Positions 1 to 64,000 of a stretch of DNA of 64,000 bases are shown here, in pieces; within the stretch, counting starts at the first letter, position 1, and each line of letters starts with the position of its first letter. A program made the translations under genes and the position numbers. Below the pieces are notes generated by a model that worked only from the letters and a program-made list of their open reading frames with translations, was not told the DNA's origin and made no database searches. The stretch covers positions 186,001-250,000 of the forward strand of contig JAUMXB010000001.1 of NCBI GenBank assembly GCA_030529365.1, in the 5' to 3' direction. Origin of the DNA: Cardiobacteriaceae bacterium. Its GTDB lineage: Bacteria > Pseudomonadota > Gammaproteobacteria > Cardiobacteriales > Cardiobacteriaceae.

Positions 1-252
1 GCCTTCTCGCGCGATCAAAGCGAAAAAATCTATGTGCAGGATGTGCTGCGCGCCCGTGGCGCGGAAGTGTTTGCCTGGCTGGAAGCAGGCGCCTGCCTTT
101 ACGTCTGCGGCGACGCCAGACGCATGGCCGTCGGCGTGGATGCGGCATTGCATGAAATCGTGAGCAAACATGGTAATATGTGCGCCGCAAACGCCGCAGC
201 CTATCTAGCCAAACTGAGAAATGATAAACGCTATCGCCGCGACGTTTACTGA
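1..252 (+). CDS. cysJ: Sulfite reductase (NADPH) flavoprotein alpha subunit, C-terminal fragment
   Basis: Only the last 83 residues are in the window; the gene enters from the left edge in frame 1. The segment YVCGDARRMAVGVDAAL and the ending KRYRRDVY are typical of the NADP(H)-binding end of CysJ-type diflavin reductases. In that family this FNR-like lobe passes electrons from NADPH through FAD and FMN to the sulfite reductase hemoprotein CysI, in the cytoplasm. Another diflavin reductase of the same fold cannot be excluded because the flavodoxin domain and neighbours lie outside the window. The stop at 250-252 is followed directly by a hairpin terminator. Confidence 0.8.
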   Translation, partial: AFSRDQSEKIYVQDVLRARGAEVFAWLEAGACLYVCGDARRMAVGVDAALHEIVSKHGNMCAANAAAYLAKLRNDKRYRRDVY

Positions 253-254
253 TA

Positions 255-302
255 CCTGCGGTCATGCCGGACGCGATGTCCGGCGCTGCCCGCAGGATTT
301 TT
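255..302 (+). terminator. Rho-independent terminator after cysJ
   Basis: A nested hairpin: inner stem GCCGGAC/GTCCGGC (266-284) and outer stem CCTGCGG/CCGCAGG (255-261 and 290-296), followed by ATTTTT. It sits between the cysJ stop and the pcnB ribosome site. Confidence 0.65.
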
Positions 303-334
303 CTTTCAACCCAAGCTTATAAAGAAGGGGACGG

Positions 335-1633
335 ATGACCCAAGTTCCAAGCCAAGCCGTATATTTCGATTACGGCGTCCATGCCATATCTGAAGCCCAG
401 CTTGATCGCAACGCACTGAAAATACTCAACCAACTCACCAGCGCCGGATACGAGGCCTACCTCGTCGGCGGATGTATCCGCGACCTCCTCCTCGGCCAGA
501 CGCCGAAGGATTTCGACATCGCCACCAACGCCCGGCCGGAAGAAGTGGCAGGCCTTTTCCGCAACTGCCGCCTGATCGGCCGCCGTTTCCGCCTCGCCCA
601 CATCCATTTCGGCCGCGACATCATCGAAGTCGCCACCTTCCGTGGCGCGCCCGAGCGCGAGCGGCGCACCGATGCCGCCGGCCAGGTGCTGGAAGACAAC
701 TACTACGGCACCATGGCCGAAGACGCCGAGCGCCGCGATTTCACCATCAACGCCCTTTATTATGACGCGCGCAACGCCATGATCATCGACCACATCGGCG
801 CCATGGAAGACATCGAGCGCCGCGTCATCCGCATCATTGGCGACCCGGCCGCCCGCTACGCCGAAGACCCGGTGCGCATGCTGCGCGCCGCGCGCCTTGC
901 CGCCAAGCTCGACCTGCCGCTTGATGCCGATACAGAAGCCGCCATCGCCCCGATGCGCGAGCATTTGCGCGGCGTGCCTGCCGCCCGTCTTTTCGATGAA
1001 ACGCAGAAACTCTTCATGAGCGGGCACGGCGTGAAAAGCTTCGAAGCCATGCGCCGCTACGGCCTCTTTGCCGAGCTTTTCCCCGATGTCGCGCGCGTAC
1101 TCGAGCATCCCAACCGCGCCTTTGCCGCCTACGCCGAAAACATGATCCGCGTGGCGCTTGCCAATACCGACGCCCGCGTCGCCGAAGGCAAGCCGGTCAC
1201 CATTGCCTTCCTGTTCGCCGCCTTCCTCTGGCCGGTGTACCAGCTGCAATACCAGGGCCTGCTCAAGGAGCGCGACAACTGGCACAGCGCCATGCACGAA
1301 GCAGTGGATACCGTGCACATCGCCGCCGCTGAACGCGTCTCCATTCCCGTGCGCCTGCGCGGCATGATCCGCGAAATCTGGACGCTGCAAGCACGTTTCG
1401 AACTCGCCGGCAGCTCGGCACGCAAAGTGCGCGCCCTGCTTTCCCACCCGCGTTTCCGCGCCGCCTACGATTTCCTGCTCATTCGCGAAGCCTCGGGCGA
1501 ACCGCTCGCCGACATGACGCAATGGTGGACGCGCACCCAGGAAGAAACGGACATCGTGCCGCGCGCCAGCCATGACGCACCGCGCTCGCGCACCCCGATG
1601 CGCCGCCGCCGCTCGCGCAACCGTTCGCGTTAA
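335..1633 (+). CDS. pcnB: Poly(A) polymerase I
   Basis: 432 aa member of the class II nucleotidyltransferase/CCA-adding superfamily. It shows the head-domain signature YLVGGCIRDLLLG (residues 42-54) followed by KDFDIATNA with the metal-binding pair Asp59/Asp61, then RRDFTINALYYD and the RNA-binding segment EDPVRMLRAARLAAKL. PcnB adds 3' poly(A) tails to RNAs and promotes their decay. The C-terminus is very arginine-rich, as is usual for PcnB rather than for CCA-adding enzyme, and suits RNA binding. The length is slightly below the E. coli enzyme. The ATG at 335 has an AAGGGGA ribosome site. In many gammaproteobacteria pcnB is next to folK, and a folK gene lies 0.75 kb downstream here, with one gene in between. 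Confidence 0.93.
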   Translation: MTQVPSQAVYFDYGVHAISEAQLDRNALKILNQLTSAGYEAYLVGGCIRDLLLGQTPKDFDIATNARPEEVAGLFRNCRLIGRRFRLAHIHFGRDIIEVATFRGAPERERRTDAAGQVLEDNYYGTMAEDAERRDFTINALYYDARNAMIIDHIGAMEDIERRVIRIIGDPAARYAEDPVRMLRAARLAAKLDLPLDADTEAAIAPMREHLRGVPAARLFDETQKLFMSGHGVKSFEAMRRYGLFAELFPDVARVLEHPNRAFAAYAENMIRVALANTDARVAEGKPVTIAFLFAAFLWPVYQLQYQGLLKERDNWHSAMHEAVDTVHIAAAERVSIPVRLRGMIREIWTLQARFELAGSSARKVRALLSHPRFRAAYDFLLIREASGEPLADMTQWWTRTQEETDIVPRASHDAPRSRTPMRRRRSRNRSR

Positions 1634-1697
1634 CCTCAAACAGCCGTGGGCGGACTTCCCCGCCCGCTATCGCAAAACCAAGCGCGGCACCTCGCAG

Positions 1698-1757
1698 GGT
1701 GGGCTTCAGCCCGCCATTCAGCACACAAATCCGTAGGTCGGCCACTTTGTGGCCGAC
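1698..1757. repeat. REP-like hairpin pair
   Basis: Two adjacent palindromes in the pcnB downstream gap: GGTGGGCTTCAGCCCGCC (1698-1715) and TAGGTCGGCCA...TGGCCGAC (1734-1757). The second has the same outline as the tandem hairpins at 27.3-27.9 kb, so both belong to one dispersed repeat family. Confidence 0.7.
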
Positions 1758-1807
1758 GCTTTCAATATCGGCAAAAGTCGAAAAACCCACAATAAACCTT
1801 GCTTTAT

Positions 1808-1858
1808 AGTATTTTTTTACCGCAACAAGCGCTTCATAATGGTAAAAAATCATCATTT
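1808..1858. repeat. AAGCGCTT intergenic element, copy 1 (single core)
   Basis: Core AAGCGCTT at 1827-1834, flanked by the inverted arms TTTTTTTACC and GGTAAAAAATCATCA. It lies 40 bp upstream of the methyltransferase start, between two genes read in the same direction. Confidence 0.85.
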
Positions 1859-1898
1859 TTGATAGTTTCTTGAAAAATCACCAAACAACTTCCCCCTG

Positions 1899-2342
1899 AT
1901 GACACCCAAACTCCTCCCGCCCGTCTGGTTCGCCCTCTCTGCCTTCGTCATGTGGCTGCTGGCCAAAATTCCATTTGTCGCCCTGCCGCACGCACCGTGG
2001 CTCGCCGTTATCCTCGCCGCTGCCGGGCTTGCCATTGCCGCGATTGCCCTGCTCGCCTTTCTGCGCGCAGGCACCACCGCCGATCCGCGCGATCCCGCGC
2101 AAAGCCGCCATCTCGTCACCCACGGCATTTACCGCGTGAGCCGCAATCCCATGTATCTCGGCATGGCGCTCATCCTTGCCGCCTGGGCAATCTGGCTCGC
2201 CCATCCCTTGGCCTGGCCGGGCATTGCCGGATTCGTCTTCGCCATCACCCGCTGGCAAATCCTGCCCGAGGAACGCATCCTCGAAGGCAAATTCGGCGCC
2301 TCCTATCGCGCCTACCGCCAGCAAACACGGCGCTGGCTGTAA
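1899..2342 (+). CDS. Isoprenylcysteine carboxyl methyltransferase-like membrane protein
   Basis: 147 aa integral membrane protein of the ICMT/PEMT superfamily. Two hydrophobic helices span roughly residues 8-28 and 33-53. The SAM-binding signature follows: a basic segment, then HGIYRVSRNPMYLG, another hydrophobic hairpin (about 90-120) and the conserved EERILEGKFGASYRAY near the C-terminus. Bacterial members methylate small or lipid substrates at the membrane and mostly have no known substrate, so only the family can be named. It precedes folK by 47 bp and may be co-transcribed with it. Confidence 0.8.
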   Translation: MTPKLLPPVWFALSAFVMWLLAKIPFVALPHAPWLAVILAAAGLAIAAIALLAFLRAGTTADPRDPAQSRHLVTHGIYRVSRNPMYLGMALILAAWAIWLAHPLAWPGIAGFVFAITRWQILPEERILEGKFGASYRAYRQQTRRWL

Positions 2343-2389
2343 AGCAGCAAGCCAACAACCGCCTAAACCTCTTTCCCTATCCCGCAACC

Positions 2390-2914
2390 ATGAAAACCGC
2401 CATGCCTTCCCTTCATCGCACCTATATCGCCTTCGGCAGCAACCAGCGCGATCCGCTCGCCCAGCTGCTGCGCGCGCGCAAAACCCTCGCCCTGCACCCC
2501 GATCTCAACGAAGTCGCCGCCTCATCGCTGTATCGCACCCCGCCCTTTGGCATCGAGACGCAACCAGATTTCCTCAATGCCGTCTGCGCTTACGACACCA
2601 CACTTTCCCCGCGCTGCCTGCTCGCTGCCATCAATGCCGTGGAAGCCTCGCAAGACCGCGTGCGCGCCGAGAAAAACGGCCCGCGCACCCTCGATCTCGA
2701 TATTCTGCTTTACGATGACTGCGTGCTCCATGAAGAGCGGCTGACCATCCCGCATCCCGGCTTGCCGACGCGCGCCTTTGTGCTGGTGCCGCTTGCCGAC
2801 ATTGCTGCCGAACTCGTCATCCCTGGGGAGGACAGCGTAGCCAATCTGCTGGCGCGTGTGGATAAAGGCGGCGTCGTGCGCGAGGAACATCCGAAATGGG
2901 AAAATTTCTCATAA
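2390..2914 (+). CDS. folK: 2-amino-4-hydroxy-6-hydroxymethyldihydropteridine pyrophosphokinase
   Basis: About 174 aa. FolK transfers pyrophosphate from ATP to the pterin precursor of folate, in the cytoplasm. The family features are the opening YIAFGSNQRDP, the substrate loop SSLYRTPPFG and the diagnostic NGPRTLDLDILLYD followed by IPHPGLPTRAFVLVPL. The start may be ATG 2390 or ATG 2402; neither has a clear ribosome site. The last codons and the TAA stop (2912-2914) are supplied by an AAGCGCTT intergenic element, so the terminal residues WENFS are probably element-derived rather than ancestral FolK sequence. Confidence 0.92.
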   Translation: MKTAMPSLHRTYIAFGSNQRDPLAQLLRARKTLALHPDLNEVAASSLYRTPPFGIETQPDFLNAVCAYDTTLSPRCLLAAINAVEASQDRVRAEKNGPRTLDLDILLYDDCVLHEERLTIPHPGLPTRAFVLVPLADIAAELVIPGEDSVANLLARVDKGGVVREEHPKWENFS

Positions 2915-2978
2915 TAAGCGCTTCATGTTGAGAAAATATTTCGCAACAAGCGCCTTAATATGGTAAAAAAATACTATT
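2897..2978. repeat. AAGCGCTT intergenic element, copy 2 (two cores)
   Basis: Cores at 2916-2923 (AAGCGCTT) and 2948-2956 (AAGCGCCTT, one extra C), start to start 32 bp. The left arm GGGAAAATTTCTCA overlaps the 3' end of folK and the right arm is GGTAAAAAAATACTATTTT. It lies between convergent genes. Confidence 0.9.
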
Positions 2979-3062
2979 TTAAGGCAAATTATGGAATCAT
3001 GAATTGGCAAGCCGGTTTATGCTTTGGCAGACATTGGTCTGCGCGTCTGCATGACATACCGT

Positions 3063-4577
3063 TCAGCGCAACACTTCCTGCCAGTCCCGCTCAAAATAGC
3101 TGACCAGAATCTGGGTGTTCAAATAGTTGGGTTCCACCTCGCGCCGCGCCATGTCCGGCGGGAAATGAAACATTTCCGCGGCGGTGCGGCCATCGAGAAA
3201 ACGGGTAGGCACAGCAAATTGCGTTGGCACGGCAAAACCGGCCTCGTGCGCCGCGAGCACGAATCCCCATTCGCCGAACGACGGTACATAGGCATGATAC
3301 GGTGCGGTCTGCAAGCCCGCCGCTTCCAGGGTCGCCACTACCGACCAGAAGGCATTGGGCGCGAAATACGGCGATGTGGACTGCACCACGATTTTGCCGC
3401 CCGGCGCCAGATGCCGCGCCACCAGGCGGTACATCGGCACGGAATAGAGCTTGCCCAGCGAAAAATTTGAAGGATCGGGCAAATCGACAATGATCACGTC
3501 AAACTGCGCCGCGTTTTCCTCCAGCCATTTGCCGGCATCGGCATTGACCACCTGCACTTTCGCGTGCGACAGCGCATCGCCATTCAGGCGGCGCAAGGTG
3601 GCGGAAGTGCGGAAGGTGCGCGTCATTTCCGGGTCGAGATCGACCAGCACCACCTGCCGCACTCCCTCATACTTCAGCACTTCGCGCGCGGCCAGCCCGT
3701 CGCCGCCGCCCAGGATCAGCACCTGTTCGTGCCGCGCCGCCATTTCCATCGCCGGCAGCACCAGCGCCTCGTGATAGCGCGCCTCGTCGCGCGAGGAAAA
3801 TTGCAGGTTGCCGTTGATATAAAGGCGGGTATCGTCCTTCCATTGCGTCACCACCAGGCGCTGGTAGGGCGAATGGCTGGCATAGACGACAGGATCGCCG
3901 AAATAGCTCTGCTCGGCGCGGAAAGTGATGTGGTTGGCATAGACAAACGCCATCGCCAGAACACCCAGCACCAGCGTGCCGCGCCACTGGATGGCGTGAT
4001 AACGCGGCAGCTGCGCGCGGAATACCCGCGCCGTGAGCACCGCCACGGCCGCATTGAGCAGGCCAAAGAGCAGCGCCGAACGCGCCATGCCCAGATGCGG
4101 CGCGAGCACCAGCGGGAAAAGCAGGGAAACCGCGAGCGCCCCGAGATAATCAAAAGTGAGCACCCGCGCCACCAGCTCCTTGAAATCCGCCTGCTGCTGG
4201 TTCAAGACCCGCATCACCAGCGGAATCTCCATGCCCACAATCGTGCCGACAATCAGCACCAGGCCATAGAGCATCGTGCGAAACGGCGCTGCGGAAAAAC
4301 CGAAGGCCACGAACAGAAACAGCGCTGACAGCCCGCCCACGATGCCCACCAGCAGCTCGATCTCGATAAAGCGCGCGAGCGCGTCTTCATCCCTGATATA
4401 GCGCGTCAAATGCGCGCCGATGCCCATGGCAAAGAGATACAGCCCGATGATGGACGAAAACTGCAAAATGCTGTCGCCCAGAAGATAACTCGCAAGCGCT
4501 GCCATGATCAGCTCATAGGCAAGGCCGCAGCTCGCGACGACGAAAACGGAAATGATCAGGGTGCGGTTGAGTTTCAT
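3063..4577 (-). CDS. Membrane-anchored spermidine synthase-like aminopropyltransferase
   Basis: 504 aa. The first ~215 residues are hydrophobic, with about six to seven membrane helices. The rest is a Rossmann-fold spermidine-synthase domain: YQRLVVTQW, LQFSSRDEARYHEALV, the SAM-binding loop LILGGGDG (residues 287-294), VVLVDLDPEM and IIVDLPDPSN. The aspartate-containing DLPDP corresponds to the catalytic DxxDP of aminopropyltransferases. Membrane-fused SpeE homologues occur in many bacteria, but substrates and products are poorly known. Production of spermidine is therefore a family-based guess. No speD or speA gene is nearby. ATG 4577 starts a typical membrane-anchor sequence MKLNRTLIISVFVVAS. 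Confidence 0.85.
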   Translation of the reverse strand: MKLNRTLIISVFVVASCGLAYELIMAALASYLLGDSILQFSSIIGLYLFAMGIGAHLTRYIRDEDALARFIEIELLVGIVGGLSALFLFVAFGFSAAPFRTMLYGLVLIVGTIVGMEIPLVMRVLNQQQADFKELVARVLTFDYLGALAVSLLFPLVLAPHLGMARSALLFGLLNAAVAVLTARVFRAQLPRYHAIQWRGTLVLGVLAMAFVYANHITFRAEQSYFGDPVVYASHSPYQRLVVTQWKDDTRLYINGNLQFSSRDEARYHEALVLPAMEMAARHEQVLILGGGDGLAAREVLKYEGVRQVVLVDLDPEMTRTFRTSATLRRLNGDALSHAKVQVVNADAGKWLEENAAQFDVIIVDLPDPSNFSLGKLYSVPMYRLVARHLAPGGKIVVQSTSPYFAPNAFWSVVATLEAAGLQTAPYHAYVPSFGEWGFVLAAHEAGFAVPTQFAVPTRFLDGRTAAEMFHFPPDMARREVEPNYLNTQILVSYFERDWQEVLR

Positions 4578-4841
4578 GGCAAATACGGCAAGGGAACGCG
4601 CGGATTATAGCGCCATCCGCAGACGTACCGTTTTTTGCGAAGCGCGTTCGCGTCCTGGCACCGGCTTGCGCAATGCAGGGAAAAGCAATGCCGGCACTGC
4701 AAATTCACGTAAAAGGTCAGGTAACCATGCCCCTTGCCCGCACGGCAGGAATACTGGCGACAGCATCGAAATCCGTGTCCGCCGGCGGCACTCGCGGAGG
4801 CCCGCGGCACGGTGGCAAATATCATCCATTTTTATCTAAAA

Positions 4842-4892
4842 AATAATATCTTTTTATCACGCAAAGCGCTTATTAATGGTAAAAAAACATTT
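4842..4892. repeat. AAGCGCTT intergenic element, copy 3 (single core)
   Basis: Core at 4864-4871 with arms CTTTTTATCAC and GGTAAAAAAACAT. It lies between two minus-strand genes, 20 bp past the stop of the small protein at 4913-5149. The remainder of the 4578-4841 gap shows no gene; it presumably carries the promoter of the 3063-4577 gene. Confidence 0.85.
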
Positions 4893-4912
4893 ATTTCTTG
4901 CTATTTTTTGAA

Positions 4913-5149
4913 TCAAATATTTCGCACCCTGCGCCATTCCGCTTGCAGGAGATGCAGGCGGCGGCGGTATTCCGTTTCATCAAACTGATGATTGGCGTAG
5001 GCGATTTCCAGATTGGCCTTGGCCTGTTCATAGCGCTCGTCTATTTCGCGGACAAGACGCTGCCGCTCCTTCAGGCGCTGCACCTGCTGCCAGTTGCGCG
5101 CCAGCGCCCAGAGCGCGGCAATCAGCGCGAGGCCGAGCAGATATTTCAT
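4913..5149 (-). CDS. Small membrane-anchored coiled-coil protein of unknown function
   Basis: 78 aa. One N-terminal hydrophobic helix (about residues 2-16, [15 protein letters not shown]) is followed by a charged, heptad-like helical region rich in Glu, Arg and Gln (about 20-75). Its ATG overlaps the cdd stop codon as ATGA (5146-5149), so translation is coupled to cytidine deaminase. The architecture, one anchor plus a cytoplasmic coiled coil, resembles many small uncharacterised inner-membrane proteins. I do not recognise a family, and no role in nucleoside metabolism can be read from the sequence. Confidence 0.6.
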
Positions 5150-5955
5150 GCTGCCATCTCCGCCGCACAAATGCGCAGCGGCGCATCCGTCAGCGACTGC
5201 CACAGGGTTTGCGTCTGCCATTCATGGCCTTGCCCCGGCACGCACACCAGCACGCCTTCCGCGATATCCCGCGCGCTGGCGCCATGGAGATGCACCAGGT
5301 TCAGCGCGCATTGCAGGGCCGGCAGGCTGGGATTGTAGGCGGCATTTTCCGCATAGCGCCCGGCAAACGTGCGTCCGTCGCGCAGGCGCAAAGCCAGCCC
5401 TGCCCATGCCCGCGAATAGGGCGCGTGGCTGCACTCGGCGGCATCCAGCGCCAGTTGCGCCAGCGCGTCATCTTCGCGAATGGCCAGCGCCTGGCGGGAC
5501 GGATGCAGGAGCCCGGCTTCAATGCCGAGATCGGCAGGGCCGAAACGCCCGGGCAGATAATCGGCAAACGGCATGTTGCGCGAATGCGGCAGATGCACGT
5601 GCAAGTCTCCGGCATCGTGCAGTTCGCTCATGAACTGGCGGCAATGGCCGCAAGGCGCGTGCGTGACCACCATGTGCATGAGCCGCGTCGCACCGGCCAT
5701 CCAGGCATGGGCAATGGCGCTCTGCTCGGCATGCACGGTCTGCGCCAGCGGCATCCCGGCAAATTCCTGATTGGCGCCGAAAAAGGCGTTGCCGCGATCA
5801 TCGATGGCCACCGCGCCAACGTAAAACTTCGATACCGGCGCCACGGCAAGGGACGCCGCTTCCGGCAGCAAGGTGCAAGCCGCTGCAATGATGTCGTTTT
5901 CGTGTTCGCGGGCAAGCACTTGCAAGGCTGCCGCATCCACGCGGATTCGTGTCAT
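5146..5955 (-). CDS. cdd: Cytidine deaminase (long, dimeric type)
   Basis: 269 aa from the ATG at 5955, which has GGAG six bases upstream; two in-frame ATGs further upstream (5979, 5985) lack such a site. The enzyme hydrolyses cytidine and deoxycytidine to the uridine forms. The zinc site is visible as TVHAEQSA (His75-Ala-Glu77, with Glu77 the proton shuttle) and APCGHCRQF (Cys102, Cys105). The length and a second degenerate deaminase-like half match the E. coli dimeric enzyme rather than the short tetrameric one. It is transcribed away from nupC-deoC-deoA over a 75-bp shared promoter region, giving a pyrimidine nucleoside salvage cluster. Confidence 0.95.
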
Positions 5956-6030
5956 TTTCTGCTCCGTGGTGTCATTCATGGCCATTATGTCATAAACTAC
6001 GCCGACTTTATTTCACCGGGAGTCCCCGTC

Positions 6031-7320
6031 ATGACGATTCTTATCAGCCTTCTCGGCATGGTCGTTTTGCTCGCCATTGCCGTACTCTTTTCCAAAAACC
6101 GCCGTGCCATCAGCATGCGTACCGTGGGTTTGGCCTTTGGCCTGCAATTTGGTATCGGCGCGCTCATCCTCTATTTCCCGCCGGGACGCAAGGCGCTGGA
6201 AGCCCTTTCCAACGGCGTCGCCTATGTCATCAACTATGGCATGGAAGGCATCCAGTTCCTGCTGGGCGGCCTCGTCGGCGACAAGATGTTCGAAGTGTTC
6301 GGCGGCGGCGGCTTCGTCTTTGCCTTCCGCGTGCTGCCGCTCATCATCTTCTTTTCCTCGCTGATTGCCGTGCTCTATTACCTTGGCATCATGCAATGGG
6401 TCATCCGCATCCTGGGCGGCGCGCTGCACAAGCTGCTCGGCACCTCGCGCGCCGAATCCATGTCAGCTGCGGCCAACATTTTCGTCGGGCAAACCGAAGC
6501 GCCGCTCATCGTCAAACCCTTCATCAAGAACATGACGCAATCCGAGCTTTTCGCCATCATGTGCGGCGGTCTGGCATCCATCGCCGGATCGGTCATGGGC
6601 GGCCTTGCCGGCATGGGCATTCCCCTGCCTTACCTCATCGCCGCGTCTTTCATGGCAGCGCCGGGTGGTCTCCTCTTTGCCAAGCTCATCATCCCGGAAA
6701 CGGAAAAAGCACTCAGCAATGAAGTAATGGCCGTTGATTTCAGCGACGAAAGCGAAGAAGCGCCTGCCAACGTTATCGACGCGGCCGCGCGCGGCGCCAG
6801 CACCGGCATGCAGCTTGCCATCAACGTTGGCGCCATGCTGCTTGCCTTCATCGGCCTGATTGCCCTCATCAACGGTATTCTCGGCGGCATCGGCGGCTGG
6901 TTCGGCCAGGGCGATCTCACCCTTGCGAAAATCTTTGGTTATCTGTTCGCGCCGCTTGCCTGGATCATCGGTGCGCCGTGGTCGGAAGCGCAGGTTGCCG
7001 GTTCCTTCATCGGCCAGAAACTCGCCATCAACGAGTTCTACGCCTACGCTGAATACGCCAATTACCTGAAAGAATTCGTGACTTCCGGCGCAGCCGCCCT
7101 GTCGCCGAAAACCCAGGCCATCATTGCCTTTGCGCTGTGCGGCTTTGCCAATTTCTCCTCCATCGCCATTCTCGTCGGTGGCCTGTCCATCATGGCGCCG
7201 AACCGCCGCAAGGATGTCGCCCGTCTTGCTTTCTACGCCCTGCTGGCCGGCACACTGTCCAATCTGATGTCAGCCACCATTGCCGGCCTCTTTATCGATC
7301 TTTCCGGTATGGCTGCCTAA
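6031..7320 (+). CDS. nupC: Concentrative nucleoside transporter (NupC/CNT family)
   Basis: 429 aa polytopic inner-membrane protein. Family landmarks are the gate domain [27 protein letters not shown], quoted here in shorter pieces as [16 protein letters not shown], the substrate loop [16 protein letters not shown] and the late motif [20 protein letters not shown] proteins import nucleosides with a proton or sodium gradient. The ATG at 6031 has GGGAG eight bases upstream. It is the first gene of the nupC-deoC-deoA run (18 bp to deoC), so it brings in the substrates that DeoA and DeoC then break down. Confidence 0.93.
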
Positions 7321-7338
7321 TTTTCAAATGGATTTTTT

Positions 7339-8100
7339 ATGACTTCTCCTGTCAAGAAACTTATCCCGCTCATTGATCTCACCTCCCTGAACGTCACGGA
7401 CGACGAAGCCAGCATTGCCGGTTTCGTGCACAGCGCCGTCACGCCCTTTGGACGCGTGGCCGCCGTGTGCATCTATCCGCAATTCGTGCGCCTCGCGCGT
7501 GAGGAACTCAATGCCAACGACGGCAAGAACATTGCCGTCGCCACCGTGGTCAACTTCCCGGAAGGCAGGCAGAACCGCGAAACCGTGCTCAAGGAAACGG
7601 GCAAAGCGCTTGAAGATGGCGCCAGCGAAATCGATCTCGTCCTTCCCTATCACGCGCTGCTCGATGATGATCTGGAAACGCCCGCCAAGATGGTCAATGC
7701 CGTCAGCGCCCTTTGCGTTGCAAACCAGGCCAGGCTGAAAGTCATCATCGAAAGCGGCGCGCTGGAAAGCGCAGAAAAAATCCGCGAAGCCAGCATCATC
7801 TGCATCGACAACGGCGCGGATTTCATCAAGACCTCTACCGGCAAAATCAAGATCGGCGCCACGCCGGAAGCCGTTGCCACCATTCTCGACACCATCCTCG
7901 CCCATGGCGTGAAAGAAACGGTCGGCCTCAAGATTTCCGGCGGCGTGCGCCAGCTGGAAGACCTGCCGCCCTACCTCGATCTTGTCAGCCGCAAGATGGG
8001 CGAAGCCTGGCTGCATCCGCAGCATTTCCGCATCGGCGCTTCTGCCCTGCTGAAAAGCATCATCAACGAACTTGGCATGCAAACCGGAGACCCGGCTTAA
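7339..8100 (+). CDS. deoC: Deoxyribose-phosphate aldolase
   Basis: 253 aa, length as in E. coli-type DeoC. It cleaves 2-deoxyribose 5-phosphate to glyceraldehyde 3-phosphate and acetaldehyde by a Schiff-base mechanism. Seen in the sequence are LIDLTSL, VVNFPEG, the aspartate-containing [17 protein letters not shown] and the Schiff-base motif FIKTSTGK with Lys164 as the expected nucleophile, followed by GLKISGGVR. It lies between nupC (18 bp upstream) and deoA (10 bp downstream) in one transcription unit. Confidence 0.96.
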
Positions 8101-8110
8101 GGAGCAACAC

Positions 8111-9433
8111 ATGGCCATCCTCACCCAGGAAATCATCCGCAAGAAACGCGACGGCGGCATTCTCACCCGCGAAGAAATCGACAGCTTCATCCAGGGCGTC
8201 ACCGCCGATACGGTCAGCGAAGCGCAAATCGCCGCGCTTGCCATGGCAATCTTCTTCCGCGATCTCAATCTCGAAGAGCGCACCCATCTGACCCTCGCCA
8301 TGCGCGATTCCGGCGATACCCTGGCATGGGACGGCCTTGATCTCAACGGCCCGGTGCTCGACAAGCACTCCACCGGCGGTGTTGGCGATGTCGTCTCCCT
8401 CATGCTGGCGCCGATGGTGGCCGCCTGTGGCGGCTATCTGCCGATGATTTCCGGGCGCGGCCTTGGCCACACCGGCGGCACGCTCGACAAACTCGAATCC
8501 ATTCCCGGCTTCGGCATGTACCCGGGCACGGAAGAACTGCGCCGCATCGTGAAAAACGTCGGCTGCGCCATCATCGGCCAGACCGGCAGCCTTGCGCCTG
8601 CCGACCGCCGCATCTACGCCACCCGCGACGTCACCGCCACGGTCGAATCGCTCTCGCTCATCACCGCTTCCATCCTCTCGAAAAAACTCGCCGAAGGGCT
8701 GGACAGCCTGGTGATGGACGTCAAGGTCGGCAACGGCGCCTTCATGCCCACCTACGACATGTCGAAAGCGCTTGCCCGCTCCATCGTGGACGTTGCCAAC
8801 CACGCCGGCTGCAAAACCACCGCCCTTCTCACCGACATGAACGAAGTGCTGGCATCGAGCGCCGGCAATGCCGTGGAAGTCGCGGAAGCCGTGCGTTTCC
8901 TGCGCAATGAAGACGTCAACCCGCGTCTCAAGGAAGTCACCATGGCGCTTTGCGCCGAACTGCTCGTTTCCGGCAAGCTCGCCGCCAACCGCGAAGAAGC
9001 GCGGCAGAAACTGCAAACCGTGCTCGACAACGGCCGCGCCGCCGAGCGCTTCGACCACATGGTCATCGCCCAGGGCGGGCCCGACAACTTCTGCGCCACC
9101 TACCGCCAGCATCTGCCGCGCGCCAAAGTGGTGAAACCCCTTCTCGCCCCGCACGCCGGCATCATCAACCATGTCGATACCCGCTCGGTGGGCATTGCCG
9201 TCATCAACCTCGGCGGCGGTCGCCGCATCTCCAGCGACAAGATCGATCACAGCGTCGGCTTTGACGGCATCCTCGACCTTGGCGCGCGCGTGGACAGCCA
9301 CACTCCCATCGCCACCATCCATGCCGCAAACGAAGAAGCCTGGCAACGCGCCGCGCAGGATTATCTTGCCGCCATCCGCATCGGCGACGAAATGCCGGCA
9401 AAAACCCCCTGCGTTTACGAAACCATCGACTGA
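8111..9433 (+). CDS. deoA: Thymidine phosphorylase
   Basis: 440 aa, the same length as the E. coli enzyme. It phosphorolyses thymidine and deoxyuridine to the free base and 2-deoxyribose 1-phosphate, whose 5-phosphate isomer feeds DeoC. Signatures are the family stretch [10 protein letters not shown] and [16 protein letters not shown], then the pyrimidine-binding region [16 protein letters not shown]. The chosen ATG has GGAG eight bases upstream (8101-8104); an in-frame ATG at 8072 would overlap deoC and lacks support. No deoB or deoD follows; a terminator is found 45 bp downstream. Confidence 0.96.
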
Positions 9434-9477
9434 TACGCCAAATCCGCGCGGCATTGCCCGCAACGGTCAGACAGCAC

Positions 9478-9506
9478 GGGGCGGCGATCCGCCCCATAGT
9501 TTTTTG
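9478..9506 (+). terminator. Terminator of the nupC-deoC-deoA operon
   Basis: Perfect stem GGGGCG/CGCCCC (9478-9495) followed by ATAG and a T6 run. Confidence 0.75.
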
Positions 9507-9617
9507 TATGACAGCCATATTCAACCATCAGACACCGGCAGCGTGCGCTTTCACCCGCCAAAAATCTTGCGGACTAATGCACTGTCGTAAAATCTTTTAT
9601 ATTCATAAAATTGGAAA

Positions 9618-9702
9618 AATAGTGAATTTTTACCATAAATAAGCGCTTATCATGAGAAAATTTCTCACGGAAAGCGCTTCTTTATGAGAAAAAATACCAC
9701 TC
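9618..9702. repeat. AAGCGCTT intergenic element, copy 4 (two cores)
   Basis: Cores 9641-9648 and 9672-9679, 31 bp apart, with linker GAGAAAATTTCTC. The left arm is TTTTTACCA and the right arm GAGAAAAAATACCACT. It lies 30 bp upstream of the TPR gene. Confidence 0.9.
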
Positions 9703-9733
9703 ACCCAAAAACATTTTTCATACAGGAATCCCC

Positions 9734-10153
9734 ATGACGCCCGAACTGGACAGCACACTTCACGCCCGCATCTCCCGCTTTTGCGAACTGGGCGACAACT
9801 TTGTCGAACGCAACGATTACGGCCAGGCACTGGAACTCTACCAGTACGCCTGGAATCTGCTGCCGGAACCGAAAAACCAGTGGCAAGCCGCCACCTGGAT
9901 ACTCACCGCCATGGGCGACAGCCACTTTCTGCGCGGCAACTGCAAAGCCGCGCGCAGCAAGCTCGAAGAAGCCCTGCATTGCCCGGATGGCTGCGACAAC
10001 CCCTTTATCCGCCTGCGCCTGGGGCAAGCGCTTCTTGAACTTGGCGAAGCGGAAAAGGCCGCCATCATGCTGGGGCAAGCGCATGAATTGGGCGGCGCGG
10101 AGATTTTTGCTGGGGAAGATCCCAAGTATCTGCAACATATTGAAAAATCATGA
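9734..10153 (+). CDS. Small tetratricopeptide-repeat protein
   Basis: 139 aa, with AGGAA nine bases before the ATG. The sequence reads as three TPR-like helix pairs: about residues 17-46 (GDNFVERNDYGQALELYQYA), 58-87 (MGDSHFLRGNCKAARSKLEE) and 95-120 (LRLGQALLELGEAEKAAIML). No signal peptide or membrane helix is present, so it is probably cytosolic and scaffolds protein contacts. TPR proteins of this size are often found as immunity proteins or as domains of unknown function; there is no neighbouring toxin to support that here. It stands alone between the deo operon and a convergent lipoprotein gene. Confidence 0.7.
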   Translation: MTPELDSTLHARISRFCELGDNFVERNDYGQALELYQYAWNLLPEPKNQWQAATWILTAMGDSHFLRGNCKAARSKLEEALHCPDGCDNPFIRLRLGQALLELGEAEKAAIMLGQAHELGGAEIFAGEDPKYLQHIEKS

Positions 10154-10518
10154 TGGAAGCGGCGATTGCGCATCTTCGGCAAATCTGACATCCGCCTGCC
10201 GCATCCCCATAAAAACGCCCTTTTTTCTGCGAGTGTTTTGGGTATAAACCCGAATGCCTCCTGTATCAAACGCCCGCTGTTTCTGCTGCGAAGCCCCTTG
10301 GCGCTGCCGCAGGGCCGCAGGCGCAAGACTTTTTTTACAGGTCTGAATGTTTGAAACAATCGGGTGTCAGCATGTTGCCTGTAGCGCTCATGGAGCACGT
10401 GTTTGCCCATTCAGGGATGCAAGGCTACGCCCCTGCGTCTTGGTTGGCGATGGATGTGGCAGATCAGGTTGAATGACTATATTTTTGCAAACTCATTTTC
10501 CATAAAAAAAGCGATTAC
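10154..10518. other. Gene-free 365-bp gap
   Basis: No coding frame with a ribosome site or family resemblance was found. Around 10276-10312 a GC-rich stretch, GAAGCCCCTTGGCG followed by CTGCCGCAGG, loosely resembles the repeat found at 36.78 and 59.9 kb. Confidence 0.5.
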
Positions 10519-10569
10519 AGTGATTTTTTCTCACCACAAGCGCTTATCGATGATAAAAAACTGCTATTT
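10519..10569. repeat. AAGCGCTT intergenic element, copy 5 (single core)
   Basis: Core 10538-10545. The arms are ATTTTTTCTCA and TGATAAAAAACTG, with matching outer triplets (CAG and CTG). It lies between convergent genes, 23 bp from the stop of the lipoprotein gene. Confidence 0.85.
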
Positions 10570-10592
10570 AAAGCAGATTTTTAAAATTCCCG

Positions 10593-10964
10593 TCAGCGGC
10601 TACGGCATACCGTTTCCACACGGTTGCCATAGGGATCGACGAACTCCAGCATGCCTTCGCCGCCCTTCTGATGCCATTCGGTCGCGTTGCCGAAAAGCCC
10701 CTTGTCAGCGGTATAGCGCTCGCCGGAAGCCGCCACTGCGATTTGCAGCACGGCGCGCTGGTCATCCAGATGCAGCTCCACGCGCTCGGTGCCGAGGGAA
10801 TTGACGGCAATGGCGAGACCGTTCTGGCAGCTGAACTGGTTGCCCGCTTTCATCGCATCATTGAAGCCCTGTTGTCTCTGGGGTACAGGCTCGTTGCCGG
10901 AACCGGAACCGACGCAGGCAGTCAAGGCCAGACAGGCCGGCAGCAGCAAAGCAATAGATTTCAT
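10593..10964 (-). CDS. mliC: MliC-family lipoprotein, C-type lysozyme inhibitor
   Basis: 123 aa. It has a lipoprotein signal with lipobox LTAC (mature N-terminus Cys17), then a compact domain of MliC/PliC type: FSCQNGLAIAVNSLG, VELHLDDQRAVLQ, ASGERYTADKGLF and the late KGGEGMLEF, ending in a second cysteine that can pair with the first (FSC...ETVC). These proteins bind and block host C-type lysozyme from the outer-membrane or periplasmic face. The ATG at 10964 has AAGGAG seven bases upstream and was preferred over the in-frame ATG at 10994. It would suit a bacterium living on lysozyme-rich mucosa. Confidence 0.8.
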   Translation of the reverse strand: MKSIALLLPACLALTACVGSGSGNEPVPQRQQGFNDAMKAGNQFSCQNGLAIAVNSLGTERVELHLDDQRAVLQIAVAASGERYTADKGLFGNATEWHQKGGEGMLEFVDPYGNRVETVCRSR

Positions 10965-11164
10965 GAATGTAGCTCCTTGTAAAAAATGGCGCACAATCGC
11001 GCGTGGCGACGGCGCAAGGCATCATAGAACAAGGCCCGCAGGCGGGCAAATGATGCCTTTTTCATCTTTTTGTGCGGAAAGGCGCGGATTAACAAATCCC
11101 CACCCCGGCTGTGCAAGGCTAACGCTAGAATTCCGGCTTCCCGCCATCCACCAGGAAACCCGCC

Positions 11165-12634
11165 ATGACTGCCACGCCCAAGCTTCTCGCCACCACCCTC
11201 GCCCTTGCCATGACCAGCCCCTCCCTCCTTGCGCAAAACACCACCCCGACGGAAATCGACAGCCGCGAACGCGAATCCGTTGCCGTCACCATCTACAACG
11301 ACTCCCTCGCCCTGATACGCGAAACCCGCAACATCCCTCTCGCACAGGGCGCCAACCGCGTGGCGCTGCGCGACGTTTCCGCGCACATCATGCCGGAAAC
11401 CGCAAGCCTCTCCGGCAAATCCGGCGCCGCCCTGCACCTGATCGAGCAAAACTTCGATTTCGATCTTTTGAGCGAGCGCGCCCTGCTCAACAAATACGTC
11501 GGCAAGAAAGTCACCGTCATCCGCACCCATCCGGCCAGCGGTGAAGAAAGCCGCGAAGAAGCCACCGTGCTCGCCAACAACGAAGGCCTCACCCTGCAAT
11601 ACGCCGACCGCATCGAAAGCGGCCTGCCCAGGGACGCGCGCATAGCCTTTGCCGACGTGCCCGCCAACCTACGCGACCGCCCCACCCTGCTGGTTGACCT
11701 GCATGCCGACAAGGCGGGCACGCAAAACGTGGATCTTGCCTATCTCACTTCCGGCCTTTCCTGGCAGGCAGACTACGTCGCCACCCTTGCCAGGGACGAA
11801 AAAAGCCTCAATCTCGCCGGCTGGGTCACCCTCGTCAACCAGAGCGGCACCCGCTATGACAACGCCGCCCTGCAACTCGTCGCCGGTGACGTCAACCGCG
11901 CGCCCGACCTTGAATACGACCAGGCCGTGCGCTACATGGAGGACGCCGTGCCCTTGGCTGCCGCGCCGAAAATGGCGCAGGAAGAATTCTTCGAATACCA
12001 CCTCTACAGCCTCGACCGCCCCACCACCATTGCCGACAACCAGCGCAAGCAGGTCTCCCTGCTCTCTGCGGCAAACATCCCCGTTGCCAAGGAATACCGC
12101 CTGCAAGGCGCACAGGATCGCTATTATCAAATCGCCAACAACAGCCCGGAACTCGGCGACAAGCGCAAGGTTGACGTCTTCGTCGAATTTGCCAACAAGG
12201 AAGAAAGCCAGCTCGGCATGCCGCTGCCCAAGGGTGTGATGCGCGTCTATAAAAACGACAGCCAGGATCGCCCCCTCTTTGTCGGCGAAGACCGCATCGA
12301 CCACACCGCGAAAAACGACAATATCCGCCTGAAGCTCGGCAACGCCTTCGATCTTTCCGGCATTTGGAAACAGAAGGAATACAAGGTGGTGGAAGGCAAG
12401 CTCGGCCCCATGCTCTCGCGCGACTATTACGAAGCGCGCTACGACATCGAGCTGTCCAACGCCAAGAAGGAAGACGTCGTCATCAAAGTCGTCGAACCCA
12501 TCCCCGGCAACTGGGAAATCCTCGAAGAAAGCCACCAGCACGAAAAACCGTCGGCACACCTCGCGCAGTGGCAAATCCCCGTGTCTGCCGAAGGCAAAGC
12601 CACTCTCAGCTACAAAATCCGCGTCAGTTTCTGA
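11165..12634 (+). CDS. DUF4139 domain-containing exported protein
   Basis: 489 aa with a cleavable signal peptide (MTATPKLLATTLALAMTSPSLLAQ, split as MTATPKLLATT and LALAMTSPSLLAQ). The body starts with VAVTIYNDSLALIRETRNI, the beta strand typical of the N-terminal part of DUF4139 proteins. It continues with LTSGLSWQADYVATL and GWVTLVNQSGTRYDNA, the core of the C-terminal DUF4139 domain. The function of the family is unknown; one branch has been linked to mucoid phenotype control. A second, more divergent DUF4139 protein is encoded at 51661-53187. The gene is monocistronic and ends in a strong terminator. Confidence 0.8.
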   Translation: MTATPKLLATTLALAMTSPSLLAQNTTPTEIDSRERESVAVTIYNDSLALIRETRNIPLAQGANRVALRDVSAHIMPETASLSGKSGAALHLIEQNFDFDLLSERALLNKYVGKKVTVIRTHPASGEESREEATVLANNEGLTLQYADRIESGLPRDARIAFADVPANLRDRPTLLVDLHADKAGTQNVDLAYLTSGLSWQADYVATLARDEKSLNLAGWVTLVNQSGTRYDNAALQLVAGDVNRAPDLEYDQAVRYMEDAVPLAAAPKMAQEEFFEYHLYSLDRPTTIADNQRKQVSLLSAANIPVAKEYRLQGAQDRYYQIANNSPELGDKRKVDVFVEFANKEESQLGMPLPKGVMRVYKNDSQDRPLFVGEDRIDHTAKNDNIRLKLGNAFDLSGIWKQKEYKVVEGKLGPMLSRDYYEARYDIELSNAKKEDVVIKVVEPIPGNWEILEESHQHEKPSAHLAQWQIPVSAEGKATLSYKIRVSF

Positions 12635-12682
12635 CAACCCGTTTTTCGGCAGGCGCGGGAGAAGAACCGGCTCCTCGTCAAC

Positions 12683-12728
12683 CGGCACGCAAAAACGCCG
12701 CCATTCTTGGCGGCGTTTTTGCGTGCCG
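12683..12728. terminator. Bidirectional terminator between DUF4139 gene and prlC
   Basis: Inner stem AAAAACGCCGCC/GGCGGCGTTTTT (12691-12720) inside an outer stem CGGCACGC/GCGTGCCG. T- and A-runs on both sides let it serve both converging genes. Confidence 0.85.
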
Positions 12729-12752
12729 TTTATGTTATATAAAAAATATTTG

Positions 12753-12838
12753 AAAATAATCGTTTTTTACCACCATTAAGCGCTTAATACGATAAAAAAT
12801 ATCTATAAAGCGCTTAAAAATGATAAAAAATCACTATC
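12753..12838. repeat. AAGCGCTT intergenic element, copy 6 (two cores)
   Basis: Cores 12778-12785 and 12808-12815, 30 bp apart. The linker is GATAAAAAATATCTAT rather than the GAGAAA palindrome. Arms are ATAATCGTTTTTTACC and TGATAAAAAATCA. It lies between convergent genes. Confidence 0.9.
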
Positions 12839-12883
12839 ACAAATCAGTGCCGCACAAGATGGATCCATGCCGCGCACAGCTTT

Positions 12884-14911
12884 TCAGGACGAAATGCCGG
12901 TATGGCGCAACAGGGCATCCACCTGCGGCTTGCGGCCACGGAAGGCGATAAAGCTTTCCATGCTCGGGCGGCTGCCGCCGACGGCAAGAATTTCGTCGCG
13001 GAAGCGCTTGCCGGTTTCAGGGTTGAAAATGCCTTCTTCCTCAAAGGCGGCGAAGCTGTCGGCCGAGAGCACTTCCGCCCACTTGTAGCTGTAATAGCCT
13101 GCGGCATAGCCGCCGGCGAAGATGTGCGAAAAGTGCATGGGGAAGCGGTTGTCGGCATAGGCGGGAGTGACGGCCACATGGTCGCGGATGCGGCGGTGCA
13201 CGGCGAGCGCATCCTTGCCCTTTTCCGCGGCGGTGTGCAGGCGGAAATCAAAAAGCGAAAACTCAAGCTGGCGCAAAAGCCCCATGGCGGACTGGAAGTT
13301 TTTCGCGGCAATGAGCTTGTCGTACATCTCGTCCGGCAGCGGCTCGCCCGTTTCCCTGTGCGCGGTCATGAGGGTGAGCGATTCGCGGTCGTAGCAGAAG
13401 TTTTCCATGAACTGGCTGGGCTGCTCGACGGCATCCCATTCCACACCGTTGATGCCGGAGACGGAATAGACGTCAATATCGGTAAGCATATGGTGCAGGC
13501 CGTGGCCGAATTCGTGGAAGAGCGTGGTGACTTCGCTGTGGGTGAGATAGGCTTCGTCGCCGCCGACCGGCGGCGTGAAATTGCAGACGAGATAGGCGAC
13601 GGGGAGTTGCAGACCGTCTGCCGTGCGCATGCGACTGGTGGCGCCGTCCATCCACGCGCCACCCTGTTTTTTCGCGCGCGCATAGGGATCGAGATAGAAC
13701 TGCGCTTTCAGCCCGCCTGCTTCATCAAGCACGTCGTAGGCGCGCACGTCCTCGTGCCAGACGGAAAGCGTGCGGTTCTCGCGGAAGCGCACGCCGAAAA
13801 GGCGCTCGCTGATGGCAAAAAGGCCGTCGATGACTTTGCTGATGGGAAAATAGGGGCGCAAGTCTTCCTGGGAAAGCGCATATTTGGCGGTGCGCAATTT
13901 TTCCGAGGCATAGCCGATATCCCACGGCGCGAGCGCATCAAGCCCGAGTTCGGCGCGGGCGTAGTCGGCCAGCGCCTGCATGTCGGCTTCGCCGCCCGCC
14001 TTGCCCTTGGCCACGAGATCTTCCAGAAAATCAATGACGGCAGCGCTGTCGCCCGCCATTTTGTTGGCCACGGAATAGGCGGCATAGTCGGCAAAGCCGA
14101 GGAGACGCGCCTGTTCGTCGCGCAGCGCGAGAATTTCCGCGATCAGCGGCGCGTTGTTGTACTGGCCGTCGTCGCTGAGCTCGCTGGCGCGCGCGTTGTA
14201 GGCGCGATAGACGGTTTCGCGCAGTTCGCGGTCGTCGGCATAGGTGAGCACGGGGATGACGACTGGCGCATCCAGGGTGAGGCGAAAACCTTGCTGGTCA
14301 TGCTGGCGCGCGAGATCGGCCATCAGCGCCTTGCCACTTTCCGGTACACCGGCGAGCCGCGCCTCATCTTCAATCAGGAGATGCCAGGCGTTGGTGGCAT
14401 CAAGCACATGGTTGGCGTAGTGCATGGAAAGCTCGGCAAGGCGCAGGCTGTTGGCCTTGAAGCGCGCCTTGTCGTCGGCATTGAGGGCGACGCCGCTGCG
14501 CTCGAAATTGCGCAGGGCATCGTCCACGGTCTTGCGTTTGGCGGGCGAAAGATTTGCGTATTCGGCGCTGTCGCGCAACGCTTTCACCGCTTCGTACAGC
14601 CCCTGGTGCTGCCCCATGTCGCTGCCGTAGGCGGAGAGCAGCGGCAGCAGGTTTTCATAGGCGGCGCGCCATTCGTCGGTGCTGGTGACGTTGTGCAGAT
14701 GGCTGACCGGCGAGAAGGCTTTGGCCAGGCGGTTTTCCATCACTTCCAGCGGCTGCATGAGGCCATTCCAGCTGTGGTCGCCACTCTCGACCAGCGCTTC
14801 GACGGCGGCGCGGTTTTCTTCAAGAATGGTGGCGATGATTTGCGCGTGCTCGGGCTTGATCGCGGCGAAATCAGGGGCTGCGGGCGGATGGTAAAGCGGG
14901 TTGTCGGTCAT
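12884..14911 (-). CDS. prlC: Oligopeptidase A (M3 metallopeptidase)
   Basis: 675 aa, close to the usual 680. It is a cytoplasmic zinc peptidase that degrades short peptides, including cleaved signal peptides. The zinc motif HEFGHGLHH lies in EVTTLFHEFGHGLHHMLTD (around residue 465), followed by the family segments VEWDAVEQPSQFMENFCY and FAGGYAAGYYSYKWAEVLSAD, given here only in part as AGGYAAGYYSYKWAEV. The ATG at 14911 follows the Slam stop by eight bases, and its AAGGAA ribosome site overlaps that stop, so the two are translated from one message. Confidence 0.95.
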   Translation of the reverse strand: MTDNPLYHPPAAPDFAAIKPEHAQIIATILEENRAAVEALVESGDHSWNGLMQPLEVMENRLAKAFSPVSHLHNVTSTDEWRAAYENLLPLLSAYGSDMGQHQGLYEAVKALRDSAEYANLSPAKRKTVDDALRNFERSGVALNADDKARFKANSLRLAELSMHYANHVLDATNAWHLLIEDEARLAGVPESGKALMADLARQHDQQGFRLTLDAPVVIPVLTYADDRELRETVYRAYNARASELSDDGQYNNAPLIAEILALRDEQARLLGFADYAAYSVANKMAGDSAAVIDFLEDLVAKGKAGGEADMQALADYARAELGLDALAPWDIGYASEKLRTAKYALSQEDLRPYFPISKVIDGLFAISERLFGVRFRENRTLSVWHEDVRAYDVLDEAGGLKAQFYLDPYARAKKQGGAWMDGATSRMRTADGLQLPVAYLVCNFTPPVGGDEAYLTHSEVTTLFHEFGHGLHHMLTDIDVYSVSGINGVEWDAVEQPSQFMENFCYDRESLTLMTAHRETGEPLPDEMYDKLIAAKNFQSAMGLLRQLEFSLFDFRLHTAAEKGKDALAVHRRIRDHVAVTPAYADNRFPMHFSHIFAGGYAAGYYSYKWAEVLSADSFAAFEEEGIFNPETGKRFRDEILAVGGSRPSMESFIAFRGRKPQVDALLRHTGISS

Positions 14912-14919
14912 GGTATTCC

Positions 14920-16323
14920 TTAGAAAGTGCGCGAGATTTCGATAAAGGCGTTGACGTCGTTCTTGTCGTAATAGAAGTGGTTGGAGGAGGTTTTGCCCCA
15001 GCTCATGTTGAGTTTGGGCGTGAGTCCCCAGAAATGCCAGTTGCGGTTCCAGAGGGCGAGGTTGATGCCGTATTCGTTGTCCTTGCGCTCGATGCCGAAG
15101 AAATCCGCGCCGTCGTAGATACGGCGGCCGTAGGAGAGATTGGTGCGGCTGGAAATGCCGTGCGGCCAGTCCTGCCCCCAGCCGAGCGAGAGGCCGTAGC
15201 GCACGAAGGCGTCGGAAGGATCGTTGGCATTGCTGTCAAACGCGCTGACGCCGCCGAAGAAGTAGGTGGTCGGCCGGTAAAGATAGAGCGCGTTCAGGCC
15301 GACAAAATAGCGGTTGCCGTCCAGATGTTTGCGGTCGTCGTGGGTGGTGCGGTTGATGTCGAGCGAGGAGGACAGGCGCCATTTGGGGGTCGTCCAGTAG
15401 CTGGCGGCGAGCGTGGAGCCAAACGTGGTGGAATAGCCCTTGTCGCCATAGATGCGGCGGCTCACATAAGGCTCGGCACTCACGTCGAGACGCGCGTCCT
15501 GATAGCCGCCTCCCGCGCCAAGACGGAAGCGGTAATCATTGAATTCCTTGGCATCCCAGTAAAAATCCACGTTTGCGCTCGGGCTCAGGGAAGCATAAAG
15601 ATTGCCGGTAAGCGGGAAGCGCTTTTCCGCGTCCACGCCGAGATAAATGCCGTTCGCCGATTTCTGCTCGGGGAAGGTGAGCTTGCCGTTGCCCCACGGG
15701 CGCTCGCGTTCCTTGGGTGCGCCGTTGATGTTGGCTTCATGGTGATAGTAGGCATTGGCGTTGAAAGTCCAGGAGCGCCGCTGTTGCAGGGTTTCCAGCG
15801 AACGATCGACCAGCACCCTGATGTCATCCGGCAGCTCTTCGCCGCGCAGACGCTGGAACTGGTCGCGCGCGGCATCGTCCTGATGGTCGTTCATGAGCGC
15901 CAGCGCCAGATGCAGACGCACCGGCACCAGCGTGGGATCGGCGGCAATCATTTCGCGATAGAGAGCCACGGCCTGCTTGCCATTGCCGTCGGCCGAAGCC
16001 AGCGCCGCTTCGGCAAAACGCACCAGCTGCGCGTCGCGCACGTTCTCCGGCACTTCGCGGTAAACCGGCAACAGGGCGCGCACCATGTTGGTGTCCTGGG
16101 TAATCACCGCCTGATCGAGCAGGCGCGCCAGCACTTCGGGATTGGCCAGCAACTCCTCGCGGCTGACTTCGATGGCTTCGTCACTTGCCTGCAAGCGCTC
16201 CATCAGGCTGGGGCGCGGCACATTGTCGGGAATGATTTCGGCAGCGGGCTGGGGAATGGCCACTTCTACTGCCTGCGCCGGCAGCACGAGGCTCGCGGCA
16301 ATACAAAAAACGGCTTTTTTCAT
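14920..16323 (-). CDS. Slam-type surface lipoprotein assembly modifier (DUF560 outer-membrane protein)
   Basis: 467 aa with an 18-residue signal peptide. The N-terminal periplasmic part (about 50-195) is helical and TPR-like (AEAALASADGNGKQAVALYR, RLHLALALMNDHQDDAA). The rest is an amphipathic beta barrel with alternating aromatic residues, including NANAYYHHEANINGAP, YLGVDAEKRFPL and the terminal aromatic FIEISRTF expected of an outer-membrane protein. In Neisseria and relatives, Slams move lipoproteins such as TbpB, fHbp or HpuA to the cell surface, and the substrate gene is usually adjacent. Here the neighbours are prlC and an amino-acid transporter, so the client is not evident. Confidence 0.8.
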   Translation of the reverse strand: MKKAVFCIAASLVLPAQAVEVAIPQPAAEIIPDNVPRPSLMERLQASDEAIEVSREELLANPEVLARLLDQAVITQDTNMVRALLPVYREVPENVRDAQLVRFAEAALASADGNGKQAVALYREMIAADPTLVPVRLHLALALMNDHQDDAARDQFQRLRGEELPDDIRVLVDRSLETLQQRRSWTFNANAYYHHEANINGAPKERERPWGNGKLTFPEQKSANGIYLGVDAEKRFPLTGNLYASLSPSANVDFYWDAKEFNDYRFRLGAGGGYQDARLDVSAEPYVSRRIYGDKGYSTTFGSTLAASYWTTPKWRLSSSLDINRTTHDDRKHLDGNRYFVGLNALYLYRPTTYFFGGVSAFDSNANDPSDAFVRYGLSLGWGQDWPHGISSRTNLSYGRRIYDGADFFGIERKDNEYGINLALWNRNWHFWGLTPKLNMSWGKTSSNHFYYDKNDVNAFIEISRTF

Positions 16324-16455
16324 GTTCTGTCTTGCAGGTAAAACAAAGGGCGCAAGTGTAGCAGCTTGAAGATGAAAAAGCGCGGCGGAAATGTTGCAAT
16401 CGCGCTGTCAGGCGCTGCATGGCATGTTTTTTGGGATGATTTTCAAAAAACGATT

Positions 16456-16545
16456 AAAAATAGTGTATTTTTCTCACGACAAGCGCTTATTGATGATAAA
16501 AATACACCATACAAAGCGCTTATCATGGTGTATTTTTATCATTGC
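16456..16545. repeat. AAGCGCTT intergenic element, copy 7 (two cores, long linker)
   Basis: Cores 16481-16488 and 16514-16521, 33 bp apart. The linker is TGATAAAAATACACCATACA, and the outer arms TAGTGTATTTTTCTCA and GGTGTATTTTTATCA both contain GTGTATTTTT in the same orientation. It fills most of the gap between the Slam gene and the transporter operon. Confidence 0.9.
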
Positions 16546-16549
16546 CGCT

Positions 16550-17269
16550 TCAGAGATGGCGAGTCCAGCGTTTTTCCAGCCGGCGGAAAGTGCCGACGAG
16601 AATGGCGGTAATCAGCAGATAGATCACGCCCGCCGTGATGAAAGGAATAAAGGGATCGTAGGTATCGGCGTAGATTTTGCGCGCCACGCCGGTGATGTCG
16701 AGCAATGTGGCGGTGCTGACGATGGCCGAGCCATGCAGCATGAAGATGATTTCATTGCCGTAGGCAGGCAGGGCGCGCCGTGCCGCACCGGGCAGAACGA
16801 TGCGCCGCGTGATCTGGCTGCGCCGCATGCCCATGGCGCGCGCCGCCTCGATTTCGCCGCGCGGCGTGGTCTCAATCGCACCGCGCACGATTTCTGAGGT
16901 ATAGGCCGCCGTGTTCAGTACCAGCGTCAGCAATACCCACGGCCACGCCTGGCGCAGATAGGGCCACAGCGCCATGTCGCGTACGCCGGGAATGCGGCCG
17001 ATGATGAGGCCGATGCCGAAATAGAAGATATAAAGCTGCACCAGCATGGGCGTGCCGCGGAAGACATAGCTGAAGGCGAGCGCCGGCAGTTTCCACGCCC
17101 AGTGCATGCGCGCGGCAAGCCAAATGCCGAGCGGCACGGCAATCATCAGGCCGATGGCGAGCGATAGCCCGACCAGCCACACGGTTTGCCAGATGCCGCT
17201 CATCCAGAGTTCGGCATTGCCGGCCGTCAGGCGCCAGATGGTGGCAAGCAGGGAGTTCTGGTCATCCAT
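16550..17269 (-). CDS. hisM: Basic amino-acid ABC transporter permease (HisM/ArtM-like)
   Basis: 239 aa, about five to six membrane helices. The permease hallmark for polar amino-acid systems is present: YVFRGTPMLVQLYIFYFG, the EAA-type loop AIETTPRGEIEAARAMGM, and ILPGAARRALPAYGNE. It is the last gene of a four-gene unit, and its start overlaps the stop of the preceding permease by one base. In HisQM-type carriers this subunit pairs with the 17269-17979 protein to form the membrane channel. The symbol is by analogy; arginine, lysine, ornithine or histidine are all possible substrates. Confidence 0.85.
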   Translation of the reverse strand: MDDQNSLLATIWRLTAGNAELWMSGIWQTVWLVGLSLAIGLMIAVPLGIWLAARMHWAWKLPALAFSYVFRGTPMLVQLYIFYFGIGLIIGRIPGVRDMALWPYLRQAWPWVLLTLVLNTAAYTSEIVRGAIETTPRGEIEAARAMGMRRSQITRRIVLPGAARRALPAYGNEIIFMLHGSAIVSTATLLDITGVARKIYADTYDPFIPFITAGVIYLLITAILVGTFRRLEKRWTRHL

Positions 17270-17979
17270 CAGGAAGTCCTTGTGTCAAAGCCGGTGGAAT
17301 AGCGGCGCTTCAGCCACCACAGCACGGCAATGGAAATCGTGGTGAGGAGCAGGAAAAAGACGGCGACTGCCCCGTAAAACCAGAACCCCGCGAACAAATC
17401 CTTTTTCTGCGCGGTGCGCGCCGACGTATTGGCAATGAAAACCAGATCCTGCAACTGGATCAGGGAAACGAGCGCCGTGCTTTTCATCAGCACCAGCCAG
17501 TTGTTGCCGATGGAAGGCAGGGCATAGCGCAGCATCTGCGGGCGGGAGATGCGCCAGAAGATGGTGCCGGGGCGCATGCCGTAGGCGCGCGCGGCTTCAA
17601 TCTGCCCCTTGGGAATGGCGAGAAATCCGCCGCGGAACGATTCCGCCATGTAGGCGCCGAAAATCATGCCGATGGCGAGCACGCCGGTGATGAAGGGATT
17701 CATGTCGAGCCGCCCCCAGCCATAGGCTTTGCTGAGCGCGTTGAGCAAATACTGCCCGCCGTAATAGAGCAGGAACAGCTGCACCAGATCGGGAATGCCG
17801 CGCACTATCGTGGTGTAACCCGTGGCCGGCAGGCGCAGCCACGGATTTTTCGACATTTTCGCCAGGCACACCACGATACCGACCACCAGCGACACCGCCA
17901 GGCTGCAAAGCGCCAGCGCCACGCTGAGCTTGGCGCCTTCAAGCAAACGGTCCTGATAGTCGAGAAGCACAGCAAACAT
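17269..17979 (-). CDS. hisQ: Basic amino-acid ABC transporter permease (HisQ/ArtQ-like)
   Basis: 236 aa polytopic protein. It shows TTIVRGIPDLVQLFLLYYGG, the coupling loop AIPKGQIEAARAYGMRPG and the late helix AVAVFFLLLTTISIAVLWWL. The shape and partner order (binding protein, HisQ, HisM) follow the histidine/lysine-arginine-ornithine systems of enterobacteria, although here the ATPase gene comes first instead of last. It starts two bases after the binding-protein stop. Confidence 0.86.
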   Translation of the reverse strand: MFAVLLDYQDRLLEGAKLSVALALCSLAVSLVVGIVVCLAKMSKNPWLRLPATGYTTIVRGIPDLVQLFLLYYGGQYLLNALSKAYGWGRLDMNPFITGVLAIGMIFGAYMAESFRGGFLAIPKGQIEAARAYGMRPGTIFWRISRPQMLRYALPSIGNNWLVLMKSTALVSLIQLQDLVFIANTSARTAQKKDLFAGFWFYGAVAVFFLLLTTISIAVLWWLKRRYSTGFDTRTS

Positions 17980-17981
17980 GA

Positions 17982-18749
17982 TTATTTCGCCGCGCCGCCG
18001 GAGATGTCGTAAGAGAAGTATTTGTCGTTGATTTTCTTGTATTCGCCATTTTCGCGAATCGCTTTCAACGCGGCATTCAGGTCATTTTTCAGCTGCTCGT
18101 CTTCCTTGCGCACGCCGATGGAAATGCCTTCGCCGAAATATTTCTCGTCATTGACTTCCGGGCCGAACGCCTCGAAATCCTTGCCTTCGTCGCGGCGCAG
18201 GAAGCCGTCTTCCAGCACGACCTTGTCGGCAAAGAGCACGTCCACCCGCCCGGAAACCGCATCGAGATTGGCTTCTTCCTGGGTGTTGTAGCGCTGCACT
18301 TCGGCAAACTTGCCGTAATGCTCGCTGGCATATTCGTCAAACACGGACGCGCGCAACACGCCGATCACCTTGCCCTTCAGGCTCTCTTCGGAAAGCTCGA
18401 CCTTGCTGCCCTTGGCGCGGGCAAAAATGCCGGGGTTCACATAATACGGATCGGTAAAGGCAATGCTTTTCTTGCGCTCCTCGTTGGCATTCATCGACGC
18501 GAGAATCACGTCGATCTTCTGCGTTTTCAGCGCCGGAATCAGGCCATCCCAATCGGTCTGGGTAAATTCGCACTCGCGCTTCATTTCCGCGCACAGCGCC
18601 TTGCCGATATCAATATCGAAACCGATCATGTTGCCGTTGGCATCGCTTTCCGAAAACGGCGGATAAGCGCCATCCGTGGAAAAGCGCAGCACGTCGGCGG
18701 CGTGGACAGAAGCGGCTGCCAAAACAGCCAGGGCCAGGATTTTTTTCAT
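17982..18749 (-). CDS. Periplasmic lysine/arginine/ornithine-type binding protein
   Basis: 255 aa with a signal peptide ending SVHAAD. The substrate-binding protein fold is shown by LRFSTDGAYPPFSESDANG, GFDIDIGKALCAEMK, DWDGLIPALKTQKIDVILA and FTDPYYVNPGIF. These are conserved in ArgT/HisJ/ArtJ proteins, where the aromatic and acidic residues hold the cationic amino acid. The ribosome site AGGAG suits the ATG at 18749 (six-base spacing) better than the ATG at 18752. It delivers the ligand to the two permeases encoded just downstream. Confidence 0.9.
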   Translation of the reverse strand: MKKILALAVLAAASVHAADVLRFSTDGAYPPFSESDANGNMIGFDIDIGKALCAEMKRECEFTQTDWDGLIPALKTQKIDVILASMNANEERKKSIAFTDPYYVNPGIFARAKGSKVELSEESLKGKVIGVLRASVFDEYASEHYGKFAEVQRYNTQEEANLDAVSGRVDVLFADKVVLEDGFLRRDEGKDFEAFGPEVNDEKYFGEGISIGVRKEDEQLKNDLNAALKAIRENGEYKKINDKYFSYDISGGAAK

Positions 18750-18779
18750 CATGAGCTCCTCATCGGGTTGGGTAAGGGG

Positions 18780-19589
18780 TCAGCCTTTCAGGCTGTTGGA
18801 CAAAAACTGGCGGCAACGCTCGGACTCGGTCCGGTAAAACACCTTCTCGGGCGTGCCCTGCTCCTCGATCTGCCCCTGGTGCAGGAAAATCACGTGGCTG
18901 GACACCTCGCGGGCAAAACCCATTTCGTGGGTGACCACAATCATCGTGCGCCCTTCCGCCGCGAGATCCTGCATCACGCGCAGCACATCGCCGACCAGTT
19001 CGGGATCGAGCGCCGACGTGGGTTCATCGAACAACAGCGCATCCGGCTCCATGGCCAGCGCGCGGGCAATGGCCACGCGCTGCTGCTGGCCGCCGGAGAG
19101 ATGCGCCGGATAATAATCGCGGCGCTCGTAAAGCCCCACCTTGTGCAGCAGCGCTTCCGCGCGCGCAATGGCTTCCTTTTTGGGCAGGCCGAGCACATGC
19201 ACCGGCGCTTCGATCAGGTTTTGCAGCACAGTCATGTGCGCCCACAGATTGAAATTCTGGAACACCATTGCGAGCTTGGAGCGCACGCGCTGAATCTGGC
19301 GGTGGTTGCCGGCCTCGCGCTGGCCGCTGCGCCCCTCGCGGATATGCACGACCTCGCCGGCCACGCGCACTTCGCCGCGATCCGGCATTTCGAGAAAATT
19401 GAGGCAACGGAGAAAGGTGCTCTTGCCGGAGCCGGAAGAGCCGAGAATGGAGACGACATCGCCGCGATGCGCGGTCATGGATATGCCCTTGAGCACTTCG
19501 ACATTGCCGAAAGATTTATGAATATCAATTGCTTCGATGGCAGGGAGAGAGGTCAATGTCGTGTCCAGGTTGATAACCGAAGCGCGCAT
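18780..19589 (-). CDS. hisP: Polar amino-acid ABC transporter ATP-binding protein
   Basis: About 269 aa. It shows Walker [10 protein letters not shown], the family-specific long insert before the Q-loop, Q-loop VFQNFNLW, signature [19 protein letters not shown], Walker [15 protein letters not shown] and the H-loop VVTHEMGFA. It energises uptake through the two permeases. The start is uncertain: ATG 19589 and ATG 19610 are both possible and neither has a strong ribosome site. It is the first gene of the operon, 30 bp before the binding protein, and faces dapE across a 334-bp gap. Confidence 0.9.
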
Positions 19590-19819
19590 TCTATAGATAA
19601 TTTTCCACACATGCCAGCCGGAAATGCAGCAAACAGCTCATTCATCTCGCTAAAAAATGGGAAATTTTTCCATTTAAAAAGCAAAAATAGCGTTTATTTC
19701 CCATATTTGAGAAAACACAAAAACTATCCGACTGATATTGCAGCAAGTAATTTTGCGCAAAAGCGGGCAAAAATTTTGCAAACCATCCCTGCAACAGGCA
19801 CATCAAAATGACGGTTCTT

Positions 19820-19871
19820 ATAATGATTTTTTACCATCCGCAAGTGCTTGTCGCGATAAAAAAACATGATA
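19820..19871. repeat. AAGCGCTT intergenic element, copy 8 (single variant core)
   Basis: Core variant AAGTGCTT at 19842-19849 with arms ATTTTTTACCA and GATAAAAAAACAT. It lies in the divergent promoter region of hisP and dapE. The rest of this gap (19611-19819) is AT-rich and gene-free, with a GGAAATTTTTCC palindrome near 19660. Confidence 0.8.
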
Positions 19872-19923
19872 AATCCTGAAAAAATGCGCTATATTACCGG
19901 CCATTTCATCCACAGGAACCGCC

Positions 19924-21102
19924 ATGGCCGCTTTCACTGCCGACAGCCTTCTGCAAACCCTCATCGCCCGCAAAAGCATCACCCCCGACGACGCCGGTTG
20001 CCAGCAAATCCTTGCGGAAACGCTTGCCCCGCACGGCTTTGCCTGCCGCCAGATCGACCTCGGCGACACCAAAAACCTGTGGGCCACGCATGGCAGCGGC
20101 GCGCCCGTCATTGCCTTTGCCGGCCATACCGATGTGGTGCCGCCGGGCAATCCTGCCGACTGGGCCAGCGATCCCTTCGTGCCCACCGTGCGCGACGGCA
20201 TGATTTACGGGCGCGGCGCTTCCGACATGAAAAGCGGCGTGGCGGCCATGACTCTCGCGCTCGCCACGCTTGCCGAGCAATATCCCGACCATCCCGGCAC
20301 CCTCGCCCTGCTCGTCACCAGCGACGAAGAAGGCGTTGCCACCCACGGCATCCAGGCCGTCTTGCCCATACTCGAAAGCGAAGGCACGCATATCGATTAC
20401 GCGATTGTCGGCGAACCCACCGCCAGCGCCGAGCTGGGCGATGCCGCGCGCAACGGCCGTCGCGGTTCGCTCACGCTCACCTTGACGGTGCATGGCATTC
20501 AAGGCCATGTCGCCTATCCCGAAAAGGTGAAAAATCCGGTACATGCGCTTGCCGCCATTCTCGCCGAACTCGCGAGCATCCGCTGGGACGGCGGCAATGC
20601 CCACTTCCCGCCCACCTCCATGCAGGTCAGCAATGTACAGGCCGGCACCGGCGTGGACAACGTCGTCCCCGCCACCGCCATGGCCATCGTCAACTGGCGC
20701 TTCAATACCGAACACACTGCCGCCAGCCTGCGCGAACAGGCCGAAGCCATCGCCGAACGCCACAGCGCATCCCTGGGCTGCCGCAACACCTGCCAGTGGT
20801 ATCTTTCCGGCGAACCTTTCGTGACCGAGCTGGGCGTGCTTACCGAAGCCGTCGCCCGGGCCTCTCTCGCCCACACCGGCAAAACGCTGATCTTCAACAC
20901 GGCGGGCGGCACCTCGGATGCGCGCTTCCTCGCCAAATACGGCACCGCCACGGTGGAATACGGCGGCAGCAACGCCACCATTCACAAAGTCAACGAATGC
21001 GTACCGCAAGGCGAAAGCGACCGCCTCGCCGCCATTTATCACGACAGCATCGTCCATTTGTGGCAGCGTCTGGCAGCAGAAGGCCAGCGCAAAACAGAAT
21101 GA
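19924..21102 (+). CDS. dapE: Succinyl-diaminopimelate desuccinylase
   Basis: 392 aa M20 metallohydrolase that removes succinate from N-succinyl-LL-diaminopimelate in the lysine and peptidoglycan precursor pathway. The zinc and catalytic residues are in FAGHTDVVPPG (His68, Asp70), GRGASDMKSG, TSDEEG and VGEPT, and the C-terminal GGTSDARF is diagnostic of DapE. AGGAA lies just upstream of the ATG. The TGA stop (21100-21102) is the first triplet of an intergenic-element arm. dapB, acting earlier in the same pathway, is encoded 5 kb away on the other strand. Confidence 0.95.
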   Translation: MAAFTADSLLQTLIARKSITPDDAGCQQILAETLAPHGFACRQIDLGDTKNLWATHGSGAPVIAFAGHTDVVPPGNPADWASDPFVPTVRDGMIYGRGASDMKSGVAAMTLALATLAEQYPDHPGTLALLVTSDEEGVATHGIQAVLPILESEGTHIDYAIVGEPTASAELGDAARNGRRGSLTLTLTVHGIQGHVAYPEKVKNPVHALAAILAELASIRWDGGNAHFPPTSMQVSNVQAGTGVDNVVPATAMAIVNWRFNTEHTAASLREQAEAIAERHSASLGCRNTCQWYLSGEPFVTELGVLTEAVARASLAHTGKTLIFNTAGGTSDARFLAKYGTATVEYGGSNATIHKVNECVPQGESDRLAAIYHDSIVHLWQRLAAEGQRKTE

Positions 21103-21186
21103 GAAAATTTCTCATAAAAAAGCGCTTGTTTCGAGATTTTTTCTCGCAACAAGCGCTTCATCGTGGTAAAAAATTACTATTTTTAC
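21100..21186. repeat. AAGCGCTT intergenic element, copy 9 (two cores)
   Basis: Cores 21120-21127 and 21151-21158, 31 bp apart. The left arm TGAGAAAATTTCTCA contains the dapE stop; the right arm is GGTAAAAAATTACTATTTT. It lies between convergent genes. Confidence 0.92.
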
Positions 21187-21272
21187 TAAATATTTGAAAT
21201 AGTTAACAGTAGCCGTCTGTATGGTCATTCAACCCGCCTCACACATAAACCTCCAACAACAGGCGGCGCAGA

Positions 21273-21336
21273 TGTAGGGACGTAGCCTGCTACGTCCTGA
21301 ATTCTCGCTACGGACGTTGCAGGCAACGTCCCTACA
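21273..21336. repeat. REP-like double hairpin (GTAGGGACGT family)
   Basis: Outer ends TGTAGGGACGT/ACGTCCCTACA enclose two small palindromes, GACGTAGC/GCTACGTC and GGACGTTGC/GCAACGTCC. The same unit occurs in the opposite orientation at 27695-27766. The rest of the 21187-21464 gap shows no gene. Confidence 0.8.
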
Positions 21337-21464
21337 GCCAATCGTGCTGCCGTCGCGCAGCGATAGCCAGCGTCGGTTTATCAGAAATTATGTGCAGGTT
21401 TTCAGGTTAAGTGGCGATACAGCAGCCGCATCCATAGCGGCGGATATGATGCCGCCAATACCGC

Positions 21465-22157
21465 TTACAGATCAAGGAATTGGTCGCGCCGCTTGCTGCG
21501 ATGGCGCAGCAGGGAAAAAAGCCATTGCAGGATGAAACCGGCAATCACCAGACCGCCGCCCACCAGCCATTGCTGACGGTTGGCCGCCTGTTGCAGGCGA
21601 TAGATTTCATGGGTTTGCGCCACGATGCGCTGTTCGAGATTGACGGTTTCGTTTTGCAGCGCCTTGTTGCGTTCGCTGATGGCAATGGCGTTGCCGGAAA
21701 CCCGCCGCAATTCCAGCAGTTCGGCCTTGGCATTTTCCGCCTGCGCTTCCGCCGCCCGGATTTTCGCGTTCATTTCCGCAATCGATGCCGAGAGCGAATC
21801 GCCGCGACTGGCAATTTCCTTGTTCTGCGCCTGCAAACTGCTCATCTCCCGCTGGATTTCCGCAAGCTGCGCATGAACGCTCGGCGAATTCATCACATTT
21901 TTCGCCAACACCCAGCCTTGCAGCTTGCCGGTGCGAATGGGCAGATAGCCGTCTTTTTCCGCGCCGGTGATTTCCAGCGTTTCCCCGGCGCTGACCGTGC
22001 CGACGAATTTGCCCGAGCGCGACGGCTTGTCGTTGACCGTGGTCGGCAACTGGTCGCTGACCCAGGCCGTCGTTTGCGCGTGGGCAGCCAGCGGCCAGCA
22101 CAGGCTTGCCATGAACAAGGAGATGAAAATGCGGAGATGGGTGCGGATCTTAGTCAT
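21465..22157 (-). CDS. SH3-domain, coiled-coil, membrane-anchored protein (YgiM-like)
   Basis: 230 aa. Order of parts: signal peptide (to AHAQ), a bacterial SH3 domain (about 25-90: WVSDQLPTTVNDKPSRSGKF, GETLEITGAEKDGYLPIRTG, GWVLAKNVM), a long coiled coil (about 95-190), one membrane helix (WLVGGGLVIAGFILQWLFSL) and a basic tail. This is the layout of the TIGR04211/YgiM group, periplasmic proteins thought to touch the cell wall; the precise role is unknown. ATG 22157 overlaps the stop of the upstream gene by eight bases, placing it last in the lapA-lapB-pyrF-pssA run. Confidence 0.8.
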   Translation of the reverse strand: MTKIRTHLRIFISLFMASLCWPLAAHAQTTAWVSDQLPTTVNDKPSRSGKFVGTVSAGETLEITGAEKDGYLPIRTGKLQGWVLAKNVMNSPSVHAQLAEIQREMSSLQAQNKEIASRGDSLSASIAEMNAKIRAAEAQAENAKAELLELRRVSGNAIAISERNKALQNETVNLEQRIVAQTHEIYRLQQAANRQQWLVGGGLVIAGFILQWLFSLLRHRSKRRDQFLDL

Positions 22158-22827
22158 GAATTTTCTGTTTGTATGCAAGGATTTGTTGCCAGGCGACGCG
22201 CTTTTGCCGCGGCGTTTTGAGCAATGCCAGCGGATGCGGCAACGGCAGGCGCTCCTGCGCTGCCGCCACGCTTTCCGCCTGCTTTTGCGCAATTGCCCCG
22301 CACAGGAGCCAGGGCGCGGGCAAGGATAACAGGTCTGCCGCATTGGCGGGAAGCCGATTTGCAGGCATTTGCCTTGTCGCCAAAAAAGCGTCGATATTTT
22401 GCAGGTGCGCGGCAAGCGCTTGCAAGCCGACCGCTTCCAGCAGGGTGCGCAGCATCGCCATTTCCTCATCGCTGCGGAAAAGACGCATCCTGCCGTCAAC
22501 CCGCGACAGCGCGGGCAGCCACCAGCTGCCGCCGTTTTCGATTTCCAGCACAGTCAGATCACGGCAAACGTGAATGCGGTGTCCGTCCACGGTCAGCACC
22601 GTGGCAACGGCTGGCGCTTCTGCGGAAACATGAACGACGACAGCAGGTTCGCTTTTTGCCGGCAACGACGGCGGTTCGATTGGGGTTTTGGCCGCAGCCT
22701 CGTGCGGCGGAACAGGCTCGGCGACGACAGCCGGTTTCTCCGCCATATCGCGCCGCAGATGCCATGCCGGCAAACCCAGCAGGCGCTGGAGATGCTGCAA
22801 CGGCGCGAACGGCAGGGCTTCAGCCAT
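22150..22827 (-). CDS. Uncharacterised protein in the lapAB-pyrF-pssA operon
   Basis: 225 aa, no family recognised. The N-terminal 35 residues resemble a short amphipathic region (PLQHLQRLLGLPAWHLRR). It is followed by a Pro/Ala/Val-rich low-complexity linker (about 36-75), then a folded part with TVLTVDGHRIHVCRDLTVLE, GGSWWLPALSRVDGRMRLFR, EEMAMLRTLLEAVGLQ and a basic C-terminus. No signal peptide or membrane helix is seen. It overlaps pssA by eight bases upstream and the YgiM-like gene by eight bases downstream, so it is translationally coupled to both; by position it may have an envelope-related role. Confidence 0.65.
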   Translation of the reverse strand: MAEALPFAPLQHLQRLLGLPAWHLRRDMAEKPAVVAEPVPPHEAAAKTPIEPPSLPAKSEPAVVVHVSAEAPAVATVLTVDGHRIHVCRDLTVLEIENGGSWWLPALSRVDGRMRLFRSDEEMAMLRTLLEAVGLQALAAHLQNIDAFLATRQMPANRLPANAADLLSLPAPWLLCGAIAQKQAESVAAAQERLPLPHPLALLKTPRQKRVAWQQILAYKQKIHD

Positions 22828-23557
22828 TTTTGCGCTTCTTCAGCTGGCGATACAGCGCCCACAATGGACCATGCAGCGCATAGACGGCGAAGATGACGAA
22901 CAGAGTCAGCGCCGGCTCCAGGAAAAGCACGCCGAGAATCAGCGCGGGAATGACGGACTTGCCGAAAGGAATGCGGTCATCAAGCTTGAATGTCTTGAAG
23001 CTGTAGAACTTGATGTTGCTCACCATCAGCAATCCGGCCGTACCCATGATAAAGAGGGATAGCAGCAGCAAATGCTCGGGCGGCCATCTGAACAGCTCGG
23101 AAACCCAGACAAAACCGGCAACCGTACCGGCAGCCGCCGGGCTGGGCAGACCGATGAAAAATGCCTTGTCCACCTGCCCCACCTGCACATTGAAGCGGGC
23201 AAGGCGCAGGGCGGCGCAGGCCACGTAGAGAAAGGCCACCATCCAGCCCAGTTTCTCGGGGAGATAATCGGTGCGGCTGACCAGATGCAGCGACCACTGG
23301 TAAAGCAGCAGCGAAGGTGCGGCGCCGAAGGAAATCAGGTCGGAAAGCGAATCGTACTGCACGCCGAATTCGGAAGAAGTGCCCGTCCAGCGCGCCACGC
23401 GACCGTCCATGCCATCGAGCAGCATGGCGATGAAAATCAGGGTGGCGGCAAAGGCATAGCGCGCATCCATGGCCGCCAGCACGGCATAGAATCCGCAAAA
23501 CATCGATGCCGTGGTAATCAGGTTGGGCAGCCAGTAAATCCCGCGACGGCTTTTCAT
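22820..23557 (-). CDS. pssA: CDP-diacylglycerol-serine O-phosphatidyltransferase
   Basis: 245 aa integral membrane enzyme with several hydrophobic helices. The CDP-alcohol phosphotransferase signature DG-x2-AR-x8-G-x3-D-x3-D is fully visible in [15 protein letters not shown] followed by GVQYDSLSD. It makes phosphatidylserine, the precursor of phosphatidylethanolamine. It belongs to the short membrane type (subclass II) rather than the phospholipase-D-like E. coli enzyme. Its start overlaps the pyrF stop as ATGA. Confidence 0.9.
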
Positions 23558-24246
23558 GACAATCCCGCCTGTTCCAGAATCTGCCCGAGAACGCCACGCG
23601 GATCCTGCGCCCGGGTAATCGGACGCCCGACCACCCAGTAATCGCTGCCACTTGCCCGCGCCGAAGCCGGCGTTTCCACCCGGGTCTGGTCGTCAGCGGC
23701 ATTGCCGGGCAGGCGTATGCCGGGCGTGACGGTAAGAAAATCCTTGCCGAAACGCGCTTTCAGCGCCTGCACTTCGCGCACCGAGCACACCACGCCATCC
23801 AGCCCATGAGCATGGGTGAGAGCAGCCAGGCGATCCACCTGCGCGGCAAGGCTGCCCGTGACGCCCAGCGTGTGCAGCGTGGCTTCATCCATGCTGGTCA
23901 GCACTGTTACCGCGATGAGGAGCGGCGGACGGCTCACGCTGTTCGCGGCCTCGCGCGCAGCATCCAGCATGGGCCCACCGCCAGCGGCATGCACGTTGAC
24001 CATCCACACGCCCAGCTCCGCCGCTGCCCGTATCGCGCCCGCCACGGTATTGGGAATATCATGGAATTTCAGATCGAGGAAAACGTCAAATCCCGCATCC
24101 TGCAAGGCTTTCACCACATCCGGCCCTTCCCTGGTAAAAAGCGTCTTGCCCACTTTCATGCGGCAAGCGGAAGGCGGCAGCTGTCGCGCCAGTTGCAAGG
24201 CCTCGGCGCGGGTATCGAAATCCAGCGCAACAATCACGGGAGACAT
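23554..24246 (-). CDS. pyrF: Orotidine 5'-phosphate decarboxylase
   Basis: 230 aa from ATG 24246; a GTG at 24252 is the alternative and both sit behind GGAGGA. It performs the last step of UMP synthesis. The catalytic array is in [16 protein letters not shown] (Asp-x-Lys-x-x-Asp), with substrate contacts in [10 protein letters not shown] and DYWVVGRPI. In gammaproteobacteria pyrF commonly follows lapB, as here. Confidence 0.95.
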
Positions 24247-24248
24247 CT

Positions 24249-25394
24249 TCACTTTTCCTCCAGTTTGAGTTCAATCAGCGGCTCGAAGCTGCTCCAGGCA
24301 AAACATGCCGGGCAACGCCAGACCGGCTTCTGCTGGCGGAAGCCGCATTCATTGCATTGATAAACCGTGTGCGGCGACAGGCTGCGCTGCAAGAGACCAT
24401 GCAGCTTTTGCGCCTCGGGATGCGGTTGCGCTTCCAGCCAGGACGCGAGCAACAAAGCGCTTTTTTTCTCTTGCAGGCGTTTGTCCAGCAATTCGCGCGC
24501 CTTTTCCGCATCATATCCGTGCAGGACTCTGGCGGCAGCCAGCGTCAGGCGGATATTGCCGTGGCGCGCTTCGTTCGCTTCCAGCCAGGCATGAAATTCT
24601 TCGCTGCGCCCCACTGCCTGATAGGCTTTTTCCAGATCGCCGAGAATCTCGGGGATGAAAGAGGGCGAGCGCTCTGCCACAGCCAGAAAAGATGAAATCG
24701 CCTGCACTGCCTGACCGTGCGCCAGGAGATAGCGCGCGCGCAACCAGTAGGCGCGGATATGGTCGCGATCAAGCGCCAGCGCCTGATCCAAGGCCGCATA
24801 GGCGCTTTCCCGGTCATCGCGCCGCATGGCGCGCTCCGCCAGCTCGCAGTAATAGTGGGCCATTTGCAGATGGCGGTCGCCAAAACCCCGCGCCATCCAC
24901 AGATTGGCCAGATCAATGGCCGCCGTCCAGTTCCGGGTGCGCTCGTAAATGCCGAGCAGCAGCGGAATCACTTCCCTGGACTGGTAATTGGCAGCGCTCA
25001 GCGCTTCCAGATATTGCTGCGCCTGCAAATACATGCCGGCAGCCGCATAATCCTGCGCCAGTTCGAAGGTGACGGCCAGACGCTGGCTTTCTTCCAGCCC
25101 CTCGTAATCGGCAAGCTGGCGGTGCAGGTGCAGGGCGCGATCCAGCTCGCCGCGCTTGCGGAACAGGCTGCCCAGCGTGAGCTGGTTATCGACGGCCTGG
25201 CGGTTGACGTTGGCCATGTTGAGGAACACGTCCACCGCGCGGTCGGTCTGGTCATTGAGGAGAAAGGTCAGCCCCTCGACATAGGCGCTGCGCGATTTGT
25301 CGGCACGCCATTCGCGGGCTTCCTTGCGCATGGCTATCCACCAGCCCGACCAGGCCGCGACCGGCAACAGCAAAATGACGAGCCATTCACTCAT
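24249..25394 (-). CDS. lapB: Lipopolysaccharide assembly protein B
   Basis: 381 aa. It has an N-terminal membrane helix ([19 protein letters not shown]), a long array of TPR units (about 35-330) and a C-terminal rubredoxin-like metal knuckle with two CxxC pairs, YQCNECGF and WRCPACF. LapB/YciM acts at the inner membrane with FtsH to control LpxC turnover, so balancing LPS and phospholipid synthesis; the latter is represented by pssA downstream. It overlaps lapA by four bases and is followed by pyrF, the typical gene order. Confidence 0.93.
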
Positions 25395-25693
25395 CTTTGC
25401 TGGACTTCTTCCTCAAACCGGGCTTTCACGGCCGCCTCATCCGCTTCGCGGTGCTCGCGGTCGAGCTGGCGGCCCAAGGCATTGGCACGGCTGCGCCAGA
25501 ACCAGGCGCTCAGGCCGAAAATAAACAGGGAAAAGAGCGCCCCCACGACGAAGCTGCCGAGCATGATCAGCACCAGCGGCACATCCGCCTTGCCGAAAGC
25601 GTAGTTGAAGGGAACGGCGGCGCTATTCAAAAGCCCCATCAGCGCGAACCATACGCCGATCACGATCACAAACAGGTAGTTAATCCACTTCAT
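25391..25693 (-). CDS. lapA: Lipopolysaccharide assembly protein A (DUF1049)
   Basis: 100 aa inner-membrane protein. It has two helices (about 5-25 and 40-66) joined by a loop with NSAAVPFNYAFGKADVPLVL, the LapA/YciS family pattern, and a charged C-terminal coiled coil (ANALGRQLDREHREADEAA). It is the partner of LapB and first gene of the six-gene operon lapA-lapB-pyrF-pssA-unknown-ygiM-like. Confidence 0.9.
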   Translation of the reverse strand: MKWINYLFVIVIGVWFALMGLLNSAAVPFNYAFGKADVPLVLIMLGSFVVGALFSLFIFGLSAWFWRSRANALGRQLDREHREADEAAVKARFEEEVQQR

Positions 25694-25757
25694 AATTGTC
25701 CTTTAACAGATTGTCGGGGTTGCGCAAATGCGGGCGCTATCATACCGCCTGCGCCAC

Positions 25758-25786
25758 AAAAGCGAAACGCCGGGTTTGCCCCGGCG
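25758..25786 (-). terminator. Terminator after dapB
   Basis: Read on the minus strand: CGCCGGG, loop, CCCGGCG, then TTTCGCTTTT. It sits 18 bp past the dapB stop and before lapA. Confidence 0.7.
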
Positions 25787-25803
25787 CATCTCGCATTCGG
25801 CAT

Positions 25804-26592
25804 TCAGAGTCCGAGCACATCCTCCATGCCATAGAAACCGGCAGGACGCCCGGCAAGCCAGCGCGCAGCAGTGAGCGCACCATCGGCAAAAATGCGGCGG
25901 TCGTGCGCGCGATGGCTGAACGACAGCTGCTCATGCGCAGAATTGAAAAAAACCGTATGCTCGCCAACGATATCGCCGCTGCGGATCACGGCAAAGCCGA
26001 TATCGCCCGGCTTGCGGCGATCCTGATAGGGATAGCGCATGCGCGCGTCGAAATCGCTGTTCTGCGCGGCGGCAATCGTCTTGCCGAGCTTGAGCGCGGT
26101 GCCCGAAGGCGCATCCACCTTCTGGCGATGATGCGCCTCGAGAATATCCACGTCCCACTGCTCCGGCGACAGCGCCAGCGCCACCTGGCGGCACACGGCG
26201 GCAAGCACGTTCACGCCAATGCTGGTATTGGCGGCCAGCAGCAGCGGAATCTTGGTGGCCGCGCGCTCCAGCCATACCGCAGTTTCGCGGTTGAAACCGG
26301 TCGTGCCGACGAGAAGCGGCTTGTTTGCCCGCTCGCACACCTGCAACAGCGACAGCGTGGCATCAGGGCGGGTAAAATCCACCACCACATCCGCCGCCGC
26401 GCAAAGCTGGTCGAGATTGGCGGTAATCCGCACGCCATGCGTGGTCTCGCTCACTTCGGAAAGCTTTTTCCCTGCCCAGGCATGACCGCTGCGCACGGAA
26501 GCCCCGGAAAGCTGCAAATCCGGCTGTCCCTCAAGCGCTTTGGCGATGGCCAGTCCCATTTTTCCATTGATTCCGTGGATAGCAATCTTCAT
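25804..26592 (-). CDS. dapB: 4-hydroxy-tetrahydrodipicolinate reductase
   Basis: 262 aa. It uses NAD(P)H to make tetrahydrodipicolinate in lysine/diaminopimelate synthesis. The Rossmann start is MKIAIHGINGKMG. Catalytic and substrate residues lie in DILEAHHRQKVDAPSGTALKLG, the DapB signature with the His and Lys of the active site. ATG 26592 has AAGGAA seven bases upstream; an ATG at 26646 would add an implausible leader. Confidence 0.96.
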   Translation of the reverse strand: MKIAIHGINGKMGLAIAKALEGQPDLQLSGASVRSGHAWAGKKLSEVSETTHGVRITANLDQLCAAADVVVDFTRPDATLSLLQVCERANKPLLVGTTGFNRETAVWLERAATKIPLLLAANTSIGVNVLAAVCRQVALALSPEQWDVDILEAHHRQKVDAPSGTALKLGKTIAAAQNSDFDARMRYPYQDRRKPGDIGFAVIRSGDIVGEHTVFFNSAHEQLSFSHRAHDRRIFADGALTAARWLAGRPAGFYGMEDVLGL

Positions 26593-26677
26593 AAAATTTC
26601 CTTCTCGACGACTACAGGCGTTACTATTTTCACCCATGCCAAGCATTCACCTCAAGCCCCATTGCAAGCCCATTGAC

Positions 26678-27241
26678 ATGCCAGACGAAAAGACGGAATC
26701 CCTTTCATTTGCCGAACTGGTCGGCAACGTCACGCCCCTCGCTCATAAAGACAAACATCCCCATTTCGCCCGTCCGCGCCAGCGTCCTGTCGCCCAGGCC
26801 CTGCAACGCCGCCTTGCCGCGCAAGGCATGCGTCCGGCGCCCGTGGCGCGGCGGCACGATGCTGTGATGTTCAATCTCGACGGCATTCCCGCCGAACGCT
26901 TCACCGCCATGCAGCGCGGCGAACTGCCCTTTGCCCGCATTATCGACCTGCACGGCTATTACGTGGCCGACGGCATTGCCCGCCTTGATGATGCCCTGCA
27001 TCAGCGCCGCAACCGGCACGGAGAAATCTGGCTCATCATCCACGGCAAGGGACGCAACAGCCCGGCGCACGACCGCGCCCCGCTGAAGCAGGCCGTCATC
27101 GATTTTCTCTGCCGCCATCCTGCCGTCGCCGCGCTTTGCTCGCTGCCGGATCGCGATCGCGACAGCGGCGCGCTCTGCATCGATGTTTACCGCAAACCGC
27201 GGACACCCGTCAAACAACATGAGAAATTTTCCCATCCATAA
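26678..27241 (+). CDS. Smr-domain protein
   Basis: About 187 aa (ATG 26678; ATG 26636 is an alternative). The C-terminal half is an Smr domain: RIIDLHGYYVADGIARLDDA, EIWLIIHGKGRNSP and the late PDRDRDSGALCIDVYRKP. Smr domains are nucleases acting on branched DNA or on mRNA of stalled ribosomes (SmrB). The N-terminal part is basic and unstructured, as in the YdaL/SmrA-SmrB group. The reading frame runs into an intergenic element that supplies the last residues (EKFSHP) and the TAA stop. Confidence 0.85.
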   Translation: MPDEKTESLSFAELVGNVTPLAHKDKHPHFARPRQRPVAQALQRRLAAQGMRPAPVARRHDAVMFNLDGIPAERFTAMQRGELPFARIIDLHGYYVADGIARLDDALHQRRNRHGEIWLIIHGKGRNSPAHDRAPLKQAVIDFLCRHPAVAALCSLPDRDRDSGALCIDVYRKPRTPVKQHEKFSHP

Positions 27242-27310
27242 GCGTTTATGGTGAGAAATTTTATCACGCAAAGCGCCTATCTTTGGTAAAAAAACAACTG
27301 TTTTTTCGGT
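27219..27310. repeat. AAGCGCTT intergenic element, copy 10 (two degenerate cores)
   Basis: Cores AAGCGTTT (27240-27247) and AAGCGCCT (27271-27278), still 31 bp apart. The left arm TGAGAAATTTTCCCA lies inside the smr reading frame; the right arm is GGTAAAAAAACAACTGTTTTTT. Confidence 0.88.
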
Positions 27311-27319
27311 TTTATAAAA

Positions 27320-27960
27320 TACGTCCGAAAATCGGCCATTTATGGCCGACGTCGAAACATGTCGGGCACAAAGCGCCCGGCCTGCAAACCGCTGCGTGAT
27401 GGTGGGCTAGAGCATTTTTGATTCATCTAATGCACGATTTGCTGAAGCAAGGATGTGAAAAGCTTTGTTTCTGCCCTCACCCCAACCCCTCTCCCACGGG
27501 AGAGGGGCCTTGAATTCTGTTCACATTTGAACCAAAAACGCTCTAAGCTCTACGGTTCGTCAATGACATGCCGGTTGTAGGTCGGCCATTTATGGCCGAC
27601 GTCAAAACATGTCAGGTACAAAGCGCCCGGCCTGCAAACCGCTGCGTGATGGTGGGCTAACGCCCACCCTACGGGCGTGCATTTATCGGTTGGCGTGTAG
27701 GGACGTTGCCTGCAACGTCCGTGATGGCCATGGATACCAGGACGTAGCAAGGCTACGTCCCTACACAAAAGGCGCGATATCCGACCTGCGAAATGGTGGG
27801 CTAACGCCCACCCTACAGCAAACCAATGACATGCCGGTTGTAGGTCGGCCATTTATGGACGACGTCAAAACATGTCGGGCACAAAGTGCCCGACCTACAA
27901 ATCGCTGCGCGATGGTGGCTAAAGTCCACCCTACGGCTCGCCAATGGCATACAGCCCATA
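27320..27960. repeat. Composite REP block between smr and dnaE
   Basis: A 640-bp gene-free tract made of three copies of a ~95-bp unit beginning TCGGCCATTTATGGCCGA (27332, 27582, 27845). The unit continues through ACATGTCGGGCACAAAG and ends in the hairpin GGTGGGCTAACGCCCACC. One GTAGGGACGT double hairpin (27695-27766) and one MITE-like insertion (27410-27543) lie among the copies. Confidence 0.8.
27410..27543. mobile_element. MITE-like element with TA target duplication
   Basis: 134 bp with 15-bp terminal inverted repeats, GAGCATTTTTGATTC on the left and GAACCAAAAACGCTC on the right (13 of 15 matching). It is flanked by TA on both sides (27408-27409 and 27544-27545) and interrupts the GGTGGGCTAACGCCCACC hairpin of a REP unit. 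It contains no gene but an internal CCCCTCTCCC/GGGAGAGGGG hairpin. TA duplication is the habit of IS630/Tc1-mariner elements. Confidence 0.65.
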
Positions 27961-27965
27961 CATTC

Positions 27966-28053
27966 AATGAGAAAATTTCTCATCAATAAGCGCTTGTTCC
28001 GATAAAATTTCTCACAACAAGCGCTTATAAGTGGTAAAAAACATCTATTTTTG
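27966..28053. repeat. AAGCGCTT intergenic element, copy 11 (two cores)
   Basis: Cores 27988-27995 and 28019-28026, 31 bp apart. The left arm is a TGAGAAAATTTCTCA palindrome and the right arm GGTAAAAAACATCTATTTTT, which ends three bases before the dnaE stop. Confidence 0.92.
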
Positions 28054-28055
28054 CA

Positions 28056-31000
28056 TCAATAATGCAACGATATACTTTTGTCGCCAAAGCGTTCTTTCAG
28101 CGTGCCGAGCTGTTCGCCGCCAAAGCGGTAATGCCCGGGAATGCGCAGTTCGCCGCTCGCGGCAATGCTGTCGAGGCGCAGATGCAGCATGAGGCGCGCG
28201 CCGCTGTCATCGCGGCAGCCGGCGAGCAGGCTGAGCATGTCTTCCACGGCATTGCCCGCCCATTGCGCTTCATCGCCGTGGATGCGCAGTTCGCGCAGGA
28301 GCGCGATGCGCGCGGTGTCCATGTCGTGCAGTTCGATAAGGCCGAGCCGCCATTCGTCGCGGAAGAAGGCATAGCTGGCTTTCACTTTCACGACGAGCAC
28401 CGCATCCATTTTCAGCGCGTCGCGATATTTGCCGACGTCTTCTCCGAAGACGCCGAATTCGACGCGGCCAGAGCGGTCGTCGAGGGTGACGAAGGCCATG
28501 GGGCTGCCGTCTTTCTTGCTGTTGATGATGCGGATATCAACGACAAGGCCGCCGATGGTCATTTCCACGCCTTCGTCGCGCCGTCGCGGTTTCTCCCATT
28601 TTTCAAAGTTTTCCGCCACTTCCGCCAGCGTGTGCGTGCACATGGCGGTCAGCTCGTGGCGCACGGCGTTCACCGGATGATCGGTGAGGAAAAGGCCGAG
28701 GGTTTCTTTTTCGTATTCGAGCTGTTGGCGTTTTTCCCAGGCATCTTCGGGGCGGATGACGAGGGTTTCTTCCTGTTGCACGGCGCCGCCGCCAAACAGG
28801 CCGAACATGTCGCCCTGCTGGCTGGACTGGTTTTTGTGATGCTGTTCGGCGAGCTTGAAGGCTTGCGGTAGCGCGGCAAAGAGGCCGCCGCGATTGGGCT
28901 CGATCTGGTCGAACGCGCCGGCGCGGATCAGGGTTTCCAGGGTTTTCTTGTTGAGCTTTTTGATGTCCATGCGCTCGCAGAGATGGGTGAGCGAGCGGAA
29001 GGCGCCATTCTTGCGGCGCTCTTCGAGCAGGCGGCCGATGGCCGCTTCGCCCACGCCTTTCACGGCGCCGAGGCCGTAGATGATGTCGCCGTTGTCCACA
29101 GTAAAGGCGAAATCGGAGCGGTTGATGCACGGCGGGCGGATGGTCAGCCCCATGTCGAGGCATTCGTCGATGACGCGCACCAGCTTGTCGGTATGCTCCA
29201 TTTCCGAGGAGAGCACGGCCGCCATGAATTCGGCGGGATAATGCGCTTTCAGCCAGGCGGTGTGGTAGGAAAGGAGCGCGTAGGCGGCGGAGTGCGATTT
29301 GTTGAAGCCGTATTCGGCGAACTTGGCCATGAGGTCGAAGATGTCGCCCGCGAGTTTTTCGGCAACGTCGTTCGCGACTGCGCCCGCCACGAAAATGCCG
29401 CGATGGCGCGCCATTTCCTCGGCCTTTTTCTTGCCCATGGCGCGGCGCAGTTCGTCCGCGCCGCCCAGGGTGTATTTGGCGAGCACCTGCGCCACCTGCA
29501 TGACCTGCTCCTGATAGACCATGACGCCGTAGGTGGTGCGCAAGATCGGCTCCAGCGCCGGATGCGGATAGACGACTTCGGCCAAGCCGTGCTTGCGCGC
29601 GATGAAATCGTCCACCATGCCCGATTGCAGCGGGCCGGGGCGGAAAAGCGCGACCAGGGCGATGATGTCTTCAAAGGTATCGGGTTGCAGCTTTTTGATG
29701 AGGTTTTTCATGCCGCTCGATTCGAGCTGGAAAACTGCGGTGGTCTGGCAGGATTTCAGGAGTTTGAAGGTGGCCGGGTCGTCAAGGGCGACGTCGTTCA
29801 TGTTGAGCGGCGCTTCGCCGGTTTTGGCGCGCGCCCGGTTGACGTGGCCAAGCGCCCAGTCGATCACGGTGAGCGTGCGCAGCCCGAGGAAGTCGAATTT
29901 CACCAGGCCGACGGCTTCGATGTCGTCCTTGTCGAATTGCGTGGAAAGCCCGGCGCCCGCCGCTTCCGAGTAAATCGCGGAAAAATCGGTGAGGCGCGTC
30001 GGCGCAATGACCACGCCGCCCGCGTGCTTGCCGACGTTGCGCGCCAGCCCTTCGAGGCGCAGGGCGGTGTCGATGAGCTGTTTGGTGTCTTCGTCGTTAT
30101 CGTATTGCTCGATGAGCGTGGCGGACACGCGCTCCGGCTCTTCCGCGCTTTTCTTGCTGCGCCCGAGCGCATCGGACAGCGAGGTGCCCAGAGGCTTGGC
30201 CGGAATCATTTTCGAAATGCGGTCGCAGAAGGAATAGGAAAGCCCCATCACCCGCCCGACATCGCGCACCACCGCCTTGGCCGCCATGGTGCCGTGGGTG
30301 GCGATTTGCGAGACCTTGTCGTGCCCGTACTTGTCGGCCACATAGGCAATGACGCGGTCGCGCTTGTCCATGCAGAAATCGACGTCGAAGTCGGGCATGG
30401 AGACGCGCTCGGGGTTCAAAAAGCGCTCGAAAAGCAGGTCATAGGCGAGCGGATCGAGATCGGTGATGCCGAGCGCGTAGGCCACAAGCGAACCGGCGCC
30501 CGATCCGCGCCCCGGCCCTACGGGAATATCGTGATCTTTCGCCCATTGGATAAAGTCGGCAACGATCAGAAAATATCCCGGAAAACCCATGCTGTTGATG
30601 ACGCCGATTTCCGTATCGAGACGCGCGCGGTATTCCGCTTCCCTTTCCACGCGCACCGCCTCATCCGGGAAAAGCTGGACGAGACGCGCGGCAAGCCCTT
30701 CGTGCGAGCGCACGGCAAGGTGTTCTTCTATCGTCTGCCCGGCGGGAATGGGGAAATCGGGCAGGTAATTCTTGCCAAGGGTCAGCTCCAGATTGCAGCG
30801 TTTGGCAATCTCGCCGGCATTGGCAATCAGCTGCGGCGCATCGGCAAACAGCGCTGCCATTTCGGCATGGCTTTTCAGATGGTGTTCGGCGGTGAAATCG
30901 CGCGGGCGGCGCGTGTCATCAAGCAAATAGCCGCCGGAAATGCAGACGCGCGTTTCGTGAATGGGGAAATCATCCGCCTGCTCGAAACAGGCAAGATTGG

Positions 31001-31586
31001 TGGCCACCGCCGCCACGCCAAGCGCTTCGCCCAACTGCCGGCAGGCAGCGATATAGCCGCTTTCGCCCGCCTTGCCGTGCCGCGCGATTTGCAGGTAGTA
31101 GCGGTCGGCAAACACGCCCTGCCAATGGCGGATGCGGTTTTCCGCCTCGTCCGCCTTCTGCGCCAGCACGCATTGCCCGACATCGCCCTCCAGTCCGCCG
31201 GAAAGCGCGATCAGCCCTTCGCACTGTGCCGCATGCAGGCGATCTTCGTTGACGGCAATCACGCCGTGGCGCTGGTCTTCCTCGTAGGCAAAGCTCACCA
31301 GTTCGCACAGGTGCACAAAGCCCTGGTGGTTCATGGCGAGCAGCACGAGACGATAAATGCTGTCATCGGCAGCGCGCACGGACAAGTCACAGCCAATGAT
31401 CGGCTTCACGCCGAGCGCGCGCGCTTTCTTGTAGAACTTGACCGCGCCGTAGAGATTGTTGCGGTCGGTGAGCGCAATCGCGGACGCGCCCTCGCGCGCG
31501 GCAAAGGCGGCAATCTGCTCTACCGTGAGAATGCTGTCGATCAGGGAAAATTCGCTGTGGGTATGGAGATGAACAAAATCGGACAT
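28056..31586 (-). CDS. dnaE: DNA polymerase III alpha subunit
   Basis: 1176 aa, the replicative polymerase catalytic subunit. It opens with the PHP domain (FVHLHTHSEFSLIDSI). The palm follows with GPGRGSGAGSLVAYALGI and the catalytic PDFDVDFCMDKRDRVI (three aspartates), then RPGPLQSGMVDDFI, EYGFNKSHSAAYALLSYHTA, a helix-hairpin-helix segment and an OB domain near the C-terminus. ATG 31586 begins the conserved protein; an upstream ATG at 31658 would add an unrelated leader. It faces hemB over a 220-bp gap. The neighbours are not replication genes. Confidence 0.97.
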   Translation of the reverse strand: MSDFVHLHTHSEFSLIDSILTVEQIAAFAAREGASAIALTDRNNLYGAVKFYKKARALGVKPIIGCDLSVRAADDSIYRLVLLAMNHQGFVHLCELVSFAYEEDQRHGVIAVNEDRLHAAQCEGLIALSGGLEGDVGQCVLAQKADEAENRIRHWQGVFADRYYLQIARHGKAGESGYIAACRQLGEALGVAAVATNLACFEQADDFPIHETRVCISGGYLLDDTRRPRDFTAEHHLKSHAEMAALFADAPQLIANAGEIAKRCNLELTLGKNYLPDFPIPAGQTIEEHLAVRSHEGLAARLVQLFPDEAVRVEREAEYRARLDTEIGVINSMGFPGYFLIVADFIQWAKDHDIPVGPGRGSGAGSLVAYALGITDLDPLAYDLLFERFLNPERVSMPDFDVDFCMDKRDRVIAYVADKYGHDKVSQIATHGTMAAKAVVRDVGRVMGLSYSFCDRISKMIPAKPLGTSLSDALGRSKKSAEEPERVSATLIEQYDNDEDTKQLIDTALRLEGLARNVGKHAGGVVIAPTRLTDFSAIYSEAAGAGLSTQFDKDDIEAVGLVKFDFLGLRTLTVIDWALGHVNRARAKTGEAPLNMNDVALDDPATFKLLKSCQTTAVFQLESSGMKNLIKKLQPDTFEDIIALVALFRPGPLQSGMVDDFIARKHGLAEVVYPHPALEPILRTTYGVMVYQEQVMQVAQVLAKYTLGGADELRRAMGKKKAEEMARHRGIFVAGAVANDVAEKLAGDIFDLMAKFAEYGFNKSHSAAYALLSYHTAWLKAHYPAEFMAAVLSSEMEHTDKLVRVIDECLDMGLTIRPPCINRSDFAFTVDNGDIIYGLGAVKGVGEAAIGRLLEERRKNGAFRSLTHLCERMDIKKLNKKTLETLIRAGAFDQIEPNRGGLFAALPQAFKLAEQHHKNQSSQQGDMFGLFGGGAVQQEETLVIRPEDAWEKRQQLEYEKETLGLFLTDHPVNAVRHELTAMCTHTLAEVAENFEKWEKPRRRDEGVEMTIGGLVVDIRIINSKKDGSPMAFVTLDDRSGRVEFGVFGEDVGKYRDALKMDAVLVVKVKASYAFFRDEWRLGLIELHDMDTARIALLRELRIHGDEAQWAGNAVEDMLSLLAGCRDDSGARLMLHLRLDSIAASGELRIPGHYRFGGEQLGTLKERFGDKSISLHY

Positions 31587-31662
31587 GGGACGGGCGCGGC
31601 GAAAGAAAGGCGCGTAGCTTACCCGATTCGCCGCAACGCGCCAACCATGCAGCAACAACAGT

Positions 31663-31747
31663 GGTATATTTTCTCATAAATAAGCGCTTCTTGCGAGAAA
31701 ATTTTGCATATAAAGCGCTTTATTATGGTAAAAAATAACTATTTCAA
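31663..31747. repeat. AAGCGCTT intergenic element, copy 12 (two cores)
   Basis: Cores 31682-31689 and 31713-31720, 31 bp apart. Arms are ATTTTCTCATAAAT and GGTAAAAAATAACTATTTC. It lies in the divergent dnaE/hemB promoter region. Confidence 0.9.
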
Positions 31748-31759
31748 AGCAAAATATGA

Positions 31760-32806
<1,047 letters not shown>

Positions 32807-32837
32807 AGTGGGTACAAAATCATCATAAAAATACCAA

Positions 32838-32921
32838 AAATAATTATTTTTTACCATCAATAAGCGCTTATTATGATAAAAAGTCATCATACAAAGCGCT
32901 TTTCATAGTCATTTTTTACCA
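32838..32921. repeat. AAGCGCTT intergenic element, copy 13 (two cores, TCATCAT linker)
   Basis: Cores 32862-32869 and 32894-32901, 32 bp apart. The linker is GATAAAAAGTCATCATACA and the outer arms AATTATTTTTTACCA and AGTCATTTTTTACCA. It lies eight bases before aroE. Confidence 0.92.
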
Positions 32922-32929
32922 CACACACC

Positions 32930-33715
32930 ATGACCTATCATTGCGCCGTACTCGGCAACCCCATCGCCCACTCCCAATCCCCCGAGATTCACGCCCGCTT
33001 TGCCCGCGAGCACGGCATCGCTCTCGACTACACGCGCATTCTCGTCGAGCCGGGGCATTTCGCGTCCATCGTTCGCGATTTCTTCGCGCGCGGCGGCACG
33101 GGGCTCAACGTCACCCTGCCCTGCAAGGAAGAAGCCTTTGCACTTGCCACGCGCCACACGCCCTACGCGCAAACTGCCAGAGCCGCCAATACCCTGTGGA
33201 TGGCGGACGACGAACTGTGGGCAGACAACACCGACGGCCGCGGCCTCGTTCGCGCCCTCAGCCATGATCACCAATATCCCCTGCAAGGCAAACGCATCCT
33301 GCTGCTCGGCGCGGGCGGCGCCGCGCGCGGCGTGGTGCTGCCGCTTTGCGAAGCGCAGCCCGCCGTCATCCATATCGCCAACCGCACCCTCGACAAGGCG
33401 CAAGCCATCGTCGCCGAACACGCGCACATCGGCGTGCCGCTGGAAGCGCTTGCCCTCGACGGGCTTGCCGACCGCTACGATCTCATCATCAACGCTACCT
33501 CGGCCGGGCTTTCCGGCGCCGCACTGGCCCTGCCCGACAGCATCCATCACGAAAAAACCCTCGCCTACGACATGGTTTACGGCAAAGACACCCCCTTTCT
33601 CGCCTGGGCGCGCGCGCGCAATCTCGCTGCGCACGACGGCCATTCCATGCTCGTCAACCAGGCATACTTGAGCTTTTGCCAATGGTTTCAAATTGATTCG
33701 GAATCCCGCCCATGA
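32930..33715 (+). CDS. aroE: Shikimate dehydrogenase
   Basis: 261 aa. It reduces 3-dehydroshikimate with NADPH in aromatic amino-acid synthesis. Substrate-binding HSQSPEIH and GLNVTLPCKEEA (catalytic Lys) are visible, with ADNTDGRGLVRAL (catalytic Asp) and the cofactor loop LLLGAGGAARGVVL followed by IANRT. It is slightly shorter than the E. coli enzyme at its C-terminus. The stop overlaps the apbC start as ATGA. Confidence 0.94.
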   Translation: MTYHCAVLGNPIAHSQSPEIHARFAREHGIALDYTRILVEPGHFASIVRDFFARGGTGLNVTLPCKEEAFALATRHTPYAQTARAANTLWMADDELWADNTDGRGLVRALSHDHQYPLQGKRILLLGAGGAARGVVLPLCEAQPAVIHIANRTLDKAQAIVAEHAHIGVPLEALALDGLADRYDLIINATSAGLSGAALALPDSIHHEKTLAYDMVYGKDTPFLAWARARNLAAHDGHSMLVNQAYLSFCQWFQIDSESRP

Positions 33716-34770
33716 ACGACATCCAGACCCTCATCCAGGATTGGCACGATCCGGTGCTCGGCCTCAAGCCCTTTGCCAAACAGAAAATCACCTTTGCAGA
33801 CGGCATCCTGACGCTTGTCACCGGCTTTCCCTGCACGCTGGAGCACACCCGCCTTGAAGCGGCGGTGCGCGCCCTGCTTGCCGAACACGGCATCGCGGTA
33901 AAAAAAATCCGCTTTCAGGTCAATATCAAGGCGCACGCCGTGCAGGCCGGGCTGAAACCGCTCCCCGGCGTGAAAAACATCATCGCCGTCGCTTCCGGCA
34001 AGGGCGGCGTCGGCAAATCCACGCTGTCCGTCAACCTCGCCATTGCCCTCTCCCAGCAGGGCGCGAACGTGGGGCTGCTGGATGCCGACCTCTACGGCCC
34101 GAGCCAGGCGATGATGCTCGGCGGCGCCACCGCGCCGGACACCCTCGACGGCAAAACCATCCAGCCCGTCTGGCGGCACGGCCTGCAAACGCTCTCCATC
34201 GGCGACCTCGTCACCGAAGACACCGCCATGATCTGGCGCGGCCCCATGGTCACGCAAACGCTCATGCAGCTCCTCTCTGAATGCCAGTGGCACGAACTCG
34301 ACTACCTCGTGATCGATCTCCCGCCCGGCACCGGCGACACGCAATTGACCCTCGCCCAGCAAATTCCCGTCGCGGGCGCCGTCATCGTCACCACGCCGCA
34401 GGAAATCGCCCTGCTCGATGCGAAAAAGGCCAAAACCATGTTCGACAAAGTCTCCATCCCCGTTTTGGGACTGGTGGAAAACATGAGCCATTACCGCTGC
34501 CCGAACTGCGGCCACGAGGCGCACATCTTCGGCCACGACGGCGGCAAAGCGCTTGCCGCGCGTTACCAGTTGCCGCTTCTCGGGCAAATCCCGCTCGACC
34601 CCGGCATCCGCGCCCAGGCCGACCAGGGCAACCCCACCGCTGCCGCCGATCCGCACGGCGAACTCGCCCGCCTCTACCAGACCATTGCCGCGCGCACCGC
34701 CGCGCAACTGGCCTCGCGGCAAAAGAGCTTCACCCAGGCGTTTCCGAAAATCGTGGTGGAACGCGGATAA
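33712..34770 (+). CDS. apbC: Iron-sulfur cluster carrier Mrp/ApbC
   Basis: 352 aa. An N-terminal MIP18/DUF59-like domain (about 5-75) is followed by a P-loop ATPase with deviant Walker A SGKGGVGKST (residues 95-104), LDADLYGPSQ, DLPPGTGD and the C-terminal CPNCG that can hold a bridging Fe-S cluster. The ApbC/Mrp/NBP35 group carries and delivers Fe-S clusters in the cytoplasm. It is co-translated with aroE, an arrangement with no obvious metabolic link. Confidence 0.93.
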   Translation: MNDIQTLIQDWHDPVLGLKPFAKQKITFADGILTLVTGFPCTLEHTRLEAAVRALLAEHGIAVKKIRFQVNIKAHAVQAGLKPLPGVKNIIAVASGKGGVGKSTLSVNLAIALSQQGANVGLLDADLYGPSQAMMLGGATAPDTLDGKTIQPVWRHGLQTLSIGDLVTEDTAMIWRGPMVTQTLMQLLSECQWHELDYLVIDLPPGTGDTQLTLAQQIPVAGAVIVTTPQEIALLDAKKAKTMFDKVSIPVLGLVENMSHYRCPNCGHEAHIFGHDGGKALAARYQLPLLGQIPLDPGIRAQADQGNPTAAADPHGELARLYQTIAARTAAQLASRQKSFTQAFPKIVVERG

Positions 34771-34785
34771 TCGCTTTTCAGTAAT

Positions 34786-34874
34786 TTATAATTCTTTTTT
34801 AACACGAATAAGCGCTTATCGCGATAAAATTTCTCACGATAAGCGCTTATTTGTGAGAAATTTTCTCATTCGCC
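34786..34874. repeat. AAGCGCTT intergenic element, copy 14 (two cores)
   Basis: Cores 34810-34817 and 34841-34848, 31 bp apart, both within ATAAGCGCTTAT. The right arm TGAGAAATTTTCTCA (34854-34868) contains, on the minus strand, the TGA stop of the asparaginase gene. Confidence 0.92.
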
Positions 34875-35804
34875 ATACATGGCCACTTCCACCGCACCAT
34901 CGTCATACACGCAGGCGCGGTACATCCCTGCCGTATTGAACGGCAGGCAGACATTGCCGGCCTGATCGATGGCAATCATGCCGCCCGCGCCGCCGAGAGC
35001 CGGCAAGGTTTCGTGCACCACGCGACGGCAGGCCTCCGCCAGCGGCAAACCGGCATGCGCCATCAGCGCCGCCACCTCATAGGCAGCCAGGCTGCGGATA
35101 AAATGCTCGCCGTGGCCGGTGCAGGAAATGGCGCAAGTGCGGTCATTGGCATAGCAACCCGCGCCAATCAGCGGCGAATCGCCGACGCGCCCCGGCATTT
35201 TGTTGGTCATGCCGCCGGTGGAAGTGGCGGCGGCGAGATGCCCGCGCTTGTCGCGCGCCACCGCGCCCACTGTGCCCATCTTGCGATTCTCGTCGAGCGG
35301 CGCATCGTGATCGAGCGCCGTCAGCGCCTGTCCGCGCGCGGCAAGCCATTGCTCGCGGCGCATGGCCGTCGTGAAATAGCCGTTATCCACCATCGCAAGC
35401 CCCTGCGCTTCGGCAAACGCTTCCGCGCCCGCACCGATCAGGAGCACGTGCACACTCTTCTCCATGACGGCGCGCGCCGCCAGCACCGGATTTTTCACGC
35501 GGCACACCCCGGCAACCGCGCCACAGGCAAGCGTCGCGCCATCCATGATGGCAGCGTCGAGTTCGTGCCTGCCATCGCGGGTGAGCACCGCGCCGCGCCC
35601 GGCATTGAAGAGCGGTTCGTCTTCCAGCAGACGCACGGCATGGGCGACGGCTGCCACGGCGCTCGCCCCTTCGCGCAGCAAATCCGCACCCGCGCGCACG
35701 ATATCTTCCAGCGCCTCGCGATAGCGCGCCGCTTCTGCCGCACTGTGCCGCCCGATGGCGCCAGCGCCGCCGTGAATGGCAATCAAAGCCTTGCCTCGCG
35801 CCAT
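34866..35804 (-). CDS. iaaA: Isoaspartyl peptidase / L-asparaginase (Ntn hydrolase)
   Basis: 312 aa precursor that self-cleaves into two chains. The nucleophile lies in KMGTVGAVARD, with Thr178 as the new N-terminus after autoproteolysis (Thr179 in the E. coli enzyme). The substrate region GRVGDSPLIGAGCYA and GHGEHFIR are also typical. It hydrolyses beta-aspartyl dipeptides and asparagine. The start is two bases after the stop of the upstream M55 peptidase, so the pair forms a peptide-degradation unit. The stop codon is inside an intergenic element. Confidence 0.92.
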   Translation of the reverse strand: MARGKALIAIHGGAGAIGRHSAAEAARYREALEDIVRAGADLLREGASAVAAVAHAVRLLEDEPLFNAGRGAVLTRDGRHELDAAIMDGATLACGAVAGVCRVKNPVLAARAVMEKSVHVLLIGAGAEAFAEAQGLAMVDNGYFTTAMRREQWLAARGQALTALDHDAPLDENRKMGTVGAVARDKRGHLAAATSTGGMTNKMPGRVGDSPLIGAGCYANDRTCAISCTGHGEHFIRSLAAYEVAALMAHAGLPLAEACRRVVHETLPALGGAGGMIAIDQAGNVCLPFNTAGMYRACVYDDGAVEVAMYGE

Positions 35805-35806
35805 GT

Positions 35807-36634
35807 TTAGCCCCGCAATGCCGCCGACGCGGCAGAAAACAGGTTCAGCACCCGCATCACGCGGCGCATGCTCGTTTCCGTAAAGGCCACCGTTGTGCCA
35901 TCCACGCGCTCGCTATCCGGGAGCAGCGCGAAAAGATCGGCAAGCGCCGGATTGTTGGCGCGCACGGTGCAGCGGTACGGCGCATCCATCACAAAAAGCG
36001 CCGGTTTTTTCCGCACGGCAGCGCGCACTGCCGCTTCCACGCCGCGCTGCAACGCATCGCAAAGCGCTGCTGGCGACAGGTTCGCCGCCGCATAATCGCC
36101 AAGCGCCGTCTTGCTTTGCAGCCAGTGCACATCGGGGAAAAAGGCGCGGTTCTCGGCAATGAAATGCTGGTCGCCACTGGCAAAAACCAGCGGCACGCCC
36201 AGCTCGCCAGCGAGCAGCCCGTAAAGCCCCGCTTCGCCCAGCGATACGCCGTTCACGGCAATATCGGCAAACGCGAAACCGTTGATGGTATGCGCGAGCA
36301 CGCCCTGCCCGCCCGCCTTGCTGTGATAACCGACCAGCACCAGCGCGTCTGCTTCCTCTATCACGCTCGCCAGCATACCGTCCGCCCGCGGCTTGCCGCT
36401 GACCAGCACGGCGCGGCTGTCCATGTCATCCGCCGCCATATTGCGGAAGCCGCCATGCGCATCCGCGATCCACACCGTCTCCGCACCGCCGGCAAAAGCA
36501 CCAGCCGCCGCGGCATTGGCTTCCGCTGCCATCCAGCGTCGCGCCCGTTCGTATTCGGCATTGCCCGGACGGGTCTGCTTGGGATGCACCACCCCGGCCA
36601 CGCCTTCGATATCAACGGAAATCAGGACTTTCAT
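35807..36634 (-). CDS. M55-family D-aminopeptidase (DppA-like)
   Basis: 275 aa. The zinc ligands known from B. subtilis DppA are in place: MKVLISVDIEG (Asp8, Glu10), IADAHGG (His60), GYHSKAG (His104), the catalytic AHTING (His115) and GEAGLYG (Glu134, one residue later than in DppA). DppA removes N-terminal D-amino acids, typically D-Ala from cell-wall-derived peptides. ATG 36634 has GGGAG upstream; a further ATG at 36679 lies inside an intergenic element and was rejected. It is coupled to iaaA, not to a dpp transporter. Confidence 0.88.
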   Translation of the reverse strand: MKVLISVDIEGVAGVVHPKQTRPGNAEYERARRWMAAEANAAAAGAFAGGAETVWIADAHGGFRNMAADDMDSRAVLVSGKPRADGMLASVIEEADALVLVGYHSKAGGQGVLAHTINGFAFADIAVNGVSLGEAGLYGLLAGELGVPLVFASGDQHFIAENRAFFPDVHWLQSKTALGDYAAANLSPAALCDALQRGVEAAVRAAVRKKPALFVMDAPYRCTVRANNPALADLFALLPDSERVDGTTVAFTETSMRRVMRVLNLFSAASAALRG

Positions 36635-36658
36635 TTTTACTCCCTCAAAAATCACCCG

Positions 36659-36716
36659 AAAATAGTTGTTTTTTACCATCCATAAGCGCTTTTAACGGTA
36701 AAAAATAACTATTTTA
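36659..36716. repeat. AAGCGCTT intergenic element, copy 15 (single core, complete arms)
   Basis: Core 36684-36691 at the centre of a long inverted repeat: AAAATAGTTGTTTTTTACC on the left, GGTAAAAAATAACTATTTT on the right (one mismatch). This is the clearest complete single-core unit, about 58 bp. Confidence 0.92.
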
Positions 36717-36739
36717 TGCTTAGAAACAAAACAATATTT

Positions 36740-37010
36740 CATCACCAACTCTTTGTAGCCAGAGATACAGCGCCCGCCATCCTGCTACAAAGTGCTTCAA
36801 ATCCCCTTGGGCGCAGCCGTAGACGCGGGGTTTTTTTGGCGGGGTTACGGGCTTGGGTGTTTGAGCGCAGCGAGTTCCCAAGCCCGCCGCCGAAAGCCAC
36901 GCGGCAAGGGAAAACTGCGCCCCGGGGTCGCCTTTCTTTGGTTACTTTCTTTGGCGACGCAAAGAAAGTAACCGGCCGCGCGGCCGTGAAGCGCAATCTC
37001 TACAAAATAC
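36740..37010. repeat. Palindrome-rich repeat cluster
   Basis: Gene-free stretch with three recognisable parts. One is a segment with GCTACAAAGTGCTTCAAA at 36784, shared with 59.9 kb. Another is a hairpin GGGCTTGGG/CCCAAGCCC (36849-36885). The third is a perfect 14-bp stem GGTTACTTTCTTTG/CAAAGAAAGTAACC with a six-base loop (36940-36973). The rest of the 36717-37120 gap shows no gene. Confidence 0.75.
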
Positions 37011-37120
37011 CTTGTCTCCAATTACTGCCACAGACGCCAATGAAACCTCTAACACTCAAAAATATTTTCCATTTTTCATAGCGATGGTAGATGAACCTAC
37101 CAATAGTCGGTAATTGGAAA

Positions 37121-38062
37121 TCAATATATCCCCATCGCGGCCAACTGCTCCCTCTGCTGCGGCGACAGTCGCTGCACTTCCACCTTTCCCTCGCCGCCCG
37201 GAATTTCCACGATATAGCGCGGCAATGCCAGCCCGGACAGGCGCTGGCGCAAGCCGTGATACAGCGCTTCGCCTTCGGCAAGGCTCAGGCGGAAATGCGA
37301 TGTGCCTTTCGCCAGATCGAGATGGTGCAAATAATAAGGCGCGATATGGTGGTCGAGAAACGCGTTCATCAAATCGGCAAGCGCTGCCACGCTGTCGTTC
37401 ACGCCCTTGAGCAGCACGCTTTGCGACAGCAGCATGGACTCGCGCCGCAGCATGGCGAGCGCTGCCTGTGCCTCGCGGCCAAATTCGCGGGCATGATTGG
37501 CATGAATGATCACCACAAGCGGCTTGCCCGCTGCCAGCAGGGCATCGAGCATGGCCTGGCTGATGCGCTCCGGCGCCACCACCGGCACGCGCGTATGTAC
37601 GCGCACGCGGCGCACATGGGCAATCTCTTGCAGCGGCGCCAGATATTGGCGGATTTTCGCGGGCGACAGCGTCAAGGGATCTCCGCCGGAAAGAATCACT
37701 TCCTCGATGCCCGCATCGCCACGGATATAATCCAGCGCCGCCTCGCGCGCATCCGCATCCGGCGCTTCGCCCTTGCGGCCAATAAAATCCTTGCGAAAAC
37801 AGAAGCGGCAATAGACGGCGCAAGTCGGCGTGATTTTCCACAAAACCCGGTTGCGATAGCGATGCACCAGAAACGGCACCGGCGAATGGACGAAATCGCC
37901 AATGGGATCATGGCGCTCCGCCGGCAGAATCTCCAGTTCGCGCGCATCGGGCAGAAACTGGCGGCCGATGCCGTCCTGCGCGTCTGCCATTTGCGCGCGC
38001 ATGCGCGGCGTAATGCCGAGCTGGTAGGCGCTCGTCACCAATTCCTGCCAGTCAGGGCGCAT
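37121..38062 (-). CDS. epmB: EF-P beta-lysylation protein EpmB (lysine 2,3-aminomutase-like)
   Basis: 313 aa radical-SAM enzyme. The cluster motif CAVYCRFCF (Cys81, Cys85, Cys88) is followed by VILSGGDPLTLSP and RVHTRVPVVAPERIS, with the late PYYLHHLDLAKGTSHF typical of the aminomutase family. EpmB converts alpha-lysine to beta-lysine for attachment to elongation factor P by EpmA. Its length matches EpmB, not the longer clostridial KamA. Neither epmA nor efp is in the window. It is the last gene of the trpC-to-epmB operon and overlaps the upstream gene by 11 bases. Confidence 0.88.
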   Translation of the reverse strand: MRPDWQELVTSAYQLGITPRMRAQMADAQDGIGRQFLPDARELEILPAERHDPIGDFVHSPVPFLVHRYRNRVLWKITPTCAVYCRFCFRKDFIGRKGEAPDADAREAALDYIRGDAGIEEVILSGGDPLTLSPAKIRQYLAPLQEIAHVRRVRVHTRVPVVAPERISQAMLDALLAAGKPLVVIIHANHAREFGREAQAALAMLRRESMLLSQSVLLKGVNDSVAALADLMNAFLDHHIAPYYLHHLDLAKGTSHFRLSLAEGEALYHGLRQRLSGLALPRYIVEIPGGEGKVEVQRLSPQQREQLAAMGIY

Positions 38063-39497
38063 GGCTGTCTTTCAAACGCAGGGCATAGACCTTGTCGCCA
38101 CGGCTGTTGGCAAAGGTTTTGAGCACCGTGAAGGCGGAAAAATCTTCCGGCAGCGGCAACTTGCGGTTTTGCACATGAAGCAGCAAATCGTTCTTGCCGA
38201 TGCGGTAAAAAGAAGCGCCGGGCACGCCGATATCCATGAAATCCGGCGAATAAGGCAAGGGATTGCCGCCGGCGAAATAGAGCGTCTCACCCACGTTGCT
38301 GTAAAGATGCACATATTGCTGCCCCTGTGCCCACTCCCCGGCTTCGCGCCGGTAACCCGGAGTGGGGCCGAAATGCACCAGCGTACCCAGCGCATAGGCT
38401 GCCAGCAACCAGGCGCCGATCAGCACCCGCTCCGGCGGAATGCGGCGCTCGCGCACGCGGTTATAGACATAAAATACACCGGGCGCGGCCCGCCACAGCA
38501 ACAGCAGCATGACAATGGGCTGGTATTCGATATCGTCCGGCAGCTTGCCGTGATACAGAAAGCCCAGTGCGCCCGCAAACACGGCAAACCCCAGGCTGAC
38601 CACCATGAAAAGCGCCACGCGCCTGTCCAGTACCGATTTGAGACGCCGCCAGCCGGAAAGCCACAGCAGAAACAGGATCAGGAATCCCGTTGCCTTCAAC
38701 GCCTTGATCACGACCAGCACCACGGCAATGGCGAGCGCACTGCCAATGGAGAGGAGATAGGTGCTGTCACCGCCCACCAGCATCGACATTTCCATTCGCA
38801 CACGCGCAAAGTGCGTCTTTATCGTCTCCAGTATCGCGCCCAGTTCCTGCCAGCCGCCAAACAGCCAGAACAGCACCAACGCCACCAGCGCGTAATAGCC
38901 AAGCAGAAACCGTCCGCGTTCCCACAGGCGATGACGCCAGCTTCCACTGCCCGGCCAGAATAAAAAGCATAGGGGAAAACCCAGCGCCCACACGGCGCCC
39001 ATCGGCTGGAACGGTACAGAAAGCCAGAGCAGCAGAGCCCAGCTTGCAAACGCCAGATAAAAGCGCTCACGGTAATGGGCAAGAAAGCTCCAGGTACTCA
39101 ACAGCCACAACAGGGTACCCACCTGCCCCGGATGCACGGAAAAGCGCATCGCGTTGAGTTCCGGATTGAAATTGATCAGGAAAAACAGGAAAAATGCGGT
39201 AATCCGCCCGATGCCCACCGTAAGCGCAATACGGACGAAGACCCATAGCGACAAACTGTTCAGCAACATCATTGCCGCAACGCTCGGCAACATGGCCGCA
39301 TCCCAAAGATTGAGCAGCGCATCGAACCAGCCGTGCGGATAATGCGCGCTCAGCCACAACTGGCGCAAGGACGCGATGCGCGGCGTCTGCTCATGATTGA
39401 TCCACAGCAGCAGATTGGTGAGCAGCGCGAGCAACAAAACAGCAGCATCATACAGGAATACCTGCTGCCACCAGAACTTGCTGCCTTGCCTCACCAT
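38052..39497 (-). CDS. Polytopic membrane protein of unknown function
   Basis: 481 aa with about nine to ten predicted hydrophobic helices, for example VFLYDAAVLLLALLTNLLLW (14-33) and ITAFFLFFLINF (about 99-110), and a soluble C-terminal ~120 residues. Periplasmic loops such as RQLWLSAHYPHGWFDALLNL and a late LVHFGPTPGYRREAGEWAQG are rich in aromatic and charged residues. The general shape recalls GT-C fold glycosyltransferases or O-antigen-type membrane proteins, but no signature settles it. It overlaps the glycosyltransferase gene by seven bases (ATGGTGA), so a joint role in building a glycan is plausible. The family is not recognised. Confidence 0.7.
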   Translation of the reverse strand: MVRQGSKFWWQQVFLYDAAVLLLALLTNLLLWINHEQTPRIASLRQLWLSAHYPHGWFDALLNLWDAAMLPSVAAMMLLNSLSLWVFVRIALTVGIGRITAFFLFFLINFNPELNAMRFSVHPGQVGTLLWLLSTWSFLAHYRERFYLAFASWALLLWLSVPFQPMGAVWALGFPLCFLFWPGSGSWRHRLWERGRFLLGYYALVALVLFWLFGGWQELGAILETIKTHFARVRMEMSMLVGGDSTYLLSIGSALAIAVVLVVIKALKATGFLILFLLWLSGWRRLKSVLDRRVALFMVVSLGFAVFAGALGFLYHGKLPDDIEYQPIVMLLLLWRAAPGVFYVYNRVRERRIPPERVLIGAWLLAAYALGTLVHFGPTPGYRREAGEWAQGQQYVHLYSNVGETLYFAGGNPLPYSPDFMDIGVPGASFYRIGKNDLLLHVQNRKLPLPEDFSAFTVLKTFANSRGDKVYALRLKDSHAP

Positions 39498-40432
39498 CCG
39501 AGTTCTATACCGAAAATACGCCGCGGCGCCGGATAATCGCGCGGATTGCGCAAGGCAGGTTCCAGACAGGCGCCGAGACGCTGGCCAACGTCCCTGGGAT
39601 GGAAAAGTTTTATCTTTTCAACGGCGTTTTGAGAAATTTTTTCGCGCAGAGCATTGTCTTGCAATAACTTGTCCAACAACTCCGGCAAGGCTTCAACATT
39701 GCCGAAAAATACGCAATCCTGCCTGTCGTGCCATCCGTAAAGCACGCGCCGTTTCAGATTGAGCGTCGGCAGCAGCACCACAGCGCCACTGGCCATCGCA
39801 TGTACAGCTAGCGTAGGCTCATAGTGTTCGCTCTCGGGATAGAAAAGGAAAATATCCTGCGGCTTGACGTGCTCACTGAGATACTGATCGCTGCCGGCCA
39901 GCAATACTTGCTCCACACGAATCTGCCCGGCAGGATCAACATCCTGCCACGGCACATCCAGAGTCCCCGACGGGTCAAACACATGCACCACCGGCGTTTC
40001 CCGCACTGGCCTGCCGGCATGAAACCATTCCGGATCGTATGCCGGCGGCACCCAGCTCGCGTCCCAGCCATGGCGGACAAACTCGGCACAGGCTTCATCA
40101 TCGATGCCAATCCAGCGTATCCACGGCATTTTCGCAAACAGCCTGGCTATCTGCGGCCTGCGCACCTTGTCGTAATCCATGCACAGCACCACTAACCCCG
40201 GTATTTCACGGAAAAACCTGCGTTTTTTGAGCAGGTATTCGGGCGAAGCGGAGAGCACGATGCGATCATACTGATCTTTTGGCACAAAACGGCGAAAAAA
40301 GTCCTCAATACTCTCCCACTGCTCTTCATCGAGCCGATATACGTCGCACGTACCCACACGCATGCGCAACGAGGCATACAACGCGCTGGAAAAGCGCCTG
40401 GAAGTTTCCGGCATGAGGATCAGGACTTTCAT
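39491..40432 (-). CDS. Glycosyltransferase, GT4-like
   Basis: 313 aa soluble protein of GT-B outline. The N-terminal half starts MKVLILMPETSRRFSSALYA. The C-terminal half has the acceptor/nucleotide-sugar segment IFLFYPESEHYEPTLAVHAM followed by ASGAVVLLPTLNLKRR, similar to the E-x7-E region of GT4 enzymes, and the terminal helix ELLDKLLQDNALREKISQNA. Donor and acceptor cannot be deduced. It is flanked by a DUF3108 protein (three-base gap) and by the polytopic membrane protein. Confidence 0.72.
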   Translation of the reverse strand: MKVLILMPETSRRFSSALYASLRMRVGTCDVYRLDEEQWESIEDFFRRFVPKDQYDRIVLSASPEYLLKKRRFFREIPGLVVLCMDYDKVRRPQIARLFAKMPWIRWIGIDDEACAEFVRHGWDASWVPPAYDPEWFHAGRPVRETPVVHVFDPSGTLDVPWQDVDPAGQIRVEQVLLAGSDQYLSEHVKPQDIFLFYPESEHYEPTLAVHAMASGAVVLLPTLNLKRRVLYGWHDRQDCVFFGNVEALPELLDKLLQDNALREKISQNAVEKIKLFHPRDVGQRLGACLEPALRNPRDYPAPRRIFGIELGW

Positions 40433-40435
40433 GAA

Positions 40436-41125
40436 TCAGGATTTGCGATAGTCTGCAAGTTTCAAGGAGAAGCGTATTTTACCGTCTTTGGACTGGGTGA
40501 GCGCCAGCAAACGCAGCGGATTTTCCCCAAGATAAATACGGGTTTCGCGATTGCCATGCACCTGGCGGAATACCCTGGCCGGAATCTTGCCTTCCCATAG
40601 CTCGTCCGCCTGCGCTTCCACCTGATAACGGCGCACCTGCTCATCATTGAGCAGGCTGTAATGCGTGCGGATTTTTCCCTGTTCAACGTCCAGCAGGGTT
40701 TGCACCACCATGGAGAGAGTATCAAGCGGCACATCACCCTCATAAACGAGAGCCTGCGCCTTGCCCGCGATATTGACGTCAACCCGCCGCTCAGCCGGAA
40801 CAAAAATATACTCCAGCTGAAAGCTGGCATCGCTTTCCATTGTGCGTCGATAACGCTCCGGCTGGACATCCCCCTTGCGGATGAACCCGGTAACGGTTTC
40901 GCGAATATCGCCATAGCCCAGCAATTTGGCTGCCGGTGCCGGCTTGGCAAACGTATCGATGCGGTACGTATTGCCGGTGAAAATCGCTTCATGGCGCACC
41001 TTGCCGGCATTCACGCCGCGTATCTGCAAATCATAAGTGGCATGGTAATTGTCGAGGGCAAAGGCATTGCCCAGACCGAGAGCGAAGAGCGGCAACAACA
41101 GCCGGCGCAGTTTACAAAGTGCCAT
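40436..41125 (-). CDS. DUF3108 domain-containing exported protein
   Basis: 229 aa with an N-terminal signal (MALCKLRRLLLPLFALGLGN, cleavage after NAFA). The mature part is beta-rich: YHATYDLQIRGVNAGKVRHE, DIRETVTGFIRKGDVQPERY and PLDTLSMVVQTLLDVEQGK are characteristic of DUF3108 proteins. These are periplasmic proteins of unknown role. The chosen ATG lies within the last codons of upp (14-base overlap); an in-frame ATG at 41176 would extend further into upp. Confidence 0.78.
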   Translation of the reverse strand: MALCKLRRLLLPLFALGLGNAFALDNYHATYDLQIRGVNAGKVRHEAIFTGNTYRIDTFAKPAPAAKLLGYGDIRETVTGFIRKGDVQPERYRRTMESDASFQLEYIFVPAERRVDVNIAGKAQALVYEGDVPLDTLSMVVQTLLDVEQGKIRTHYSLLNDEQVRRYQVEAQADELWEGKIPARVFRQVHGNRETRIYLGENPLRLLALTQSKDGKIRFSLKLADYRKS

Positions 41126-41735
41126 ACAGACGGTCTCCCGCATCGCCAAGGCCAGGGCGGATATAGGCGTTTTCATCCAGCTCGCGATCTACCGAAGCGG
41201 TATAAATCGGCACGTCGGGATGCGCTTCACGCAAGGCCTGCAAGCCTTCCGGCGCAGCGAGCAAACAGAGGAAACGGATGTCTTTCGCACCCAGCGCCTT
41301 GATCTTGTGAATACTTTCAATGGCAGAAAAGCCGGTTGCCAGCATGGGATCCACCACCAGCGTCACCCGCTCATCCATGGCCTTGGGCAGCTTGCAATAA
41401 TAGGCTCGCGGCCGATGAGTCTCTTCATCGCGCTCCATGCCCACATATCCAACCTTGGCTGCGGGCAGCAACTTGAGCACACCATCCAGCAGACCATTAC
41501 CCGCACGCAAAATGCTGATGATGCAAGTTTTCCTGCCAGACAGTTCCATGCCGGTCATGCTTTCCAGTGGCGTTTCGATCGCGCAGGGCCGCAAGGCAAG
41601 ATCACGCGTGGCCTCGTAGGCGAGCAGCAGACCGATTTCCGCGGTCACGGCACGGAATTCCATGGTCGTGGTTGCCTTCTTGCGCAAAGTGGTCAGTTTG
41701 TGCTGCACCAAAGGGTGCCGGATTTCATGCACCAT
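41112..41735 (-). CDS. upp: Uracil phosphoribosyltransferase
   Basis: 207 aa, family length. It forms UMP from uracil and PRPP, the salvage end of the nucleoside pathway represented by cdd-deoA here. It shows the opening VHEIRHPLVQHKLTTLR, the MELSGRKTCIISILRAGNG loop and the PRPP-binding VDPMLATGFSAIESI. ATG 41735 has AAGGAG upstream and overlaps trpC by 11 bases. Confidence 0.96.
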   Translation of the reverse strand: MVHEIRHPLVQHKLTTLRKKATTTMEFRAVTAEIGLLLAYEATRDLALRPCAIETPLESMTGMELSGRKTCIISILRAGNGLLDGVLKLLPAAKVGYVGMERDEETHRPRAYYCKLPKAMDERVTLVVDPMLATGFSAIESIHKIKALGAKDIRFLCLLAAPEGLQALREAHPDVPIYTASVDRELDENAYIRPGLGDAGDRLYGTL

Positions 41736-42534
41736 GTCTTTCTCCTTCCAACAGTTTTCCAAGAGCCAGCCCCGGATCATCTTCTCTCATCAGTGTGCTG
41801 CCAACAAGAAACGCCTGCACGCCTTTTTCCTGCAAGCGACGAATATCATCGTGGCCGCGCAGGCCATGTTCGCTTACCAGCAGATAATCAGTGGGCAGCT
41901 GCGCCTGTATCCGCGCCGCCACATCGAGATCCACCGTCCGGTCATGGGGATTGCGGTTGTTGGCTGCAATGGTGCGCAACGGCAACCGCAGGGCGCGCTC
42001 CAGCTCCGCTTCGTCAGAGACTTCGGCCAGCACGTCCATGCCGAGATCATGCGCCAGCAAGGTATATTCGCGCAGCGCTTCATCGGACAAGGCGGCGACA
42101 ATCAACCAGATGGCATCTGCGCCCAGCACCCGCGATTCCACAACCTGATAGCGATCCACGATAAATTCCTTGCGCAGCACGGGCAAATCCACGGCCTGCC
42201 GCACCTGGCGCAGGTAAATATCGTTGCCCATGAAGAATTTCTTGTCCGTCAAGACGGAAAGACAGGTTGCGCCATGCGCCGCGAATGTGCCGGCAATGGC
42301 AGCCGGTTCAAAATTCTCGCGCAGCATGCCGGCATCGGGCGAGGCGCGCAGGATTTCCGCAATGATTGCTGCCTTGCCGCTGGCCGCGCGTTCGCGCAGG
42401 GCTCGAAAAAAACCACGGGGCGTATCCCCCATGGTTTCCAGTCGGGCAACCAGCGTATCCTCATCAAGATGCCGTTTGCGTTCCTCTACTTCCTGACGCT
42501 TGAAAGCAAGAATGTTATCCAGGGTTGTTGTCAT
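41725..42534 (-). CDS. trpC: Indole-3-glycerol phosphate synthase, with substituted active-site lysine
   Basis: 269 aa TIM barrel of tryptophan synthesis, monofunctional. Most catalytic positions of the family are present: Glu60 (AIIAE), Lys122 (VLRKEF), Glu171 (LAEVSDEAELERAL), Asn192/193 (ANNRN) and Ser221 (VSEHG). The usual AExKKASPSKG stretch reads AEILRASPDAG: the lysine that binds or protonates the substrate (Lys53 in the Sulfolobus enzyme) is Leu62. No other trp biosynthesis gene is in the window. It opens a six-gene operon with upp. The fold assignment is firm; full activity is uncertain. Confidence 0.82.
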   Translation of the reverse strand: MTTTLDNILAFKRQEVEERKRHLDEDTLVARLETMGDTPRGFFRALRERAASGKAAIIAEILRASPDAGMLRENFEPAAIAGTFAAHGATCLSVLTDKKFFMGNDIYLRQVRQAVDLPVLRKEFIVDRYQVVESRVLGADAIWLIVAALSDEALREYTLLAHDLGMDVLAEVSDEAELERALRLPLRTIAANNRNPHDRTVDLDVAARIQAQLPTDYLLVSEHGLRGHDDIRRLQEKGVQAFLVGSTLMREDDPGLALGKLLEGERHGA

Positions 42535-42708
42535 CCGCTTACCTGCCGGGGGCATACCAAAATATGGATTTGCCCTGATTAAAATGCGTGTTGCCGGCAG
42601 CCATCCCGTGCGGATATCTGCCGCCTGTCTGCGGCGCGTATCATGCGCGCAACATCGCGCGACAGCATACCAAATCCGACCGAAACCGTCTGCCTTTTCA
42701 TACGTTCA

Positions 42709-43284
42709 TCATCCGCCAATCTCGCGCCAGGCGCCCAACGGCAAATCCGCGAGCTGCCATTCGCCGATGCGCACCCGCACCAGACGCAACGTTGGCAAGC
42801 CGACAGCCGCCGTCATGCGCCGCACCTGACGGTTGCGTCCTTCACTGATCACCAGTTCCAGCCACGACGTCGGCACATGCTTGCGAAAACGCACCGGCGG
42901 ATCGCGCGGCCACAGAGCCGGTTCGGCGATCATCCGGCAGCGCGCCGGACGGGTCATGCCGTCTTTCAGCTGTACGCCGCCGGCAAGCCGGGCAACCGCC
43001 CTGTCATCGGCAATGCCCTCCACCTGCACCCAATACGTCTTCTCCAGCTTAAAACGCGGTTCCGCAATGCGTGCCTGCAAACGGCCGTCATCGGTCAGCA
43101 ACAGCAATCCCTCGCTGTCGCGATCCAGCCTGCCTGCCGGATACACGCCCGGCACATCGACATAATCGCGAAGCGTCCTGCCCTCGCCGCTGAACTGGCA
43201 CAGCACGCCGAACGGCTTGTTCAGCATCAGCAAGCGCTTGCCCGCCGCCGGGCGCAACACGGGAGAAGTGGAAACTTTACGCAT
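42709..43284 (-). CDS. rluE: 23S rRNA pseudouridine synthase, RluE-like
   Basis: 191 aa, no S4 domain. The RsuA/RluE family is shown by LMLNKPFGVLCQFS, the catalytic GRLDRDSEGLLLLT (Asp nucleophile), RFKLEKTYWVQVEG and the C-terminal EGRNRQVRRMTAAVGLPTLR. RluE modifies U2457 in E. coli 23S rRNA; the absence of an S4 domain and the short length favour RluE over RluB/F. The start is ATG 43284, back-to-back with rmuC (28-bp gap). Confidence 0.86.
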   Translation of the reverse strand: MRKVSTSPVLRPAAGKRLLMLNKPFGVLCQFSGEGRTLRDYVDVPGVYPAGRLDRDSEGLLLLTDDGRLQARIAEPRFKLEKTYWVQVEGIADDRAVARLAGGVQLKDGMTRPARCRMIAEPALWPRDPPVRFRKHVPTSWLELVISEGRNRQVRRMTAAVGLPTLRLVRVRIGEWQLADLPLGAWREIGG

Positions 43285-43312
43285 AGGCGCGGCATAATAC
43301 CGCATCGTGAAT

Positions 43313-44443
43313 ATGCAAGACATCCTCCTTTCCTCCTGGCTGCCGCTGCTCTCCGCCGCGTTATTGCCCTGCCTGCTGCTCCTCCTCTACCTGCACCGCC
43401 AGCACCGGCAGCAGCTCGGGCAGTTGCAGCAACTTGCCGCGCACCAGCAAAGCCAGCTCGGCAAGCTGCGCGAGTTTACCCTCGACGCCCTGCACCGCCA
43501 GCAAAACAGCCTGAACGCGCAGCAACAGCAGCAGGACGCCCTCCTGCGCGACGAACTGCACAACAGCCTCGCCCGCTTCACCCGCCAGACCGAGCAGCGC
43601 CTGCAAGACAGCCAGCACAACGCCCAGCACACCTTCAAAAGCATCATCGCCCGCCTCGCCACCATAGACGAAGCGCAAAAGCGCCTCGACCATCTCGCAA
43701 GCGGCATCAACGGCCTGCAAGACATCCTCACCGACAAGCGCAGCCGCGGCGCCTTCGGCGAAATCCAGCTCAAAACCCTGATCGACAACATCCTGCCCGC
43801 GCAACACGTGCGCTACCAGTACACGCTCAACAACGGCAAGCGCCCCGACTGCTGCATCCTCCTGCCGGGCAACGGCGGCGACATCTGCATCGACGCCAAA
43901 TTTCCGCTGGAAAGCTACCGCACCCTGCTGCAAGACGCGAACAACCCGCAGGCCATCAGAAATTTCCGCGCCGATCTGCAAAAGCACATCAAGGACATCG
44001 CCGCGCGCTACATCCAGCCGCCGCAAACCGCGGACAGCGCCATCCTCTTTCTGCCCGCCGAAGCCGTCTTTGCCGAACTGCACGCGCGGCATGGCGACAT
44101 CGTCGAACTCGCACAGCGCCTGAACGTATGGATTACCTCGCCGACCACGCTCGCGGCACTGCTCACCACCATGCGCACCCTGATCCGCGACGACACCACC
44201 CACCGCCATGCCCGCAAATTGCGCGGCGAATTGCAGGGTCTGCAACAGGAATTCGAGCGCTTCCAGCAGCACATGGAATCGCTGTCACGCCACATTGAGC
44301 AGACCAGCCGCGACATCCATGAAGCGCGTCTTGCCGCCCGCCGCCTGAGCCAACGCTTCCAGGCCATCAACCATCCGGAAGACAGCGCTTTTTCCGGCGA
44401 TTCCTTATCGAAAGAGGATGATGGGAAATTTTCTCATGACTAA
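43313..44443 (+). CDS. rmuC: DNA recombination protein RmuC
   Basis: About 376 aa (ATG 43313; GTG 43307 is an alternative). It has an N-terminal membrane helix (WLPLLSAALLPCLLLLLYL), a long Gln-rich coiled coil (about 25-130) and a restriction-endonuclease-like core with RGAFGEIQLKTLIDNIL and PDCCILLPGNGGDICIDAKF followed by PLESY. RmuC limits inversions and other rearrangements at short repeats, of interest in a chromosome carrying many inverted repeats. The last residues (GKFSHD) and TAA stop come from an intergenic element. Confidence 0.88.
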   Translation: MQDILLSSWLPLLSAALLPCLLLLLYLHRQHRQQLGQLQQLAAHQQSQLGKLREFTLDALHRQQNSLNAQQQQQDALLRDELHNSLARFTRQTEQRLQDSQHNAQHTFKSIIARLATIDEAQKRLDHLASGINGLQDILTDKRSRGAFGEIQLKTLIDNILPAQHVRYQYTLNNGKRPDCCILLPGNGGDICIDAKFPLESYRTLLQDANNPQAIRNFRADLQKHIKDIAARYIQPPQTADSAILFLPAEAVFAELHARHGDIVELAQRLNVWITSPTTLAALLTTMRTLIRDDTTHRHARKLRGELQGLQQEFERFQQHMESLSRHIEQTSRDIHEARLAARRLSQRFQAINHPEDSAFSGDSLSKEDDGKFSHD

Positions 44444-44510
44444 GCGCTTATTATGAGAAAATTTCTCACAATAAGCGCTTTTAAGTTGTAAAAAAATATT
44501 ATTTTTCGTA
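44420..44510. repeat. AAGCGCTT intergenic element, copy 16 (two cores)
   Basis: Cores 44442-44449 and 44473-44480, 31 bp apart, linker GAGAAAATTTCTC. The left arm GGGAAATTTTCTCA is within the rmuC frame; the right arm is TGTAAAAAAATATTATTTTT. It lies between convergent genes. Confidence 0.92.
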
Positions 44511-44603
44511 TTTTTAAAAACCCAGAATTTGCCTGCCAACGCTTAAAAAGGGGTTTACGGAGCAGTAGCAATGCCGCTCCCTCTGCCGGGCTTTTCTGCC
44601 GGT

Positions 44604-45629
44604 TTATCCCAGACGGCGAATGCCCACGGCATCGCGAACCTGTTCCAGCAACTCGCGCGCATGGCGTCGCGCCTTTTCTGCTCCGGCGCGGAGAATGTCT
44701 TCGATTTGTGCGGGATTGGCGGTCAATTCGTGATAGCGCTCGCGCTTCGGCGCCAGTTCCTCATTGATGCGCTCAAAGAGGATCTGCTTGGCATCGCCCC
44801 AGCCGATGCCTTCCTGGTAACGCGCGCGCATCTCCGCCTGCTCGCTTTCGCTCGCAAAGGCGCGGTAGATATCGAAAATTGTCGAATCGTCGGGGTCTTT
44901 CGGCTCGCCCGGCGCCTGCGAGTTGGTGACGATTTTCATGATCTGCTTGCGCAGCTGTTTTTCCGGCTCGAACAGCGCAATGATGTTGCCGTAGCTTTTG
45001 CTCATCTTGCGGCCGTCAAGGCCGGTGAGCAGCGCCACATTGTCGTCCACGACGGCTTCCGGCTGCACGAAGAGCTCACGGTAGCGGTGGTTGAAGCGTC
45101 CGGCAATGTCGCGCGCCATTTCCACGTGCTGGATCTGGTCGCGCCCTACCGGAATGTGCGTGGCATTGAACATGAGAATGTCAGCCGCCATCAGCACCGG
45201 ATAGGAGAACAGCCCCATGCTGATGCCGTGGTCGGGATCGGTACTGCCTTCGGCATTGTTGGCGTCCACGGCGGCCTTGTAGGCGTGCGCACGGTTCATC
45301 AGCCCCTTGGCGCACACGCAGTTGAGAATCCAGGTCAGTTCGGGAATTTCCGGAATATCGGACTGACGATAGAAGGTCACCTGCTCCGGGTCGAGTCCGC
45401 AGGCGAGCCAAGTGGCGGCCACGGCGAGCGTCGATTGCTGGATCAGTTCCGGGTCAAAGCATTTGATCAGGCCGTGAAAATCGGCGAGAAAGAGAAAGGC
45501 GTCGCCGTCGCTCGCTTTCGTGGCGGCCACGGCCGGACGGATCGCGCCCACATAGTTGCCGAGATGGGGAATGCCGGTCGTGGTAATGCCCGTGAGTACG
45601 CGCTTGCGCGGCATGGTGTTTTCAGACAT
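44604..45629 (-). CDS. trpS: Tryptophanyl-tRNA synthetase
   Basis: 341 aa class I synthetase. The HIGH-type motif is [11 protein letters not shown], and the KMSKS loop [10 protein letters not shown] is intact. [20 protein letters not shown] is the TrpS/TyrS core. ATG 45629 has AAGGAA nine bases upstream. Confidence 0.96.
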
Positions 45630-45702
45630 GGAAATTCCTTGGTTGTGCAGCAAAGGCGGCATACTACCGCAATTTGCGGGCGACGGGCGGCTTTTGCCCG
45701 GG

Positions 45703-45790
45703 ATGGTATTTTTTCTCACCATCAAGCGCTTGCATAGAGAGAATTTATCGGAGGAAGCGCTTATTGATGATAAAAAACGATTATTTTTCC
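45703..45790. repeat. AAGCGCTT intergenic element, copy 17 (two cores)
   Basis: Cores 45724-45731 and 45755-45762, 31 bp apart, linker GAGAGAATTTATC. Arms are ATTTTTTCTCA and TGATAAAAAACGATTATTTTT. It lies directly before the stop of the YciO-type gene. Confidence 0.9.
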
Positions 45791-46405
45791 TTATACAATG
45801 GCGCTTGCATCCCCCACACCCTGGCGGATGACTTCCGGCGGCATCACGGTAAGATCCAGCACGGTGGTCGGGCGCAGCGGCAAATCGCCGGCATCGACGA
45901 TCAGATCCACCAGCCCGGTGACAGACGGCGGCAGATCGTGAATATCGGCATCGTAGGCATCGCTGTCAAAAAGCGACACGCCCATCAGCGCGTCGCCGTA
46001 TTCGTGGATCAGCGCCTGCAACACGGGATGATCCGGCACGCGAATGCCGATGGTCTTGCGTTTTTCGTTCTGCACGCGGCGCGGCACTTCGCGGCTCGCC
46101 GGCAGGATGCAGGTGAATTCGCCGGGGAAAAGCGTTTTCAGCATGCGGAACTGCACGTTATCCACCCGTGCATAATGGGCCAGGCGGGTGAGATCGGCGC
46201 AGACGATGGTGAAAGGATGGTCGCGATCGAGTGCGCGGATGCGGCGGATCCTGTCGGCCGCGGCCTTGTCATCGAGCGGGCACAGCAAGGCATAGCCGGA
46301 ATCGCCGGGCACGATGATAACGCCGCCCTTGCGCAGCACTTCCGCCACGCGGGCAATGTCGCGCGGCTTGATGCGCTGCGGATGGATTTCTATGACTTCA
46401 CTCAT
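45791..46405 (-). CDS. yciO: YrdC/Sua5-domain protein, YciO type
   Basis: 204 aa. The YrdC nucleotide-binding fold is visible as [42 protein letters not shown], and [19 protein letters not shown]. TsaC/Sua5 proteins make threonylcarbamoyl-AMP for the t6A tRNA modification; YciO is a paralogue. The lack of the full KxR/SxN pattern of TsaC and the family spacing suggest YciO. The start is ATG 46405; an in-frame TTG lies at 46417. Confidence 0.82.
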
Positions 46406-46415
46406 GATTTGTCTC

Positions 46416-46503
46416 AAAATAATGATTTTTTACCACCAATAAGCGCTTTTCGTGAGAAAATTTATCGCGATAAGCGCTTACAAATGAGAAAATTTCCCAA
46501 ATT
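46416..46503. repeat. AAGCGCTT intergenic element, copy 18 (two cores)
   Basis: Cores 46441-46448 and 46472-46479, 31 bp apart, linker GAGAAAATTTATC. The left arm is AATGATTTTTTACCA; the right arm TGAGAAAATTTCCCA ends a few bases from the rnc stop. Confidence 0.92.
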
Positions 46504-47175
46504 CTATTTTTTGGGCTTGCGGTAGCATTCCAGCAGGGCGCAGGCGGCATCCTGCTCGGCTTTTTTGCGGCTGCTGCCGCGCGCGTTCACCACGAACTCG
46601 CCGCTTTTCGCTTCGATTTCAAAAACCCGCGCATGTTCCGGGCCTTTTTCGCTGACGATTTCATAGCTCGGCAACGGCAGGCCACGGCCCTGCAAATATT
46701 CCTGCAAACGGCTTTTCGCGTCTTTCAGGCTTTGCGCATCGGGCAGGGCATCGAGGGCGGGCGCAAAGAGCATCAGGGTGGTTTGCTCGCAAGTGGCGAA
46801 ATCGCTGTCGAGATAGACGGCGGCAATCAGCGCTTCCACCGCGTCGGCGAGAATGGAATCGCGACGGTGGCCGCCGCTTTTCATTTCGCCCTGCCCGAGG
46901 CGCATTTCCCGCCCCAGGTCGAGTTCGCGCGCAAGGATGGCGAGCTGCTCGCGGTTGACAATGCTGGCGCGCAGACGGGTCAGGTCGCCTTCCGGGGTGC
47001 GCGGGCGGTTGCGGTAGAGATAGACGCTGATGATGGTTTCCAGCAGCGCGTCACCGAGAAATTCGAAGCGCTCGTTATGCAAGGCGCTGTGGCTTCTGTG
47101 CGTGAGCGCCTGTTCGAGCAGGGCGGGATTGCGGAACTGGTAGCCGAGTTCGCGTTGCAGGCGGTCGCGGTTCAT
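46504..47175 (-). CDS. rnc: Ribonuclease III
   Basis: 223 aa. The RNase III signature NERFEFLGDALLE and the second acidic site DSILADAVEALIAAVYLDSD are intact, and a C-terminal double-stranded RNA-binding domain is present (about 150-220, DAKSRLQEYLQGRGLPLPSY, ARGSSRKKAEQDAACALLE). It processes rRNA precursors and other duplex RNAs. The start shares one base with the lepB stop (TGATG), as in the usual lepA-lepB-rnc operon; era does not follow. Confidence 0.96.
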   Translation of the reverse strand: MNRDRLQRELGYQFRNPALLEQALTHRSHSALHNERFEFLGDALLETIISVYLYRNRPRTPEGDLTRLRASIVNREQLAILARELDLGREMRLGQGEMKSGGHRRDSILADAVEALIAAVYLDSDFATCEQTTLMLFAPALDALPDAQSLKDAKSRLQEYLQGRGLPLPSYEIVSEKGPEHARVFEIEAKSGEFVVNARGSSRKKAEQDAACALLECYRKPKK

Positions 47176-48134
47176 CAGCGGATGCCGTCACCGATGCGGC
47201 CGCACTGGCCGCGCCCCATGATGCAATCGGAGTTCATCCAGATCACCAGCGCCTTGCCGACGACATTTTCATCCGGCACAAAGCCCCAGTAGCGGCTGTC
47301 CTGCGAGTTGTCGCGGTTGTCGCCCATCACGAAATACTGGCCTTCGGGAATGACCACTTCGCCGCGCAGGCGTACGCGCTGCCCCTCGTTCGCGCTGAGC
47401 TGGATGGTGTGGCTGCGGCTGCCCAGCGTTTCGCGAAAGACGTCGAAATCGCCGAGCTTCTCCACGAATTCCACCGGCTGCTCCTGGTCGTTGATCCACA
47501 CCCGCCCGGCATCGACGCGCATCTTGTCGCCGGGCACGGCGACCACGCGCTTGATGTAATTCAGGCTTTCATTGGGCGGATAGCGGAAAACGATGACATC
47601 GCCGCGCTCCACCTTGCCAGTTTCGATGATTTTGGTGCGCAGCACCGGCAGGCGCACGCCATAGGCGTATTTGCTGGTGAGGATGAAATCGCCGGCGTAG
47701 AGTGTCGGTTCCATCGAGCCGGAAGGGATGCGGAAAGGTTCGTACAAAAACGAGCGCACAAACCACACGGCAAAGAGAATCCAGAACATGCCGGAGAAAA
47801 ATTCGATGAATTTTTCCAGCGGATAGACGGGGCGCTTGACCCAGTGCAGCTGATGCCCGGAAAGCGCCACATTGTTGGCAAGCGCTTCGCGGGTATTTTC
47901 CAGAAAAGGCCGGTATTTTTTCTTGATGCCGTTGCGCTCGGCCTGCTCGAGGCGCATGTAGTAGTCCTGGCGGTCGGTGGCATCGGCGTCCCCGCTTTTC
48001 AGGCGCTTCAGGAGGCGCTTGCGTTCGCCGGCAAACGTGAAAGCATCAATCAGGTAAAAAACAAGGCAGACGACCACGGCAAGCGTGAGAATCAGCTCGA
48101 AATGAGTCATGAAGGCTTCAAGAAGATTCTGCAT
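47175..48134 (-). CDS. lepB: Signal peptidase I
   Basis: 319 aa with two N-terminal membrane helices (about 10-28 and 106-124) and a periplasmic catalytic domain. The nucleophile is in IPSGSMEPTLYAGD and the general-base lysine in NYIKRVVAVPGDKM; YFVMGDNRDNSQDSRYWGFV is box E. It cleaves signal peptides of exported proteins. It lies one base downstream of lepA. Confidence 0.96.
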   Translation of the reverse strand: MQNLLEAFMTHFELILTLAVVVCLVFYLIDAFTFAGERKRLLKRLKSGDADATDRQDYYMRLEQAERNGIKKKYRPFLENTREALANNVALSGHQLHWVKRPVYPLEKFIEFFSGMFWILFAVWFVRSFLYEPFRIPSGSMEPTLYAGDFILTSKYAYGVRLPVLRTKIIETGKVERGDVIVFRYPPNESLNYIKRVVAVPGDKMRVDAGRVWINDQEQPVEFVEKLGDFDVFRETLGSRSHTIQLSANEGQRVRLRGEVVIPEGQYFVMGDNRDNSQDSRYWGFVPDENVVGKALVIWMNSDCIMGRGQCGRIGDGIR

Positions 48135-49940
<1,806 letters not shown>

Positions 49941-50136
49941 GTAGTTGCTGGTCTGTCTGGGGCAATCGGATGCCGGTGGTCGAAACAAAGGGCGGCATTA
50001 TAGCGGCCGCCCCCGAAAATTCATAACGAATCCTTGCGCAAACGTCGGAACGCAACGCCATGACATCGCGACAAGATGCCTGACGCGCGTGACCTTGCCG
50101 CCTTGTATCGCCAACTTGCCAACCCGAGGAAAAACC

Positions 50137-50280
50137 ATGAAAAATCTTCTTGGCGACACTATCGCCATCATCCACGGCACAGCGCAAATCCGCGACGGCC
50201 AAACCCTTGCCGTGCGCTGGAGCGCCGTAAAGGTCGAAACGCGCGGCTGGCAGTTCGACAGCATTAAAGTCACCCAATAA
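50137..50280 (+). CDS. Putative 47-residue protein
   Basis: A short frame, MKNLLGDTIAIIHGTAQIRD onward, behind a good ribosome site (GAGGA, eight bases). The composition is balanced and looks like a small beta-rich protein. No family is recognised, and no neighbour suggests a role. It could be spurious. Confidence 0.35.
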   Translation: MKNLLGDTIAIIHGTAQIRDGQTLAVRWSAVKVETRGWQFDSIKVTQ

Positions 50281-50293
50281 CACAAATCATCTT

Positions 50294-50380
50294 GAAATAA
50301 TCATTTTTTACCATCAATAAGCGCTTGTTGCGATAAAAAATCATCATAACAAGCGTTTTTCATGATAAAAAATACCATCC
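50294..50380. repeat. AAGCGCTT intergenic element, copy 19 (two cores, TCATCAT linker)
   Basis: Cores AAGCGCTT (50319-50326) and AAGCGTTT (50351-50358), 32 bp apart, with linker GATAAAAAATCATCATAAC. Arms are AATAATCATTTTTTACCA and TGATAAAAAATACCAT. Confidence 0.9.
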
Positions 50381-50442
50381 TCTTTGCAGCGTGGCATTCC
50401 TGGCGTCATCACGCTACACTTCGCCCTTTTTCGGGTCATCCC

Positions 50443-51132
50443 ATGTTCACATACGCCTTGCGCCAGACCATTCCCGTTTTCATGGGCTATATTCCGCTCG
50501 GCATCGCCTTTGCCGTCTATTGGTCGCAGCAAGGGTTGCCGTGGTGGGGCGCGCTGCTCGCAAGTCTGGTGCTCTATGCCGGGTCAATGCAGTTCCTGCT
50601 CGTGGGATTGCTGGCGAGCGGCGTTGATATTGCCGCGGTGGCAGTGGCAGCGCTGGCCGTCAACCTGCGCCATGCCTTCTATGGCCTTTCCTATCCCGCG
50701 CAGGCCTTTGCCGGCCATCCCGTCGCGCTGTCCTATGCGGTATTTTCGCTCACTGACGAGGCCTATTCGCTGGTCTCGCAATACGACAAAAACACCGATT
50801 ACCGCAAAATCGTCCTGATGCAGGCGCTTTGCCACAGCTACTGGATACTGGGCACCATTCTGGGGCTGGCGCTCGGCGCCTTGCTGCCGCCGCAGGTGGT
50901 GGGCTTCGATTTTGCGCTGGCCGCGCTCTTTGTCGTGCTTGCGCAAAACCATTATTACCGGCGCGAACGCCGCCCGCTGCTTTTGCTCGGCGCCGCCGCC
51001 ATTGCGCTTGCCCTCGTGCTCGTGCATCTGCAATGGCTCAATCCCCGGCAGACGCTTGCCGTTGCCATCGCGCTGCTGCTCGTCATGCTCTTTTTCGTGC
51101 CGCGCGCGCCATTCATGGAGGAAAAGCCGTGA
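50443..51132 (+). CDS. azlC: Branched-chain amino-acid exporter, large subunit (AzlC/BrnF/YgaZ family)
   Basis: 229 aa membrane protein. It shows FMGYIPLGIAFAVYWSQQG, LYAGSMQFLLVGLLASG, AALAVNLRHAFYGLSY and the acidic loop FSLTDEAYSLVS, all typical of AzlC. With AzlD it exports valine, leucine, isoleucine or methionine in characterised systems. Its stop overlaps the azlD GTG start. ATG 50443 was chosen because the frame upstream of it runs into an intergenic element. Confidence 0.9.
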   Translation: MFTYALRQTIPVFMGYIPLGIAFAVYWSQQGLPWWGALLASLVLYAGSMQFLLVGLLASGVDIAAVAVAALAVNLRHAFYGLSYPAQAFAGHPVALSYAVFSLTDEAYSLVSQYDKNTDYRKIVLMQALCHSYWILGTILGLALGALLPPQVVGFDFALAALFVVLAQNHYYRRERRPLLLLGAAAIALALVLVHLQWLNPRQTLAVAIALLLVMLFFVPRAPFMEEKP

Positions 51133-51452
51133 ACCACAGCTATCTCATTGCCGCGATTGCCGTTTCTGCCGCCATCACCATTGCCTTGCGCGCCTTTCCT
51201 TTCGTGCTGGTGAAAATCGCGCATCGCCATCAGGCGCTTTTCGCCTTCCTCGGCGCCGTCATGCCGCCCGGCATCATGGCCATTCTCGCCATTTACGCCA
51301 TCACCACCCTGCACTGGCAAGGCGCGCGCGCCGCCGTGAGCCTCATCGCCCTGCTCGTGCTGGTCGCGCTCGAACACCGCCTGCGCCAGCCGGTGATCAG
51401 CCTGTGCACCGCACTGGTGCTCTATGTGGCCGGGCAAAGCATGCTTGCATAA
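51129..51452 (+). CDS. azlD: Branched-chain amino-acid exporter, small subunit (AzlD/BrnE/YgaH family)
   Basis: 107 aa with four hydrophobic helices, GTG start overlapping the azlC stop (GTGA). ALRAFPFVLV and LFAFLGAVMPPGIMAILAIY are AzlD signatures. It is the obligate partner of AzlC. Confidence 0.88.
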   Translation: MNHSYLIAAIAVSAAITIALRAFPFVLVKIAHRHQALFAFLGAVMPPGIMAILAIYAITTLHWQGARAAVSLIALLVLVALEHRLRQPVISLCTALVLYVAGQSMLA

Positions 51453-51545
51453 GACTTTCTGGCCGCGTATGGCAGCAACCTGCGCTCTTTCGCCGCAGGC
51501 GGTTTTGAGCAGGGCTTGCAGGATGGTCCCTTGCCCAAAGCAGAA

Positions 51546-51637
51546 TGAGAAAATTTCTCACCAACAAGCGCTTGTCACGGTAAATCTTCTCGCAATAAGC
51601 GCTTGTTGATGGTAAAAATACGCCATTTTTACAGAAA
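51546..51637. repeat. AAGCGCTT intergenic element, copy 20 (two cores)
   Basis: Cores 51566-51573 and 51597-51604, 31 bp apart, linker GGTAAATCTTCTC. The left arm is a TGAGAAAATTTCTCA palindrome; the right arm is GGTAAAAATACGCCATTTTT. It lies between convergent genes. Confidence 0.92.
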
Positions 51638-51660
51638 ACATGAAAATATTCAGATTATCG

Positions 51661-53187
51661 TCACAAACCGATAATCTGCTTGCCTTCGGGATAACTCACG
51701 GAATAGCCGTGTTCCAGCTGCCAGCGTTCGCCATCCTGCAACGGCTTCTGCCAGTACACCAGCCCTTTCACGCCCTCGGCATCGCTGGATTCCGGCATTT
51801 GCGGCCATGACGGCTTGACCACGATATCTTTCTCGCCAGCCACCGGCAATTGCGCATAAATCCGCGTTTCCTGGGTGCTGCCGCTGTGGTTGGTTACCTC
51901 GATGCGCGAAGCGTAATCCATCACGTTTTCGCGCACGATCAATCCCTTGCTGTCCTTGTAATCGGAAGGATAATGCTGGCTGACCTTGAACTGGATATCC
52001 TCGCCGAAACTCAGGTTGAGCGTCTCGCCGCCAGCCCAGGCACGCGGCATCGTGCGCTTGGCCACCAGGGCGCCGTCGCGGTACACCTGCACTTCGCCCG
52101 GCACAAACGCACGCGTTTCCGGCAAGGCAAATTCCGCCATCACCAAAGCGCTTTCCGGCTTGCCCCAGGTATAAACCGCACGGTAAATCTTTGCTTGCGC
52201 CTCTCCCGAACCATACGCGACCAGCGTCTGGCTTGCGCCCCCAGGCACGCTGTAACGCCCGGGCAACGAGATTTCACGCACCGAACCCTGCGCTTCCGGT
52301 AACGGCGGTTCAGGCGATTTGCCCGGCGCGAGCGTGGCCGGAAGCTCCAGCGCCGCCAGCGCGCGTTCCTGCAAATGCGGCCTGGCTTCGCCCAGGCGCA
52401 AAGTCAGCGGATGGAAGGGCGGCTTGTCCGCATCTTCCGCGGCAATCAGCGCCAGCTTCAGCTGCACGTTGTCAAAATCCATGCCGCTTTGCTGGGTAAT
52501 CGCGGCCTCCGCCTGCCAGCTTACTTTCTTCTCCTTGCTCGACAGCGACAAGCGCATGCGAGGCTGCCAGAAAACTTCCTGCGTCTGCTCGCGCCACTGC
52601 ACCGTGACCAGTCCCGGCTCGTCAACCACCACGTCCAGCACCACGGCCAGCGGCAACTTGTCCGCATTGCCTTCCCAGCTCTCGATGGCATTGGCGCGCC
52701 TCAGCGCCCGCTCGGCTTCCAGATGGCGATGCGCGAGGATCTTATGCTCATCCGCCAGATGCGCCAGCATGGTCCTGCTTTCTTCCAGATTGCCCTCCGG
52801 CCGCTCCAGACGCCTTGCCCAGGCCGCCGCCAGGCGCTCGTTGTCATCCAGCGCACGACGCGAATTTTCCAGACGCAGACGCGCTGCCGTTACCCGCTCG
52901 GCCTCATTGGAAATCAGCGCGTTATCATCGGGACGCAACGACTGGCTCAGCACCTGCGCGCCGCTCACCATCACGTCACCGCTCTCTCCCGCCCCTTGCA
53001 ACGGCCCGGCAAGCCAAATGCGGTGCGGCCCCGCTTCCTTGATTTCAATCTGCGTCTGCCGCAGCACATCGGCATGGCGCGGATAAAGCGTCGCAGAAAT
53101 CACCTGCAAAGGCGGATGAAAATCAGCGGCCTGCGCAGCCAGCATGGGCAAAAAGCACAAAACCCATCCGTAACGCATCGTCGTCAT
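51661..53187 (-). CDS. DUF4139 domain-containing protein (MuiA-like)
   Basis: 508 aa with a signal peptide (MTTMRYGWVLCFLPMLAAQA). Its order is an N-terminal beta region (VISATLYPRHADVLRQTQIE), a helical coiled-coil segment (about 95-165, ERVTAARLRLENSRRALDDN), then the DUF4139 domain with WQPRMRLSLSSKEKKVSWQA. The layout of N-terminal domain, coiled coil and DUF4139 is that of the mucoidy-inhibitor-like group; a biochemical role is unknown. Its start overlaps the dehydrogenase stop (ATGA). Confidence 0.78.
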   Translation of the reverse strand: MTTMRYGWVLCFLPMLAAQAADFHPPLQVISATLYPRHADVLRQTQIEIKEAGPHRIWLAGPLQGAGESGDVMVSGAQVLSQSLRPDDNALISNEAERVTAARLRLENSRRALDDNERLAAAWARRLERPEGNLEESRTMLAHLADEHKILAHRHLEAERALRRANAIESWEGNADKLPLAVVLDVVVDEPGLVTVQWREQTQEVFWQPRMRLSLSSKEKKVSWQAEAAITQQSGMDFDNVQLKLALIAAEDADKPPFHPLTLRLGEARPHLQERALAALELPATLAPGKSPEPPLPEAQGSVREISLPGRYSVPGGASQTLVAYGSGEAQAKIYRAVYTWGKPESALVMAEFALPETRAFVPGEVQVYRDGALVAKRTMPRAWAGGETLNLSFGEDIQFKVSQHYPSDYKDSKGLIVRENVMDYASRIEVTNHSGSTQETRIYAQLPVAGEKDIVVKPSWPQMPESSDAEGVKGLVYWQKPLQDGERWQLEHGYSVSYPEGKQIIGL

Positions 53188-54128
53188 ACTTGTCCTTTGC
53201 CTTCAATGAAAGCGGAAACCTTTGCGCACAGCAGCGACCACAGCTTGCGCTGCGCGCCCTCGCTCGCCCAGGCGTTGTGCGGCGTATAGATCACCCGTTC
53301 ATGATGACGGATACGCCAGAGCGCATCCTCCGCCGGCAACGGTTCGCTGTCGAACACATCACTCACGTAACCGAGCAATGCCCCCTCTTCAATCCCCTGC
53401 GCCACGGCCTCGCCATCCACCACGCCGCCGCGCGCCATGTTGACGAGCAGCGGACGCCGTTCCATCAGGGCAATCGTCTCGCGGTTGATCAGATGGCGGG
53501 TCTTTTCCGTGAGAGGACAATGCAGGCTGACAATATCCGCCTGCGCCAGCGCCGCTTCAAAGGCAACATATTCCGCGCTGCGCGGCGCCATGCCCCGCTG
53601 CTCCGCCCACAGCACTTCCATGCCGAAAGCCCGAGCAATGGCGCTGACCCGCCGGCCGATATTGCCGGCGCCAATCACCGTCATCACCTTACCCGCCACA
53701 TCCAGCACCGGCACTTCATTCAGGGTAAAGCGGCCATCGCGCTGCCAGCCGCCATCCTCAACCGCGCGGTGATAAGGCTTCAGGCCGCGCATCGCCGCCA
53801 GAATGCCCATCCAGGTATGTTCGGGAACGCTTTCCGTCGAATAATCCGCGACATTCTGCACGGCAATGCCGCGCGCCTCGCAGGCAGCAACATCGACATT
53901 GTTCACGCCGGTCGCGCAAACCTGCACCAGCTTGAGCGCCGGCAGTGCATCAATTATGGCCTTGTCCAGCACGACCTTGTTGGTCAGCGCGATATCCGCG
54001 CCGCGCAAACGCGCGACGACCTCATCCGCGCTTGTCGCCTGATGCACCACCCATTCGCGGATTCCCGGCGGCGCCGGCAAGTCAAGCGTGGCGGAAAATG
54101 TATTGCGGTCCAGAAACACGGCTTTCAT
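53184..54128 (-). CDS. D-2-hydroxyacid dehydrogenase (glycerate dehydrogenase-like)
   Basis: 314 aa. The NAD-binding loop is VIGAGNIGRRVSAIARAFGM. Catalytic residues lie in LVNMARGGVVD (Arg), VFDSEPL (Glu) and TPHNAWAS (His). The substrate region VCATGVNNVDVAACEARGI resembles glycerate/hydroxypyruvate reductases (HprA). The substrate is inferred only. It is coupled to the DUF4139 gene downstream. Confidence 0.87.
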   Translation of the reverse strand: MKAVFLDRNTFSATLDLPAPPGIREWVVHQATSADEVVARLRGADIALTNKVVLDKAIIDALPALKLVQVCATGVNNVDVAACEARGIAVQNVADYSTESVPEHTWMGILAAMRGLKPYHRAVEDGGWQRDGRFTLNEVPVLDVAGKVMTVIGAGNIGRRVSAIARAFGMEVLWAEQRGMAPRSAEYVAFEAALAQADIVSLHCPLTEKTRHLINRETIALMERRPLLVNMARGGVVDGEAVAQGIEEGALLGYVSDVFDSEPLPAEDALWRIRHHERVIYTPHNAWASEGAQRKLWSLLCAKVSAFIEGKGQV

Positions 54129-54278
54129 GGCAATCTCCCCGAAAACAAGCCGCCAAGACTAACGGGAAGCCCGGCAATAGGCAAGCCTTCACCGCGCCTG
54201 TGCGCAATCACGCAAAATCTATCGGGAAATATTGTGCCGCCATTTGCAATGCCATGAATTGAACCATTGGGCAAAAAA

Positions 54279-54334
54279 AGCCGCATTGGCGGCTTGAGAA
54301 AGTATTCCATAAAAAAGGGACAATCCGTTGTCCC
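54279..54334 (-). terminator. Two tandem terminators downstream of marC
   Basis: On the minus strand, the first is GGGACAA/TTGTCCC followed by six T (54311-54334). The second is AAGCCGC/GCGGCTT followed by a T-run (54274-54295). They close the marC transcript. The rest of the 348-bp gap (54129-54476) holds no gene. Confidence 0.75.
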
Positions 54335-54476
54335 GTCAAATATCTTCCTGATGCTTTGCATTAAATCATTTGCAATCGTATTGCGCAAGTCCTTGTTCAG
54401 ATTTTTTTCTCAAAATACATTTTATTCCATGCAAACCGAATGAACCATTTTATTCAAACGAACGTTTTGATGGAGT

Positions 54477-55067
54477 CTATCCAATAATCGATTTGATGGC
54501 ATCCAGCATCATTTGCACGGCCACCGATATCAGAATCATGCCCATCAGGCGCTCTATCGCCTTCAACCCGCGATTGCCAAGCAGTTTGAACAGGATTTGC
54601 GAGGCCAGCAGAATCACCAGCGTGACTGACCAGGCCATCATCAGGGCCAGAAACCAGCGCATCGAATGGCCGGGATCGTTTTCCACCAGCAGGATGAGAG
54701 TGGCCAGCAATGAAGGCCCCGCCACCAGCGGAATGGCGAGCGGCACGATAAAGGGTTCGCCGTCCACATCGTCGTCGCCCATGACAGCCGCGCCACGCAA
54801 CGGGAAAATCATGCGGATCGCAATAATCATCAGCACCAGCGCGCCACCAATGGCCACCGCCTCGCGTGACAGGCTCAGCGTGCGCAATATCGTCGGCCCC
54901 GAGAAAAGGAAAAGCAGCATGACGCCAAGGGCAATCAGCATTTCGCGCACGATGATCAGCGAGCGCCGCTTCGGTGTCACCTGCTTCAATACGGACAGAA
55001 AAATGGGAATGTTCCCAAGAGGATCCATAATCAAGAACAGCGTTACTGCCACAGCCAGCGTATCCAA
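54477..55067 (-). CDS. MarC-family membrane protein (YhgN-like), TTG start
   Basis: 196 aa with six hydrophobic helices. The start DTLAVAVTLFLIMDPLGNIP is the MarC/YhgN hallmark. The initiation codon is inferred to be TTG at 55067: an AGGAG ribosome site lies seven bases upstream, and the resulting length equals YhgN. No ATG precedes the conserved sequence in frame. The family is an inner-membrane group of uncertain transport function. Confidence 0.85.
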   Translation of the reverse strand: MDTLAVAVTLFLIMDPLGNIPIFLSVLKQVTPKRRSLIIVREMLIALGVMLLFLFSGPTILRTLSLSREAVAIGGALVLMIIAIRMIFPLRGAAVMGDDDVDGEPFIVPLAIPLVAGPSLLATLILLVENDPGHSMRWFLALMMAWSVTLVILLASQILFKLLGNRGLKAIERLMGMILISVAVQMMLDAIKSIIG

Positions 55068-55187
55068 TCCGCATCTCCTGTACAAAAAACGGGCGGTATC
55101 TTCGCATTGCGCGCCGGCAAAGTAAAATACTGTCCATCTTTCTTCTGCGCTGCACTATAATCCACACTTTTTCCGGGAATCTCCAAC

Positions 55188-56471
55188 ATGGAAAAACTCT
55201 TTGCCATTCGTGCTCATGGCAGCACTCTCCGCACTGAAATCCTGGCCGGGTTGACCACCTTCCTCACCATGGCCTACATCATCTTCGTCAACCCCAATAT
55301 TTTGGCGCAGGCCGGCATGGATCACGGCGCGGTATTCGTTGCCACCTGCCTTGCCGCCGCCATTGGCTGCTTCATCATGGGCTTTCTTGCCAACCTGCCC
55401 GTCGCGCTCGCGCCCGGCATGGGGCTGAACGCCTTCTTTACCTATACGGTCGTTCTGGAAGGCGGCTATTCCTGGCAAGTAGCGCTCGGCTGCGTTTTCT
55501 TCTCCGGCGTGCTGTTCATCCTGATCAGCCTGTTCAAGATCCGCGAATGGCTGATCAACGCCATTCCCACTACGCTGAAAAAAGGCATTGCCGCCGGTAT
55601 CGGCGCGTTTCTCGCCATCATCGCGCTGCAACAATCGCAAATCATCGTCGATCATCCGGCCACCCTTGTCCACCTCGGCGACATTACCAGCTATGTGCCG
55701 GCGATGACGGTGCTCTGCTTCTTCATGATCATCGGGTTCCAGCATTATCGCGTGCCGGGCGGCGTACTTCTGGCCATTCTCATCATTTCCATGATCGGCA
55801 TTCTCACCGGCCATACCGAATATCGCAGCCTGATTGCCCAGCCGCCCTCGCTGGCGCCGACTTTCATGCAGCTCGATCTCAAGGCCGCCTTTGACCTTTC
55901 CATGATCAGCATTATTTTCGCTTTCTTCTTCGTGGATCTTTTCGACACGGCAGGCACGCTGATCGGCGTGACCGAGCGCGCAGGCCTCATCAAGGACGGC
56001 AAAATTCCCAATTTGAAGCGCGCCCTCCTTGCCGACTCCAGCGCTACGGTGATCGGCGCCGGCCTTGGCACATCGAACACCACCAGCTTTATCGAAAGCG
56101 CCACCGGTGTTGCCGCAGGCGGCCGCACCGGGCTGGTTGCCGTGACCGTCGGCGTGCTGTTCCTGCTTGCCACATTCTTTTCGCCGCTCGCCGGCATGGT
56201 GCCCGGATATGCGACCAACGGTGCCATTCTCTATGTGGCCGTGCTCATGATGTTCCCGCTCTCCGGCATCGACTGGAATGACATCAGCGAAGCCGCGCCA
56301 GTTGCCGTCGCTTTCCTTGGCATGCCGCTTTCCTATTCCATTGCCGAAGGCATCACGCTGGGCTTTATCACCTATACCGTGTGCAAAGTGGTGACCGGGC
56401 AAATCCACCGCATCAACATCAGCGTGTGGGTGATCACGTGGGTTCTGCTCGCCCGCCTCCTTTTCCTGTAA
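55188..56471 (+). CDS. NCS2-family purine permease (AzgA/GhxP type)
   Basis: 427 aa, about 12-14 helices. The AzgA branch of NCS2 is shown by LAGLTTFLTMAYIIFVNPNI, the substrate loop LPVALAPGMGLNAFFTYT, FFFVDLFDTAGTLIGV and GAGLGTSNTTSFIESATGVA. Characterised members import hypoxanthine, guanine or adenine with protons. It stands alone, divergent from marC, and ends in a clear terminator. Confidence 0.9.
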   Translation: MEKLFAIRAHGSTLRTEILAGLTTFLTMAYIIFVNPNILAQAGMDHGAVFVATCLAAAIGCFIMGFLANLPVALAPGMGLNAFFTYTVVLEGGYSWQVALGCVFFSGVLFILISLFKIREWLINAIPTTLKKGIAAGIGAFLAIIALQQSQIIVDHPATLVHLGDITSYVPAMTVLCFFMIIGFQHYRVPGGVLLAILIISMIGILTGHTEYRSLIAQPPSLAPTFMQLDLKAAFDLSMISIIFAFFFVDLFDTAGTLIGVTERAGLIKDGKIPNLKRALLADSSATVIGAGLGTSNTTSFIESATGVAAGGRTGLVAVTVGVLFLLATFFSPLAGMVPGYATNGAILYVAVLMMFPLSGIDWNDISEAAPVAVAFLGMPLSYSIAEGITLGFITYTVCKVVTGQIHRINISVWVITWVLLARLLFL

Positions 56472-56482
56472 GCCGGTCATCA

Positions 56483-56512
56483 AAAAGCCCGTCTGCCAAA
56501 AGACGGGCTTTT
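56483..56512 (+). terminator. Terminator after the purine permease
   Basis: AAAAGCCCGTCT/AGACGGGCTTTT stem with a six-base loop, 12 bp past the stop. Confidence 0.88.
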
Positions 56513-56538
56513 CAAAACTAATATTTTCAAAAAATATC

Positions 56539-56626
56539 GTTTTATTGTTATTTTTTACCAACAACAAGCGCTTATCGTGAGAAAATTTATCACACTAAGC
56601 GCTTAATAATGAGAAATTTTCTCATT
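56539..56626. repeat. AAGCGCTT intergenic element, copy 21 (two cores)
   Basis: Cores 56566-56573 and 56597-56604, 31 bp apart, linker GAGAAAATTTATC. The left arm is TGTTATTTTTTACCA and the right arm TGAGAAATTTTCTCA. It lies between convergent genes. Confidence 0.92.
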
Positions 56627-56699
56627 TCATTCCTTTTCCACTTTCTCCACGATTCGGGCAAGCCGAAAAACGCTCCCGTTTCTGACAATCCCTGCACAC

Positions 56700-57443
56700 T
56701 CAAGACTGCGATGATGCGGCGAGCGTATAAACAAAGCCCGTTTCGCGGGTAATGCGATCGCCAATAATCAGTCGTTCGCCAGCAGGCGGCGGAAGCAGCT
56801 CCGGCCACGGAGAGGGCAGATGCGCGGCAAAGCGCTGGAAATACGCACTCAAGCGGGGATGATCCGGCTCAACCAGATTGTAGATTTGCCCTGGCCGCGG
56901 CGTTTCCAGCAACACGGCGATGGCATGGCAAAGATTGTCGCCGGAAATGAAGTTGAGCATTTTGTCCGGCACTGCCGCCGCGCGCGGCAATGGCCAGCGT
57001 CCGTGGCCATATTGGCCGCCGCTGCGCAGGATGGTCGCCTGGGGATGCTCAAGCACCACCCTTTCTGCCAGCACTAGCGACGACGTACTATCAACCGCGC
57101 TGCTTTCGTCGTAAACGCCGGGCAATGCCGGATAGACGCCAGTGCTGCTGATCATGAGGACTTGCGCGGTACGCGGCAGTTGCGCCACCAGCCGCTGCAT
57201 GTGATGGGGATAGTTGTCGTGCCCGCCAGCACTGGGCGGCAAGGCAATGATGAAGCAGTCTGCCTGCAACAAGGGGGCGGGAAGCGCATCCGTTTCCCAG
57301 CGGTAAGTATGGGTCGGAATCGATAAAAGGCTGCCTGCCGTGGTGGCAAGCAGCCGGTAATGCGGTTGCAGGCGGACAATGAGCTGTTTGCCCAGCCAGC
57401 CGCAACCAATGATGGCGACGACGCAGCGCGCTGCTGTCGTCAT
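56700..57443 (-). CDS. NAD(P)-binding nucleoside-diphosphate-sugar epimerase-like protein
   Basis: 247 aa. The Rossmann start VVAIIGCGWLGKQLIVRL is followed by ADCFIIALPPSAGG, the SDR-like MISSTGVYPALPGVYDESS and LRSGGQYGHGRWPLP. The classical YxxxK pair is not present, so this is an atypical extended-SDR member of the YeeZ-like kind, with no known substrate. Its start overlaps the upstream small membrane protein (ATGA). Confidence 0.75.
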   Translation of the reverse strand: MTTAARCVVAIIGCGWLGKQLIVRLQPHYRLLATTAGSLLSIPTHTYRWETDALPAPLLQADCFIIALPPSAGGHDNYPHHMQRLVAQLPRTAQVLMISSTGVYPALPGVYDESSAVDSTSSLVLAERVVLEHPQATILRSGGQYGHGRWPLPRAAAVPDKMLNFISGDNLCHAIAVLLETPRPGQIYNLVEPDHPRLSAYFQRFAAHLPSPWPELLPPPAGERLIIGDRITRETGFVYTLAASSQS

Positions 57444-57784
57444 TTCTCGCCGCGCAGCCAGCCGACGACAGTGTAATAGAAAATGGCGCTGCCAAAAGCA
57501 CCAAGGAAATAAACGGCGATGACGATGATCCAGTCTATGGGGCCGCCCGCATCATCAAAGCGCGATTCGGAAAGCATTGCCATGACCCAGAGGCCGACAA
57601 TGCCACCAACGATGCCAAAGAGCTGGGAATGGATGAAGCGCTTGAGCACAATGCGCTTTTCCTTGAGAAGCAGACCAAAGAACAGCAAGGTGAGCAGCAG
57701 GATGCCAATCAGCAAGGGCCACAGCCAAACGCCCAGCATGCTTTGCAGGATGGCCCACAATGTTTCAAAACCGATACTTTGCAT
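57440..57784 (-). CDS. Small inner-membrane protein of unknown function
   Basis: 114 aa with three hydrophobic helices (about 17-38, 54-72 and 85-108), AAGGAG just before the ATG. It follows the sulfide:quinone reductase gene by 21 bp and overlaps the downstream epimerase-like gene. It may help membrane attachment of the quinone reductase, but this is a guess from position. I do not recognise the family with confidence. Confidence 0.65.
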   Translation of the reverse strand: MQSIGFETLWAILQSMLGVWLWPLLIGILLLTLLFFGLLLKEKRIVLKRFIHSQLFGIVGGIVGLWVMAMLSESRFDDAGGPIDWIIVIAVYFLGAFGSAIFYYTVVGWLRGEK

Positions 57785-57805
57785 TTGTGAAATCTCCTTT
57801 ACGGG

Positions 57806-59179
57806 TTATGCCTTGCCGCGCAACATGCTGAGGTAGGTGGGCTTGAGTCCCATCGTCTTGATGATCCAGGTCGCCCACAGTTCTTCCAGCGGCGCGATCA
57901 TGCCGGGGAAGGACGGCGTGAGATTGTTCTGGTAATCGAATTCGACGAGCATGGCGCGTCCCAGTCTGGTAATGAGCGGGCACGAGGTGTAGCCGTTATA
58001 GACCAGATCGCTTTCCTTGCCCTGGATTTGCGCGAGCAGGTGCTCGGCAGCAATGGGCACCTGCCATTTGACGCTGGCCGCCGTTTTGCCCTTGGGCACA
58101 CCGGCGATGTCACCCACCGCAAACACGTTGGGATAACGGGCATGGCGCAGGTTCTGCCTGGATACTTCCATCCAGCCATCTGCTGCCAGCGGGCCTTCCT
58201 GCCAGGGCAAGGGAGAATTGCGCACGGCATCCACGGCGCGCATCGGCGGCACGATATTGATGAAGTCATAACCGAGTTCAACACGCCCTTCTTCCGCACT
58301 TTCGAAAACCACCGTTTTCTTGCCCGGATCGATGGCCTTGATAATCCGGTTGTGGTGCGTTTCGATATTGCGCTCCTGGAACAGCATGCGCACTTTTTCA
58401 TGCACAATCGGCACGCTGAACAGCGATTTGCTGTGCGCGTTGTAAATCAGCCTGGCCTTGCCGAGATTGCCGCGCCGATAGAGATGATCACGGGTCAGGA
58501 AAGTGTATTTCAACGGCGCGCCGGCACATTTGATGTCGCCGCCCGGGCGGAAGAAAACACCGGTGCCACCCTTGTCGGCAAAGGCATTCATCAGCTGCCA
58601 GGTTTTTGCCGCAGCTTCGGGGCTGTGGTAAATGCTGCCGATCCCTTCACGGCCGATCAGGCCTTCTTCCATGCCCTCGATGCTGGTGTAATCCAGCTTG
58701 AGACCAGTCGTTACCAGCAGGAAATCATAAGGGATTTTTTCGCCGCTGGCCGTAGTGACGCTGTTGCCGTCGGGATCAAACTCGGCCACTGCCTCTTCGA
58801 TCAGCTTCACATTGGCAGGCACATAATCCCTGGTCTGCGAAATGGTATAGTCCGCAGGTTTCACGCCGCTCGCCACGAGCGTGAAACCGGGCTGGTAATA
58901 ATGCGCCTTGCGCGGATCGATCAGGATAATCGTTGCCTGATCCAGACGCTCGCTCAAACGCGATGCCAGACTCAAACCGGCGGCTCCGGCGCCGGCAATG
59001 ACGATACGGGCCTTGGAAGCAATTTTGGGAACTGCGGCCTGGGCCTGGGAAGTCGCAAGCAAGCTGCCACCTGCGAGCAGGCCGCTGCCAGCAATCCCCA
59101 AACGCAAAAAATCACGGCGATCCAGCGCCAATTTGTCTTTTCGCAAGTCATGGTGATGCAAGGAATTTTCCTTTTTCAT
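57806..59179 (-). CDS. Tat-exported sulfide:quinone oxidoreductase-like flavoprotein
   Basis: 457 aa. The N-terminus has a twin-arginine signal, LDRRDFLRLGIAGSGLLAGG, ending near QAQAAV. The FAD-binding start is ARIVIAGAGAAGLSLASRL. The two cysteines, in GGDIKCAGAPLKYTF and YTSCPLITRLGRAMLVEF, match the redox-active pair of sulfide:quinone reductases; the latter segment is the C-terminal family motif. Such enzymes oxidise sulfide and reduce membrane quinone. A periplasmic location would suit detoxification of external sulfide. AGGAG lies upstream of the ATG. A flavocytochrome c sulfide dehydrogenase relative is the alternative, but no cytochrome gene is adjacent. Confidence 0.82.
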   Translation of the reverse strand: MKKENSLHHHDLRKDKLALDRRDFLRLGIAGSGLLAGGSLLATSQAQAAVPKIASKARIVIAGAGAAGLSLASRLSERLDQATIILIDPRKAHYYQPGFTLVASGVKPADYTISQTRDYVPANVKLIEEAVAEFDPDGNSVTTASGEKIPYDFLLVTTGLKLDYTSIEGMEEGLIGREGIGSIYHSPEAAAKTWQLMNAFADKGGTGVFFRPGGDIKCAGAPLKYTFLTRDHLYRRGNLGKARLIYNAHSKSLFSVPIVHEKVRMLFQERNIETHHNRIIKAIDPGKKTVVFESAEEGRVELGYDFINIVPPMRAVDAVRNSPLPWQEGPLAADGWMEVSRQNLRHARYPNVFAVGDIAGVPKGKTAASVKWQVPIAAEHLLAQIQGKESDLVYNGYTSCPLITRLGRAMLVEFDYQNNLTPSFPGMIAPLEELWATWIIKTMGLKPTYLSMLRGKA

Positions 59180-59358
59180 CCTCTACTCCTGTTGTTTCAT
59201 CATCTTGAACCACAGAGGAAGTCCATATTTGGCAATGATTCTCCATGTGGGCGGCTAATCATACCGCTTTTTGCAAAAAACGTACGAAAAAAAATGGCAA
59301 AAGCGCGTCAAAATAACGAAAAAAGCAGGGGAAAGAATCCATATTATTCACAATAAAT

Positions 59359-59447
59359 AAAATAATAGTTATTTTTTACCATACACAAGCGCTTGTCGCG
59401 ATAAAAAATATCCATAAAAGCGCTTATAAATGAGAAAATTTCTCATC
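59359..59447. repeat. AAGCGCTT intergenic element, copy 22 (two cores)
   Basis: Cores 59387-59394 and 59418-59425, 31 bp apart, with linker GATAAAAAATATCCATAA. The left arm is AATAGTTATTTTTTACCA and the right arm TGAGAAAATTTCTCA. It lies about 10 bp past the stop of the small lipoprotein gene. Confidence 0.92.
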
Positions 59448-59456
59448 ATGAAATAA

Positions 59457-59657
59457 CTATTGTTTGTCAATATTGTCCAACGCTTCCTGGGTCTTATCCG
59501 CAGCGATAGCCATATCCGTTTCGACTTTCCTGATCGTATCGTTTTGCAACTTGAGCAGCGGATTGTCGTTGCCGCTTTGCGAAGCGTTTTCCGTTTGCTT
59601 CGGTGCATCGTCACAAGCAGCCAAGATAAGCGCAAGAAAGGGAATCAAATATTTCAT
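59457..59657 (-). CDS. Small lipoprotein
   Basis: 66 aa. MKYLIPFLALILAAC is a lipoprotein signal with lipobox LAAC; the mature part is a short charged, Asn/Gln/Asp-rich helix (NPLLKLQNDTIRKVETDMAI). Asp follows the lipidated Cys (CDDAP), the classical inner-membrane retention signal for Lol sorting, so it may stay in the inner membrane. GGAG precedes the ATG. The function is unknown. Confidence 0.7.
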   Translation of the reverse strand: MKYLIPFLALILAACDDAPKQTENASQSGNDNPLLKLQNDTIRKVETDMAIAADKTQEALDNIDKQ

Positions 59658-60358
59658 GTGAACTCCAAGAAATTTAAAAATATCGGAATATCGCCGTTTC
59701 CTGACATTGCCAGAATCCCGCCAACATAGAGCGTTTTTGGTTTCAATATCAACGAAACTCAAAGACCAATTGTTCGATTGGCATGGCATTGGAATTGGGA
59801 CGAAGGGGGAAACAAAGTTTTCCACAATATTTGCCTCAACAAGCTCGGCAGTGATTTTCTGCATGATTCTCTCTTGTCGAGATTGCGCTTTGCGGCTGCG
59901 CCCAGGGGCTTTGAGGCGCTTCGTAGCAACTACATGTGTAAACAGATAAATCCTGTTTGCTCTAGCCAACGATCCATTTGCAGCCATCCCCTTCTCAAAA
60001 GCCTGATGCCAGCGATGCGATAAATGCTTTGCTGCAATTTCCCGGCAATCAGCATGCCGGGATGACTATCAACCATCCTGAATTTATACAAAAAATATTA
60101 TTGCGACAAACAAATTGCCGCCTAGCTTACCAAAAAACAATATTTCTCTTTTTCTTTCGAATATTTGCACAAAAACCGTTTAAACAGAACCCTTTTTGCA
60201 GGGAGCAGTTCAGATGAATATGCTTTTCTCAATATTATCTTTTTTATGCAAAGATATTATCAAAAAATGCTATTTTATCGTATGTTTTTACTGTGTTAAG
60301 GTGTCTTCGTTATTGCAATCTTGCATAACAGTTATCTTGACAAAAAGGAGAAGTACTT
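59658..60358. other. Gene-free gap with repeat fragments
   Basis: About 700 bp without a supported gene. A half MITE end, TA then GAGCGTTTTTGGTTT, lies at 59727-59743 and matches the inverted repeat of the element at 27.4 kb. A segment on the minus strand at 59893-59927 repeats part of the 36.78 kb block. The stretch 60070-60330 is AT-rich and probably carries the ytjA promoter. Confidence 0.6.
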
Positions 60359-60517
60359 ATGCTGCATTATGCGGTTATTTTTTTCGTGATCGCGATTATT
60401 GCCGGCGTTCTGGGCTTTGGCGGAATTGCTGGCAGTGCGGCTGGGATTGCCAAGATCCTGTTTATCGGCTTCCTGATTCTGGCCGTGCTGTCATTGCTTT
60501 TCGGCCGCAAACGCTGA
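60359..60517 (+). CDS. ytjA: DUF1328 small membrane protein (YtjA)
   Basis: 52 aa, almost entirely hydrophobic. [35 protein letters not shown] and the ending LFGRKR are the DUF1328/YtjA pattern. AAGGAG is seven bases before the ATG. These proteins are small inner-membrane components of unknown function, often stress-linked. A strong terminator follows. Confidence 0.88.
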
Positions 60518-60537
60518 CATCATTTCGCGAATTGCCG

Positions 60538-60566
60538 AAAAACGCCCGGATTGCCGGGCGTTTTTT
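60538..60566. terminator. Bidirectional terminator between ytjA and tamB
   Basis: AAAAACGCCCGG/CCGGGCGTTTTTT stem with an ATTG loop. It serves ytjA on the plus strand and tamB on the minus strand. Confidence 0.88.
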
Positions 60567-60629
60567 GTATTTGGCTCAGTATGCTTTACCGTTTGCGGCC
60601 TGCCGCATGAGCCTGTAGCAAAAGCACTT

Positions 60630-63600
60630 TCAGTCTTTCTCGAATTGGTAGAGGAAGTCCACCGCGGTATTGTCGCCGCTTGAGGTCACTTCCATGCTCA
60701 TGCGCCTGTTGAACTGGTAGCGCGCCAGAAACTCGGTCAGGCCGGTAAAGAAATTGCTGCGCATGCCCACATAGATATCTTCACTGAGATACTTGCCGGC
60801 CTTGAGCCCGGTAACACCGAGATCAAACACGTCCAATCCCGTTTTTTCCGCAAGATCATCGGGAAATACGCCCTTAAAACCGATACTGGCTGCCGTTTGC
60901 ATCAGCGATTCGCTGTCCATTGCGCCGTCGGGCGCACGACCGAACAGCAGATAGGAAAGTATTGCCGAATCCGGCATGGCCGGCTCGGAAGTCAGATCCA
61001 GACGCAGATTCTGTACCGTGCCACTGACGCGCGCGCCCACGTCAACATCTCCGACTTCCCGCAACGCCAGCACTTCTACCGCAGGATTGGCGATATTGCC
61101 GCCGGAGAAAGTGACGCGTCCACGCCTGATGTTGAGCTCCTGGCCATAAAGCTCGTAATAACCGCTCGCCACCTCGATGGTGCCGCGCGCACTGACCGGT
61201 CGCCCCGGGCGAATGCCAATATCAATTCCGCCAATAAGGCGGAGCTTCACGTCCTTGTTGGCAAAATACACCTTGTCGCCCAGGCGCACGGCTATATCCA
61301 CGCGCATTGGCGCGCTCGATGGCGCGGCAACAACATCCTGTACGCCTTTTTCCTTGCCGTTGACGATAATCACGTCTTCGGAAATGCTTTCGCCGCCGGA
61401 AGTGTCGGGAATATCGATACGCGCTTCCGGCACCTCCACTTGCCCCTTGACGATGATGCCATCGTCGGGATCAATGTTGATGTCGAACTTTGGGGAAACA
61501 AGCACCCGCATGGTTTTCGAATCAGCAATGAGCATGCGCTCGCCGGCAAGATTCATGCTCATTTTCAGCGGACTGAGATGCAGGATCCCGTTGGCGTCGA
61601 GGTGCCCTTCCGGCGTGCCGATTTTGCCGTTGATATCGATTTTCCCGCTGCGCTCGGCCTTGAGTTCCAGACGAATATCGCGCAAATCCGTCGCATATTC
61701 GGGAATTTTCACAACGCCGCCATCCATGACGATTTGCCCGCTGACCACCGGCTTGGCAGCATTGCCGCCAAGATGCAAAGTCCCCTGCACCTTGCCCTTC
61801 ATTTCACTGACTTTGGGCACCAGATAGGCAAAGCGGCCGAGATCGGGAATATTCACCTGCGCTTGCCCGTCGAGATTCAGGGCATTGTAATCGCGCACGA
61901 CCAATGTCCCCTGCACGGTACCGCTCTCTGCAAAATCAAGATTCAGACGGCTGCGCGCTTCGTTGCCGGTAAATGCGCTTTCCAGCACACCCTCTCGAAG
62001 CGTCAGGCTGATTGGCGCCTGTCTGGGCGGACGCACGACAATGCGCCCCGGCGTGAGGCGAATATTGGCATCGCCCAGCATTTTGCCCGCTGCATCGATA
62101 CGCACTTGCCCTTTGCCAGCCAGCGCTGTTTCCAGAGTGACAGTATCGGGAATAAATGCGGCAAAGCTGCGCGGATCTATTTTGCTGATGTCGTAAGTGA
62201 GCAATGTGCCTTTTTCATGCTGCAATGTCAGGCAAAGCGCTGAATACTTGTCAGCCAGGCAAAAATCTTTCAGGTTGACTGCCTGCGGCGACACAGCAAG
62301 CGCTGCCGGCTTCTGCAATGCCCATTCCAGATTGTGTCCTCTCGCTTGCAATCGTTGCAAGGTGCCGCGCCAGGCATCGAGGCTTTCCAGTCCGCCTTCG
62401 GCAGCAAGGTCGATATCGAACGTTCCGCCCTTGCTCTGTACGCGCAAAGTATGCGCCTCAAAGCGCCCGACTGTTTCCACCTGCACTTCCGCCCATTCCT
62501 GTCCGGCTGCCCGCAGCTTGCCAAGCACAATACGATTGTTGAACGCTCCGCCTTTCTGCAAGCTGCTATCCAGTTTGGCATCAAGACTGGCCAGCTGATA
62601 ATCGGCAAAAGCGAGATTGCTGCCGTTGAGCTCCGTTTTTACTTGCGGCGCGCTCACTTTGCCCTGAATCTCCCCCTTGCCGCTCAGCGTACCGCGCAAA
62701 TCGGGATGAAAACCGGCAAGATTCTTGCCATCGAGCGCAAAACGGATATCCAGCACATCGCCCTGTATGTGGCCATCAACATCAACGCGATTGCCGCCGA
62801 CATCCAGCGCCACGCCATCCAGCAGCAACTTGTCGCCTTCCATGGAAACATTGCCCTTGCCATCGAGTTTTTGCCCTTGCCACTGTCCGGCCAGATTTTC
62901 CAGCTTGTTGTCCATCTCCAGTTTGCCATCTGCCAGCCTGCCTTTGGAAAGGATGACGGCATCAACCTTGCCCTGAAGATTGTCCATATAACCTTGTGGC
63001 TCAATGCCTTTGGCCTCGGCGCGAATATCCCAGTCCAGCTGCGGCAGGAAGCTGACTTCGCCGGTGGCTTTCAGCAGCCCGTTGAGCGTATGAACATCAA
63101 GATCGATGTCGGTAGCCTTGCCCGTGCCCTGCGAAAACAGCACGCGGCTCTTGCCCTTGGCCTGCAATGGCGGAAAATCGCGGCCTTTCGCCTTGCCGTC
63201 AACAAACACATCGAACGCTTGCCAGCGCCCGTTGAGGTGCAGGCTACCCGCAGCGCTATCCACAATCGCTGCCTTGCTGTCATCGAGCACCTGCAAATCC
63301 TGCCATTTGGCGGCAATATCCAGCTGCGGATCAGTAACATCGCCGCGCACATGCCCCTGCGCCTGAATCTTGCCGCGAATGCCGGGCAGTAAACGCTCGA
63401 TGTTGTCCGCATCCAGACGCACCTGCAAATCGGCATTGTCCGCGCCGGCTTGCCCGTTTGCCTGCAAGCGATTGCCTGCAAGTTCCAGCAGCAAGTCGTC
63501 AACGGTTATCTGTTGACCATCAATCGCCATGCTGCCATGGCCGACAATGGGATGTTCCTGCCAATTGCCCGCCAGACGGCCAATCTTCAGCTGCGCTTTG

Positions 63601-64000
63601 AGGGCATCGCCTTGCAGCGTGCCTTGCGTGTCAATGTCGGCATCCAGTTGCAAAGCCAGGTCATCGCGGAAGCGCTTTCCGTCCACATCCTTGACGCGCA
63701 GGCGCGCATCCCATGCCAGCGTTTCCCCGAGGGCAACCTGTCCCTGCAAGGCCAGCTCTCCTCCGAGCGCCTTGAGGATGAGATCAATATCTTCGAGCTT
63801 TTCTCCGCCGATGCGTGCCGAAAGATCAACGGATGCGGGCGGAATGTCCTTACCATTCACATCGCCGCTGAATTGCAACTGCAAGGCATCAAACGGCCCT
63901 TTCAGCGCCAGTTGCCCATTTGTTGATTGCACTTGGTCACCATAGGCGAAACGCTGCCAGTTGCCCCGCAAATCCAGCATTTGCTGGCCGAGATCCACTT
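60630..64000 (-). CDS. tamB: Translocation and assembly module protein TamB, C-terminal part
   Basis: At least 1123 residues; the gene continues past the right edge, so the start is not in the window. The visible part is a long series of beta-strand repeats of AsmA/TamB type (NLAGQWQGQKLDGKGNVSME, LRGTLSGKGEIQGKVSAPQV) ending in the TamB domain (DUF490): GGIDIGIRPGRPVSARGTIE, SGYYELYGQELNIRRGRVTF, NPAVEVLALREVGDVDVGAR, SEPAMPDSAILSYLLFGRAP and SEDIYVGMRSNFF near the end. TamB is an inner-membrane-anchored bridge to the outer membrane that, with TamA, takes part in protein insertion and phospholipid transport. TamA would be expected upstream, outside the window. Confidence 0.93.
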   Translation of the reverse strand, partial: VDLGQQMLDLRGNWQRFAYGDQVQSTNGQLALKGPFDALQLQFSGDVNGKDIPPASVDLSARIGGEKLEDIDLILKALGGELALQGQVALGETLAWDARLRVKDVDGKRFRDDLALQLDADIDTQGTLQGDALKAQLKIGRLAGNWQEHPIVGHGSMAIDGQQITVDDLLLELAGNRLQANGQAGADNADLQVRLDADNIERLLPGIRGKIQAQGHVRGDVTDPQLDIAAKWQDLQVLDDSKAAIVDSAAGSLHLNGRWQAFDVFVDGKAKGRDFPPLQAKGKSRVLFSQGTGKATDIDLDVHTLNGLLKATGEVSFLPQLDWDIRAEAKGIEPQGYMDNLQGKVDAVILSKGRLADGKLEMDNKLENLAGQWQGQKLDGKGNVSMEGDKLLLDGVALDVGGNRVDVDGHIQGDVLDIRFALDGKNLAGFHPDLRGTLSGKGEIQGKVSAPQVKTELNGSNLAFADYQLASLDAKLDSSLQKGGAFNNRIVLGKLRAAGQEWAEVQVETVGRFEAHTLRVQSKGGTFDIDLAAEGGLESLDAWRGTLQRLQARGHNLEWALQKPAALAVSPQAVNLKDFCLADKYSALCLTLQHEKGTLLTYDISKIDPRSFAAFIPDTVTLETALAGKGQVRIDAAGKMLGDANIRLTPGRIVVRPPRQAPISLTLREGVLESAFTGNEARSRLNLDFAESGTVQGTLVVRDYNALNLDGQAQVNIPDLGRFAYLVPKVSEMKGKVQGTLHLGGNAAKPVVSGQIVMDGGVVKIPEYATDLRDIRLELKAERSGKIDINGKIGTPEGHLDANGILHLSPLKMSMNLAGERMLIADSKTMRVLVSPKFDINIDPDDGIIVKGQVEVPEARIDIPDTSGGESISEDVIIVNGKEKGVQDVVAAPSSAPMRVDIAVRLGDKVYFANKDVKLRLIGGIDIGIRPGRPVSARGTIEVASGYYELYGQELNIRRGRVTFSGGNIANPAVEVLALREVGDVDVGARVSGTVQNLRLDLTSEPAMPDSAILSYLLFGRAPDGAMDSESLMQTAASIGFKGVFPDDLAEKTGLDVFDLGVTGLKAGKYLSEDIYVGMRSNFFTGLTEFLARYQFNRRMSMEVTSSGDNTAVDFLYQFEKD

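Follow-up and report, generated by a model that had tools for sequence, protein, structure and literature searches.

Introduction

Repeated intergenic DNA of several kinds has been described in bacteria: in enterobacteria, REP/BIME units are regarded as markers of gene ends, BOX and Correia-type sequences are modular intergenic repeats, and the known DNA uptake words (DUS/USS) are short and non-composite. Words of this last kind are quoted in an excerpt of PMC3630211, and an excerpt of PMC4390886 links the HIP1 palindrome of cyanobacteria to DNA methyltransferases.

Here we describe a repeat found in a 64,000-nucleotide stretch of a Cardiobacteriaceae genome (hereafter the window), and follow it through the genome of the window (G000; 2.30 Mb, 96.6% complete), a sister species of the same genus (G001; 78% complete) and further genomes. 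With REP/BIME and RAYT systems it shares hundreds of copies, palindromic intergenic units, regularly spaced pairs and a frequent presence at gene ends, i.e., the placement of a REP/BIME-like architectural site. Like BOX and Correia-type repeats it is modular, variable in the number of its inner units and limited to one genus, but it differs from them in its alternating C and D dyads (defined below), in lacking end duplications and in having positions shared between species. Our preferred reading, to which we assign a probability of roughly one half, is that selection keeps the repeat at gene boundaries as an array of putative sites where proteins bind double-stranded DNA sequence-specifically.

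Anatomy of the repeat and its copies in the window

Copies follow the plan D-(C-D)n, in which C is the core AAGCGCTT and D is an A/T-rich dyad of one of two kinds, alpha (TGAGAAAWTTTCTCA) or beta (TAGTNATTTTTTACCA), and the composites measure ~47–78 bp and more. C centres and D centres follow one another in alternation at intervals of about 15.5 bp, and cores lie mostly 31 bp apart, a spacing shared by 87 of the 103 adjacent core pairs (5-mismatch units included) in 344 kb of G000. That sample comprises the window and 14 stretches picked to include strict-pattern matches, and its density of copies is possibly slightly high. The spacers around the cores run 5-4-4-5 in 102/107 two-core copies (both species pooled); core columns are 97–100% fixed and spacer columns are weak. 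A/T steps recur with a period of 10.5–10.75 bp (85 two-core copies), which would place the D centres on one face of the helix and the C centres about half a turn off.

The window holds 23 places, of which 22 are copies in intergenic DNA (some in contact with a stop codon) and one, at 49197, lies inside a called gene and counted as background. Besides copy 15, treated below, the intergenic copies are:

1807..1854, no strand: one-core copy, with an orthologous copy in stretch L183
2896..2975, no strand: two-core copy, its alpha end overlapping the TAA (2912-2914) of a plus-strand gene
4844..4891, no strand: one-core copy, present in G001 with an extra copy
9621..9699, no strand: two-core copy
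10489..10565, no strand: copy with one good and one degenerate core
12758..12835, no strand: two-core copy, with a separate intrinsic-terminator-like hairpin at 12680-12731
16461..16541, no strand: two-core copy with 33-bp spacing, the same in G001
19822..19869, no strand: one-core copy
21100..21178, no strand: two-core copy, its alpha end supplying the TGA stop (21100-21102) of a plus-strand gene
27220..27298, no strand: two-core copy
27968..28046, no strand: two-core copy, missing by the orthologous gene end in G001
31662..31740, no strand: two-core copy in a divergent gap
32842..32921, no strand: two-core copy with 32-bp spacing, the same in G001
34790..34868, no strand: two-core copy occupying most of a 95-bp convergent gap
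44422..44500, no strand: two-core copy in a convergent gap
45704..45782, no strand: two-core copy
46421..46499, no strand: two-core copy
50299..50378, no strand: two-core copy
51546..51624, no strand: two-core copy
56546..56624, no strand: two-core copy, with a separate intrinsic-terminator-like hairpin alongside
59367..59445, no strand: two-core copy

Separate REP-like hairpin repeats (GTCGGCCATTTATGGCCGAC, GGTGGGCTAACGCCCACC and TGTAGGGACGT...ACGTCCCTACA) were also seen in the window, at 27311-27918 and 21273-21336.

Copy 15 and its boundaries

Copy 15, so numbered by position among the 22 intergenic copies, lies ~25 bp from the ATG of a D-aminopeptidase gene:

36659..36715, no strand: copy 15, one-core element D(beta)-C-D(beta)
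36659..36677, minus strand: left arm (beta dyad plus outer extension), 1 mismatch to the right-arm query
36684..36691, no strand: core C (AAGCGCTT), with spacers of 5 bp on the left and 4 bp on the right
36697..36715, plus strand: right arm (beta dyad plus outer extension), 0 mismatches
35807..36634, minus strand: neighbouring D-aminopeptidase gene (Peptidase_M55, PF04951), start codon checked

The original prediction had described a complete single-core unit at 36659-36716, bounded by terminal inverted repeats that matched each other with one mismatch. The inverted arms are real: two stretches of 19 nt, 95% complementary with that one mismatch, are separated by a further 19 nt that hold AAGCGCTT, and the whole measures 57 bp, one base less than had been proposed. 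Nor is the single core peculiar to this copy, as one-core units form a recurrent class (32 of the 128 copies outside gene calls in the 344 kb) and the G001 orthologue of copy 15 likewise has one core. When the right arm was searched with up to 3 mismatches, it gave 13 matches in the window (both of its own arms counted) and 0 in 100 shuffles. As RNA, 36655-36720 folds on the plus strand at -18.9 kcal/mol (z -6.2; 0/200 shuffles equally good) and on the minus strand with z -3.5.

Terminal inverted repeats are thus a feature of copy 15, but the mutual match of its outer arms is no general property of one-core places: at 55 such places from both species the outer arms pair at 0.509 vs 0.473 when shuffled, a slight gain (z 2.5), and in our reading of the alignment the outer arm letters of the G001 orthologue are no longer mutually well matched. 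The outer limits of the unit also depart from those drawn from copy 15. Beta ends continue through a T run and about four free bases into a weak ATTTTTTGAAAA-like box, facing gene start or gene end alike, and this extra, weakly conserved T/A box lies ~25–36 bp farther out.

A different repeat occupies window positions 36803-37000, next to copy 15 (94% over 198 bp in G001 stretch L195), and 36777-36922 finds 88% over 147 bp in G001 stretch L196; the repeat at 36803-37000 has perhaps spread more recently than the copy 15 type.

Abundance and genomic placement

In the 344 kb of G000, 238 units were found at up to 4 mismatches vs 3 after reversal of the sequence and 4 after block shuffling. Eight of the 238 fall within gene calls, and we read these eight as background, the same cut-off having given 3 and 4 in the controls. 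The units form 139 clusters, of which 8 lie in gene calls, 3 have no gene call on one side and 128 are copies outside gene calls; from these 128 we estimate ~850 copies per genome. Exact outer half-units (AAGCGCTTNNNNNTGRKAAA) number 953 in G000 and 1007 in G001 among 21 genomes searched, with 8 in a member of another Cardiobacteriaceae genus (G003), 1 each in G015 and G019 and 0 in the other 16, and the reversed control word occurs in none of the 21. A stricter pattern is present in 2/57 genomes. In a named collection, the matches listed cover at least 56 stretches, 33 from JAUNKJ (a MAG, “Cardiobacteriaceae bacterium isolate S30M_Sa_23”) and 23 from other records with one match each.

Searches of reference collections gave little: no match in Rfam at gathering thresholds, none in a tRNA search, none of the exact strict pattern in viral contigs, none when one copy was compared with plasmids by distant blastn, and, for another copy compared with phages, just 3 partial matches, all weak (best E 0.1). 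Among the literature matches listed, none is a published description of the repeat.

Placement was scored against gene calls from a custom hexamer scorer, in which gene starts are approximate. Roughly two in three of the longer intergenic gaps sampled contain the element. Among those of 50 bp or more it is present in 30/35 convergent, 73/109 tandem and 14/37 divergent gaps, and among those under 50 bp in 0/93. Convergent and divergent gaps of at least 50 bp differ (Fisher, p 3e-5), as do tandem and divergent gaps of at least 100 bp (p 0.001); convergent and tandem gaps of at least 100 bp do not differ significantly (p 0.14). The preference for convergent gaps is equally expected from mere promoter avoidance. 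Orientation with respect to transcription is free: of 36 tandem two-core alpha/beta copies, 15 have alpha on the side of the upstream 3' end and 21 have it on the side of the downstream start.

Comparison with the sister species

Twelve window copies were paired by hand with a G001 copy in the same gap, and unit number is equal in all 12, with core spacing kept in 8/10 two-core orthologous pairs. Over the 12 pairs, identity is 171/176 in cores, 251/308 (0.815) in half-sites and 82/194 (0.423) in spacers, compared with 0.975, 0.777 and 0.406, respectively, for random cross-species unit pairs. Spacer letters are thus nearly saturated between the species while motif letters are kept, and orthologous copies are barely closer to each other than random cross-species pairs; repeated conversion from other copies is possible.

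Several copies stand outside the pair count. Copy 19822..19869 is also present in G001, where the end of the stretch cuts it, and copies 10489..10565, 12758..12835 and 27220..27298 have a G001 element by the same gene end that is arranged or placed differently. For copy 59367..59445 there is none in the 431 bases past the mapped G001 flank, the next G001 element lying ~1 kb on. The comparison left out copies 45704..45782 (contig ends), 9621..9699 (flanks unmapped) and 21100..21178.

Mobility

Inverted ends such as those of copy 15 had been proposed as sites recognised by a transposase or RAYT-like enzyme, an interpretation that our data do not support. Flank matches around 90 two-core copies equal those of shuffled pairs in three windows, i.e., no target-site duplication appears; D dyads outside elements (solo arms) amount to 0/151 in the 344 kb; and among 87 two-core G000 copies none are near-identical, the best pair sharing 16/18 spacer letters (1 such pair vs 0.2 expected). 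The sister species, moreover, occupies the same gaps.

A check suggested along with that proposal, a search for a transposase gene flanked by the same inverted repeat, gave differing results in the two species. The only Y1 transposase match in G000 (PF01797 searched genome-wide) is an IS200/IS605 TnpA (NCBIfam 156 bits, cut-off 55), and AAGCGCTT is absent from the 3.4 kb around it. G001 has a RAYT gene (L092 1369-2370; NCBIfam 206 bits, cut-off 80), and the gap upstream of it holds two element copies, identical in 92/110 aligned columns and accompanied by GTAG-type hairpins (GTAGGTACGGTTAGG). This is the best point for the transposase idea, though G000 lacks the element pair, which looks like the product of a local duplication.

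A MITE or RAYT-mobilised repeat with terminal inverted repeats, still or recently mobile, would also fit the argument that ~1000 composite elements are hardly possible without copying, and would fit the slightly raised number of similar spacer sets in the 87 copies (observed vs expected: 76 vs 49 at 13 matches, 22 vs 13 at 14, and 5 vs 1.8 at 15). Set against the missing duplications, solo arms and near-identical copies, the gap positions common to both species and the repeat-free surroundings of the sole G000 Y1 match, we regard current or recent mobility as very unlikely. Compared with REP/BIME and RAYT systems, which the G001 RAYT and its two neighbouring copies recall, the element also differs in its 31-bp helical arrangement, in that no RAYT was found in G000, and in that GTAG-type hairpins exist as repeats separate from it.

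RNA folding and termination

A second alternative holds that the element is a bidirectional transcription terminator or a 3'-end RNA hairpin. Copies do fold well as RNA (z -3.5 to -7.2 in six strands folded) and are enriched at convergent ends; good folding, however, is what any inverted motif would be expected to give. Pairing of spacers is close to that of shuffles (inner spacers z 2.2, outer z 0.7, around cores z 1.4 and -0.6), so that spacer covariation is almost nil, and outer half-sites pair below the shuffled level (z -6.8) because alpha and beta ends mix. Cores are changed in 15 of 99 two-core copies, and 14 of those 15 are altered in one core only, in some cases breaking the pair. Paired changes that would keep a stem, as in REP/RAYT repeats, were accordingly not found (spacer z 2.2 and 0.7; core changes mostly one-sided), and the element is conserved as sequence with saturated spacers rather than by stem covariation. 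Spacers that pair about as shuffles do, together with one-sided core changes, point to constraint on the letters themselves, as for protein sites.

The layout is equally unlike that of an intrinsic terminator: the paired cores have T-runs on their 5' side and A-runs on their 3' side, and a GC stem with an immediate T run, fixed relative to transcription, was not found. Ordinary GC hairpins with T tails instead adjoin copies 12758..12835 and 56546..56624. A terminator or RNA hairpin is, on this evidence and given the free orientation (15 vs 21), quite unlikely. A directional 3'-end terminator, suggested by single cases, did not stand up to the same orientation counts. Consensus scans of 31000-47500 against shuffles gave 8 promoters (mean 6.2) and 17 terminators (mean 22.0), neither of which stands out.

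Proposed protein sites at gene boundaries

We favour protein-site arrays because C and D dyads alternate ~1.5 helical turns apart with near-fixed motif positions and weakly constrained spacers, because the same gaps are occupied in both species with near-complete exclusion from coding sequence, and because presence is strongest in convergent and weakest in divergent gaps with orientation unfixed. Under this model, one or two abundant dimeric DNA-binding proteins would bind the C and D sites of one array, and bound arrays would act at transcription-unit ends as nucleoid or insulator sites, in a role like that ascribed to REP/BIME units at enterobacterial gene ends. Selection would maintain the sites, and the composite elements would first have spread by a copying process that is no longer visible. 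We count against the model the inner-spacer pairing, slightly above shuffled (z 2.2), and the good folding of the RNA of copies. By our own reasoning, moreover, the information in the motif is far above the need of ~1000 sites, which per-site selection explains poorly and drive explains better.

One specific version of protein binding is that the elements are operators of a genus-specific LacI-type regulator (345 aa), whose gene was located as follows:

L274 646-1683 and L273 640-1683: LacI-type regulator gene, beside ABC-transporter and PfkB genes

The centre of LacI-family operators is AANCGNTT, which AAGCGCTT fits, and among 12 family genomes searched PF00356 matches in exactly the two that bear the element (G000 and G001), where the gap upstream of the LacI operon has an element core (CG-centred dyad score 7/8). 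Most gaps carry elements anyway, however, and the same gap has a second CG-centred dyad, TTTACACGAGTAAA (6/8), which may be the regulator's own operator. The protein is a LacI-type sugar regulator with a sugar-binding domain, its HTH matches are borderline (30.1 and 26.5 bits, cut-off 27), and G003 carries the core word without a LacI match. We consider this regulator an extremely unlikely owner of the arrays.

The core word elsewhere in the family

The main rival of the protein-site array is a DNA uptake signal or genome watermark, in which a putative preference of the family's competence receptor for AAGCGCTT-bearing DNA would bias uptake and keep the word abundant, as a bare 12-bp palindrome in the genus of G003 and in a composite intergenic form in that of the window. 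In G003, whose genome is given as 1.6 Mb, the palindrome CAAAGCGCTTTG, which shares the 8-bp core, stands at 1756 places (the search reports it once per strand; 1756 counts places), compared with 0–8 in each of the other 56 genomes searched. In a G003 sample 88% of which is coding, 78 of 111 such 12-mers lie in coding sequence. The core AAGCGCTT itself occurs 248 times in 89.9 kb of G003 vs 18 expected, with 193 occurrences in coding sequence, and coding core words number 190 vs 10.6 expected when synonymous codons are shuffled. Flanks are flat beyond the 12-mer, which implies that D is absent there. The G003 palindrome looks like an uptake word or a HIP1-like word.

A few observations from these searches stand apart. 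G003 stretches L215-L217 and L234-L236 contain intergenic core pairs 22–39 bp apart, one with a terminator-like T tail; an ordinary intrinsic-terminator-like hairpin, complete with T tail, is built at L205 1561-1582 from two cores that lack D dyads and lie 14 bp apart; and TAGCGCTA is slightly enriched in G007 stretches L223-L225 (7 vs 1.2 expected), perhaps a further weak word.

Evidence that the bare core is also enriched in G000 coding DNA is mixed. It occurs 67 times vs 12.8 by codon shuffle and ranks first of 256 palindromic 8-mers (67 vs 13.0), and AA precedes GCG-CTT in 41/161 cases vs 12–13% for GCG-CTC and GCG-CTG. Yet other CTT-context words also exceed the codon shuffle, and a maximal-order model predicts 65.5 where 64 are seen. 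ComEC, found in 14/15 genomes including G000, G001 and G003, is consistent with competence in the family, but is not confined to genomes with the word.

The uptake reading thus draws on the G003 word and its largely coding location, on the top rank and codon bias of the G000 core, on ComEC, and on a motif that is numerous, unoriented and over-constrained. Like DUS/USS, the element is a lineage-specific word in very high copy number, and a second genus of the family carries its core as a short word within coding DNA; unlike DUS/USS, the element is composite (~47–78 bp and more), palindromic and intergenic in the window's own genus. With this composite form, and with the G000 coding counts matched by the maximal-order model, an uptake signal or watermark seems to us unlikely. 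HIP1, as a hyperabundant palindrome, is closer to the G003 word than to the element of the window; it differs in its link to methyltransferases, no C5 methyltransferase (PF00145) having been found in G000 or the incomplete genome of G001. G003 has one match to this family.

Implications

A broader view, which we offer tentatively and with considerable doubt, is that Cardiobacteriaceae may read AAGCGCTT genome-wide in genus dialects: as the bare 12-bp CAAAGCGCTTTG in one genus (one per ~0.9 kb, genes included) and in the other as composite C/D arrays, phased with the helix and set at gene boundaries. If true, the known uptake or chromosome-organising signals would gain a new one beyond the Neisseriaceae and Pasteurellaceae; we know of no earlier signal of that kind that is palindromic and composite. 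Two genera with a common 8-bp core and differing arrangement would allow a direct test of how dialects change in uptake words or architectural sites. On the preferred protein-site reading, an element whose motif letters are fixed and whose spacers are near-free, kept at an estimated ~850 places in each genome, points to a putative abundant DNA-binding protein that may shape the whole chromosome.
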